Assembly (NCBI GenBank): GCA_914767715.1
Contig: OU612074.1
Coordinates: 12,944,062 to 13,008,061 of the forward strand
Reading direction: 5' to 3'
Length of the DNA: 64,000 bases
DNA from: Membranipora membranacea
Taxonomy: Eukaryota; Bryozoa; Gymnolaemata; Cheilostomatida; Membraniporidae
Part shown: positions 1 to 64,000 of the stretch, piece by piece
Numbering within the stretch: position 1 is the first letter of the stretch
How the letters are laid out: the number at the start of each line of letters is the position of its first letter
The notes under the pieces: generated by a model
The model's input: the letters and a program-made list of their open reading frames with translations, nothing else
Databases searched by the model: none
Told to the model about the DNA's origin: nothing
Position numbers and translations under genes: made by a program

Positions 1-785
1 ACCGCTGATAGCAGTTTATGTCTTCAACACATTTTACAATTGTTCGTATGCTGCATGTACTGCTGCCAATTCTATCCTAAATAACTAGAACTGATATAAT
101 CGGGAACCTACCGAAAAGATGCACGGCAGTAGGAGTTATGTTGGAAGTTGTTTATAGGAAAATAAAATACTAATGACATGTGACAACTTGTCTTGAAAAA
201 ATGAGTAGATTGATCAATTGAATGCTTAATCTGTTAGTGCGTTATTGGACCAATTAGTAGATATATTAAAGAGATCATTATCAAATTAGACAAATCACTC
301 TGTACAAGCGACAGCTCCATCGGTGTAGAAATAAACAAGTACATTTTATTCATGGTCCTCATGATCCTGACTTGCCTTAGTTAAATTTTAATATTTAGGT
401 TATGTAAGCTTATCCATAGTTTGAATATACAAATGGATGTGAAATACCTTACTCTTCTTGTCACAGGAGAACTGGGTGATTATTACTTTTTTTATATTTT
501 GCTTTAGTCTTGCCGAAAGTTGCTATCTTTACATGGTATTGGTTGGTGTTAAATGCTTCAAGTCTTCAATAACAATGCTTCATTTATGTATGAAATCAAA
601 GTTTAGATCCGTTTATTCAATTTTTCATCGCGAAGCCAAATTTCGACAATATTTTAAAGAAGTTTGTATTGATAAATAAACATTACAACCTTCAATTTCA
701 TATTTAAATATGTGTTCAGTTATAATTGTTTGGAATCTTATAAACAAACACGACAGGATGTAAAATTGTGTTTTCTATGTTGCAG
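1..785. other. No supported exon
   Basis: Short ORFs occur here but none shows a recognisable domain or a convincing exon flanked by splice sites. The stretch most likely belongs to an intron of the FN3 receptor, whose first visible exon has an upstream acceptor and enters in phase 1, so its start and signal peptide should lie to the left of the window. Confidence 0.5.
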
Positions 786-3700
786 TACCAGGAATGGTAA
801 AACATCTCATAGAGAAGGACAAGGGTACTCACACAATCATGATCCAGTGGGATCCTCCATCACCCCTAAACTCAGTTGTTGGGTATGCTTTCACAGTATA
901 CGAGATTGATGGTAACGGTCCCATAGGTAGCTGTAAGCAAGCTACTATTCTAGACTGTGAAGCCTGCGAGGTATGTCTTTAATAACAAGGAAGAACATGT
1001 GGCTCCCAACATTAAACATTATTAATTACCTATAACCATAGGCCTATACATGTATATGTAGTTTTGCTGCATCCATATCTATAATACCAGATATGTAATG
1101 TAAGCCTGCACTGCGAACGATACCTTTGCTATCAAGATATGCTTTATACACTCTATAGTGTTTACTAAACTACACCATCACATTGATCAGTATTTACTTA
1201 TGAGAAGTTTTGTTGTTAAATTAGCTTTCTGTCAGTTGTTTTTGTTTTTCTTTATCTAGTCCCGGAAAAATGATTCTGCTTACGACCATTGGAGAACACA
1301 GCTATCCTGTGGTGACGCAACCGACCAGATTATAACCAATGTGAACGAGACCCAAGAATTCACTGCAAATAACTTGGAGCCTGTGACTACCTATGCCGTT
1401 AAAGTGTTTGCGCTCAACACAAGAAATCTGACCAATGAGAGGCCTCTTGAGATAAAGACAGCCGCAGCATGTAAGTAGTACACGCAAAATTAATTGATAG
1501 TGTGGTTTGAGTTGAGGGAGTCGGAAGGGAGGCCGCCATTGTCCAAATATTTTGATAATAAACTTTTGAATACTGTAAACTTAATATGTATGTAAGTAAA
1601 CAAAAGTCGCCCACTCTTGAAATGTAGGCCTAGTGACAGTCGTACTTCAATCTATCGAATACTATGTTATAAGATGTAAATCTGGTTTGGAAAGTGGTCT
1701 GTACCGAGTTTCTCCTCACTATGCACATACTTTAAGCCCAACCCTCCCCCTCTTCAAACCATTCAGCTAGGTTAGAGTACCCATAAAAGTATAAGTTTAA
1801 GTTTCTAAACTAAGATCTGCGTTTGTTATTTCAATTGTTTCTGAATCTTTTAACCAAAATTTTATTGCAAATTGAATTCACTCTAATACACACACATATT
1901 TTCCTTCATTGATCAAAAAATTCTTGTGCATAATCTTCGATAAGGAAGTTATTATTATACTTCTTTTGTTGAGTAAGATCTCAGCTGTCTGTCATTGGCC
2001 CAAATTCGGGTCTCATACCATAGCGTCAGAGCATCGTAGACTAGTTTCTCTCATTTTTTGTAAATACATGGAGAGGACAACTGAAACAACTGTTACATAA
2101 TCCCTAGTTCCTGACTCCCATTCAGGACCCAGGTAATGACTTGCCTGAAATCCAGTGTTCAAACAATGCCGAACATGAAACATGCTAAAAATTGATCGAT
2201 ATCATTAGCTCATTAAACAATGAAACCTAACTTAATTAAAAACTTGCATCTTGTGACTTTGAAGTGCCTAATGGGCAGCCAACCGTCAATGTAACTGGAT
2301 TCACACATAACACTATCGATATAAGCTGGAGTGCTGTCAATGACAGTGTTGGGAATATAACTCACTATACAATTACTGTGGAGAATGCTGTGGAAGCTGG
2401 TCAAACAGCAGAGGTGATCGCTCCTATCAGAGTGAACCGAACAGGAGTGGTGAGATCTAATATCATATGAATATTAATGTTTTGTTTGTGATCTTCAAAG
2501 TCATACACATGCGATCAGCTGCTCCCCTAAAGGACTGTTATTGCTTTCAGCACAAAGAAAAACCTTTTTAGTATTCGAGCTCATTTACATATGGGCTGTC
2601 TTATTCAATAGATAAATAAATCAAAGGCATCTCTTTGTAGGTACAAACTTACACTTATTCACTACAATATCTCGTTCCACATACTGTATATAAAATAAGT
2701 GTGACAGCATTGACATCAGCTGGTATTGGACAACCTGGAATTGTGCAACAATGCACAGCTGAGTTCAGTAAGTACAGTGATGAATTTTGTGTCAGGCCAC
2801 TTACTCCCATATTCAGCTGAAAATGATGCCTTTCCCAAATTCTTCAAAGTCAGCTAATCGTGTCAGGCGACATGTCATGGAAGTAAAGGTGAAAAGCTCA
2901 TACTAATAGTTTATTAAGAAACTCTTTGTTACCACATTGTTGGACCCAATATTTTTTGGATCCGAATTGCCATAGAAGGTAGAAAACTAATCTAAAGACT
3001 TAGTTGTGAGTTTCTTTGTAACACCAAATTGTTAGAGTCGATTTTTATGGATGCGTTATCATTTTCTTACAGTACCTGATAAACCAGCTTCTTTGAGTCT
3101 CACGCCAGGGACTTATAACATAACTGCTGTGTGGGAAGAACCTCATATGTCAAATGGAATCGTAGTGATGTACAATCTCACTCTGTACAAAGTAGATAAA
3201 GACAACAACACATTGGGAGTTGCTGAGACAACAGAGGTAAGTCCATGCTATATTTTGGATAGTATTGGACAAAATACAAGTTCATCTGCATCTTATTGTT
3301 TTTTATGAGTTTTACATTGCAATTTATTCCGGGCTTTAGTTATTACTTTTTATTAGGATTAGTGTTGGGTACATGAGATTAAAGTATAAAAAAATATGGT
3401 TGATCCAACAAACAATAGACCCATGAAGACTCTGATTGGCAAAATATTAGTTAGTGATGCAGCCGAAATATAGATGTCCTAAAACTATGATGTAAAGCCG
3501 ATTACTTGAGTTTTGATAACATATCAAACTGCTCTTGTTATAAATAACTTATTAATAATGGTGTTTCAAGTAACGTAATGTAATGTGTGATATGCGTGAC
3601 AAGTGTGATGAATCATTGTTAAACTTTGCTATTGTTGATCAACGTATTTGATATGCGATTATCATCTTTGTTGTTTCTAGTATCCGGCCAATATTACTTC

Positions 3701-6700
3701 TGCTACACTTACCCATGGGATCATCAAACCCTACAGAAGTTACAGGGTTGAGGTAGCAGCTAAAAACAGTTATGATGTGTATGGAGGCGCTATAATACAA
3801 CACACAATGACACTTTCTACTGGTTAGAGAATAACCTGTGTGGCTGATTGCTGTGTCTTTTTATCATAATTCCCATAAATATTTTTATTGATAAGAATTG
3901 ATGTTGATGTCTCAACTCTCAATCTCAAGATTTTGGCCAGTTAGACCTGTTTTCACATCCTTTGGTTCACATAATACATCTTAACTGTTACTTATGTGGC
4001 TGTTTTCTATTGATTAGCAGAAAGTCACACAAGATTTGTGTGATTCAATTATTTGTATGCTATTTCAGCACCTACTGGCAAACCTGAAAATATCGAGGGA
4101 GACCCAATCACATCTAACTCAATCACTCTGAACTGGGATGCCATCAATGCAGATTTAGTCAACGGGCAGCTAAAGTAAGGCTTACCCATATTTTCAGTAG
4201 GGTTTAAACCCCATATTTCTTCATCATGAAAGATAGATACCAACTTTAACGAGGATTAGAAAGAACAAGACAAGCAGATCTAATCAACCAAGGTGGTTGT
4301 CATATGAAGCTGGCAATTTTACCACATTACCAGATTACAATTTTGATTTTGGTTTCAGACACTATAAGATAACGAGCAATACCTCAACAGATTTGGTGGA
4401 AATACCAGGTAACATGACAACAAAGAAGAAATTCATTAACCTGAATGCCAACACATATTATGAGTTTAAGATCAGCGGATGTACAGTTTATGGCGGATGT
4501 GCGAACACAACTTTTACAGCTGAGAAAGTCATCAAAACCAAAGAAGCAGGTGAATTTTTACTTCCATTACTCAAGTTATTTTTTTGTGATTTTTTAACCA
4601 CAAATTTGGTAGTTTACATATTGTCCTTTGGATAGGAGCTCGGGACTTCTTCAAATTAGTCAGGATCCAAGGTGGTGATATTAGGCCTGGCTCAGTGTTG
4701 ACGTTATAGTAAATGATGATCTCCATAGTTTAGACTTATGTGGATTGCGCAAATTGCGATACTGTAACTGAGAACTGGTGCTGTATATTGAAAAGCCAAT
4801 GAGTGTTTGTTAATATAGAATATTTTCCGATGGTTGGCATAGCCTAGGGCCGGGTGTGTAAATGAGTTTTTGTCTGTTTTTAATATTTCCCTGATTGCTG
4901 ACACAAACAGGTCCAGGTGCTGTTGAGAAGCCGACTATATCACTATGTGATATGCAGGGCCTGCAATGTTTCACTGTGGTATCAGTGAGTTGGGCTTATC
5001 CAGAGTCTAATGGTGTCGTCATTACCGGCTTCATAGTCACTGTAACTAGTGATAGAGACGTGAGTTAAAGATCAATGGTGTAATTCATTGATCTCTTTGT
5101 GTTTTTGGGTACAGGTTTGCCACAAACTTCGCTAAATCACTGGGTGCATGTTTCTACGGATAACATTTAGGGCTTTTTGTCAGAGTCAACATCACTTCTC
5201 ACATAGATCTGTAGAACAGGTGATTCATGTACACTGTAACACTTGGTGTAAAGCAGCAATGTCAGGTGTGGAGGAGTTGATGTCATGCTGTCTCTAATAA
5301 AGTTGTTTTTTCTCACTTAGTGTTTCATTATGTAATCTACAGTAACATTACTTTGCACTTCTGCATAGGATCATGTCTTTCTGAGGGCTTCACATGAGGT
5401 TTATAATGGATGAGAGGGTATTAACAAATCTGATAATTACCTACACGCATTGGTTACTATATCTGGTGGCAATAACGACGATAAATGCTGTGCTTGTTCT
5501 TTTATGCAATCTATGATTTGAGTGCTTAATTTATGTTGGTTGCACTATTGTTGCAAGTCTTGGATTTGGCTTTGTCTATCAAAATTTCAATCGTATTTTA
5601 ACACACATAGTCATAGAAATAGTTCAAGATGTGTAATCGATGATTTCTGTCATCAAGTTTCTCATTACCTGCAGTACATCCATACTGCCACTGAGAAGTC
5701 ATTTATAGTAGAACAAGACATTTTTCTGAATTTGATTACCAACTTTTTTAATGAAATTCAAAGTTTTTGTAGTTGCTGGATCGGTCAGATACTTGATGGA
5801 AGATGGTCCTTTCGAATCAGACCGAATAAAGATCAAATGGGATCCACCATCCCCACTGAATTCTGTTGTTGCTTACGGCGTGAAGGTATCACAGGATGGG
5901 ACCTGTGTACAATCAATTATTCTCGATTGTGACTCTTGTGAGGTAGGCTGATGTTATATGTATCATTACTTTATGGTTTTCTTGTCATGTGTGTAAGGAT
6001 CCATGTTAGTATCACCATTCCCGAATTAGCTTAAGATGTTACTTACCTTCACCAGATTCGCGCTAATATCTACATAGATCTTTGTTACTTTATAATCTCA
6101 TCAGCAATAAGTGTGTTATAAGGTATTGCGATATGTTTTATGGTTTATAATCAATTTTTTTTCTCATTCTCAGCGTTATGTGACATTTGGTTGGCAACAA
6201 ATAAGAAGGTGTGGTGATTTCTTTCCATTCCTTTGTAGACGAGGAAGGGAACAACCAATTACACTCATTGGGAGGAACAACTGGGCTGTGGGGACCTAAT
6301 TGTGCGACAAACAATAGAGAACGTTACTGCGACCCAACAACTGACGACCACAAATTTAACAGATAATACAGAATATCTCATAGAGGTTTATGCTCTGAAT
6401 ACTCGAGATCTGTCTAACCCAGAGACCCTGACACTCAAAACCAAAGTGGCCTGTGAGTTGAGCTGTACTGATACCTATGCCTGTTGATTATCATATCCTA
6501 GTATTGATTGGCAGTTGTAACCTCAGAGTGCAGAGTGGTTTGCATAATGTCACATTACCAACATATAAGCCAGAAAATTAATGTGTATATAAGGTCAAAT
6601 TGAGAATCTGCTGAGGTTGCAACCTTTGTCAGGGAGTTTATACCACAAGTATTGTTCATATTATTTTCGGTTAATTTTGGTGAAACTTGCCTATTAGATC

Positions 6701-8717
6701 AAGTAAGAGGCAGACATGCAGCATATGTATGAGTTTTTACAACTTGTCAGAAAGTACATAAATATGTCAATTTACACTCCACATTTTAGTGCCATTTGAG
6801 AAGCCAACAGTTACTGTATTGGACTCAAACTACAACACAATCAATATAAGCTGGAACAAAGTGACAAGGCTCAGTTATATAATAGTACAGTACTTTGTTA
6901 TAACTTGTAAAATTTACTAACTTTAGCCTGGCCTTTGAGCCTCATATTTTGTAGATATCTTATCTTGGCTCATACATTATCTAGCACCACATTATGCTAA
7001 TCTATTCATCTGGTCAGTTCCCGGGTTTTTCTCGTTCCTATTTTTCTAAATAACTGAAGAGACAAGTTGTCTTTTCGCAATTCCCACCCTCCCACTTTAA
7101 AGTTTTACCTTATGTTACTGTATTTCTCAGTGTGTGAAATGAAACTTAAGTGCATGTGCGGTTGGTGCTAAATTTTCCGCCTTTTCTGAAGTGTCGACGC
7201 CGAATTTCCTCCTATAAAGTCCTTGCCCTGCCCATGCTGTTCTCCAGCAACTTACTGTACTTACATAAATGTTGTATTTCTAACTTAATGGTGGTTAACC
7301 AGGAAAAGGCGTATTAGTCGCCCCCCTCCTATAGGGGAACCCCCAGCTATCTTGTTAATCAATTAGAAATCTCTAAGTGGCTCAAAGAATGATCCTACCA
7401 ACCTAGGGATAAACATGGAGACCCTTCTTACATCTTTTCTTGGACGTCTGTTTGTCTGTTAGTCTGCTAGCATTAGGTCGGTTGGTCTGTTAGCCTTTGG
7501 TTAGGGCAATGCTATGAAGCTGTCTTTTTGACAGGTAGGGTTCCCAGAGCGTCACTCAAATCGGGCTTGTTGGATGTTTTATTTTAGTTTTAGTTTTATC
7601 CTACTATTACAGTTCTCAAAGATGTAACAAATGCTAAAAACTTCATATGTTCATCAGGTGTCATTTACACTGCATAATTTTGTTTTACAGATGTAGGTAT
7701 ATCAACAAGCTCACAGCGTCCAGCAGTTCCATCAGCTCAACAGACCGGCGGCAGTGCATTGATAGCAGTTTCAGCAGTGTTAGCTGTATCTCTAGCGTTG
7801 AATGTAGCAGCCATATTTGTCTTCATAGTGATGAGGAGGTAAATCTAACAAGTGGTATACTTGGCTATGATTCAATGTTTGGTACTTTAATCGAGCCAAA
7901 GCAAAGCCTCACCTGATGTTGTTTGATTGTTACGGTAAGATATTATGACCCCTAAAATGATATTCAATTTGCGGTCTGAAGCAAGTCAAAAAGGTCTATT
8001 GAGGTGGAATATATTGCTATAAAATAGTGGTGTAACATTTTTTGTTCTCATAGATTCAATTAAGTTTTCTTCCTTTAGACGCGTTGCTGGCGTGAAAAGT
8101 GACTCTGGTTCAGATGCAGATAATTATGATCATCTGCAGCCAAATACTTCTGAGATGGGAATTCATATGTACGACAGCATACAAACAGGTTAGGATATTA
8201 GTATATCTTTGATGAACCCTCAGTTTATAAAATATCCATCCCCACCAAGTCATCTGGCCATTGCTTTGTCATGATTGAACCAATGAATTGCCAATAATAA
8301 CATCATATTGTCAACCGCAAAATTTCATCTGATGTTATGTTCTATGAAAGTGCAACCAAATGCTTCTGAGATGGGAAGTCATATGTAAGACAGTATACAA
8401 ACAGGTTAGAACCTTGATATATCTTTGATATCTCCTCAGATTAGAAATTATCTGCCCTCGTTCAGTCCACTGACAATTCGCTTGCCGTATCTGAGTATTG
8501 ACAACCAAGATATCTACTTTTGAACAAAAAAATCGGACGAAAAATCCTCGGTCCTCTTTTATACTCAAGACGTATTGATGATAAAGTTTTATATATATTT
8601 ATATTCTTTATTATTGCCTTATGAGTATATATTAGTTGAACTCAAGTATCAAGTATCAAGTATCAAGTATACAATATTTTAGGTCAGCCAGGACCTGAAT
8701 ATGAAACAGTGACCTAA
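786..8717 (+). CDS. FN3-domain receptor with tyrosine-motif tail (5' end missing)
   Basis: Single-pass surface receptor. Exons read: 786-970, 1260-1470, 2265-2449, 2641-2767, 3073-3236, 3681-3822, 4069-4174, 4359-4549, 5773-5942, 6239-6452, 7691-7838, 8079-8188, 8683-8717. All phases agree along this chain. Each pair of exons from 786 to 6452 makes one FN3 domain, with the B-strand Trp (IQWDPP, ISWSAV, AVWEEP, LNWDA, IKWDPP) and the later Y.V.V.A strand, giving five domains. The 7691 exon carries a roughly 25-residue hydrophobic segment ending in VMRR. The tail has YDHL, then 11 residues, then YDSI, and a final YETV before the stop: an ITAM-like spacing plus a further SH2-type site. Ligand and family member are unknown. 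Two extra half-domain exons (4911-5059 and from 6790) do not fit and are listed separately. An AATAAA lies at 8978-8983. Confidence 0.85.
4911..5059 (+). pseudogene. Orphan first half of an FN3 domain
   Basis: An exon-like segment with acceptor and donor encodes the first half of an FN3 domain (VEKPTISLCD, then VSVSWAYPESNG). It enters in phase 1 and leaves in phase 0. I found no partner exon (phase 0 in, phase 1 out) before the next FN3 exon at 5773. Splicing 4359-4549 directly to 5773-5942 restores phase, so this exon is probably dead or skipped. A short or divergent partner that I missed is the alternative. Confidence 0.55.
6790..6919 (+). pseudogene. Truncated FN3 half-exon
   Basis: After an acceptor at 6788-6789 the sequence encodes PFEKPTVTVLD and NTINISWNKV, clearly similar to the FN3 exon at 2265 (GQPTVNVTG, NTIDISWSAV). 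It then runs to an in-frame TAA with only weak donors and no second-half exon follows. The previous exon (phase 1 out) joins the membrane exon at 7691 (phase 1 in) without it, so the segment looks like a remnant of a sixth domain. Confidence 0.55.
8338..8480 (+). pseudogene. Decayed duplicate of tyrosine-motif tail exon
   Basis: Bases 8350-8407 repeat the end of the live tail exon (8128-8188) with few changes, and similarity continues into the following intron (about 8189-8275 against 8408-8480). The copy has no matching acceptor. The codon that gives the second motif tyrosine in the live exon (TAC in MYDSI) is TAA here. It lies in the last intron, between the live exon and the terminal exon. 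Confidence 0.75.
8644..8670 (+). repeat. AAGTATC short tandem repeat
   Basis: Nearly four copies of a 7-base unit, AAGTATC, sit just upstream of the acceptor of the terminal receptor exon (exon starts at 8683), in the zone where branch point and polypyrimidine tract would be expected. Confidence 0.85.
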
Positions 8718-8977
8718 CTATCGAGACAAGGAGAAGCAAAACCAATGGCAATACATCTGCAGTGGACATGTATTGACAAGTATAAATGAGACCTATTATC
8801 ATATTGAGCGTATATTTGGTTTCCTGTTCTATAGTAAGATTTCCATGAATGCAAAATAATTTGCCTGCGATAAGCCGTAGTCCACAACTTTCTATTTTTG
8901 CCAATTTGTCTGTCTACTTACACATATTTATAAACCACAAGCATTTAATTGTGGGTTTTAAGATAATTATAAACACA

Positions 8978-8983
8978 ATAAAG
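8978..8983 (+). terminator. Poly(A) signal of the FN3 receptor gene
   Basis: A canonical AATAAA about 260 bases after the receptor stop codon, followed by AT-rich sequence. It is the first such hexamer downstream on this strand. Confidence 0.55.
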
Positions 8984-10751
8984 AAACAAAAAAAAAGTTT
9001 TTGCTTGCATAAACAATGGAGCAATGTTATTGGTCCTCAAAGAGTTTGAAAATACATAGTTTTGGGGATTAAATTGGATTAGACATCACCATTGAGTTAC
9101 CCTCCCCGAGAGTTTCAGATCTGGTCTATGAGTTTCCTACCTCTCCCAGAAGTACAGGGCTGACCCGTTCAGAATTATTAGCTTTGCCCAAGTTGCTATT
9201 GCAGCAAAGAAATCATATCATTTCCAAACTATCCCAAAATGTAATATTCAATTGATAAGCATCTCTTATTCAGGTTTTTACATCAGCTTTAAATATAGAG
9301 AGTGCAGAAAGTTTATTAGCAAAAACATTTTCAGTCAATGAACTAACTCACAGATAATTAAAAAACTCATTGTGGAAACATGATTATTGATGTAGTGATG
9401 ATAAATCTCATCTGAAATTATCAGATTCCTTTTTATATGTGATGTTTGTCCTTGTAGGATAATGCGACATTATGCATTGTTTCTGATACTGTCACTAAAT
9501 TCCATATAAAGTAATTTGATCTCACATGATACGATTCGTTTATTGAATTTATCGAACAAATTATTGGCGATTGCTCAATTCCGGTGTATTGATTCAACAA
9601 AAACACAAAATAGAAGTGGTTTTGAATTTCCTTAGATCTTTGCTAACTTCTTCTTATAAGGATATTGATCCCTTGATGAGGTGTCCTTGCCATAAAACAT
9701 CATTCACTCTATCTTATTTTGACTCTTCCTCCGACAGTCTGAACTAAAACACAAAAAATGCTAGCAATTTATTTAAAGGCGGCTGTGTTTCCCATCCATC
9801 CCTTTATCCTGCTGATCGGATGTTGGACTACCTAATACATTCCTGGTAAAGAGGGTCTTTGCTGTGAGTAGCTCTGTGTTGCATAATTTATTGAGCCCCT
9901 ACAATTATATCAAGTCACAAAACCCTTCTTTTTTACATTAATTGTGAACAAGATCACTGCAAATTTAGCACCCTCTTTAATGTCGAAATGCTCTCTGACA
10001 TATCTTTAGAGACATGCAAATGAATTAGAGCAACCTCTCATTTATTTTTTATTTATTGTCTGAGCTGGGAACATAAGCTTATTAAACAACGGGCATAGAT
10101 TATTTTTAATTTGGCATATACAACTGGAGTATCTAGATTAAATCAGGTTAACAATTAACATGCTCAAAAATGATTATTGATAGTTTTAAGAACAGAAATC
10201 CCAGAAATTTACACGCAGATGGCTGTTAGCTACTCCAGACAGTTTTTCAAAAACAGTATTTACTATACTCCTATCATGTATGGTTTTGCACAGACAGAAA
10301 TTAGCACGACGTGGTAATCAATGTGAAGTTTCACAGATTGAGGGTTAACTGGCACACTTAATTAAAATAAATATTAATCTAGATCAAAAATTATAACTGA
10401 TAGGTCATAAATTTTCTAAATTAGATGTGATTTAATTCTCAGAATATGAATTATTATCTATGCACTATGCAATATGAATAAAAAACAAACATAAACACAA
10501 AGTGGTCAACAGCTGACACAATAGTTTAAAACTTTCCTTTCAATCGATTACTTTAGATGACAAAACATTTATGACAGCACACTATACCTCACTGAGATCC
10601 CCAGATAGAGTTATAAAGCATGTCAGAAGAGAGGATTACTATAAAACTCACTGTGCAGTAATGTCATAATGTAAATACAGAAACATCTACCTGCTTACTG
10701 TCCTCTGAGGCTAGAGTAGTACTGAGTGACAACCCTGCGAAATTATCTTTA
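8984..10751. other. Intergenic, no gene seen
   Basis: AT-rich sequence with frequent stops on both strands. I found no domain-bearing exon, RNA gene or clear repeat in it. Confidence 0.55.
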
Positions 10752-11826
10752 ATGAAATTGTCCTTTAAGATTACACTAGTGATCGAATATGTCAACATTA
10801 CACCATTTACTGCAACTACCGCAGAGGTGAGTACAACACAGGCAAAAACAGCACCTCCACCTGCAGCACCGGCAACTACAGCATCGGCAAGTACAGCACC
10901 GGCAGCTGCAGCACCGGCAACTACAGCACCGGCAAGTACAGCACTGGCTAGTACAGCACCGGCAACTGCAGCACCGGCATCTGCAGCACCGGCAACTACA
11001 GCACCCGCAACTACAGCACCGGCAACTGCAGCACCGGCACCTGCAGCACCGGCAACTACAGCACGACAACTACAGCACCGGCAACTACAGCACTTTCAAG
11101 CTTGCTATTGGCATCATGGTGATAAAAATATGGCATCCTTGTAGCTTGCCCAGGTATCTGGCGTGATGGAGGAAGCTGCTATTTTTTCATCAAAACTACA
11201 AATGATTGGTTTCCCTCCAGAGAATTGTGCAAAGAGCAGAATCCGGCTGCCGATTTGGCTGTGTTTTCAAGCTTCAAACTTTACACACTATCTTACACCA
11301 GGAAGGTAGAAATCTAGCTATGCTAATTCATAAAGATGTTAATAAATGATAATTCATTATAATGATGCTGATAATCAATTCATAAAATTGACGTTAAACT
11401 CATAAAAATATCATATTGATTTGGTTGTCTAAACATGATGCTTGTACATCATCGGCAGACAACTGAATCTGTTCCTTTTCAATTTCTCCACTTGACCTGA
11501 GCAGTCTCTTTCCAAATGAGATTACTGCTAATTATGAAAATAATTACAATTTTAATCTAATTTTCAGAAATAAGTTTTCTCCCACAGGTGTAACTCAGTA
11601 CACATGGGTTGGAGCTTCCCAAACAAAACAGGGAGCACAAAGCATCTCGTGGCTAGACGGAACATTAAATGGGATTGATGATTCAGACTTTTGGTCATAT
11701 AATCAGCCAAATGATGTGTCAAACAGCAAACTACAGTGTATACACATGAATGCTAATGACCCTTTACTTCAGGCCTATTACTGGACATGTAGCAAAGATG
11801 ATAGATGGGCAGTATGCGAACTATAA
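10752..11826 (+). CDS. C-type lectin-like protein with Ala/Thr/Pro stalk (frame disrupted)
   Basis: The lectin domain is in two exons. Exon 11154-11305 follows a TTGCCCAG acceptor and gives the N-terminal half (WRDGGSCYFF, W..SRELCK, ADLAVFSS). The second runs from about 11588 to the stop at 11824-11826 with hallmark residues YTWVGAS, WLDGT, the loop motif NQPND, the Cys before HMNAND, and W.C....WAVCE. The first exon ends in phase 0 while the second needs phase 1. Shifting frame near 11274-11277 gives a more lectin-like continuation (QTLHTILHQ) and the right phase, so a small indel is likely. Upstream, 10752-11083 encodes about 70 residues of Ala/Thr/Pro/Ser repeats that could be a mucin-like stalk, but a good donor at 10827-10833 (GAG then GTGAGTA) means this repeat may instead be intronic. 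Calcium and sugar binding cannot be predicted safely. A poly(A) signal overlaps 11828-11833. Confidence 0.65.
10830..11095. repeat. 15-base-type minisatellite (ACAGCACCGGCAACT family)
   Basis: Imperfect tandem units alternating GCACCGGCAACT, GCACCGGCAAGT and relatives, in register with codons for Ala-Pro-Ala-Thr-Thr/Ala/Ser. The repeat phase slips near 11071, so the last two units read in another frame. The opposite strand is also open (a Cys/Arg string), which is a composition artefact. Confidence 0.85.
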
Positions 11827-11827
11827 A

Positions 11828-11833
11828 AATAAA
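11828..11833 (+). terminator. Poly(A) signal after the C-type lectin
   Basis: AATAAA begins two bases after the TAA stop. This is unusually close, so a downstream site may be used instead. Confidence 0.35.
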
Positions 11834-14800
11834 AATAGATACAGGATTAAATCTCTCAACCTACTGATGTTGTTTGAAAATTGTGATGTTAGCATGTTTT
11901 AAAGGTGATTTGCGATTTAAAACTTTAAGAGCTGTTTAAATTATTTACAATCCTGATAGTTGATGACTAGTTTCTTGATTCGCAAGCCCTGGAATGTAGG
12001 AACTACATCCAATGAGGCTTTAATTAGTTCACCCATTTAATATTGGATTTTATACCAGTCACATATTCAAAATTAAAGGGAAGTAGGTAAATATGTTCAA
12101 AAGAATAATTAATCAGCAAGTTCGCAATTGGCAATCAGCAAACTTTGACTAAGAACAACAGCATGTCATAAGATATCTTAACTTGATCTTTAGATTCTTC
12201 TTCTTGAATAATCGATAGAGCATCAATAAGCAGTATTTTGTTTATTTGTTCAACCTCTATTTAAATCCTAGAGGAGTAAAATTGGTTAGATGGGCCCAAG
12301 CATTGGTTTCAATGGGTGCAAAGCTATATAGGGCATGCTTCATTGGACATATGTTCCTATGCCAATTCAAGTGATTGATAAAGTGTCAGACCGATCTCAT
12401 GTTCCCTTTAATTGAGAGACTCTATCAACAGATAGCTTGTATCAGAATTTGTAATGTCCTGTTCCATAGGGAGCGGCCGTGATGCAATTGATAGGGCATA
12501 GGTCTTTCAATCAAGAGGTCCAGTGTCCGATTCTGAACAGATCAAAGTGGTGCATCCAACCTCAAATGCTCCTCTGTAGTCTGTAGACCAACAATGTTTC
12601 CAAGAACAAAAAACCAAGCAACATCAAAGTTTCTCACACGGTAACACAGGGTATCGAGACTATAAATGGTCGAGAGTTTTTTTGTTGGCGATAGTCAATG
12701 CTCATTATGTAACCAAATATTATTTTCATAAATTCTGGCTAATATGTATATTGTGGACAAGCAATCATGCACACTACAGGGAGTAAGTTATTACTGCAAT
12801 ACATACCATTTTATTCTTTAATATCATTGTCATTGTTATAGAGACTTATTAGAAAACAAATATTGAACTAAGACCCAAAACCTCGTCGTACTCAAATTAA
12901 TTAAGGATATGAATGCTCCAGATGTGGACACCAACTAACAAGCAAAATGCAAAAATTTCAATGGCTAACATAATCGATACTTATTCCGCATGAATGGACA
13001 ACTCTATAGGCTGTCATGTTCATATGACATCGCAGCAGGGAGGGTGGGATATACCCTCCCACCATTCCTGATAGCAGTCATTGACCACTATCAACTAAGC
13101 AAACGATGACAGATCGAACCAGTCGAGCATTCCGGGTTTCCAAGAAAAAAAAACATGGGCTGCAGTGAAAGTTTTCTTTTCATTGTGGAATAGCAGCTGT
13201 GGTCATAAGTTTTCTTTTTTTTGTTGTATACATACATAACAAGTTGGCAGACCAAGAATTCAGGAGGTCTCCGCGTATGCTCTCCCAATCCGAAGAACCA
13301 CTCTGCGTTCCGCGGTGCTGGTAGAATTTGGTCCTCGCTTGTCATATTTTCAAGCTAAAACTTGAGGGTTCATATTATGGATGGTGATATTTTACTTGAT
13401 GTAGTTGTACAAGCAGCAATGTTAGAGCAAACATATAGGTTTATCTACTGTGGAGATAGGAAAACAAAGTTTCCTTAGCAAAAAGAAGCTTAAAAAATGT
13501 TCTGGGTGAAAGAAGCTGAAAAAATGGAGGAAAAAGGGAGATATGGAGGGGATGGAGAAAACCGCTAAAAACTGGGAGCTCCCCTACCAAATAGGGAGAC
13601 TTATCAGGTATGGTTATATATAATATATATCCTTAATTTCCAATCTATAATCATCTTTATGAATGTTTTTCTTGCAGTGACATAAAATGTAACTCAAAAA
13701 ATAAGGAAAGGCAGAGAGACAAAGAGTATTTTGGTCGCTGAGCGTATCTGTTTTGGTAAAGAGTTAAAAGTTGTAGATATTTGTTCGCTATGATAATGTA
13801 ACAGAGGTGCAGTTTTCCTGTTAGATCATACCTTGTCAATTTCCTTAGAAAATGTTTTATGGTCGGCACTGTTAAGCGCGCTTAAAACTGATCGTCTACC
13901 ATCTTTGTTTGCAAATTGTGTTATTATACTTTTGCCGGTAGGTATAACGCATTATATAAATTGTGGCAGCAAAGTTCATTATGGCTGTGTTCTTTGTTGG
14001 GAGGTGAAGCAATGCTTGTGGCAAGAATAGCTTAGTTTATATTTATACAATATTTTGTTTCCCTAACATTGATTTGAAAATTCAATTATTTTTTTACAGA
14101 CGTTCAGTCTAAGTTTATTAAATTGCCCTAGGATAAAGCTTTGGAAGATTAAATTGTGGCTCTACTACAACTGAGACCCTCTGGTGCTTTGTGTTGTTGG
14201 TTGGGAGGGGAGGCAAGATTTGCCTACCGAGTGTATTTGGTTTGATTTGGGATGATTTGTCTTTTTCGAAAACCTGGCTTCCAAGGGGTTCATGGGCTCA
14301 TGCTTTACAGGTCATTAATTTTCAAACTCACCACAATGATTTAGTAAATAGGAAATCTTAGTAAATCCAGCTTGGGAGCTCCAGGTTGGAGGCAATAGTT
14401 GGCAAACCTTTGTTTTCCTTAAATTATATTCTGCGCTGCCTGCGAGGCTAGCTTATTCCTGCACATATTGTTGCCTAATGCAAGAAAAGAAAGAAAGTAA
14501 ATTACTCCGGCTTCAGATAAACATAGACACAGTTGAAAAAGTTGGTGAAAACCTCCCAGGACTTAGAGTACTTCATTATTGCAGAAACAAACACAGGCCT
14601 TCTTTGATTGTAATGAGAAGGTGGCAGTGACATTTTATTCCAAACATAATATGCTATCAGTGATTCACCACCATTGTTGTTAATGGTCTAGTTACAGCGT
14701 CTGTGATTTAACATCTCAACATCTCATGGAGTGCCAGTCTGTACGGCCTGTAATTACAGCTCAAAGCTAGAATACTAGTAATGAACACAGCACGCTTCCA

Positions 14801-15149
14801 CATTGATACTCCAGATATGGTACTCATTTTGATCAATCGCACAGGATCAAGCCTTGTTATGCTCACACGGTATGTCAGAGAGCAGATAAGTTACAAACAA
14901 AATTATGCTGTGTCAAACATTTCTACATACCCTGTAAATACAGATCAGTTTTACTGCTGGTGTAACACTGATATCAATATACAACATGACATGACATAAC
15001 ATCATTCTATGGGGTAAGTAACAACATCATAAATACTAATGTAAATAGAAGAACCTTGTATAAACAAATTTCGCAATAAATTTCAAAATAAGGATACTAG
15101 CTGGCAAGATCCTTATCATATGACAAAATTCTAAAAATAACCTTCAAAA
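11834..15149. other. Intergenic, no gene except a SINE-like element
   Basis: Short ORFs on both strands with no domain content. Apart from the tRNA-derived element near 12.5 kb, I note only a small GC-rich inverted repeat at about 13038-13066 (GGGAGGGT and ACCCTCCC arms around a 7-base loop). Confidence 0.5.
12466..12660 (+). mobile_element. tRNA-derived SINE-like element
   Basis: The head resembles a tRNA pol III promoter: a box A-like stretch (GATGCAATTGATAG, close to GGCGCAGTTGGTTAG), a middle part TAGGTCTTTCAATCAAGAGG that could form an anticodon arm, and a box B-like GTCCGATTCT. It lacks a proper tRNA acceptor stem. The body end is not defined; the right boundary is a guess. Confidence 0.55.
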
Positions 15150-15215
15150 ATGTTTGAAAGGCAGCCGCAGTCACCAAACATCGTTATAATTATCAAACTT
15201 CAACATATCAGCATC

Positions 15216-18200
15216 ATGCACCCAGGATACGGCTTCACATACTTACTCCTTGTGGTCATGTTAGGAGTAGACAGTGCAGCTCTCTATCCTCAGCAAGGAG
15301 AGGAGCTCACAGCCACAGCGTGTTTAACTGACTCATATATATCAGCTCAGTGTACAAGAAAAGATCAGACCATCAATATTCTACATGTACACTAGGTATA
15401 CCTTGAGGTGTGTCATCAGCCTGCTGTCGAATTCAATGAATGTAAACAATCCAGGTATGCTGTTCAAAGTGAGTTAGTTTCCTTACTGAGCGTAACTGTT
15501 TTATTATCGGCATAAATAAAAGCTGTGATTTTAGTTTGAGGTTATCATCACATCATTCTATAATAATCTTTATCTCAGTAATATGAAGAGAAACTAAGAT
15601 GAGGCTATGACCTTTTTTATACTTTTCAGTAAGCTGCTTATCATATATGCAACGGAGAATAAAATGGTTTTGAATTTTAGAAACACTATCGGCTAGTGTT
15701 ATTACTATAATACTTATAAAATAAATAGCATGACTATCTGTGGAGGAATTACATCAGTATATAACTTTGGTCAGTAACTATATCTAACATGAATTCTGAG
15801 AGCTTTAACGTTTTGCATTGGCTGGTGTCCCAGTAACAACCTTTAAAAACTCAGGCAAGCTATGTAACAAAATATGTTTACAAGGGGTCGGATGTATCAA
15901 AGGTGGATCAAGATGAGAAATTTTTTCCAGCAATCGTGCATAAAATTGCCATGTTTGTTCAGGGCCAGATATGTTTCCTAATCCATGAATATATATCAGT
16001 GGGTGGTAATTTATGTTGGACCTAGCAATACTCATTTTAATTTGAAGGTTTTCCTATAGTGTGAAGGTTTTTTTTTTATTACAGGGACACTCAAAGATAC
16101 AAATTAACTCCATTAGTGGAGTTTTAGGGTGACAGACTAATTTTAATATTTATTTGTTTGTTACACAGTGTATCAGGCACTCGTACTGCAGTGACCTTAT
16201 GTAATGACCGAGTTACCTGTCAGATACCCATCATACAGATTGAGGCTCACAATAATGATGTAAATAATCAGGGTCAGGATCAGTACATATCGGTAAGTAA
16301 TATCTACACTAACATGAGCGGAATTTATAAATCTACAAACATGCTTCCATTAACTTCTAAGAAACCTTGGCAACGCTGGGTTCTTCGCCTACCTTTTTGG
16401 TATGGGTGTCAGGATTGGGGATATATCTGGTATATTTTGGAACAAGCCAATTCAAAGAACTTGGACACCTAAACAAGGACGGGTTAGAAAACAAGAATAG
16501 AACTGTTTAAACTTGAGTTAATCCCTGATTGAATATTGGGGCTGTCTTGCATCACACATAATTTAATTTGAACTTTAGCATGAGATGTAAAACCCTTTTC
16601 CCTCGTGTAAACATGCTTTTTTTACAGGACATGATACACTACTGTGCATATAACCGAACACTGAAATCGGAGGCTTCCATGACCAGCATGCAAGTCACAT
16701 ATCTGTGCAAAGGTATATCATGTTTTAGGCACTTAATATAGATACTGAAACTGTGATTTGATGTGATTGATACCGATTTAATTTGTGAAATGCCTTTAGA
16801 ATTAACAAAAAATGCATTATGGAGGGATACGTTAAATCCTACCCAAAAAATATAAATGCTTAGTGTTAAGGTAGAACCACACTGGCGATTGTTACAAAGC
16901 GAAGCGTCAAGGTAAACATTTGCGTTAGATGAAAAACCATTGTGTTGCTGGCGAATTTGCTCAGTACAGTATCTAAATATTTTAATATTTGGACAAATTC
17001 GCTCAGCGTCAAATGATAAAAACCTTGTTTGCTTAGATTCGCTAAGGTTTCGCTTTGCCGCATTGTAATAATCGCCACTGTGTTTCTACCTTTAGTATTG
17101 AAATGTCTAGGGTCCTACCTATCCAGCTCATTGCAAAATTACATTATCACTTCAGAACAGTTTGTTTTTGCCTTTTTATGTAAACTATATAGAAGTCTCT
17201 ACTTTTAGATACTAACAGCTCTACTTGCAAAAAGTCCGCCACAACACTGAATCTAGTTTTCTGGTTTTGCCCCATTACCAGTTTATCATTACACTAATTT
17301 TGAGTTGATTTTTTATTGTGCAGGTGGTGAGACGATCCCAGCTATAACACAAAATCGATCAGCACGCTGATCACTTAGGTACATGCTCTCAGGTGTATCT
17401 CCGAACAACAGAGTATAAATTACTTTATGTGGCCATGTGTCATATCTTGAAATTAGAAATGCCCCAATTTGAATTGCGTTGATTGAACCACAAATCTTGT
17501 GAATCCATCCAACGAGGAGAATCCATTGCTAAAACCACATTTGACAAGCCATATGTTTGAGCAAGGTCAGCTAAGTTCCCGACTTAACAAATATAAATAT
17601 ATCATAACTATCGGTGATTACACTGTGCCGACAGGTGTGGAGCCAAAGCACAAGAAACCCTACATTGAAAGTGTTCCAGACCCGTCACAGTGTTCTGAGT
17701 ATGCAGATAGCTGCAAAAATTCTGATAGGCTAGTGGTCTGTCAGAGATATTGCGGAGTTTGTGAAGATCTCCAGGCAATTACCGCTGTCAGTCACGAGTG
17801 TAAAGATGGCTCTCTACTGTACCGAATCAGAGCTGCAGCTGATCCAGAACACTGCAACTCAGGATTTGGCAGAGACAGATGTCAAAAAAAACATGTGGTG
17901 TGTGGGGAGGAAGCACAACGTCATCAAAAGCCTCAACTACTACTCAAACAACTACCATTTCTGGTCAGGCATGCAAAGAGTCCTCTCCATTGTATGTATT
18001 CAGGGTCACTTCTGATCCAGACACCTGTGACTCTGAATATTACCGAGACTTATGTGCTAAGACTTGTGGGGTTTGTGGAAAAAGCACAGCGCCATTGACA
18101 ACCTCAACTACTCCAACAACCTCGACAACTCAAATCATCTCGACAACTTCAACAACAATCTCTCCTTCCAAAAATGATATCATAACAGCGCCTTCAGCAA

Positions 18201-18662
18201 ATGCAATTATACCTGCCATCAGATTGAAGGACACTCTGTGTTCTACATCCGATTTTGTCAAGCTTTATAAACTCAACCTGTTAGTTAATGTAAATCTTAC
18301 CAGATGTGATACTGCCATAAATAAGGAGCTGTGTATCGAGACCTGCGGTGAGTGCGATCAAATTACTGGCACTGCTATCTCAACCAGCGCAGCCACTCCA
18401 CCACTGTCGCCGATAATCCAAAAGTCGTGTCCACCACATCATCAATACTTACTCGGTTCACAGCGATTTCACCCAAACATAAGGATTTCACATTCACAAA
18501 GCCTGCTCCTACCACCATAGATCCCCTGTGTAAAGACGAGCTCCCATTGGCGTTATGTAAACATCTGAGTTGGAAACAGCAAGGGTTGTTTTGTACCCAA
18601 CCAAACAAGCCTTTTTGCAAGAGCCTGTTCAAAAACTTGTGGCCACTGCTAATGTTGCAGTA
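15216..18662 (+). pseudogene. Secreted SUEL-lectin/ShKT-repeat gene, disrupted
   Basis: Exon 15216-15454 starts at an ATG followed by a signal peptide (YLLLVVMLGVDSA) and begins a SUEL-type galactose-binding lectin domain (ELTATACLTDS, CTRKDQTINIL). Exons 16169-16292 and 16628-16712 complete it (VTLCNDRVTC, IHYCAYNRTL, QVTYLCK). Phases 2, 0 and 1 agree. An in-frame TAG at 15393-15395 replaces the position that is Tyr in the homologous receptor exon at 50.6 kb. From exon 3, two acceptors are phase-compatible: 17324, which adds about 15 residues and stops at 17368-17370, or 17635, which leads into five ShKT six-cysteine domains (about 17680-17763, 17800-17905, 17970-18082, 18235-18355, 18528-18655) linked by Thr-rich stretches. 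That block changes frame at least three times and one domain has Trp for a conserved Cys. Pseudogene is favoured; sequence error is the alternative. Confidence 0.7.
17635..18662 (+). pseudogene. ShKT domain array with frame changes
   Basis: Five cysteine-rich ShKT-type modules, recognised by endings such as CQRYCGVC, CAKTCGVC and CIETCGEC. Domains 1-2 read in one frame, 3-4 in a second and 5 in a third. Breaks fall at an 8-A run (17884-17891), somewhere between about 18375 and 18520, and at a 5-A run (18631-18635) just before a possible terminal CGHC and stop in the shifted frame. Thr/Ser-rich spacers suggest O-glycosylated linkers. ShKT modules occur in many secreted animal enzymes and adhesion proteins, so no toxin role is implied. 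Confidence 0.7.
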
Positions 18663-18818
18663 GCCTACTTTCAGTATACATTCTGGTACATTACAGAAAC
18701 ATCATGTCTACAAACAGATTTCATGGAATTTTGAATACATTTATCACTACAACATTTAGTTCTTGTCACGTATACAATATAACTTAAATTACAATCAATC
18801 ATTCTTGTTTGATCCTAA

Positions 18819-18824
18819 AATAAA
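18819..18824 (+). terminator. Poly(A) signal after the ShKT array
   Basis: AATAAA about 160 bases downstream of the last ShKT stop, with a second AATAAA at 18844-18849. Good spacing for the 3' end of this gene. Confidence 0.55.
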
Positions 18825-19345
18825 ATTGTTTTTGTGTCACTCAAATAAAATGTATGATTTTACAGTAACTTTTAACTATATTTGTTTACCAAATGAAAAA
18901 AAATCTTGTCACCGATGATCTCCTCCCATCACAAGGAAGTCAATTCGATACCGTCCGAATTTCCCATAGCGACAAACTTGAATAAGACAGTCCTCTATCA
19001 ACGATTGGCAACGATGCATGAGGAGAAGATAATTCAGCGGTGCTCATTCTATTTATCCACTTTTTGATTTTATTCTGTCATGGTATATGTTTAAATATAA
19101 ATAAATATTTATGGGGAAATTGAGGTACCTTCACTCATTTATCTCCAGATCACCAACCACCTTTGTTAAGAGGGATGTTACCAATATGTTACAACCAGTG
19201 TTACAATTTAGGGGATGCAAGGGGATTGTGTTCCCCTTCCTACTTTGTGTAGAGGGATGCAACCCCCCCTATATATCATAACCATTAAATGGCTAAAATA
19301 TAGCTAAAATTGATGCATTTTCATTTGTAATGGCCAGCTCCACCC

Positions 19346-19458
19346 TGGACCCTGCCGGGGACCCTGCCGGGGACCCTGCCGGGGACCCTGCCGGGGACCC
19401 TGCCGGGGACCCTGCCGGGGACCCTGCCGGGGACCCTGCCGGGGACCCTGCCGGGGAC
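19346..19458. repeat. 12-base GC-rich minisatellite
   Basis: Nine or so near-identical copies of CCCTGCCGGGGA in AT-rich surroundings. Because the unit is 12 bases, long frames are open on both strands (Gly-Asp-Pro-Ala one way, Ser-Pro-Ala-Gly the other). No signal peptide or flanking domain supports either as a protein. Confidence 0.9.
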
Positions 19459-19599
19459 CTAGGCGGCCTGGTTGGCACCCCTTTCCTCATAATTTCCACT
19501 ACTAACACTGATTACAATCATAGATTGTACAAAAATGAGTGGGGATATATGAGGATAAACATTATAACTGATTTGTAGGACTCTTATGTCTTAATATAT

Positions 19600-19740
19600 A
19601 GTAGATGGCTCAGTTAGGTATAGCATCAGGTCTATAAGGCGCAAGTGTTGAAGGTCTTGTGTTCAGATCTTACTGCAGTCTGCTGGCTACACTGGGATTT
19701 GTTGGGTCCGTGGCATGCCCAAACCTGCAGACATCGAGAA
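19600..19740 (+). mobile_element. tRNA-derived SINE-like element
   Basis: Box A-like GGCTCAGTTAGGTATAGC, an anticodon-arm-like middle (CAGGTCTATAAGG) and box B-like TGTTCAGATCTTACTG, followed by a non-tRNA body. The acceptor arms pair only imperfectly (AGTAGAT with ATCTTACT), so a functional tRNA is unlikely. The 3' limit is uncertain. Confidence 0.5.
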
Positions 19741-20751
19741 CCATCATCCAATATCATTCTGTCTATGTTTCAATATTAGCCTTGGGATAAGACCCCTGAT
19801 TTAACCAGGGTGACAACTCCAAAGAGAAGATCATATCATACAAAGTTGTAAAGCTTATTCCCAGCTTCTGTCCTCAATAAGAGTTTCTCTTCACAAGAAG
19901 TGCACAGCAGTAACAGCAGCATATGGTGGGTGGCAGTTTGTAAAGAATTGTGTTTTGTCTCATATGGGTCACGCTGTTCTACTACAAGCTGAGATCTATG
20001 TCATGTCAGCCTCGGATCACTAACTGTGGGTAGCCTCAGGGCCAAGCTGTATACAGTGAGTCCGCCAACACCCTTATCCAATGAGGAAACAGGTTTTAAT
20101 TGAAACTTTGTAGGCCGATAAGACTATAATATAATAGGGTTGTACATGTATTATAACAACTATAGTTATTGTAAACAGCTCCTCCGTATCTCAAAATGAA
20201 AAGGAAGGAAAATAGCAAATAATATGGTCAAAATATTGCATTATGATTTATACAGTAAAAAGTACATTAATGATATCCTCTGTCAGAGAAATAATACAAC
20301 AAGAATTGAATCAAAGGGGCTATATGGCCAAAATACACCAACATGCTAGAGATCATATCTAAATCTACGCCAAACAAAACAATTCACAATCAACAGGCAT
20401 TCATTTCTTAATAGGTTCACAAAATTTTAAAGCAGTAATTCTTCAAAGTAAGCCAAACCCCTGTGATACCTAATAGTTAGATAAACAAACTTTGTCACAT
20501 CGGGACAGCGCTGACAAGAGTGATAGATACAACATACATTGTTTGTATACCACTGCTCATCACACAAGTCTTCAGATAGAGTCAAATGTTATGTCAAGGC
20601 CTTCTGCACTACAGCATTCTCACAACTGGCCAAAATCTGCATCAAACTATCCCTGTGTGTTGGTGAGCATCACCCAGTAGTTTCTATGCTAATAGCCTTC
20701 AACTCAGGGCAGTTCACCAATGATAAGAGAGATACATTTCTCATGGCTAGC

Positions 20752-20932
20752 TCAGTTTACTAGTGGCATGGCTGAACAAGAGACACCGATGCAGCAAGCT
20801 CTGAGGCAGGGGTGACAGTATCCCAGGCAGCAGGTATCGCAGGATGTGGGGTCATAGTGTCGCAGTACACAGGATGGGTATCGGCAACAGTTACAAGCAG
20901 ACAAGTCAATCAACTCAAACATGCTTTCCAGT
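20752..20932 (-). CDS. Cysteine-rich terminal exon
   Basis: On the minus strand an acceptor (TATGTTTCAG) opens a 181-base exon, phase 2 in, of 59 residues ending at a TGA (20752-20754). It has a dense cysteine block (CNCCRYPSC, CDTCCLGYCHPC, CLRACC) near the C terminus. Such clusters occur in palmitoylated or metal-binding tails, but I do not recognise a family. The upstream exon 22194-22299 ends in phase 2, so this could be an alternative last exon of the minus-strand gene, skipping 21728-22077 and 21301-21392. It could also belong to a separate gene. Confidence 0.4.
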
Positions 20933-21300
20933 CTGAAACATACATGTAAACACAGTCTTTAAAATACTAACCTCATTGCACTGAGATCTTAAATTGAATA
21001 TTAGATTTAGTACAATTTGATGACAAAAACATTCTCATTATGTACATTGTGGGACAACAGTCAAGTACTCATTATTATTAAATGTTGTTGCCAGTCAACA
21101 CTTAGTTTAATCCTCCCCTGATGTTTATGATGAATTTCACCACAACACCAGTTACACGTTACAACAGTTTGGTAAAATATTTAAAAAATGTAGTGACCTA
21201 TGGCAAATTGAAATAGAATTTTCCTTTCTTCTTGCTGAATACTGATGCCAACAACAGAGATTACTGGGTGGCTCACATACCGTAACAAACTCAGGCACTC

Positions 21301-22755
21301 TTAGAGACAGGGATCATCATCCTCAGGCGCCACAGCATTAGTGGTTAGAGTCCTGTCAGGAGTCTCAGGAGTGACAGTCTTCTCAGGAACACCTAAGGAA
21401 ATATTTAAACTGTGGTGACATGTAAGGCACTCAGAGTTTTTCAGCAATTAATTTCAATTCATTAGACAAGACATTTTCTTCACAATAATAACATGTATTA
21501 GATTAGCATTTAAAAATAAAGTGTAAATTGAAATCAGAAACAAACCTTTTGGGATTTTTACATTGAAGAAGTCTTTTCTCTCTAGATCTACAATACACAG
21601 TAATCGATAAACAAGCAATGTTAAAATTGAATGCTATAAAGATGCTGTAAATTCTGTAGAAACTTGTGTCTCCTATTGTAAATAATCTGTGAATAATGGC
21701 GATAGTAACAATCAATGCGTTCTTTACCTTCGATGCGGCTCTCTAGCTTTCCAATTTTCTCTTTCAGTTCTATCTCATTAGCAGGATTGCTGAATTGCAG
21801 ACCCAGAGCCCCTATCAACTTCATTTGTACCCAAATGACAGGTGAAAGAAGCAAATAAAAGAAACCATTCGGGTTCAGATAAGGTCTTGGATTGTTCACA
21901 CTCTTTGATAGCTGTCTGATCACCTGCATCTCCTGATGCATCTCATCAGTCTGAACCTTTATAGCAGCTCTCATTTCTCTGATCTGTTTCCCAAAATACT
22001 CTTTCAGCTCGGCAAGCAGAGAAAGCTTTGTGATGAAATGACAGGCAAACTCGCCATAGGCAGCAACTTTTGATGCTCTGCGGAAAAGAAAAATGATTGA
22101 TATTGACCATGTAAATGTAAAAGTTTATCAATTCATATCCATTATGTAGATAACAGTACTCATGAGAAATTAATAATTTATGATTGAACAAACCTCTGAT
22201 GGGCCTCGAGTAGACAGTCAGCAGTTTTTATTGTGCTCAGCCTGACAACAGCAAAACAAGCTACACACTTCACTCTACGTTCATCTTCCTGTACTAGACC
22301 TGTTGTAGAAAACAGCCGGATGCGAAGGTTTAATATGAAAACAGGAGTTGATCTACTCTACTCCTAAGATAGTGAGAATTGCGAGACTTAAAGATATAGG
22401 TCTTCTCAATAATATGTCAAAAAATTCTATTGGGCACCATGTACATAGGTGAGCCATTATCTTAAACAAATGAACAATGAGTTTATTTTACAAACAGGGT
22501 GTGGCTGGTTAGTAGATTGTTTTATTTACCATTTACCGTTTTACATTTTCCTACCATTGATGGCCAGGTCTCTTGGTGTTACAACATCATGTTTAATGTC
22601 CTTGTTCAAGGCTACCCTCTCTTCTAACCCAAAAACTTTCTCATTCCCACCATTTGGGACAGCAAACTTCTTCATAGGTCGGCCTGGCAGAACTGGCACT
22701 CCTCCAACTGGTGGTCCAGGTTGATGGTCATAGTGCCTTGTCTCCCATGTGTTAT
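21301..22755 (-). CDS. Unrecognised helical protein, C-terminal four exons
   Basis: Exons in transcript order: 22755-22555, 22299-22194, 22077-21728, 21392-21301; all borders are AG/GT and the phases (1-1, 1-2, 2-1, 1-stop) agree, giving about 250 residues. The sequence starts Pro/Gly-rich (PGPPVGGVPVLPG), continues with a charged region, a helical part with several Cys (KCVACFAVVRL), a long amphipathic helix (LKEYFGKQIREM onward), one strongly hydrophobic stretch (FFYLLLSPVIWVQMKLIGAL) that could be a membrane-embedded or buried helix, a predicted coiled coil (ELKEKIGKLESRI), and an acidic end EDDDPCL. I do not recognise the family and assign no function. The 5' part is missing or lies further right. 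Confidence 0.65.
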
Positions 22756-24165
22756 CTGTAACAAGGTGGTATATCCCAGAGGAGAAATAAAACTGTTAAC
22801 ATAGAGAATTATCCTCCCCTTTAAATTGAGAGGATAATTCCACACATATCATCAAACTGTTACTTATATAATATTATACATAGTATATCATCAGGCTAGG
22901 GAGGGCTGATCAAATTTTAGGTTCGGTTATGGTACATGAATTTATCAGCTTTTGATATCGTTACAACTGTAGGACTTACATAGGCTAGCTATTATTTAAT
23001 CAGTGTCAATTTCCCCGTTCATTTTGTTTCCGCTGACTCATGGAATTCCAGATTGTGGTATGATGTGGAATACAGCATTCATACAATAAGAAGGGATTGC
23101 TTTGTCCTATTTTTTAACATTGTATAATTGCTTCATTTATTCAATTGGGTCTTCCATAATGTTAATGGAATTCACATGCTACTGATATGAGAGAAAGTGT
23201 TATCTCTTGATTTGAGAATGATGTGGCAATAAAAACCTTATTTCCATTGTCGGAGAACTTATCACCTCCACACAGTATGAGGTCTCATAACAAAGGCAAC
23301 ACGCTGATCAAATTTTAACCTACTTAGTCTTCAATGCAGAGAGAGTCATCCCTCTAGAGCACAGGTGTTGGAACCCATGGTACTCAAGCCACGCCCTATA
23401 CCCTTGCATGTTAGAAATCTGGCTACTCTTTATATCGAAAGGAGATCGCAGAGGGGGATCGTTTTTCTACATGTTGATCGTGCAAACACTAAGTGGACTT
23501 CCAGTATTTTAGTCCCTTTCCACAAGTACCTGGCTAGGATGAATGGTGTGCCAGTACCAAATCAAGAATGGCTGCAGTTGCTTGGATTTTAACTCACTGA
23601 ATTGGTCCTAACAGATCACAAGCCCCACCCTCAACCATTGGACCTCTCCTGACTGTTTTGGCCTTGCGAGGGTGAGGAGTGTTGACGGCCATTACCATGC
23701 AGTTGGCTGCATCCTGACACCCCAAGAAGCAACCAACCCCAACTAAACTAAATACAATACCGATTATGATAAGCTTTTCATAAGACTGTCTGAAGAAATG
23801 AACACCATATCTTCTGAGTCATTGGAAACTGGAAAAACCCACAATCAGTTTTTCAGATATTTGAATGGAATAAGTGCTGACATTATGAGGAAATCATTCT
23901 AGCATTTATTTCAAGCTAAGACTCCATGAAAATATGTACCAATAACCTACTTCTGTTGTTGTGGGGCGGTCTACGTCTCTCCCTCATGTTTGTTTCGCTC
24001 GTTTCAGCCATCTACAATAGTCAGTCTGTTTTTGATCATTGCGTCATAGATGCCTTTGCATGTGTACAAACAACAGAACTATGTGATTCGGATGATAAAC
24101 TGCTTCTATACATCTAGGATTAAATATCAATTGATTCATGAGTAGTGAAATGTTTGCATATTTAC
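22756..24165. other. Probable intron or intergenic, no exon found
   Basis: A search on the minus strand for an exon of phase 0 in and phase 1 out, needed to join the flanking exons, was unsuccessful. An open stretch on the plus strand at 23365-23592 has no recognisable domain. Confidence 0.4.
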
Positions 24166-24284
24166 CTTTCTTCTTCTAGCTTGGCCAACACACACTAAAT
24201 AATAATGCTTCCTACTCAGATGACAGCCTCCTTGTAAATGAAATCGATCTGTGTGGCCCTTATCGTCATAGTGGGAAAACATAC
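24166..24284 (-). CDS. Possible upstream exon of the minus-strand gene
   Basis: A 119-base segment with a good acceptor (TTTATGACAG) and donor (AAG then GTAAAT) encodes GMFSHYDDKGHTDRF, then LQGGCHLSRKHYYLVCVGQ and a basic end. It enters in phase 1 and leaves in phase 0, while exon 22755-22555 needs phase 1, so at least one exon between them was not found, or this belongs to another transcript. No family recognised. Confidence 0.4.
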
Positions 24285-24808
24285 CTGTCATAAATTTAAT
24301 CACAATTAATAAAAAGTTTATAAACACCATAAGTTTGTTAAATAGATTGGGGCATGTTTGGTCCTTCAACCTCTGTGGAAAATAGAATGAGTGGTAATGG
24401 GTATCCCGGATTCCTTAGCCTTAGTTCCGTACCCATCCATCTCATGCTAGCTTGAGATTTAAATGCCCACCCTAATAAGAGAAGAGTGACTCATAAGAGA
24501 AAAACCAAAACTATCAGATGACATAATTTAAACGATAACAATCTAAAAGCTTTGGCAAGTGTCCAAAAAGGAGATTACATTGGGGATTGGAGAGGAAATC
24601 ATTATCCTTGTCGACTCTGAGCATAGCTGGTGTGTTGAGCTCACAACATTCTAAACTTTTTTTATGAGGTAAGGTTTGAGGAAGTGAGCTACGTTGCGCA
24701 ATAGCAGGCTTCATGAGTTATCATTTACATTTCGCTGAACCATGATTAGTATGTTGTATGTTTTTTTTCAGTTCTTTATGCTCAAGTCTGTTATTTTCTT
24801 TTCTCTAG

Positions 24809-27800
24809 ATGGCAGATTATAAGTTTGACACATTGCTATGCCTACCTACACAGCAAAAAGGTTCTGCGCTAGCTGACACACTTGATGCGCAAAGTTTGGA
24901 TGGTCTACTACCAATGCTCAGGAGGAACACAGTCAATGGAACACTACTGCATAAAATGGTCTCAACAAGAGATCTGGAATCGATCAGTGTTGTGCTTCAG
25001 AAAGTTCCAGAGAAGAGCAGTCTGTACGAAGTTCTGAGGATCGTGACAAGTGGCGGTCGTTCTGCGATTCATGAAGCAGCAGCGCTTAACCAGTTCATTG
25101 CAATCAGATGTTTACTGGATGGTCTAACCAATGAACATACGTTAGAGATCTTACTGCTACAAGATGCTGGAGGTGCGACAGCTCTTCATGTCGCTGTTAG
25201 CAAATCAAACATGGAGTCGATCAGCTGTATCTTAGAATTGTTATCTCAGGAACAGAAGCTCATTTTAATGGACACACAGAACTGCCAGCGTGAATCGGTT
25301 ATGGATGGGTTCTTCCAATGTTCACCTCAAACTAGAGAACTGTTAAAAAGCTACGCAAACAGCGCAAGTACTTTTAAGGTCAACCGTACAATGAACAGCT
25401 TCAAGAGGTAACTCAAATTTCCAATCAATCAGTCACTACTCAATGGTCTTATAAAAAGAAGGTACCTTAAAATATATTGGGCTAATATATATGGCAAACT
25501 TCTACTTTATGGTTGGTCTTCACATTACGTTTAACTAGATTCTACGGGCTAGAGCCAAATACCAGGTCTTAATTTTGTTTCAATTCTGTTTTGTAGCTTA
25601 AAATTTTGAATCAAACAATCCAAGTATGTAACCATTCTGAATTGTTTTAGGTTTCCATCAAGACAGATGAAACCTGAGTTTCTGGATAATTTACTCATAT
25701 CATTTCAACAAAAGGTAAACTTTCTGCTGCAGTCATTTTCACCTTTCCAAGCAACACCCTTCAAAGCAACGAAGGTCGGAAAGCCTCATTCGTTCTGCTT
25801 GTATTCGTTGTGATCCATCGGTATCTCTTGGAAGGCATTCTGTATGACATGATATATCAGACCAACATGACATGCTCAGTATACATACATTAATAGGAAG
25901 AGGTTTGAGCATTTAAAATGGCCAGGCTGGGTTTAGCAGCTCTGTCAAACAGACATTTACATTGGTTAATTTATACTATTGATAAAGTAATCGAAATTCT
26001 AATTATTTTAGGATGCAAAGCAAGCACTGGATTTCATACTGAATAAGTTGAGACACACTTCTGATGTGGACGAAGCGGTGCTTTCTGCTGTTCTAATGGC
26101 AGTACCAGAATCAGATCGAGTTGTTTTACTCAAGTCTCACAACATATTGGGGACTGCATTGCACTGTGCCGCGTCCCGACACCAGAATAACATTGTGCTT
26201 TGTATACTCAGCTCACTATCAAAGGAGAATGCTTTCCAAATACTGAAAATTGACAAAGATGACGGTAGCACTATCATGCATACCTGCTTTCACGACAACA
26301 ACACAGAAATTCTCAAAGAGGTTTTTCAACGTGTTAATGAATCGGAGGCCATCAAACTCCTGGCAATGAAGGACACTGCCAAGCTAACTTGTATTGATTA
26401 CGCTGTGAGAAAGAAGCACACAGCTGTAATCCAGCTGCTTCTAGATGAGATCGATGTTACCGCACTTCTACACAAGGGACTTCTGAGAACTGCTGAACTG
26501 ACACCACTGTCAACAACGAGGAATGAGAAGGCCAATATCTTGGAAGATTTGATGGGAAATGGTGAAAGTGGTAAGTAGTTATTATCAAAATTTGACAAAG
26601 GATAATAAGATACCAAATCAACAGATTCCAAACTGAAAAAATGACAGAAAAATCAAAATGACAGACTTCACCTTGGTCGTTGGCCAAACATCACTGAAAA
26701 CTTAGATCTACTTGGTTACAGAAAACTATATCATTGAACATGCCATGTTTAATTAATGATGGTTCTTTTTTTACATTGCAGCACAACTGGAAGCTGTGAA
26801 AAAGTCGTACAGTAACTGGAGACGGTCTGAGCCCATTCGCTGCGGGGTAACCAAACTTAGCAAACTTGGTGAGAGTGTAGGCATTTGACATTTGACATTT
26901 GGCATTTGACACACAGCAAATTTCTTGCGTAGAACTTTGTTGAACCTTTACCAATCATGGGAATTGTTATTATTCCCCTTAAATCTTTTGAGGGGAAAAA
27001 TGAAATCACAGCAGGATAGTCTGAATGGTGGGACATGCTTGTGAAAGCTTCACAATTATTACGTAAACAGTAACTCTCACTCACAACCTTTATTCTTTCC
27101 TAATTTTCTATCCTCAGGACTGAAGTATATTGGTATGGATGATCTAGTTAATTGTACTCATTGTCAAGAAACTTTCCATCTGTTGTCCAAAGCAGACGAT
27201 AAATTGGATAAACATCTCAAGTAAGTTGCGCCCTGTAGTATACATAATACAATACATACAAGTACAGGGGTGCTTTCAGCCGAGACTGCTTTTTACGACA
27301 TCTGATTATCACACTAAAGAAAATTACTTTTTTAAATTTTACCACATTTTTGGCCTCTACCAGTGCCAGTGTCTACACTGAATTTCACTACTGTCATCGA
27401 TTGTTATAAATCCATCCAGACATTGGCTTTTTTATAACTATCAGCCCAGCTGTATGTCTTTCAATATACCTTATACCTGCAAGGAAGCCGATATCAGGGA
27501 AAATCAACGGCATTTAAAATCGTGAAGCTCAGATTATTTGGAGATCATACATAAGGCTAGGTTACATGGGGTGATGATCATTGCGTTTGTCTTAAAACTG
27601 ATAAAAATATTTTGTAGTTCAGATCCAGGGAAGTGTAAAGAAGAAGAGAACGGAGTTAGTACCAAGGTATGTGGTGATTAATGTAACGAGGGGAATTCAA
27701 TCATGGTAAAGTAAACTCATTTAAACTGCAATGAGATCCTGTCGCTGAGCCTTTAAATAAAAAGCAATTCCAAAAAATATTTCTGCCTTCATACTTTATC

Positions 27801-30800
27801 TACATTCTTCAGGCTGGACATTTCAGACGATTTGATGAAAAACTGGTTCACTATGATGAAAGAAAGGAAAGTGATCTTGACCAAATGAACCACCAAAAAG
27901 AAGGTCAAGGTAAGGAATTTGTAATTTTAATTTAATTATTTAAATTTAGTTCTGCTTTACTAGCTTTTTATCAAGATTGAAAATGCCCATAGTGAGAATC
28001 AAGCACCTCAAGACAATAAGGTCTCCAACATCCCATATCTGTTTCGTACTTGTTGTTGGTGACCATGACAAGTCAGTTGGAGGAAAAATTGGAGTCGCTA
28101 GTTAGATTCTATGTTTGATTGTATGAGCTGGTTGATTTTAGCAGACAAGACATTAAAGAACAGGCCATGTGTTTCTCAACACTTAATATTTATTATTTTA
28201 AAACATTGCTTATTTCCGTTGTAACAGAATGCACTGCAGCTACTATTGGACCCCAATCTGAGGAGGCTGAGCATCATTACAGCAAGCTTGTTAATCGCTT
28301 AGCGTCAATGAAGAATTTAAAGCCGCGAGATGCCACTAGCATCAATTTGATTGCTCTAGCCCAAAAAGGTAAGCATTTTTTTACAGCCTAACTTACGAAG
28401 TAAGTCCACCGAGGTATAGCACATTCAAAATTAGCAAAACTAATTAGGTTCTTTTATAGCTTGCTCAAAAAGGCAAGCTTGAAAGAATATTTATTGATAG
28501 CTATCCTTGGTCTCTGCTTTCACGAACATATTTATTATTTAACATTAAACAATCTATTTTTATCAGGTTGTTACTATACTGGGATCACAGATCTCATCCA
28601 GTGTGTCACTTGTCAGGGAAGATTCAAACTATCGTCAGATCGGGACCATGATGTGAGGCTTGTTCTGATACATACAAGGTGAGACAAATACAAAATGTGC
28701 AACCACATGATACTAATCCGATACCGGTGTTGAGCAATATGTGTTTTTTTTCTCAGTTTCTCAAAGAAAATGCCAACACTGAAAATTAAAGTAATCATGG
28801 CGTTACTGTCTTATATGTTGTGAAGTGCCTAGGATATTGAATACGATTATCTTTGTTGTTTTAAGCTACAAAAGCTGTTTGGTGGACAAACCCACCGACA
28901 TAACATCTGAGCCTGAGAAAGATATCCGTGAAGAGAGTCTAAAGGTGAGTAGATATTCTCTTCTGTATTCTTCTTCTTCTGTCGATGGCTTGATACTGAA
29001 GATCTCAGCTTCCCGATTTATAGCGATCGGTTGATTGTTCTCATTGTTATTTTCATGCTTTTCGCTTTTTTATCAGGTGTTTATGAATTGTCTGCAACTT
29101 GAAAAAATGCTGACAAATCTGAGAGTACCAAATCAAACCAGTGATGCCCTGCTCCATCAACTTGATGGACTCAGGCTTTGCTTAATAGCAATCCCACCTG
29201 GGAAGAGATTGGCGCTTCTCATGACAAGTAACGACCTTGGGAGCATAATGCACAAGTTGGCTGCTATTCAAGGGAGTCTAGAGATGATAGAATGTATCAC
29301 GAATTTCATACGGAGAGAAAACTACTACCATTTCATGAAGATTCAGGACGAATGTGGGCAGACAGCGATGCACGTGGCCGCCAGAAACGGTCACTTGGTT
29401 GCAGTTGCTTGCATGCTAGAGCACCTTCTTCCGACTGATCGAGTCAGAATTCTCGAAATGAGAGACACAGGACATCTTACACCGTTCCATCATGTAGTAA
29501 AGAGGGACTTGCAATGCAAATGGATCTTCCAAAATCTTTTGCCTAAGATTGAACCTGATCACCTGATCAGTTTTCTTGAGCTGCAGCTGAACCTAGAGCA
29601 GGGGATCACTTCGGAAACACTTGAAACTCTGAGGGAATACAAGCAGAGAATCATCCCAACTCCTTCTGCAGGTTAGATAATTGCTATCACTACATGAGTA
29701 AACTGTGCAATGCATGTAGTATTTGGTTTTCAGATACATGAAAACTGGTTGAGGTTTGACCAGGGACTATAGATAATATAACTATAGTCTCTGGTTTGAC
29801 TTCACCTGACACCTGCAAATAACAGGGAATTACAAATGACAAATATCAGAAATCATTCACAGTATATTCACAAAACATCCTAAACCTTAAGACCCAAACC
29901 CTAAACCCTAAGACCCAATAACATTAGTCTAATAATGCTCATTTTTTAGCAGCACAAATTTTCTATTCACATGCAAAATAGTGCGTCTCCAAACACATAA
30001 TCTGTGACTCTTTAAACCCCTGATTTTGTTGCCAGACACAGAAAAGCTAAGAAGATTGATAAGAAATCAGGACACAGAAGGTTTGAAGAATCACTTGAAG
30101 AGCAGCACAGACAAACAGTCAGTAATCAGAGAGGCCCTTGAGTTATCTCTAACAAGTGAGCAGATAGAGGTGCTCTCTAACATCAGTGAACAGTATGTTA
30201 TACCCAGAGACCAGACAGTGTGTGCCCCACGAGGTCTTGTATTCTACTGTGCTAAGGACAGAGTAGGGGCAGAGGAAGAGGCAGAGAAGATGAGAGACGC
30301 GCTGACATGTGCTGGGTTCAGTACTCATGTCGAGGAATGGAGTAACTTTTATACACTCAGGTTAAAGCTCAGGGAAATGGTAAGTAATCCCCAGAGGTCT
30401 CAGTAGCTTGATTAACAAAAATCTAACAAGTTATTATCAAACAGCAATACGAGTCAGGAGTTACTTTGAGGGTCTTAGCCGTACTGAAGAGAATGCCAAG
30501 CTTTAGAGGTTTTTTCTCACCATAGTTATGGCTAAAAGTTGCTATATGAAAGCAGCAACATTATGCAATTTGATTAGTATAATGCCACTTTTTGCAGTTT
30601 TCAACTTTTGAGTTACTTCCGTGGTACGCTGGAAAATCTGGAAATATTCCATGCAATGACTTGACTGTTTCAAGAGTTTTGCAATCAAAATACTGTTCCA
30701 ATATTGATCTCCACACAAAGTTTACCTACAGATTGAGGAAGTCAGTAAGAAGACATCAGTGTTAGTTGTCTGTATTATGTCACATGGTATCAGAGGTCAT

Positions 30801-31840
30801 GTACATGGTAATGGTGGTAACTATGGCAGCATCAACACAGTAATGTATGATATGAGATGTGAACTACCAGACTATATACCAATGGTAGGTACATTCTTCA
30901 AAGGAGCAAGAAAGGATATTCCTGGAACATGTATATTCCCTCTGTGGTGGCGGAGGGATATTGCAAATGTTTGGTATTGAGGCGCCATGCCGCAACCGCG
31001 GAGCCTCGATACCAAACATTTGCAATATTCCTCCGCCACCACAGAGGGAACATACTTGTTCTAGGATATTCCATGGTTGCACAAAGTGTTTCTGATGGGC
31101 GCCAAATAAAATTTCTAGATTATTTTAGCCAGATGAATTGTCTGCGTTTTTTCATAGAGGATTTAAAAAGGATCATACTTTTGTAAGCATAAAAACTCCT
31201 GCATGCAGGTAGAAATAGGATAATGACTTGTTCTACACGTTTATTTATCCTCAAAGTTTACCTTTGCTAGATACTGATGGTTCAGGCGTGCCAAACAACA
31301 CAGTCTGAAAGTGATAACAGTAGTATCACTGATAGCAGACAAGCAGGATTCCATCATTCATATAGAGCTAACACGGGGGAGACAGAACATATTATCCTCA
31401 GGCGTCCCCATACAGCGCTACTCCTATCTACTATACCAGGTATGTAGTAACATATACAATATCTGCGGGATTCTAACATCCTTTCAGACTGCTATTTCAT
31501 GAATGAGAGATGTCAGGGTACAAATTTGTCTTGGCAACATAAGTGAGTTCTCAACCATTTCTTAAACTTGGAGGGAGGCAACAGGAAGAAAATGGAAGCA
31601 TACATTCTTACATTCTTAATCATTTTAGGTGGCAGATCAATTAGAGGGTTATACACATCAGCATTAGCTCAAGTTCTGAGCGAATCAAAAGAGAAGCAAG
31701 AGCTGAGGGGATTACACAGTGCAGCCGTTAGGAAAATCAAGAAGCACATTGACTACTCAGCCTATGAACAGATACCCGAGTATAGAGATACATTTGACAA
31801 AACTTTGTACATCGGGGGAAATAAATCAAATCCTAAGTGA
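24809..31840 (+). CDS. Ankyrin-BIR-BIR-ankyrin-caspase protein
   Basis: Fifteen exons: 24809-25407, 25651-25714, 26012-26570, 26782-26868, 27118-27220, 27618-27666, 27813-27909, 28228-28368, 28567-28678, 28866-28944, 29077-29671, 30036-30379, 30732-30884, 31271-31439, 31629-31840. Every phase agrees and the total is exactly 1,121 codons. Residues about 1-400: ankyrin-like repeats (SAIHEAAALNQ, TALHVAVSKSN, TALHCAASRHQ). About 413-478 and 533-612: two BIR-like zinc domains. About 631-828: further ankyrin-like repeats (TAMHVAARNGH). About 880-1120: caspase fold with His961 (MSHG), Cys1001 (QACQT) and a p10 end (YEQIPEYRDTFDKTLYI). Predicted cytosolic, with no signal peptide. By family, caspases cut after Asp and BIRs often bind caspases or IAP-binding peptides; both modules in one chain suggest self-control or a sensor protease, which is inference. 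The start ATG follows a run of stops. Confidence 0.9.
26782..28944 (+). other. Two BIR-like zinc domains inside the caspase gene
   Basis: BIR 1 spans exons 26782-26868, 27118-27220 and 27618-27666: a helix with KKSYSNWRRSEP, then LSKLGLKYIGMDDLVNC, with zinc ligands in the pattern C-x2-C-x16-H-x7-C (the typical BIR pattern is x16 and x6). BIR 2 spans 28228-28368, 28567-28678 and 28866-28944: HHYSKLVNRLASM, then LAQKGCYYTGITDLIQC, with ligands C-x2-C-x19-H-x6-C. The aromatic/Gly motif before the first Cys (LKYIG, CYYTG) is typical of BIRs. An exon of charged linker (27813-27909) separates them. Confidence 0.8.
30036..31840 (+). other. Caspase catalytic region
   Basis: The p20-like part starts near RGLVFYCAKD and GFSTHVEEWSN (exon 30036-30379), carries the catalytic His in LVVCIMSHGIRGHV (30732-30884) and the catalytic Cys in ILMVQACQTTQ (start of 31271-31439). 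The p10-like part has ALLLSTIPG, GLYTSALAQVL and the C-terminal YEQIPEYR. Compared with typical caspases (STVPGY.SWR...GSWF), the loop after TIPG is about six residues shorter and lacks the SWR Trp; an Arg in GGRSIRG may still serve the S1 pocket. Confidence 0.85.
30914..31072. repeat. Long foldback (inverted repeat) in a caspase intron
   Basis: Left arm 30914-30983 and right arm 31003-31072 are reverse complements over 70 bases with about eight mismatches, mostly at the outer end; the loop is 19 bases (30984-31002). It lies in the intron 30885-31270 between the exons with the catalytic His and the catalytic Cys. It could be a short foldback transposon or the source of a hairpin RNA. I see no transposase and no clear target-site duplication. 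Confidence 0.9.
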
Positions 31841-32106
31841 AGGGACTACAACTCCTTGCTCATAAAAACATTAGAATTTAGTTAGAACTGGGAGTTTGGG
31901 ATCCAACTCCTTGGTCAGAAGGACCAACTGTCTTCGCACACTTAAAAGTTTGCCCGCTCAGCATTAATAGGTGTAGTGTCTTATTTGAAATTCGTTATTT
32001 CTACACCAAGTCTCCCCATGGGCTTCTCAACCGCACTGACCTTTGCTATGGCATATTTGGTACCATAATCTATGAGATATGATTGACATGAGGCTTGGAT
32101 ATATTT
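31841..32106. other. Convergent 3' intergenic spacer
   Basis: Short spacer between the tail-to-tail ends of the caspase gene (plus) and the transporter gene (minus). No coding signal is visible. Confidence 0.6.
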
Positions 32107-35100
32107 CTATTCTGCTTTAACTTTAATGCTCTCAAACATCTTTTTTCTATAAAATACTATAATATAAAATAAACCCGACAACAAAGTCGACACGGCAGCT
32201 AAATATAAAGTCCAAGTGAGCGAGTGTTCCATCATATATCCAGAAATAATAGGGGTGACCAGTCTCGCGCCAGACATAATACTCGTTGTTAACCCGATTA
32301 TATATGCAGTATGTTTCCTACCTAAGACCTCGTATGTATAATTTTGAGATGAAATTTTGCTAATCATTGTTGCTGTGCTCATAGGCAGTATGACTAGGTA
32401 TAGCAGGTTGTTATTGGTAATGTTGGCTATCATCACCATAGCGATAGAATGCATCACACAGGAAGTAATGAACTGATGGAGGCTGCTGGGTAATATTTTA
32501 GAGACATACTTCATGGTGAACCCAATGAATGTCTGTACAAAGGCGTTGAACGATATGAGCCATCCAATCTGAAACAAAGAAGCAAGTAATCACCCTCTGA
32601 TTATTTTGGTCTGCCAGAACTAGCTTTCCAAATAATCAACAGTTTTGGTAGAATTTCTTTCAAGCTAACCAAGTGCAAATAACAAGATTGATCCTACTTC
32701 AGTAATATGAATAAAAAGTTGTTAGTGGGAATTAGCCTAGACTGGGATTCAGTCCCACAATTTGGAGTTATCTACACAGCAACAAACACAAACCCATCGG
32801 CCAATCAAGCACATGGGACTATTCAGAAATGCACAATAGTGATTCTTGAGTAGATAATACCACGGAAGCAATATACAACTAAACCCATACTACAGACAAG
32901 ACCCCAATGTTGGCCTGAATCCAAGGCTATTAACTTTGATCCTGATCGAGACCTTTCCAATTGATTTTATGATAAGACACCATACCTGAGATGGAGACAG
33001 GTGGTGTACTTCCTTATATAGTAGACTATAAGTACTCCTCCACAGATGTCCTGAGAATCCACCCAGAAATCTGCTCACTAGTATTAGTATAAGACAAGTC
33101 TGGTCAACATCTCGCAGGGTCAGAAAACTCCACCTGAAAGTAAACGTAAATGTTTATAAAAATTATTTCCGGTGTACATGTTGCTGTACATTACATTAAA
33201 TCATAAACTTAGTCTGCAGATTTAAGTTCACTTGTAATAATCAAAAATCTTGAGCTAGTAAGCACTGAAGGTGTCTTACAAAACAATCAATGTGACTTTA
33301 GTAAATCATGTCAAAGTTTTAAGCCTCAGCGACATATCAGACAAGCTCATCCTGTCTTTGAAAATGGGAGTTATTTTCTCTGATATATGTAGCAATTCGA
33401 GCTCGGTTTGTATCACATTACTTATTATGAGCCTGATGCAATAGATAATGAAAATCTGACCCATTTAAAAAAACATTATCAATTTGGTTGCAGAGATGTA
33501 TGTTCATTCCATCAATTAACCAGAATGAAACTAATCCCAAACAAGGCGAACTTACCATGGATCAGAGTTTGATTTCTTCTCTCTTGATTTAGTCGTCTGT
33601 TTAAATGGAGAAGCAGGAGCATCAGCAGGCATGAATGTGTAAACCAACACTGAAATAAAAATAAATTCAGAATAACTGCAGCTAGATCATTATTTAAAGC
33701 AGGCAAGGTGAATAAAGTATTGACAAAACTCATCTAAACAAAGTTTAGTCAGTAATTTAAAATTATCTGCCCTGGAAAGTAGGACAGACAACTTCGAATA
33801 TACTACCATGAGTTGATGGTGGCTGAGGTTCAATAGAATGTACTGAGGAGAGTTACAACATATAGTAGTGAGCATACCACTGCACAACAAACAGGTCTTC
33901 AGCTAAAACCAGGAGACAACCAGGGAGGCTGCCAACTCATCATTGTTTCAGTGTAACGATGCCCCATCACTCTCATGCTTGTACTCTAAGCCAAACCAGT
34001 GCAGGGAGGTTTGCTTTCCATCAACTGAGCTGTGCTCTTACCTGCATTCAGAGCGTATAAAATCCCCACACAGAGAGCTATCTTTAGATATCCATTATCA
34101 GTCTGCATAAGATAACCTCCTATAGGTGGTGAGACTATAAACGCTAAACTGCTCGCTGACTGGTAACTAAAAATAAAGAAGCTCAAATATGAACAAACAT
34201 TTATCATGTGGTGCACAAATCAAAAGATTTTGTTGAAACACTAGGGCAAACAAAACCAATCCCATGTGTTGGCTCTGATTGGCTGGTGGGTTCATAGCCA
34301 ACACTTTGGTTAATAAAGCCCTATCAGCAAGATCACATAGATTGGGAATCAAGTTCTGATACAAATAAAAAATATGTGATAAGTATTATTAATCCCCTTT
34401 ACAAGATGTACTTCATATTGGAAACTGTAGTTTAATCATGTTTAGAAATAAAATAAAATGCGGACATAATCAGCCATTCCAAAAATAACATGCGGTACGG
34501 ATGAAATATTTATCAGCATAACAGGCTGAGACAAACCGTCCACAGGCACACTACGAGGACAAGAAATCTAGCAAGCTCTCAACAAAGCAATTTTTTTTTT
34601 AGATGAAATTTAGTTTAATGACACAGTTAAACACAATTCAACATGATCACATGGGGGGGGGGTAAGCAAATATCGACTTTCTATACACTGTTGGAAAGCT
34701 ACCGAGCTACTTGTCGCTAGCAGCTCATTAAAATGTGATTGGATGACGTTGCATCATTTTATCAATGAAATGAGGCCAAAAAGGCTGTTTTTAGCAAAGT
34801 GAATGGCTGAGCTAATTTGATTGCTAGATATTTCAGAACAGGTTATATTTGTTCTTATAGATATAGTTAATCCTATATTTTGGTCGAAAATAATATATGA
34901 TGAGCCTAAAGTGGCTTTTTCATCAGTCATAACATGTTTGATTTTTGAAATTTGATGATATAATGTGACATTCTAAAGCATTGATTTGAGACAGATTGAA
35001 TAAGTTAGATTAAGGAGTAATAAATCTTTTGCTAGTTTCCACAACTCCTTGTTTCCACTGAAGTACTGTTTAAATGACACACACCCCAATTTTGCCCCTA

Positions 35101-38039
35101 AAGAAGGTCACGAGATGCCCTAAAATCACCTTACAGAGAGAGTGAGTTTCTATATTACCTACTTGGTGTGCAGCAAGGAGGAGGAGACAATAAGGACCTA
35201 ATAGGCCACTGACAGTTGACATATATCTTAGCCGTTCTCAGTCTTTGCAAAGCAGTTAGCTGACCAAAAATCGAGCTTAATAAGTGGATGTTTTTCTTTT
35301 CTAGCTTGATATCAGCTCCATATGCTCAAATCTGGTCAAGTAATCAGTTGGGACAGTGATTAACTGGTCGTTGGCTTGGCAAGCAGGAAGAAAAACAAGC
35401 AGCTGTAGACAGACAAATGTAGCCACATTAGTAACCATCACCTGTAGATTACAGACAGGGGAGATGACTTACTATCCTAGTACCTCAGCCTGTTTAGATT
35501 TATTTTTGTCGTTGTCTCCTCCGGCTGAGTCTGATAACGAAGACTGAAGAAGGTTCAACTGATGCTTGAATATTCCTGAAATATAAAATAAACACTGGAC
35601 ATAATCAGTCATGTCTTGGAGAAGGGGATTGTTAATGCTTATGGATCAAACCTAGGCTTAGGTCTTTGTTATGAATAGAACCAAAGCAATACAAATTTAG
35701 CTTTCGTTCAAATCACTGTCTGAAACACCGATGCATCTTGGCTTGACTGCCCCCTAAGGATGGTTTGGCAAAAGATTTTCTGCCAAGCCTGTTTCTAATA
35801 CTGACATGGGGTTACAATGTAAAATGCTGGGTCTGTATCTTGACCACACTTATGACAGTCCATTTCATACATAAGCCTAAGTTTCTGTATGCGTTCTATG
35901 AACAAGCTGTGACCAGCTACGACTGATATGAGGTTACTGTTTTCTGAGAATCAACACAACTCTGTCTTTGATTTCCTCACAAACTGATAATAGTAAAAGG
36001 AGTGGTGGCGTTGGACCATTTAACTAAGTAGGTAAGTAAGTAACAAGTAAGGCATTTTGTTCATTTCAACGATTTCAATAGAGTCCTGGCACCCTCATGA
36101 CATTACTAGCTTGATTCACCGGTTCATGAAGGTCTCAATCACCCTCAATATATCACAAATGTCTTCCAAAAAAATATGCAGCTTTTATGGATTCTTGAAT
36201 ACTTGATAGGATCTTAACAGGTAGGAAATCCTCCTCAATTTCTAACATTATATCTATCACTTGATAACTAGGTCTTCTATCATGTATTTTGCAGACTAAC
36301 CTATATAGAATCTTAGAGCAGCAAACATCAGTAGGGATCCAGTCCAGCCAAGAGATATATAAGCAGGTAGACATGTTATTATACATATCAGTAACATATA
36401 TCTCTTACCATGTGAGTCAGCATATCCACCCTAATAAAAAAAAAAAAAATTTTTTGTTATGTTAAGGGAGATTTGACCTTGCCATCCACTGCAAACACAA
36501 ATTTAAAGGCAAATTGGAGTTATCCTCTTAACATCAATGAGAGAACAACTAGTAAATTGACTGACAAATATTGTTTCCTGCAAGTATTTCGGTTATCATC
36601 TTCTGCATCTTCACAAAACACATACAGTGACAAATTGAAGGCTGTGGCAAGGTCCTTATAGACTGAAACATGACGATATTTTGATGCATGGACCGCTTGT
36701 TTACACAACTAAGTGATGCTGCATAATAATCTTGAGTGCTTAACCATTCTCCTTTCATGGTTGATAGAATACTTACAACACCTAATGACGAGTTTTGTGT
36801 TATGCTTCGAAAATCCAAATAAAATGAATCTTCGCACATTATGAATTATGGAAATAGGGGTAGGGTGACACATTTTCGAATTCACACGCCCGTAGCCACC
36901 TGGTACATAGTTCATTTTATCATTGACCTCCTCGATGGAAAAATACTTGATAGTTGATTTTGGCTATTGCTGTTTCAGTTACCACACTGATGGCAAACTG
37001 CTAGGTTGTGCTGGGAGAGATTACTGGAATATACTATTTTTCAGTCTTTCTTACCATAACAGGACACGAGAACATCTGCACAAATCCGTAAACCGAAGCT
37101 GAAAATATTGAAAGAATCCAGGTTAGGATGAATATTGCTTGATAACACAACAACAAACAGAGTTTTAAAATAAGTTAAACTTGCAAAGGTTTGGTGATAA
37201 GGTAATTGGTATTATGGTTGAAGTTATGTTCCAAGTCCAATATTTCATTAGTCCAAGTCCAAGTTATTACAATGGGACAAGAAACTTGTGTTACTGAATA
37301 AAGCTCTGCAAACTGGTGATGGCGGCCATGAAAAAAAACAATTTATGGTTTATATGTTTTTTATCCTGATTAAAAGCAAGCAGCAAATGCAGCTATGTAC
37401 TTATGTGCTGCTGAGATAAGATTAATTTTACATACATATATAGCCGATGGTTGTATGACTGGCCCCCATCTCCCTTAGATGGTTTGACAGCTGCATAGTT
37501 ATCATACTGACAGCACTCAAGTCCTGTCAGTCAAATAACAAGGAATAACACAATGTGATAAGTCAAACGTAGTCAGGCTACTAGGAGAAAATCAGAATGG
37601 TCATCACATATCAAAATAATATAATGTTGGACAGATGTCATTGCCATGCATTTTGTGGAATATATCACCACAGTACATGTCTGTCTAAGATTGTAACGGT
37701 CCAGACAATAGGCTTCACCAAAATGATTTGCAGAAGATATTTCTTGAAGCAACAAAACATTCAAAGGATGTCTTTTTTTGCTTCGAAGATTGAAAATCAT
37801 AATTTGGCCAACCATCATTATATCACTTAGTCACAAATAGGACCCTCATTGGGCCTTTCAAATGCATGCTGTCTCTAATATTGGGAGAGCAGTACTTACT
37901 TTACCAAGGAGTAATGTTTGCTTGCAAAACCAAGAGTTTGTAGATCCTATAAAACACCAACTGACGAACTTACCAGAAAGGTGGCAATATAAAGCACAGC
38001 ATAGGCCCTCTGAGTTGGCCTTGGCCTCTCCCCTGTCAT
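32107..38039 (-). CDS. Major facilitator superfamily transporter (MFSD9-like)
   Basis: Exons in transcript order: 38039-37974 (MTGERPRPTQ start), 37523-37436, 37098-37055, 36430-36409, [gap], 35575-35484, [uncertain], 34166-34042, 33649-33556, 33133-32986, 32568-32107 (stop). The N-terminal part reads LDLSAVSMITMQL, then GASHTTIGYI, SVYGFVQMFSCPVM and the MFS motif A GGYADSHG. Exon 35575-35484 gives GIFKHQLNLLQSSLSD, like the helix 4-5 region of MFSD9-type proteins. Then SASSLAFIVSPPIGGYL (helix 5), a cytoplasmic Lys-rich loop, and helices 7-12 ending in KKMFESIKVKAE. Substrate unknown. The exon for helices 3-4 (phase 1 in and out) was not found in 35576-36408; a weak candidate exon at about 35165-35215 fits phase before 34166 but encodes nothing MFS-like in that frame. 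Confidence 0.8.
36409..36430 (-). other. 22-base microexon carrying MFS motif A
   Basis: Flanked by ATTAG and GTAAGA on the minus strand, this exon encodes only GGYADSHG (phase 0 in, 1 out), the conserved G...D..G loop between helices 2 and 3. Automated gene finders are likely to miss it. Confidence 0.75.
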
Positions 38040-41000
38040 GATGAGTGATGAGACACTTCAGGTCACAATATCTCTAGCTTTGTCTAAAATTAAAGAGAAC
38101 TATATTGTAATTTATAATGTTATACAACATTTTACATGTAATTTTTATAGTATTTTACATTAGTGCAACACACTCCACCCACACGAAAATTTAATCTGAT
38201 TCTTTCACTGAGGTTCACTGCATATACAAAGACCCTTACTAAGTTTTTCATGAGTCCCTCAACTCAGCGGTCTCACCTCAAGATTTTTAGGCAAAGTCAA
38301 CTTCAAGTGAACAGCTATAGGCTTGGTGAAGGTTTTTGGGAGTGTGATAGAGAAGCAGACATGCTTCAGTTTGAGAGGGTTGGAACAATACTACTGAAAT
38401 AACGGCAGCCCAAACATAGAATATATTTATGGCACCTGAGAAGGTGGCTAAAAGCTATGGGAATGACAGCATTACAAAATAAAGTATTGTTCTAAAAGAC
38501 CCCGTTGGATAGGCCCTGGGGTCCTATGTCTGGGAGTCTGTCTTCAAACATGTCCCAAGACACATATGATACTTGTAAAACAAAGGGCATTTTGCTTGGT
38601 GAACAAAAGAGTACAATGGCAGGCAAAGTTTGCCTGTCTGATTACATGTTGGGTGGTTGGTTGGGTCGATGGTTGGGGCACGTGTATAGCCTCAGTTCCC
38701 CACTTTTGCTCAACTCATTTGTGGGTATACACAATCAACCCGCTGCTACATTATGTAGGAACCACTGGTTAAGCGTATTTCACAACTGTACTTTAGTTTG
38801 TAATGAGTTGAATTCCACATACAAGTTGGTACTATGATATGCGATATGGTAGTTAGCTATACTGACACAGGTGACTACTAGTGAATTGTTGTCTGAAGGA
38901 GGGGTGTGCTTTATTTTACCCATTTACAATAAGTTCAATGAGGTTCATGTATAATGTTCGGCATTGACATTTCAAACCCATAAATTTATATATTACCAAG
39001 AAGTAACAGAAGTTACTCATTGATAGTCATTGATGTTATTACTCCGTTTTACTACCTACCAACACAAGTGAAAATCATTTGCTTGATTCAACTATCTTAC
39101 AAAACAAATTTTTCATTATTATATACTACTGATTATACTGAGAACTTGTCAAAGTGAAAGATTTTTTTACTCAGAACAGGATTTTCAAAACATTGCTTGA
39201 TTCAACTAACTTGAAAAACAACGAACTGGAATCCTGAGGGTCTTTTGAATCATATTGTAAAGTGTTTAGTTTCTTGGAATAGGTAAAAAATCGTATTTTT
39301 TAGTTTTAGTTGATTACAAAACAAATTTTTCTTATTATTTTACTTATACTGAGAAAATTGTTAAAGTGAAAGCTTTTTTGTTTTGGCCCTAATCTTAGAG
39401 CAGAATTTTCAAAACACTGGAATCATCCGGAGATACCCTCAGCAGAAAACGGTGAATAAGAACTCGGGCTTATGAGTCAACAATTTCCGGTGTAGTCCTA
39501 ACTAAAATGTAATATGGGAAGTTCTATATGATGGAACTTAAATGATTTATTCGAGACATAATGTAGGTCTATCAGAAAGAACTATATTCTTTCCTCCTAT
39601 CTAAGAGTGTCTAACAGATGTGAAACAGAAAGTTAGTATCAACTTGCATTTGGAGGTGTGATGTCATACAATTTCTGAACAGGAATCGAGTGAAGCTTCT
39701 ACTAAAACCTTACACATATCTGACTCTATTAGTAGCCACAAGTGGATATAAAGTGGTATGGGAAATCAGAAATATTCCTGGAATAGTTCCTCGGGCCTAC
39801 ATCTGCTGCTCATTTGGAGTTTAGGTAAGTTAGTACAATAAAAGTCATATTTATTATTATAATACACATTACTGATCATCAGCAAGTGCTTGTTATTATT
39901 GCTCATCCCACTTATTACTACAGTTGTCTATGTATAGTACTGCTGAACTACGCTGTCTTGGAAGTTTTCTGTTCTTAGCAAAAGGATGGGAGCAATAATT
40001 GATATTATTACTACCCACTAGGTACTTTTGCTGACTCTTGATGTTCTACTATCTATCTATCTAAGCACCCGTCCCTTCATTGACCATCTTCTACCCGCAA
40101 CACCACAACAATAACCAGCAGCATATCCTCTCAATACATCCTGTATCATCATTGCTCATCATTTATGATCCCATTAGACTAACCGAGTCTTCATGGGGAA
40201 AAGAATCATTATGCTGATTTTATATAAATGAAGAGGCACCCACGACTACTTGAACATCTACAACGTGTAGGCCTAGGTGTTTTCGGATGAATTTAACCTC
40301 CAACAAATATAGCAGTAAATTTGTGTAGCCGTAAATTGAACCGCAAGGATGATAGATTCACTATCACTGTCATATCTGGAAAATCATTGCCTAGGTTGAG
40401 CTCGCCAATGATGACAAAAGACTTGAATCCAATACAAACTTGTCGACCATCATTGTTTTTGGTAAGCTGTTGAGACGCTGTTGTCCGCCGTCTGGCTGTT
40501 GGGCATGACGTATGGCGTTTGCGTAAGCTACTCACTGGTGAGAGTTTGAAACATTTTGAAGTGCAATGGCCTTTTTGATCCACATAGGAAATTTGATCTG
40601 GCTTATCATCATGAAATCTTAAAAGCTATACTTGAAATATTGTGAATTTAACACCCTTGTTTTCAAAGCTTTATAGCTAATCAACAATTGAGTTTTGTTT
40701 GCATTTTGAATTAGCATGAATATTGCTAGGGTTAAATAGGACAATTTTACAATTTTGACGACATCGATCAGGCATCCTAGCTACAGCGCTTGCTATCCTT
40801 ACCGCCTTGTCTGGTTCGCCACATTCTAAGTGTTGAAGTCTTGAGAATCAAAAGTAACACGGAGCTTATTCTTAATCAGTATGGATGCACTGGAATACGA
40901 CAATGTAGAGAAGGCCTTGTGATCGATCAGACATACTTGCCAAATCCTAATCTCTCCACCCTGTAAATGTTTAAGACAGGTTACATAAACAGACACTCAG

Positions 41001-44000
41001 AGGATTTTATTTAGTACACAATGACTGATTGATTATTCAAACATTATTCTTCATGTTCAGTAATTATACACATACCCACGTAATTAAGCATTCCCTAACT
41101 CTGTGTGTTACCTATTAATGAGCAGCGAGCTCAGATTAAAGCAGTACAATTCTACTCACATCTCTACCACGATTATACAGCTGCTGCTGCTGCCTCATGC
41201 GCCACTTCTATCATCTCACAATCTCATTACTGGCTTATTACTGAAGACTGCAAGGGTGTGAAAACTTAACTTAGATCCCTCCCTACCAGGCGATGTTATC
41301 ATACATGTGAGGTTATGGCTATTACTCTCTAAAAAACCCAATTTTTTCTCTTGGTTTTTGTGATGCCAGAGGCTGATGCAATTCGGAGACAAATTTTCTG
41401 GCTCAGTCTTTGATGCAACAGAATTGACTTAGTGGGCAGAGTGTCAAATTTTTGTTGTGATGTTAGCGCTTGTGAGCTTTCCGAATTATCGAAGGCAAAG
41501 CATTCCTTATGCTAGATGTTTTGGTTTTGAAATGTCAAACATGGCCTAATGGGAGAGCTGTTATCTTTGCTATGACCTTTTTATAGAGAGAATATTGCTG
41601 TTTTGTGAGAATATTATGGCTTGGCTGTTCGGCTTAAGCAACTGCGCATAATTTCCATGCTCGTTGCTCCATGCAAGTTACATTGCTGGATTGATCCCAT
41701 TGGCCTATATATTGCCTGGTTTTCTGTCAGGAGCCATGAGGAGATTGTTTGCCTGCAAATTTGGCTCTTTCCTCACACTATGTAGAGTGTTTCTTTGTCC
41801 TGCTTGTTTTTGCCTAGCTTCTCTTGCCTCGGACTCATCCATAAAATGATATCATTCATATTTCCTTGTAAGAAAAAAAAGAAACATTGGTAACAACCAA
41901 CATTTGGCACCTGTCCACTGGAATCATCCATGTTGTGGCTTATGGGTAGATCAGTCATTGGGCTGTAAAGGAATTCTGTTTACCATATTTTTACTGTTTT
42001 CGTCATATGAAGCACCCAACACTCCTGATCACATTGAAATGATAAGTATTCAGTTACAGCCTCTTCCACTGTCTTCCACAGTATATTTTAAGTTATAATT
42101 AGGGTGTAACAACCTCATCACTCATAGTCATGTGGAAAGTGTTTGACACTAGGAGGAAGAGGTGTAAGAATTGATGGCTATGAATTCTTGTAAATAACCA
42201 GCAGAACTGTTGATGGCTTATACACCTATCATAAATACATACATTGTATACAATATATAAAAAATAACTCGATGGGGATGGTTGATGCTTCTATCAAAAA
42301 TATGGTTTGCCAAAATCTCAGTCAAAGTTAAAAGGACCAATAATCTTCTCAAGACTTTATCATTGTTTGGCTAACCAATAGACATTGGTTAAACACCGCC
42401 TGTAGTGATAGGGTCAGTGATCACCATAAACATGTCTGTATCAAAATTCCTTCAAATTAAAATAGATGAGAAACACATACGTGAGTCTACACCAAATTGC
42501 TTCATTATTACAAAACATCCTACATCATCGGGGCCACTCCAAACAAGTCAACTTCTTCCTGGTAATCCACTTTGTTTGTAGCCTCGATTCTCTGAAATAG
42601 TATCTGTTTACTATGATTCATTTACCCCTATTGCTAGAACTACTATACAGATAAATAAATGATAAATTCTGGAGCTCATGAAATGAAATTGCATTATCAT
42701 CAATTCATAATATCAGAAACAAATAAATTAATCAGCAAACTAGTCATACGAAAAGCTGGTAAATATAATGATTGTTCTTACCAAACAAAAGAGCACAATA
42801 GCTCGAGTTCTATCTCAATCACTATGTATTCATACTGAAGAGTTATCATGAGAATGATGCCGTTTTAGTATTGAAAGGCAGCTCAACAATGCTGCCGATT
42901 CAGTGCTGCTGCTGATTACACAATAATTGTGATGCCAGGTGAATTATTTAAGTCTTTTGTGGGTAAAGTGAGTAAATGCCATTTGTTTGGATGCATGGTG
43001 GTGTTATGAATTAATATAACAACAAAATGTATGGGACTGCAAACATCGAGTAATACAATAAGTATAAAAATATATAAGCCTATTATCACAAAAGAAATGC
43101 TGCCGTTGTAGAACAAACAGCCGGGAGTCTGATAGCCGACAGCACAGCTCTGCCTTCCTTACTACTATGAATCATAATACATGTGATTGTGTTTGACATT
43201 CAAAGAGTAATTATCCAGTCTTTGCTTACCACTCTCGAGACTGTCATTGACAAAATTGTGCGTCAGTCAGTCATCGGGTTGATATTAACCTTACTTTGTG
43301 ATATTATTCATCATGCTGGCTTACCTATCTGGTCTTTGTGGGGATCATGAAACAGTGAGCGGTTATTTTCCCTCAACGAAGTCTGAGCAATGACAATTTG
43401 ATCAAACTGAAAGAGACTTATGAACATTGTGAGCATATTTTCCAAAGCGTTTTTTGGCATTCCACAAACTCCTACAATATACACAACATTAAAAGCTAAT
43501 AACCTCAATGCTTCAGTGAATTCTTTACAAGGGTAATAATTTTTGACCTGCCATATAAGTTGAGTTGAGGGTATAACAATAATTTTGTATCATTCATGTC
43601 AAACTGGTAATTTTCCTGTATTACAAATCAACTTCAGTGAATTGATGTGACTGAAGTGAATTACATTTCCATATTACTGATTACTGTCATAGCTACCACC
43701 TAACAGCACTAAAATTTACATATTACTGTGAGAATTTGCATCCGCTAAGACGTTAGCATCTGACACCATTTCAATTGAGCTGTTTACCAGGTAGTAAGTT
43801 AATCTGACTACCAGACTGTGCAACCACCACAGACATTAAATCAACCTCATAAGTCTGGGAAGAATAGAAATTATGATTAATATGTGCCAAGTAAAAGAGT
43901 TAGCGGGCCAACTTGTCATGCATTGCTGATGGGAAATGTCAGGTCTACTCTCCGTTCTACGTTCCATTTCACTCTATTGGAGCTACTGTTCATGATGCTA

Positions 44001-47000
44001 TCCCTAGGCCCACCTTATTTTGCTACTTGAGCCAACTTCATCACTTTTCAAATGTTCAGCCAGAGTTGGTCATGTCTGCGCCTTGATGTGGCACTAACAC
44101 CATATTATTTGCAACTTGGAACTGTTATCTATTAGTTTGTTGATAAGCCCAGCCTGTGTTTTGCAGTGTTTATAAACGTGGTATGCAGGCCTTCAACTAT
44201 TTGGAAAAGTGAGCTTGCTTAAACTACAGCCAGCACAAAAACATAAGATTGCGGCGGGCTGGTCTTCTTACTGCAACAACTTGAGCTCTGTGTAATAAAG
44301 TGATGTTCAGCGCTCTGCTAAAATTCTTGGGCATCTCCTGATATCAAAGCAGAAATGAATACATGTTTTTGGCAGAGTTTTCAATATCTTCCCATCCATC
44401 GCATCATCAGCATTTACACTCCGTTTATTGACCTTGTGTGATATAAAACACGAAAATCTTCTCAGCACAGCTCTGAGAAATCATAAATCATCGTTCTATG
44501 AGCTTACTGCTGACATTCATCATGTAAGCTTGTTATGTTGATAACAGATTCATAGACCCTTAGACAGCTGTTGCATCACTCAATCAACATATCTTAAGTT
44601 ACTGCTGCTGCCCAACCAAAGTAACTGATGCAGCTTCTCTGCTGCTACTGGCTACGGAATTACAGAAGGCAAATCTCCTGAGAGAATCTCTCACCATCTC
44701 TCCGGCCCTGAGAGGCCAATTAATCATGGACTTATGCCAACTATCACAGCTGCTTCTGTTTTTGAATGCCAATCTCCGCACCTTCAGTTGATCGTTTGAA
44801 CTAAATAAGGTCCACGCTGTTGGTATCAAACAGCTTACAGCAGGTTCAACAAAGGGATTAGAGCTTAATATTTAGCTAATCCATTTAAATTCTATGTCTG
44901 AGTTTTCTTAAAGCCATGCGATCTGACGATCTGCGATCTGTGATGCTGTATAGCAGCTATGTTCCCTTTGTCCTGCATCCCTTATCATTACCCTCAATAC
45001 TGGGTCATCAATCACCATTAGTCATTAAACAGTAATTGATGTGCCAGATGTCAATGGGCATATCCTGTTCACCATCGGGATGCATGAGGACTGCTTCCTT
45101 TTAAATGATATTGACAAAAAGCAAAACCGAGAATCACAATTGGGACAATCTAGGCCACACTTAACTTCAATGCCCAAGTATACATTAGGTCAGGGCTCTA
45201 GGTCAGGGCTCTAGGTCTGCCTAAGAGGCATATGGGTTCATTCTGGCGCTAATATTCGGCATATGCTATGATCTTATTTCTGTCTCAGTTATGAGTTTGG
45301 AAAGTACACAGACAGCACACCTCACGAGAGAGTGGCTTTCATTAGCCGACTCTACTGCTATAACTTTTCCAAAGGTTATTAGACATGCATGTGCTGCTGT
45401 CCAATGGTATCTAGCTCTTCTGATCTGGCTCTCGGCTTTGATTGGACGATCCATCTACATCTATTTTTAAATAGGCTAGGGATAAAATGTTAGCACATTA
45501 ATAGAACACAATTCCCATAGGTCAGTAGCTTTAGTTAGCCAAATTACTGAACGAGCCGAAACAACTCCACCGAGTGCAAACAGAGTAGTAACATCATCAT
45601 TGGCAGCACACAATACAGGCAGCACTGTTTATTTAACTGGTGCACATTCGATAATTGTGCGGATAAAACCAGAGCTCAAATCAACTTGATGCCATTGATG
45701 TTGATTTGATTTGTGTATAACCGATGGGAATTAGACTGACTAACACCCTGCACTACACAGCCTTCCGAAACTCAATTCTTCGGCCAATAGGTCCATTCTG
45801 TAGATCGTAATAACTTCATTTCCCTCTCTCTATCTGAACCAAAGCCTCGATGCTGAAGACTTGAGGTCTTGAAGTCTAGTGAGTGCGGAATTATTCATTT
45901 CACGACCACCCCATGTTATTTAGGTTTGCTAGTTGAAGCCTGGTACTTGAACTTCAGGTGTAGGTCATGAGAATGCAGGGCAAAGCTAAATCTGGTGCAT
46001 GGTCAAGCCATGCACACAGCTGTGAGAAATTTCATAACAATATCAGCTTCATTCACAGGAAGTCATTGTGTAACAAACTAATGTATTTGTTTTGGCTGGC
46101 CAGTCCTTGTGTTGACATGTCACTCATTAAGCTGAGAAACAACGTAACCTCAGACTGACAAAAGGCTGATGATATTTTTGGAGTTTATTTGTTGATCGTT
46201 CTCATAGCATCAAAGGTTTTTCGGAACCTTTGCTTGCCACAAATCATAAACAATCTTGGCTTCGCTCCACTAAAGTGAAACTATGGTCAGAAAGCTGTTG
46301 AGAAGCAAATAACAACAGCCTGTGTAAACAGATACATTGTGAGAAAATTCGCCTTCACCAATACTGCCTTGCTATAGGTCAGGAGTATCGGAACGAATCG
46401 ATTTGGTATTGTATGAGTATTTTGTGTCAGCCTCAACGACCCACAAGACAGTCTGCTGAGAATCTAGCGCTAATTGTTTTCTCTCTTACCTCCCACCCAC
46501 AATTACACAGTGCAATGCCTTACTGCTGACGCTGCTATAATTGTCCTCTCATTACACACTTACTATACTAATCAATTACTGTTTCTATAGCTGGAAATAT
46601 TTGTATGCTTAGCAGTCTTTAGCCATCACAATACCAGTCAAATGCAGGCTCGTTTTGATTGAATTATGAGGAATTGACTTTTCGATCAAGATTCCATGCT
46701 TTTCTGATAATTTATTATTGATTTCCTAGCTTCCAAAACTAGAGTTGCACCCATGGGGCTACACTTTGTGACCCCTTTCAATGATAACTCTCACATTATT
46801 GACAGCTTGGCTAAGTTTATCAGCGGCATGGCTTCGTTTCTAAGTCAGCCTCGCATCTAGATGAAATCGGTTATGGCATCAAGATGGTTCTTCAAGTGTC
46901 TCTCAAGATAGTTTTAGTAGCATTTGTAAGAAGTTTCGAGACATCGATGATTGGTACTTGAGGGAAAGATAATGTCATCAGGACAGCCTAGTGCTTATGT

Positions 47001-50000
47001 TCTGTACCATACCCTGAACTTTACACTGCAGAGTCATCATCATAATCATACGCTATCACATGGACCAGATGCTGTCGACAGTCACTTTTTAGTGTCAATT
47101 GTTTTCACAGCTTTTGTATCTTAAACAGGATATCTGACCTGGCTGAATCAATAGTGTTTATACTTTATGGACTCATCCAGAAGGTGACATGTTTTTGTTG
47201 ATTTGTGTTTCACCATTAGTGGTCCGGTTATTCACCACAACATATCCTGGTTTTATTTCCTCAATAATATTCATGGGTGCATTTTACAATGTTTTATCAA
47301 GGTTTTGCAACCCCAGCGAAAGCTATGCACATGCACAAAAATCGATTACGCGATGACAAAACTGATCAAAAGCTCAAAAACCTTTAACAAAAGCACAAAG
47401 ATTGATTACTTATATCTACGAGTAAAACAGAGGAAATGTGAAGTTTGCGCTACATGATCACCTTTCATGTAGGGTGTAGTCCATTATGAAAATATTTTGA
47501 TACAATGTAGCAAAATCTACAAGAAAAACAAACATTACAGATCTTATGTCTACAGTTTGCTTTAATATGTGTGTTCTATAAGGATCAAGTTACATATTCT
47601 GATAATTGCCTGATAACAAGCAACACATTTTTAACATCCAAGCTGACAGGTCATCATGACCAAGTGATAAGTAGGGGGTGTCCAAGGCACCGGGACCGTT
47701 AAAGTCTATCACGGATATGAACTTGGGCTAACGCTGCCCAATCTACTACAGCCTCAAATCTAAAGCTTAGCTTGCACCCTTCATAGCCAACTAATCGGTA
47801 TGACATGACACTGGGCTATACTGAGATACACTGGAGTGGCTCTTGAGTCAAGTGCAGCAGCTTTCTTTTGAAACAAGAGAAAGATCTATAAAGTCATGCT
47901 TACTTGACCCATAGATCGAAGTGATGGGAAAGCTCGATCTCTAAATGGAATTGTACTGGGAGTGCGCTGTGTAGGCCAAACCTGTTGAAACCGAAACTGA
48001 TGCACCAGCACCATACTATGACCAGGTGTTAGCAGTCTGTTGGTGATAAATCAAATTCTGAAATTTCTTTGACTTGATGCCAAGTCACTTCTAGGCTTAG
48101 ACCTGTTTGATCCATTATTCCTGAACTGAAGTGACTTGCACAAATCCTTCAAGTCATTCTTTCAAGTTTACGAAGTTGGCAAAATATCCGGCTATCTTTA
48201 TTTCTGAAAACCTCCCATCTGGTCATTTATCACGTTAATGGAAAATCCCACGCGCACTCTTCGATATCCGAGATACAATCTCCTAGATCAAGTATTCCAT
48301 TTTTGTCTTGTGTAGATCATATTTTGAGCTGCATTGTAATTGTCCTCATTGAAATATTTTGGTTCACTGTTTGCCAAACATCAGCATTCTTCTATATTTA
48401 GTGCTAGCTATAATCACCAAGGACTTTTTGTTTGATGAAAAACATGCTACACTCCATGGTCATCCTCTTGGGTGTTGTATGTAACTCACTATACTAACTG
48501 AAAGAAAAGGTTGGATGTACTTATGCATCACAAGAGGGCTACATTTTAGGAGCAGATACTCTCACATATGATAGTACCTTCATCCATGTGACTGGTCCAA
48601 TTGCTACCAAAATATTCAGTTTATTGTATGTCGGCAAATCTTTCAGTTTTCTCCCCTGATGCCATTGAAGCTGATGAACCTCTGAAAAAGACCTTCTGGT
48701 ATTGTTGAGGGTCATCTCTGTCATCAAAAAGAAGCGTGGTCGAAAACACTCCCACTCATATTCACACAATATATTGAGGTGACCGCGAGATGTGAAACTG
48801 ATTTCCCACTAATCTGTCCAGAATGCATTCTATCGGTCATCAAACTCTTGTTTTCACCAGCTCTTGCTTCGCCCATCAGCGATATTATTTTTGGTGGCTG
48901 CTGAACATGAAACCCAGCGTTGGCAATGGCAAAATGGTCACTCAGGTGCAGGATATAGGTTTGTTCTGATGAGAAGTAGGCCTAATTTTGGTGTGGTTAC
49001 TGCAGTTTATAGCCCCCTGCTTGCAGTTATAAGCCAAATCCATTCTTTGTCTTTGATACCCACATCAGCCAGCATCTAATCGATAAATATAGACTCTAAA
49101 AATACCTCCTCTCATATGCATTGCCTAAACTGATAGGCGTTTGATGAGGTAAACATCAATAAGGTCTCGTGTCAATGGCAGCCAAATAGGTCTGACTAGG
49201 AGATTATAATTTGGTGTAATTGGCAAGGAGGCTTTCACATTTTCTCATTCCTCTGACCGCATGTTTTGGAGAGACCTTATAGACCACCTGGATGTTGACC
49301 GTAGCTTTTAAAAAACTCACACAAGCCGAGATTGATGTTAGCAACGCATGAATGTTTTGCAGCATTGCCAAATTTAGACATCCTGTTCAGAATTGTTGGA
49401 ATGGCAGCTGATGGTGAAAAGTAGGCTTTCTAAACAATAGAATTCCACTACAAATGACTTGACATAGCATTGACTGTGAGCATTCTCACTCAATATATTG
49501 GAATTGAGAGCACCAACTTTTTCCAAGCCCCAGTGGTCAGTATGAGGACTGCTCATGTCTTGCTCACAAAAGAGTCATCTTCTGACTTGTTGAAATGTCA
49601 GTAGCACTGTATTACCGCTAAACATTGAGGAAAACTGCATGCTTGATTCCCCAGAGATAGTCACTTGAGTCCAATTTCACAACCCTCTGGCCTTGCTCAG
49701 AGCACCACGGAAGTCACGTTCTACGAGCTGATGGAACCACTTTGTGATTTATGACCACACAACTCGATTAGCATTATTGCCAAGCTACTTTACATGATTG
49801 TGGTTTTGAAGCTATGCTGGATGATGAAATTATGGAAACCACAGCTCAGTATATACATCAACCTGAGATAGATGCTGTTATAACATCTCTTGGGATGGGT
49901 TGTTCTCTCCAGAAATTTAACCTGTCCTTCTATTTATGGTATGATAAATAAACTTTGAAACAACTGCTGCCTTACACAATATTGGGTGCAGCCCCTAGAT

Positions 50001-50478
50001 CAAGGTTGTTGTCTTTGCCTGTGTAAGGATTTGTTCTTCTCACACTGGTTTTACGACAGGCCTACGCTCACAACATGATTTACCTCTGACTAGTTATAAT
50101 AAAGTCAAGTCACGAGAAGGGGAAGAGAACAAGAGTTAAAATTCCATCTGGGCAGCCCATGTCTTCACTATTCACGCTCATCCTGCAATAACTCCTCTCA
50201 TAAACATTTCAGCCTCACTGTAGTAACCTATGGGAATCAGGTCTGATTGTCATAACCATAGCAATACATATAGTGTATTGTTTTTTCATCATGATCATAC
50301 TTTTCACCCTACCACAGCATCGTTTTTTATAGATAGGAATACATCATTTTTTCCTCGACCTTTACAGGGTTAAATACATCAGGTTATCTGACGATGCTAG
50401 CCCACATTGATCGGCAAAGTCTGAGGATCCAGACTACCCGCGTGTACGTGATGTTTACCTATCTCATATTCTATTATA
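38040..50478. other. About 12 kb without a supported gene
   Basis: Only short, domain-less ORFs on both strands. The left end should hold the transporter promoter. I see a diverged direct repeat (39095-39193 and 39312-39420) and a small tandem duplication (AGGTCAGGGCTCT, about 45187-45212). The minus-strand open stretch at 40293-40583 has no recognisable domain. Parts of 48-50 kb look like degenerate former coding sequence, but I cannot name an element. Confidence 0.5.
39095..39420 (+). repeat. Diverged direct repeat, unit about 100 bases
   Basis: The unit TTACAAAACAAATTTTTC, then CTGAGAA, GT.AAAGTGAAAG and a closing ATTTTCAAAACA, occurs at about 39095-39193 and again at 39312-39420. A shorter motif, TTGCTTGATTCAACTA, occurs at about 39079 and 39193. 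Confidence 0.7.
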
Positions 50479-53400
50479 GTTCTCTCGATAGTAATACAGA
50501 CCTGTACGGCCTTTGGACCGAGGAAGGAGGAGCTAGAGACTTTATATACAGCAGCATGTCTCACAGATTCTCAGATTGTAGTGCAGTGTGGGTCTAACCA
50601 GAAGATAAAAATACTCAGCGTAGCCTACTCATATGAAGAAAACTGCAACACAGCTACCGAAGACAATGAATGTAAACAAACAAGGTATGTTGTCTCTGTC
50701 TCCCTATTTGCTAGCCTTTAATTTATCTAAAAAGCTTAAAGGCTACACTGAGATAACCTGGCTGCAACCAATGTGCCGACCCCTCTGAATCCAACTCCGT
50801 TCCGCATATCAAACAAGATGGGGCATTGGGCCGCCATTCTTTCCTACCCTAATGAGCTTGTTGGTCTTCATTGATGTTCAGATGTTGCACGAGACCCTAT
50901 GTCTGGCTCACGACACCAGCATTTTCTGTCACTGCACATCCTCGTGTTATGTTTACAGCTATGCGGGCTTGAACCACATGAATGATCTCAATTCGCACGT
51001 CTTGTTAATGTGACACCTTCCTGTTTTTTCTATCAGTTTCACATAATAAAAGTATGGTGAAAGTATACATGAAATAATCGAATCAAAAGTGCACAAAGGT
51101 GCTTGCTCAATAATTAAATGATGCTACTTTGACGACAGCAGTCAGTTGATATATGGCCATAATATGGTGTGATCAACTTCAAAGGTTTTAACAAGAAGTG
51201 TTCAGTAAACAGCATGAAGTTTGGTAAAATATGTAAAACCAAATTCAATAGTAGGCCTATGACTGTCACGTATCTCTCTGTATTTCTACAGTACTTCTTT
51301 GTCACGGAGCGCTCAGACAGAATGCGACGGGAAGAATTACTGTCCGTTCCCCATCACCAAGATCAGCACTCTAAACAATCAGGCCTCCCTCACTCTGGAG
51401 AATAGAGAAAATATACAGGTATGCTGTTCGTTTGGTAGCATCGCTCATACTATCCGCATGAAAAAGCCTTGATAATTGAGATGTTTTGTAACATTTGTTT
51501 CCCTACAGGAGATCATTTTGAGCCCCATTGTTGTGCTAAGTCGAAAAAGAAATATCCTACTATAGAAATATATTTTTCAATGAATCACCAAACATAGAGA
51601 GTGAATGATACAAACTTCTATAATGGGCAACTACTGAGACAATTTTTGGAGATATTGTGTTAATTCATATCTTTTGTTTATTTTTTTAGTATAAATTAAT
51701 GAGATGTTCGTACAACAGAATCTTACAAGACGAAGCTCCGATGAAGAGTATGCTTGTCGCGTATCAATGTCAAGGTAATTGAAAGGTCAAATCAGAGGGT
51801 GTATTGTACGTTAATCTAAGTCTTCTAGTTGAGAAGGACAGTTCTGTCACCCTCCTCTTCTTACATGGCTGAATGATGGAAGAACGGTTCAAGCTGTGGT
51901 TCGACACTCTGTGTTTAACCCTTTTTGAACTAGTGAGTGAGCCTTTCTCGCTGATGAACATATAATCTGCGGATGCAAGGCAAACAATTCATAGACTGCG
52001 TTCGGTGGACAGATTTAATTAGACCCTATACCTAATGTCAGCACTCTAATCTCCTTATCATTCTAAACCCTGTGACCAAACTACTACGGTGAAGACCATA
52101 CTAACCAGCCGTTTAACATTTGCTGGGTAAAGGTTTGACTCATAGCCTCTACTCGAATTCCAAAACCAGCAAGCAGACATCATACTCGCAAGGGGAAGGA
52201 TTGCAGTTGACGACTCAAATCTTATTGTCTGCTAGGCCCTAAGCCGAGGTCACTGGCAACTTCAAGTCTTTATCTCATTGACAAACGTGAGACAACTCCA
52301 ATTTTGAAAAATATTTGTGTACATGGGTTGACATATTACTTTTAAATTTCTGCATGTTGGGTAATAGTTTCTTACCGGCTGTGTATTGTTCATTATTTGG
52401 TCATGGACTATAACTGTTGTCCGGTCTTTTTCCACCTGTAGGCCCTACTTTATTTCAATTCAATGATTGGATGATCCCATTTCATGTGGATTCTTTTGCA
52501 CTGTACCTTGTCTTTTGGCCAAGAGATTCTGAATGGATTTCCCTGGTTTGACCTTCATCTATTGCTAGGCACTAAGGCTAGGAGCATGACTTTGCGCATG
52601 TCGCTTAGCCTTAGGGTTCTATGTCCCCCGTTTCTTTCCACCTTTTCACTTATTTGTGGTTATATTTCAGCCGTTAACCTCAGCTCAAACGAGCAAATGT
52701 TAAAGTATAACTATTATAGCCTTAGATACAAGCGAAATGTGAGAAGAATTGATAATGGTGAGGGTGGTAGGCTTCGCAATGTGTGACAGATGGAATTTTA
52801 TTTAGCTTATGAAGAAAGTTTAGTTAGATTAAGCCTTAGTGCCTCAGCTCATATTGACTGTCGACTCCCTACTTTTATTATTGTCTGTAATTGCTCTTTC
52901 AGCTGCTAAGCCTAACTCAAACCAATACAGCAGTGAAGATCCTCATAACCTCAGATCCCAACGTTCACTTTATGGACGTGATCAGGGCGTTGGGTCATCC
53001 GCCTCTAACGATGAAGATCAAGGTGATTGTCAGTCTTTGGTGGCGATTTGTTTTTATAAACTTGTGTTGCTCACTGCTTTTCGAACCAGTAATATAACAC
53101 CAATCACCCTTCACTAATATACACACATAGCATTGCAGCTCGTAGCAATGCTTTTATCATGCTTTCATATGTTCATTATTTGCTTCAGTTTCTGGTTTAA
53201 TTGTAGGTGTACGTACTCTATCTTTAGTTGCGAAAGCATAATTACTGCATTTAATTTTGCATGTTTATGATCAGTTTCAACTGCCTGCTTATCGTTGATA
53301 TATTACCAAAACAACTAGATACTGACCATAAAGAGTTTCTCTGTGAACTCATAGCATATTAGTATCCCAGCTTGGCGCTGGGCTAGTTGTGTCGTAGAAA

Positions 53401-56400
53401 TTTGTCTAGTAACAATGGTTTCCCGTTGTAATAGTCATTGTTTGGATCAGACAACTGACTACCATCGGTTTTGTAAAAAATACCGGATTTGACCACGGTA
53501 TTTTGATTTTACTTGGTTGACATTGCGCCACGTTCATGAGCTTTGAGTTTCAACACCACTGCATCTTGCATTTATCCCATTTCCCTCTTTACCTACCCTG
53601 CCCCAACCAGCCCATTATTCTAAATTGAACAAAGTCCTTGATTAGACAGCTGATTGAATGTGTAGTGTGGTACAGTATAGGCTAAGGCTAACTAAACTAA
53701 GGCGCCCCTCCCATCCAGTATTTTTTTAAACAAATTTTGAAGTGAATTAAGGGTTTTGATACTCTAGATTTTAATCCAAAGTCAAAATCTGCAACAATTA
53801 CAACACCATTGTCTTGTCTTGTCTTCAATGGGGGATAGCACAACAAGGTTGTATTATCAGAGTCCAGGCACAATAATAATAATATGGTGAAATGTTGGTA
53901 AAAACATTCAAATTAATCGAAGTTTTCTTCTCAACATCAAGGAGGGGACAATCCTCATGCTTACATTTTTATTTCAGAGTTTGAGTTTTGTAACGCATAT
54001 GATAAATCAGTAAGAGATCTGACGATACAGACAGAGAATTATCCGGCTACTTCCATAACAAACCCAACCTGTGGCTGTACATTCACAGTAGATGATGTCG
54101 AGACACACTTTCTCACTGGATATGCTCATTGTAATGTAAGTCAATCATCATGCTCTATCATTTTTGTTTCAGAGTTTGAGGCTTATAATGTGTGTGAAAG
54201 GATTGTACCTGTAGTAAAAGCATTCTCTTTTTAGTCTCATTGGCCGGTGTTTGATCATTGAAAGTTTTAGCTCTTTTGTAATGAAAATAGACAGTAAGAC
54301 TGCATGGTGTAGCCAAATGAACATGAAGGATAATTTACGATTTTGTGTTTTAGGGTACAGTTGTTTTTTTGTTTTAGGGTACAGTTGTTTTTGTGTTTTA
54401 GGGTACAGTTGTTTTTGTGTTTTAGGGTACAGTTGTATTTTGTGTTTTAGGGTACAGTTGTATTTTGTGTTTTAGGGTACAGTTGTATTTTGTGTTTTAG
54501 GGTACAGTTGTTTTTGTCACCGAGGAAACAGACAGAGAAGGTATTACTCAAAAATATGAATATACATGTGAGAACAGCGCAGAAACTGTGGTCTATATCG
54601 GTAAGTACGACGAGGAAACAACTCCAGTAATCACTGAGAGTATCTGACATGACAACTCATAGCCACGAGTCCATCAGTTAGTCATGTTATAATATGACAC
54701 TTGGCTCTGGGTTGTCCAGGGTTAGATGACGGCAGAGTAGTATTGGGGGAGCATTGACACGAAATACCAATGAAGAGTCCGGTACAAGATGCATCGTGTC
54801 TCTCTGTTAAATTGAAATCATCATTGCCATGCATCTTCTTCCGGCATGATGAACTGTGATCCCTAGTAGTTTCACTACCACACTACATTAGAATCTGCTT
54901 TGAATTCTGCTGAGAACAGGCAATGGACAAGTCGTCAGTGAGAAAATTAAGAAAACGCACAAATAGAGCAATGAATACTTACTAGTCATAGTTCCGTGTA
55001 AGCTCTGACTAACCCCTTCACAATCGTAGCACACTAATGTTTTAGTATGCCTGTTTCACTATTTTGCACATCTATTTCCATTTAAGGGTTCTTAAATTAT
55101 AGATAAGCTCCAACCCCTTGAAGGATTTTTGCAATGAAACCTAAACCACCAAAGATTTTGTCCCTCCTTGATATATGTATGTCTATGTGTATGGTCTTTG
55201 ATATAGGGGGCGGACAAAAACCATTTGGTAAGATTCGCTATTTTATTTTCCTTACTTGTATCATGGCATTAATTTCACTTTTATTCAATATCTAAGTTCA
55301 GACACACACACATGGGCAGCATGCAGCATGGGGTAGTATGAGTTATTGTCACTTTTTGATGATCCAGTTGATACGTCTGTTATTATTAAGTCACCGCATA
55401 CTGGATGCTGTCCAGTGCAAAGTGTGTTTGAGCATGAGAACAAAAGTTGATTAACTTATTTATCTGTTTGAATGTTCGAATGCTTCAAAAAACTTGAGCG
55501 GAATATCTTTGAAGTTATGCCCCCTAAAGCTCAAATGTTGACAGGCGAAATGAAAGCTCCTTCACAAAAAGGAAGTTGCTATGGCGCACAACCAGGGCTA
55601 GCTGAAGAGCGATAGTATTCTTTAAATTATTGTTACCAAAACCACGCTATGGCCGAATCCGTGTTGTAATCAGTTGTATTATTACCATCACCACCGCACC
55701 ATTTCTACGCTTCTATACACACCTATAAATATTGACTTTGTCATTACAAAACTAGCTCTCCCAGTTATTTCCTTTGTAACCTAACTTTGTGACCTGCGTA
55801 GGCTTTGTCATCAGTACATGAGTGGGTCCCTACTGAGAGTTTTTTCCCTCAAGTTACCGATGTAGTATGGTTAACCTCTTGTGGTACTTCAAAGTAACCC
55901 ATTTCATTAAAATAAGTCACTCTGTAACATCAAAAATATTAGGGCATGAACGAAAACCGAAATTACAGCATGATGCTGAAAAATGCGAAGCGAGGCTTTA
56001 CTGCATGACAACTACTGAAGAAGTAGTAACATTTGCTGGCTAGATCATGTTCATTTTATGAAGTGAATTTGAAGCAGGAAAGTTTGCGTGCAGCTGCAAT
56101 TACAACCCTAGATGTCAAATAAGCAGCAATGCTTCAATAACAGTGCCACCCCTGACTAATCCGTCACGTTCACAAACAATTTAATGCCAATTTCACCGTA
56201 AAACATTTTATGAAGTAATTCCTGCCAAGCGCAGCGGTTGAGTAAACTTAGATATCGTTGAGTTTTCTGTACTGTTATGTTTGTGAACTGAGTCTGTCTT
56301 ATTCAAAAGTCAAAACCGACTTGACCGGAAGCTCCGTCATTGTTCAGTTCCACTTCTATCAAAGTTCTCATCTAGTTCAGTTGGTCTTTTGGTTCTTCTG

Positions 56401-59400
56401 TTAGTTTGTTCTTTCAGCACTCCTTGTTCATCGCCAATGTTCGGCAAGGGGGTGTTACTTTTCCTGATTTGTAAACACTCCAGCAAAGTTATGATGTGAC
56501 AGATTTTGATTGATTTTAGGTTCCAAAACACCAGTGAAGATTAAATTATCGGTAGACGCGGAGAAATCGTCGGAGGAAAGTGCATATAAGGTCACATGGT
56601 TTAGTAAGTTATTTAAAATAAGCTTGTCGCACAAATCACTCACTGCTTGCAAGTTATCCAATTTAGTTTCCAAAGCTGCACAAATCGGCTGGGAGAAAGT
56701 AGCAAGTGCCATCTCACCATCCCGGTGGCTAAATTGGTTAGCCGCTTCTATTCACTGCCAGGATATTGGTGTAATATGCAATGAGACAGTTTTAGAAATC
56801 TCATTTAGGTGTCAAAATGTGTGTCTACTTTCAAAATATTGATATTATCAAGTGCCATACCAATTTCAGTGCCAATATCTTACATACGTTTTCTATGTTC
56901 ATTTTATGTTTCATTTTTATGTTTTATTTCATGTTACCTTTTTTTTTATTAGATTTCCTACCCACTCTGACTAAGGCAAAAAAACCTACTAAAGTGGAAT
57001 GTGATGCTGGATCTATATGGCTGCCGTATACAAGTATGTAGAGCACCTGACATACTGTGTCAGTCTATTGGCAATATCTGCTAGTGGGACTGTCAGTATT
57101 ATTCTTTGCGGGTCAAAATTTAAACATATAACTTTTAGTCTGGCTTCATTGTGTGACCATTATCAGCGTTAATGCTGTATTTGGTTAATGCACGTATTTC
57201 ATAAGACCGAATGGAGTTTTCTTGACCACCGTGCAAGTGATATGTAGTTATTATATATCCTTGTCTACGTTACGTTACAGCTAAGCTGATACTGATGATA
57301 GTTATCCCGCTGGCATGTGCGTTCCTAATAGCTCTAATTATCCTATACTGTATCATCAAAAAGCGAAGGTGAGTCTCTTTGATTTATTTAGATGATTTTT
57401 GATGTTGTACCATATCACCCTTAAACATATTCGTTGTATCATTTCCATGTGACTTTTTCCTTATGCACCATAAATAGGCGTCTGGTAACTTACCCTCATT
57501 CGAAAATTTGTCCCCAAAAATCAAATGAGTTAATTTGAAAAAATGAACTATGACCCTAATCTCTTACGCCCTAGGTGGTTGTACTTCACTGGCGTCGCCT
57601 TTGGTGTTTCCTCCGCTCTTGAATCATTGTCACAAACTTCTAACCAAGTTTTATTTACTCATGTCCAATAGATTGGAGACTTTATCATCTCTGCTTGTTG
57701 AAGTTCAAGACTTGTTATCTAAGTTGAAAATCCATTTGCAATTTCTTTCAAAATTTGAGTTTATTATTTAATAACTTCCCAATACTTCTTGGTGTTGCAT
57801 GCCGTTGTCTCTCTATCATTTACCTTGCCTTGTCGGATCTCTTTTCGGTTCTTTAGTTGAGTGTCGAGTTTCGTCACGATCCTATCTTTGACTGCTTTTA
57901 ATGTCAACTTGGATCACTTCCATCTTGAAAAAAAGATGTTGATGTTTTCGTTGTTGTGTTCCCTTGAACAATTAGGGAACAACTCAGCTAAAAAAAGAAT
58001 TATAATTTTGCAAGACTGAAAAATGTAAATAAATACTTCTGAGTGAGCTCAATACTATACTGTGTTCATCCACAGCTTGTTATGTAACAACAGACTTATT
58101 ATACCTCTTGTGTGGTTGATGATATTTTTTTTTATAATCCAGTCTATGTTGAGTGAGAGAGTCGGTATTTTTGTGCTTTTGATGTAATATCCTGTTACAG
58201 TATTGATTTCTTTTACTGTTTTGCAAAATAAGGCAATCTGGCCCCCTCTTCAGTATGTATCTTGGTTATCGAATTATTCATTACTTGTTTTTTTCCTGCT
58301 GTCGAACCATCCCTACTGCCTTAAGTTATCAAGTGATATCATTTTTTGCATAATTTTTTTTATCCGATAAACAATCATTGTATTCCTCGCCTTTAAATAA
58401 CTTGAACATCAGGCTATTTTATAAAACCAAAAACACAATGAGGAGAATCGCGACTCGATGACGAGGCATACTGCAAAATGAGTTCCTACTATAATCAAGG
58501 AATTCTCTTCTCCTGACACCAAGGTAGATTGGCTTTTCTCCTAGACGTTGTGACTATGTGTGTGATTCGTTTGGTGTGTTTTGTTTATTCACAGTGTGAT
58601 ATTTAGTTTTTCAATTATCAATCCTTTGTTATATGTGTGTGTTCTGTTTTAAATTCATTAACATTTAAGTTTTTCACCCTTTCCTTTATGTTGTTCCTTT
58701 TTTTTTCTCATTTATTTAGATATTGAATTTAACTCTAGATGTCAATGTTTGATTATGCTTATTTTTAGTTAGGCATAGAATCGAATGCTAACGCATAAAT
58801 GTAGATATATACATCCCCGTCTATTAGGTCAATGCAAGTTGGGACTCTGTCATTTGCTCAGGGAGCAGCAGCCGCAGAATTCCTAGATATTGTCTCTTTC
58901 ATTTTCCGTTAGTAGTACTTAATGACCAATTGGACTGCATGGATGTACTGGCTGGTGAATATTGTTATACGACCAAACTCAGTCTTCATTGTTAAGTTTT
59001 GATATCTCTACTATTATTCGGTCGCTGTTCTGACAGCTAGCGTTGAATCTATCGCTTGTCTACTACGTTCATCCGATATCAGATCTGGTTCAACTTCTTT
59101 GCTTATAATTATATTATTAATAAGGCATGCTGATTTTCATTTGGATAGTTACCCCTGGATTAATCATGATCAACCTTGACATTGTTTGTAGATTTAGATC
59201 TAAACAGTATACAACGTTTAGATATCTATCACCTCCCTTGTGTGATACTTTGATTGAACTACCCTGTTCTAAACGTCGCCGTCTTCGGTAATTTCCTCTC
59301 CACGCCTTCATAGACAATATAGGCTGTGATCCTAGTATCCCATGATTCTATCTTTCGTTCAGCATTCATTAGTATGCTGGTAACAATTGATATTGCATCA

Positions 59401-62400
59401 TGGGACTGCTACGAGTATTGCCTACATTATTCCTAATGCCCCCGGGCGTAAATAGATATGCTTTAGTGAGTACCAAACCTCCCTTCCTATTAGAGAAAGC
59501 CTGTTTAGCCAAGCTGAAAGCCTCTCTGCGGCGATCCTACCACCAGATATCCCTTCTTTTCTTTCAAATCTCACTTCTGTTTTTTTATCATTAATTCTTA
59601 AAATGGCAATTATTTGCACAGCCTGTCCATTGTTTTCCAAAAATCTTTCCGCTGGAGCAAATCTTAATCCTGAAACTGGGCCCAGTTGTAAAATGAACTA
59701 TCAAGTAATAAATAAAGTCTATGATCCAGTTTTAGATATATGCTAAACTACTTTGGAAATCTTGTCAAAGATTGGTTTGTCTTTCCTCAGTCAAGTTCCT
59801 AAAATCCATATAAACTGAGATTGTAACACCAAACAACACCACATTCCCATTTCACTTTCAACAGTTCTCTCACTCCTCAGACAAAAAATCAAGGATACAC
59901 CCAGCCTGTAAATCAAAGCATGAAAGCGCTATCATTTTAAGCTTACATATCACAGTGGACAAGCATGATTTGGCAAACTAGTTTCTGGACATACTTCGCA
60001 GTACCCATATCGTTGTCTTCGCATGATGATTTAGTGATGTTGCTTTGTGAAAACAAATTTACTTTGCTTGACGCCCATTCAAATTACAAGTATTTAGTCT
60101 GCAAACTCAAAAATTATTTCTTTCTCAGTTGATGTAACATAGAATTTTTCATACCCTCATGTGTATATGTTATATTGCTTGACTCAGCTTATGTTTCATA
60201 TCATTTCTGTAGGCGCAGAACAAAAGAGCAAAAGAACAGAAAAGTGAAACAAAAACAGAAACCACACCGTGAGCCTATTCATGAGTTAGATCCTCTCACA
60301 TCATCGGAGGAGGAGACACAGATGATGGTACCCGTCCCTGTCCATACAGCCACACCCAAAATGACCAAGTCAAGATCTCGGGCTTCTTCTATTGGTTCTA
60401 TGCGTAAGAATATAGTGAGAGAAGAGAGAATCGATCCTGAAGGTGACGATGAAGATGATCTGGCCGAGTTTGCTGCTCAGATGCATCGTAAGAACGAGGA
60501 GCGACGCAGGAAAGAGATGGAGAAGAGATATGGTCTCTCTGTGTCCCAAACCCCGCCCCCAATGTACTCATCACACACTATGCAGCCCAACTCAAGGAGG
60601 AGTAGAAGTATTGGCAGTCTCAATCCAGACAGACCTCGGGGGAGCCGCAGGACTAACACTCATGCCTCTGAGTTGGCGATAGTTGGCTCGCCGCTCACCC
60701 ATCAATCTAAGTCAGCGTCTCAATCTCGTACTAGCCTCAGATCTATGAAGCGTCGGGCTCCTCAGCCTCCTGGTCCACCGGCCCACAGGGTACAGGATGA
60801 GGAGGATACACCACGACACTCTCCCAGACAGCTTTACAGCTCCAACACGGCACCTAAACCCCGCTCCAGATCTCGAGGTGGTACCCCTCAGAAAATGTCA
60901 CAGCCTCCACCCCATCCTCCTAATCATTACTATAACCATCACCAGCAGCCGTACCACAGTGACGGATCCTACACACAGCCTCCTTACAGTCGTAGGTCTC
61001 CGCCAACAAGCGTCAGCTCACCTGGGTATTCTGACTCACAAAACTCTGACAATGAAGAAATGGCTATAATGAGGCCGAGCGGACGACCAAACAGTCGCCC
61101 TAATAACAGACCCAAACCTGCTGTAGCCCCAAAACCTAGATATCCAAACACTAGTAACTCTCAGTATAATAGTAATCGTAGATATCCGCCTGCGGTAACG
61201 CCTGATGATCTGAGGGGTATCGCGGATAGCGAGAGTAACAGTGATTACTAATCAAGAGCTATGCAGATCGGCTATATAAAATCAGTAATGTTCTATGTTT
61301 GCTAATTAATATATTAATCCAAATTGGGTCCATATTTTTTGTGAACAGAAGTTGTCCCAACATTATCATAGCCTCAGTTCTCAAGCTGATTTTGTTGCAC
61401 TAAGAACTTTAACAACAGCCCTCAACAAATCAGCTTGAGAACTTGGGCTACATCAGGCCATGGTAGATGAGCCTTCAGTATTATATTTTGGTGTCTCATA
61501 TCAGTGTGGGAAATATCAGTTTTGTATCGTTATTTTGATCTGCTCTTTTGATGATGAATGTGGTTCTTATAATGAAGCTATTTGATTTCATCACTTACAT
61601 AAGTGCCTAAGAATTACTTTTTACCGCCCTTGCCCATTCATCTAATTATTTTTGTTGGATTCAGTTAGTAGCTAGAAAGTTTGTATGATCGACCTACAGT
61701 AAAACTAAGTGTCTTATTTGATTTTGGCTTTAATTAAGAGTTCCATATTCTCGACCAATGCCGAGGCCCCATGGTGGCATGTCGTTTGTACAGTCTCTAT
61801 TAATACAAGATCCAAGGGATTTATAACAATTAATAAACAGACAAGCAAATTTTTCGCTCTTCCATTGCTCACCTATGCACCGTTTCTTTTCTACCCACAA
61901 GGCGTTGCACTAATCATTGTATTTTTTTGTTGATATATCAAACATTTATATTGATTATTAAAACTAACTATTTTTTACATATTTTGGTCATTAGTATGTA
62001 TCTTTACATAGTGTTTTGTGCCAGGTGTAATTACTTGCCAGATTTTTAAGCTTTTTTTTTGTTTTCTGACTTTTCATCATTCACGTTACACACATATCTA
62101 TATGTTGCTCTATGAGCACGAACAAATAATGTGTAAAATCATGATTTTGCGATTTCAATTCTACTATATAATATTATTATAATTACTATATTTTTTGGTG
62201 TTGGGTAATTGCCATACCACTCTATACAAACTTACTATTTTTTCTTTGTCTGTAAATAACTATCATGTTATGTACATCGTGAATAAATAATCATACATAT
62301 ATCTAATTTTCCCGTGTGTGTACCATACTTCCCTATAGAATATGTCAATTATTTACAACAATAGTTTTTAACATTAGAGTTCTTCAATCTGAGGATAATT

Positions 62401-63765
62401 CGCGAATTGTAAAATCTATAGGCTGTGGACAAGGTAACATCAATGAGTTTTCTGTTTTTCTGGGATGAGAACATAATTCTACATGCTGAATCGGATATTT
62501 TATGAAGCTGTTTTCAGCGTACAGTCTTGTAGGCCCATTCCCGAATAATCTGTGTTTTTCTTCGCGTCAAGAAGGGGGGAGGGGGTATTCTGAACATTTC
62601 AGGTTGCTTTGGTAAATTTGTATCTTGCATGTTGCAATAAGATAGTATAATACTAGAAGTTCTTAGTTCCTGATGTTGCACTACGCCAAGTTTCGCTTCA
62701 TATTGTTATTGGCTATAACTAACTGAAGACAACTTTTTTCGATTCCCACATTCCTTTTAAGTATATATTTATATATATATATATATATACGGATGGTGCG
62801 GTGTGATGTGGAAAATCTCATTTGTTGACAGTTTGAATAAGATGATGTGAAGATTCCTTTTACAATGCTACCTTGAACTATCCAGTCACAAAAAGTAAAG
62901 ATATTTCCCTAAGACTTATCTCCCCTGCTTTATTGCTATATTTTAGGAAGAGAAAGCGAAGACAGAGAGGAGGATATTATAAATCAGATCATGATATGAT
63001 GATGACGAGGAGGCCGGACCTGGATCTGCGTACAGACCCAGCAGCTGACGGTTAGTCAGCATCATTGATATATATTATATGGCTGAGGGGAACATATCTG
63101 ACCCTGAGCAAGCATAGGGCTATTTATGTATGGTTGCTGCTCTGCATTTCTCATCCATAATTGGACCACAAGCTTGATCCAGGAACTGACACAAAATTAA
63201 ACTGACACAAAATACTGATGGCATATTTTACCACTGATCCATAAATTTATATCAATGGTGAGCAACAGTTCCTTTCAGTGCTTTATTGTAAGATATAGCA
63301 CACTAATCAGTCGTGACAAACCTTCTATGCGCATATGATAACAAGAGCCCAAACTAGTAGAGTTTCACAAGAAAATTGGTGTAACCACCCGCAGTCAAAA
63401 TCAATAACTTGTGGTGGGTATTCTTGGGTCTTTAGGTAATGGTCGGGAGTGGGCATGTACCGTAGACTTAATAAGCAAGGTCTATGGCATATGCAGATCC
63501 CTGTTGTGGATTCAAACTCACAATCCAAGTGAGCAGCTTTACTTTATTTTCTCCATGTGGGTTTAGTGTAGAAATGTTATTCAGTTGTAGACAGTCCAAC
63601 TGTCACAATTTTGAGCTACCTTCACTGGTTTTTCATCTGAATATTTGTAGGAAAGTCATCTAGCTCAATATACGATCAGCAGGAGCCAGGCTGGAGGAAC
63701 TCACCGGAGTTCTCCTCTCCTGTCCCTCCTCACAAACAGCAGAAATATAAAACTCATATATCCAG
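50479..63765 (+). CDS. SUEL/CUB-like single-pass receptor with alternative tails (continues past window)
   Basis: Exon to 50684 encodes a hydrophobic leader-like stretch (SYSIIVLSIVIQTCTA), then EELETLYTAACLTDSQ, the start of a SUEL lectin domain; its 5' border is uncertain. Exons 51292-51418 and 51690-51774 complete that domain (TECDGKNYC, LMRCSYNRIL, VAYQCQ). Then linker exons 52671-52757 and 52903-53022, CUB-like exons 53978-54135 (ENYPATSITNPTCGCTF) and 54501-54600, microexon 55207-55227, exons 56520-56603 and 56953-57033, and membrane exon 57281-57368 (LILMIVIPLACAFLIALIIL). All phases agree. From the membrane exon (phase 2 out) two continuations fit: a 347-residue tail in exon 60213-61251 with its own stop, or exons 62947-63050 and 63651-63765, which run out of the window. 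Role inferred: cell-surface carbohydrate or adhesion receptor. Confidence 0.8.
51690..51774 (+). other. Third SUEL exon, same length as in the 16.6 kb gene
   Basis: Encodes KLMRCSYNRILQDEAPMKS and onward. It is 85 bases and phase 0-1, exactly like exon 16628-16712 (IHYCAYNRTLKSEASMTS), supporting a common origin of the two SUEL modules. Confidence 0.8.
52671..53022 (+). repeat. Duplicated linker exons
   Basis: Exons 52671-52757 and 52903-53022 are both phase 1-1 and begin alike (AVNLSSNEQ and AAKPNSNQY), followed by Tyr/Ser/Arg-rich, low-complexity sequence. They look like a tandem exon duplication and can be included or skipped without changing frame. Confidence 0.55.
54342..54500 (+). repeat. 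Seven-fold tandem array of a 3' splice site
   Basis: The unit TTTTGTGTTTTAGGGTACAG recurs seven times with acceptor AGs ending at 54353, 54377, 54401, 54425, 54450, 54475 and 54500 (spacing 24, 24, 24, 25, 25, 25). Each unit has a T-rich tract, TAG and the first bases of the following exon (GGTACAGTTG). Only the last joins the real exon (54501-54600) in frame. Use of copies 1-4 and 6 would meet a stop codon, and use of copy 5 would shift the frame. Confidence 0.9.
55207..55227 (+). other. 21-base microexon in the receptor gene
   Basis: Bounded by ATATAG and GTAAGA, phase 1-1, encoding about seven residues (GGQKPF plus shared Gly). It is symmetrical, so inclusion or skipping keeps frame. Its short length makes the call tentative. 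Confidence 0.45.
56723..56830 (+). mobile_element. SINE-like fragment in a receptor intron
   Basis: CCCGGTGGCTAAATTGGTTA resembles a tRNA box A region (TGGCTCAGTTGGTTAGAGC). No good box B follows, so this is a truncated or diverged element. It keeps an accidental frame open in the intron after exon 56520-56603. Confidence 0.35.
57281..57368 (+). other. Membrane-spanning exon of the receptor
   Basis: Encodes TKLILMIVIPLACAFL, then IALIILYCIIKKRR: about 24 hydrophobic residues followed by a basic stop-transfer end. It leaves in phase 2 within the Arg codon, which both tail exons complete. Confidence 0.85.
57369..60212. other. Receptor intron, no further exon seen
   Basis: AT-rich sequence with no domain-bearing open frame or convincing short exon in phase with the membrane exon. 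Confidence 0.5.
60213..61251 (+). CDS. Receptor tail A: long proline/serine/arginine-rich terminal exon
   Basis: Completes the Arg codon of the membrane exon and runs 346 residues to the TAA at 61249-61251. Order: basic juxtamembrane region (KEQKNRKVKQKQK), an acidic stretch (TSSEEETQ), a Ser-rich basic patch (SRSRASSIGS), an acidic-to-charged helix (GDDEDDLAEFAAQM, KNEERRRKEMEKR), SH3-type proline motifs (RRAPQPPGPP, which fits RxxPxxP, and VAPKPR), His/Tyr-rich stretches and a C-terminal ESNSDY that could bind a PDZ domain. It suggests an adaptor-binding signalling tail. I recognise no specific family. Confidence 0.85.
61252..62946. other. 3' UTR of tail A and intron to tail B
   Basis: No coding content. 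It holds an inverted repeat (61370-61449), an AATAAA at about 61832 and another at about 62283 as possible poly(A) signals for the tail A transcript, and a TA-rich microsatellite at about 62764-62790. Confidence 0.5.
61370..61449. repeat. Hairpin-forming inverted repeat in the presumed 3' UTR
   Basis: Left arm 61370-61397 and right arm 61423-61449 pair over about 27 bases (TTCTCAAGCTGATTT with AAATCAGCTTGAGAA at the core) with one bulge and one or two mismatches; the loop is 25 bases. It lies about 120 bases after the tail A stop. Confidence 0.85.
62947..63765 (+). CDS. Receptor tail B exons (partial)
   Basis: Exon 62947-63050 also completes the membrane-exon Arg codon (phase 2) and gives KRKRRQRGGYYKSDHDMMM, then DLDLRTDPAAD. 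Exon 63651-63765 follows in phase 1 (SSSSIYDQQEPGWRNS, then SSPVPPHKQQKYK) and ends with a GT donor in phase 2, so more exons lie beyond the window. It is an alternative to tail A, with different tyrosine contexts (GGYYKS, SIYDQQ). Confidence 0.7.
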
Positions 63766-64000
63766 GTATCGGTATTTAATATTCAATTACATTATTACCC
63801 TTTTTATAACTGTTATTCTACCATTCAACATTATATTTATTGCCCATAGAATTAATTTAATTAGTGATTCTATGTTATTGATAATATGACTTTTGTAGTA
63901 AGTGTGTTACCTATCAGATTTCATAGTTTAATCCTTGATGATATAGCTACATATGCACTAGACCAAGTTTGGTCCATTTGCCTGCATTCCGAGTTGCTCC
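63766..64000. other. Start of an intron leaving the window
   Basis: AT-rich sequence after the donor of exon 63651-63765, with no exon visible before the window ends. Confidence 0.5.

Follow-up and report, generated by a model that had tools for sequence, protein, structure and literature searches.

A gene predicted on the forward strand of a 64,000-nucleotide stretch of the Membranipora membranacea genome (contig OU612074.1; hereafter the window) would join ankyrin repeats, two BIR domains, further ankyrin repeats and a caspase in one protein chain. The BIR domain is known above all from caspase inhibitors, caspases are protein-cutting enzymes of cell death and inflammation, and the usual view sets IAPs and caspases against each other as distinct molecules. 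The best explanation, which we put forward tentatively as a near-even prospect, is a caspase in which an ankyrin-BIR-ankyrin platform replaces the death-fold prodomain and clustering switches the protease on. Either BIRs can act as a recruitment prodomain instead of a death fold, an outcome that would fit the view of BIRs as adaptors rather than inhibitors, or the gene would be a one-chain caspase switch.

The predicted gene and its domains

Splicing fifteen GT-AG exons in silico (24809-31840) gave a stop-free predicted chain of 1,120 residues, which reproduced the fifteen phase-consistent exons of a preliminary description of this DNA; the three junctions singled out there (27666-27813, 28944-29077 and 29671-30036) are those of the rebuilt model (Table 1). 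Exon borders were placed by eye and GT/AG sites up to 4 bases away were then tried, which yielded three alternative stop-free models of 1,119, 1,121 and 1,122 residues that differ solely in neighbouring donors of exons 3 and 4. Splice sites were scored with a leave-one-out matrix built on the model's own sites. By this score, 11 of the 14 model donors outranked every other GT of their interval and the other 3 came third; 7 of the 14 model acceptors likewise ranked first among the AGs, with that of intron 3 second and that of intron 9 third. Acceptors ranked weakly in introns 11 (11th of 69), 7 (13th of 35) and 13 (14th of 39), and most weakly in introns 5 (18th of 31) and 12 (23rd of 41). The predicted start codon at 24809 lies immediately 3' of an acceptor-like tract, and an additional upstream exon, coding or untranslated, is therefore possible.

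Table 1. Exons of the predicted gene, in window positions, with the residues (aa) and domains that each would contribute.
Feature	Position	Strand	Content
exon 1	24809..25407	+	aa 1-200, ankyrin block A; Ank_2 6.7e-7 on piece
exon 2	25651..25714	+	aa 200-221, linker; placed by phase and GT-AG alone
exon 3	26012..26570	+	aa 222-408, ankyrin block B; Ank_2 9.4e-8
exons 4-6	26782-26868, 27118-27220, 27618-27666	+	BIR1; Pfam match aa 415-477
exon 7	27813..27909	+	aa 488-520, inter-BIR linker
exons 8-10	28228-28368, 28567-28678, 28866-28944	+	BIR2; Pfam match aa 557-593
exon 11	29077..29671	+	aa 631-829, ankyrin block C; Ank_2 5.4e-7 (piece aa 631-883)
exon 12	30036..30379	+	aa 829-943, linker and start of caspase large subunit; R904
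exon 13	30732..30884	+	aa 944-994, caspase part; catalytic H961 at 30783-30785
exon 14	31271..31439	+	aa 995-1051; catalytic C1001 at 31289-31291, in QACQT; D1009, D1015
exon 15	31629..31840	+	aa 1051-1120 and stop; remaining small subunit; R1056; Peptidase_C14 match reaches aa 1111

Domain profiles run on the whole chain placed all three claimed families above their Pfam cut-offs: Ank_2 (1.3e-18, 67.8 bits against 27.3), Peptidase_C14 (3.5e-17, 63.3 bits against 21.4, over positions 15-233 of the 233 in the profile) and BIR (7.5e-14, 52.5 bits against 22.9, in two stretches). The reversed chain, our negative control, matched no Pfam family at E <= 0.1, and these scores together with the control rule out a chance origin of the matches. 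At a threshold of E <= 1, neither the chain nor three open frames upstream of it, picked by eye, matched a CARD, DED or death domain, and the chain gave no Pfam match to RING, UBA, NACHT or LRR; the exon 7 linker had no Pfam match. A second copy of the gene in the window was rejected, as tblastn matches beyond the gene's own exons link just the three ankyrin blocks, with no further BIR and no further caspase.

The ankyrin exons that flank the BIR pair, exons 3 and 11, are alike over 136-157 residues (26% identity; tblastn 1.9e-10 and 5.2e-10), and each runs from phase 0 to phase 1 (559 and 595 bases); they look like diverged copies. A structure model of block C reached a mean pLDDT of 75.7, and Foldseek paired it mostly with designed ankyrin proteins, without any match at E <= 0.001.

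The BIR pair and the caspase part

Both BIR pieces taken alone exceeded the Pfam cut-off of 22.9 bits (BIR1 3.4e-9, 37.6 bits; BIR2 5.1e-5, 24.2 bits), and the BIR2 match covers profile positions 17-53 of 70, ending before the His-Cys end. Zinc ligands in BIRs are spaced C-x2-C-x16-H-x6-C. BIR1 keeps all four ligand residues (C449, C452, H469 at x16 and C477 at x7 against the expected x6), and BIR2 has C579 and C582, a Val at the expected His, H602 three residues on, and C608; zf-C3HC (NuBaID) is a further, weak match of the BIR2 region (17.6 bits, under the cut-off of 22.2). The earlier description of two zinc-ligand BIR-like domains needs correction for BIR2, the weaker domain, which has a degenerate, non-canonical zinc end.

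Comparison with solved structures gave BIRC1 (NAIP) as the top match of BIR1 (1.3e-6 over the whole chain, 5.2e-4 for the best stretch), against 0.17 and weaker for XIAP chains. BIR2 matched BIRC1 at 1.3e-9 summed over its BIRs, with a best stretch of 0.0012 (22.2 bits), and XIAP BIR2 at 3.7e-4, with a best stretch of 4.1e-4 (23.7 bits) that is the top single stretch and whose alignment stops before the groove. The BIR2 piece also matched MALT1, at 0.045 and weaker, which was taken as chance. In BIR1, Leu and Ser stand where the aligned BIR3 of cIAP1/XIAP type (chain 3uw4) has two Trp that belong to the groove in which inhibitory type II BIRs bind peptides; in BIR2 the first of these positions is Ser by eye, and the Pfam match does not extend to the second.

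In an alignment of BIR1 with BIR2, introns 4 and 8 share column 35 and phase 1, and introns 5 and 9, both of phase 2, lie two columns from each other. These common positions suggest that a single BIR unit spanning several exons was duplicated. Ankyrin repeats generally resemble each other, so the similarity between exons 3 and 11 counts for less than that of the BIR introns.

The caspase part bears the catalytic His and Cys that had been reported for it: in alignments to chains of caspase-3 and caspase-8, H961 (in SHG) and C1001 (in QAC) match their counterparts, and the closest solved structures were those of an ancestral caspase-3/6/7 (3e-4), caspase-3 (0.0027) and caspase-8 (0.0083). R904 and Q999, presumably residues of the Asp-binding S1 pocket, likewise align with solved caspases. 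R1056, a further candidate for that pocket, was matched to a caspase-3 motif by eye only, because the p10 half searched by itself gave no caspase (8 PDB matches, E 0.75-1.5). In STIPG-GRSIRG an Arg is kept in register with the S1-pocket Arg, and by eye the loop between STIPG and the following helix is shortened. Candidate Asp cut sites separating the large and small subunits are D1009 and D1015. Cutting there would leave small subunits starting at N1010 or S1016, unlike the BIR-binding motif, which begins with Ala. The QACxG pentapeptide, given as the caspase motif (PMC2575513), is absent, and the motif is corrected here to QACQT. This change lowers the likelihood of activity without excluding it, as a caspase bearing QSCRG still promoted cell death (PMC3196919).

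A probable single gene, and what its product may do

That all fifteen exons share one mRNA is something we infer from predicted joins, and separate genes or transcripts lying head to tail (e.g., Ank-BIR followed by BIR-Ank-caspase or by Ank-caspase), with the single chain an artefact of our reading, would be a competing account that we consider improbable. It draws on inter-domain joins that rest solely on phase and splice consensus, on the weak acceptors of introns 7 and 11, on poly(A)-like hexamers in introns 1, 5, 6-9, 11 and 13, and on in-frame ATGs in exon 8 (28308) and exon 11 (nine, the first at 29083). Against it, intron 10, the crucial join between BIR2 and the following ankyrin repeats, is short (132 bases), has the best of 12 donors and the best of 51 acceptors, and contains none of the five poly(A)-like hexamers sought; exons 9-10 have no in-frame ATG, nor does exon 12 before 30290, inside the caspase; and even if the gene were split at intron 7, BIR2 would stay joined to the caspase. 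The common BIR introns and alike ankyrin exons also point to growth of one gene, and one predicted gene is therefore favoured. Start codons would permit a shorter transcript from in or just before exon 11, encoding an ankyrin-caspase protein that omits the BIRs.

The platform explanation builds on the phase-consistent open chain, on Ank, BIR and Peptidase_C14 scores that exceed their cut-offs, on the catalytic residues His961 and Cys1001, and on the common BIR introns. Under this explanation the ankyrin blocks would bind a signal or partner, and the BIRs would serve as zinc-held contact modules instead of active-site inhibitors, as do the BIRs of NAIP and BIR1 of XIAP and the cIAPs. Clustering of copies could then dimerise the caspase, which may cut itself near D1009 or D1015, between the large and small subunits, and perhaps also near D887, before the catalytic part; the outcome would be cell death or inflammation. 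An ankyrin sensor wired straight to death or inflammation, as the preliminary description suggested, would be plausible. A scaffold role for the BIRs is supported because the top solved match of BIR1 is BIRC1/NAIP and its two Trp are replaced; the XIAP BIR2 stretch that tops the list for BIR2 does not favour it. Weak acceptors in introns 5, 7, 11, 12 and 13 count against the platform explanation, as do QACQT and the p10 half finding no PDB caspase.

Two other functions were weighed for the same chain. The BIRs might fold back and hold their own or a partner chain's caspase inactive until an ankyrin signal arrives or a linker is cut, which we judge unlikely, along with its fuller form, a doubtful single molecule that would be sensor, brake and executioner at once, with BIRs clamping the caspase and signal binding or self-cleavage freeing it. 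If true, such a single-chain switch would bring the balance that other animals strike between caspases and IAPs into one molecule. The BIRs of XIAP and of insect IAPs do inhibit caspases, two BIRs precede the caspase in one predicted chain, the four ligands of BIR1 are kept, and BIR2 has its nearest single stretch in XIAP BIR2 rather than NAIP; the self-restrained protease proposed earlier retains that last point in its favour. Other observations weaken it: BIR1, without the two Trp of inhibitory BIRs, speaks against a built-in inhibitor, BIR1 is closest to NAIP and not XIAP, the BIR2 match is short and has Ser at the first Trp position, and the small subunits would start with Asn or Ser instead of Ala. 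The chain may otherwise be an inactive decoy resembling c-FLIP, a caspase-like regulator that binds without cutting, here to caspases or adaptors. We regard this as quite unlikely: QACQT in place of QACxG (PMC2575513), the shortened loop after STIPG and the weak PDB similarity, including a p10 half that finds no caspase, would suit it, but the chain keeps R904, Q999, both catalytic residues and the Gly that follows the His, STIPG-GRSIRG retains an Arg in register with that of the S1 pocket, and the Peptidase_C14 match extends to the last profile position.

Relatives and known systems

Protein searches with residues 390-1120 found none of 7,988 scored candidates (those sharing most words) at E <= 1e-3, and the BIR2-Ank-caspase part found none of 7,993 such candidates at E <= 1. 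Searches of viral_contigs (viruses) and genome_contigs (bacteria and archaea) gave 3 and 59 pattern matches and no relatives, which says little about animals. Exon 12 found, among 7 candidates, one public contig (P0001) with a stretch 99% identical to it, read from the same genome or from one very close to it; P0001 is genomic and carries no splicing evidence, because it runs into intron sequence on both sides.

No protein with both BIR and caspase was found in the paper listings and text passages searched, drawn from a library with a minority of subscription journals, in line with the earlier view that the combination is not a standard family. The nearest parallels in design are amphioxus TNFR-caspase and LRR-caspase hybrids (PMC2575513) and Lingula RLRs bearing a caspase domain (PMC8998645), in which a sensor or receptor part is likewise wired straight to a caspase domain; unlike our chain, none has BIR or ankyrin in the available parts of those texts. 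Oyster IAPs of new architectures, BIRC9-12, similarly place BIRs in new domain companies, and the text on them is without the term 'caspase domain' (PMC8917759).

Among the better-known families, IAPs (XIAP, cIAP1, DIAP1) share with the predicted chain two BIRs, the C-x2-C, His and Cys of BIR1 and the XIAP BIR2 stretch. They differ in that the chain has no RING/UBA match, joins its BIRs to the very enzyme class that IAPs inhibit, has two groove Trp replaced in BIR1, and has a degenerate zinc end in BIR2. NAIP (BIRC1), a BIR-NACHT-LRR inflammasome sensor, has the top whole-chain E-value for both BIRs and also combines BIRs with a repeat sensor; unlike it, the chain has no NACHT/LRR, carries a caspase, and takes its top single BIR2 stretch from XIAP. 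Initiator caspases of peptidase family C14A (caspase-8, -9 and -2) differ from the chain, where no CARD, DED or death domain was found, the prodomain is ankyrin-BIR-ankyrin and the motif is QACQT, and they resemble it in the catalytic His and Cys, the large-then-small subunit order, the candidate Asp cuts and the long N-terminal region.

Gene model and domain content

Exon borders were placed by eye, GT/AG sites at most 4 bases away were enumerated and stop-free combinations were retained, a procedure that reproduced the 15-exon, 1,120-residue chain claimed in the preliminary description. Three stop-free alternatives (1,119, 1,121 and 1,122 residues) differed solely at the exon 3 and exon 4 donors. 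Introns measured 132-397 bases, and G+C was 0.43 in exons versus 0.35 in introns. Leave-one-out scoring, built on the model's own sites, ranked the donor as the top GT of its interval in 11 of the 14 introns and third in the remaining three; the acceptor was the top AG in seven, second in intron 3 and third in intron 9, with weaker acceptors in introns 11 (11th of 69), 7 (13th of 35), 13 (14th of 39), 5 (18th of 31) and 12 (23rd of 41). Because Pfam matches to BIR1, BIR2 and the caspase cross introns 4, 5, 8, 12, 13 and 14, these joins are backed beyond phase, while joins between domains are predicted from phase and splice sites.

Profile searches with the whole chain placed ankyrin repeats, BIR domains and a caspase in one translated product, as had been proposed, all above curated Pfam cut-offs: Ank_2 (1.3e-18), Peptidase_C14 (3.5e-17; residues 901-1111, profile positions 15-233 of 233) and BIR (7.5e-14, two stretches). 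As separate pieces, BIR1 (exons 4-6) and BIR2 (exons 8-10) matched BIR at 3.4e-9 and 5.1e-5, and the ankyrin pieces from exons 1, 3 and 11 each matched Ank_2 alone (6.7e-7, 9.4e-8 and 5.4e-7), the third piece, but not its match, extending into exon 12. A zf-C3HC match in the BIR2 region was below cut-off (17.6 versus 22.2 bits), and the reversed chain, searched as a control, matched zero Pfam families at E <= 0.1. Exon 11 was modelled on an alignment of all three ankyrin exons, giving a mean pLDDT of 75.7; none of the model's 940 Foldseek matches had E <= 0.001, and among the 50 listed (probability 0.97-1.00) most were designed ankyrin proteins or complexes containing these.

Features of the caspase gene and of the surrounding window
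Feature	Position	Strand	Observation
Caspase gene	24809-31840	+	Predicted ankyrin-BIR1-BIR2-ankyrin-caspase chain
Tract at gene start	24789-24811		Pyrimidine-rich, ending in AG directly before the predicted start codon, as at an internal exon; a further exon upstream is possible
Exon 11	29077-29671	+	Long ankyrin repeats, about 40 residues by eye; the shallow model shows three helices in each instead of two
Telomere-like repeat	29879-29918		19-base unit CCTAAACC(C/T)TAAGACCCAA twice, telomere-like (CCCTAA), in the intron separating ankyrin block C from the caspase
Inverted repeat	30906-31080		Inside intron 13; arms of 81 nt (85% complementary) around a 13-nt loop, resembling a small mobile element of the hairpin type; within the window a 24-base probe (up to 3 mismatches) matched only its own two arms
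Major Facilitator Superfamily frame	32110-32589	-	Open frame, MFS_1 3.3e-9 (Pfam); tail to tail with the caspase gene
fn3 matches	2240-2467; 6239-6484	+	1.2e-4 and 6.4e-4, below cut-off; perhaps exons of a single extracellular protein
Short frames	15141-15392; 50452-50718		Both carry, by eye, an ACLTDS pattern with like spacing after it; Pfam gave nothing at E <= 1
Low-complexity frames	10662-11141; 19297-19575		Ala/Thr/Pro-rich and PAGD repeats

One gene or several

Comparison of the repeated modules revealed that introns 4 and 8 occupy an identical column of the BIR1/BIR2 alignment, each in phase 1, and that introns 5 and 9 lie two columns apart, each in phase 2. Exons 3 and 11, both running from phase 0 to phase 1, show similarity along 136-157 residues (1.9e-10 and 5.2e-10 by tblastn), and both also resemble exon 1 (1.1e-5 and 1.4e-6). 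Given these shared introns and alike exons, the two BIRs seem to be an internally duplicated pair bordered by copies of one ankyrin exon, a layout that would be easier to explain inside one gene, although ankyrin repeats generally resemble one another and the likeness of exons 3 and 11 is a weaker argument for that.

Separate genes or transcripts would accord with the poly(A)-like hexamers in introns 1, 5, 6-9, 11 and 13 and with the nine in-frame ATGs of exon 11 (the first at 29083), which make a shorter Ank-caspase form possible. The most important join, however, is intron 10, which connects BIR2 to ankyrin block C (exon 11) and which is short (132 bases), has the top donor and top acceptor of its interval by the leave-one-out score, and holds none of the five kinds of poly(A)-like hexamer looked for; exons 9 and 10 have no in-frame ATG, and exon 12 has none ahead of 30290. 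With the BIR intron positions and alike ankyrin exons also fitting a single gene, we regard a split as very unlikely and, judging from sequence, place BIR2 and the caspase with high probability within one predicted protein.

BIR and caspase properties

Of the two zinc-ligand BIR-like domains described earlier, BIR1 stood, with C449, C452, H469 and C477 (one extra residue before C477), but BIR2 did so only in part, as C579 and C582 are kept and Val takes the expected His position, with H602 three residues later and then C608; its profile match spans only positions 17-53 of 70. BIRC1 (NAIP) was the top solved match by whole-chain E-value (BIR2 1.3e-9, BIR1 1.3e-6), values that add up several NAIP BIRs. 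Over single stretches NAIP was still top for BIR1 (5.2e-4, 23.4 bits), and for BIR2 XIAP BIR2 (4.1e-4, 23.7 bits) came slightly above NAIP (0.0012, 22.2 bits).

In the caspase part (exons 12-15), the claimed catalytic His and Cys were borne out, with H961 and C1001 conserved alongside R904 and Q999 and the alignment to solved caspases passing through SHG and QAC. Solved relatives were a reconstructed ancestral caspase-3/6/7 (3e-4), caspase-3 (0.0027) and caspase-8 (0.0083). A PDB search with p10 by itself gave no caspase, so the small-subunit register of STIPG-GRSIRG was judged by eye against the caspase-3 motif STAPG-YYSWRN; Ser-x-Arg is retained and the loop after it is shorter. Candidate self-cutting sites, also by eye, are D1009 (SESD-N), D1015 (SITD-S) and D887 (IPRD-Q).

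We tentatively lean, at a little under even chances, towards an initiator-like caspase in which the ankyrin-BIR-ankyrin part would stand in for a death-fold prodomain and sense or bind a partner, with clustering switching the protease on. A brake in cis, with the BIRs restraining the caspase of their own chain, would agree with the XIAP match of BIR2 but is fairly unlikely: two tryptophans line the groove in BIRs of the cIAP1/XIAP BIR3 type, and when aligned with chain 3uw4, which is of this type, BIR1 has Leu and Ser in their place, so that from its residues it seems closer to a contact module than to an active-site inhibitor; BIR2 may fit either role. That the chain is a decoy, caspase-like and without activity, we consider distinctly unlikely.

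Relatives and known hybrid caspases

Protein searches with parts of the chain gave a sole match, a fragment 99% identical to exon 12 on a 1,792-base public contig (P0001, source label lgn), which is genomic because both its ends read into intron sequence. Scans of virus sequences and of bacterial and archaeal contigs found no relative. The caspase and BIR matches, together with the weak fn3 matches, suggest that the DNA comes from an animal. A database entry with the same domain order may well exist. The passages of the literature searched, with most subscription journals outside its scope, showed no BIR-caspase protein, but they do describe hybrid caspases with TNFR or LRR (PMC2575513), caspase-domain RLRs (PMC8998645) and oyster IAPs of novel architecture (PMC8917759). 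The pentapeptide here is QACQT, whereas the amphioxus hybrid caspases are stated to retain QACxG (PMC2575513), and an amphioxus caspase bearing QSCRG is described as having promoted HeLa cell death (PMC3196919). The combination of BIR, caspase and ankyrin modules poses a testable question, namely the role of BIRs placed on the caspase itself, and is a real and unusual architecture, a variant of the known hybrid caspases.
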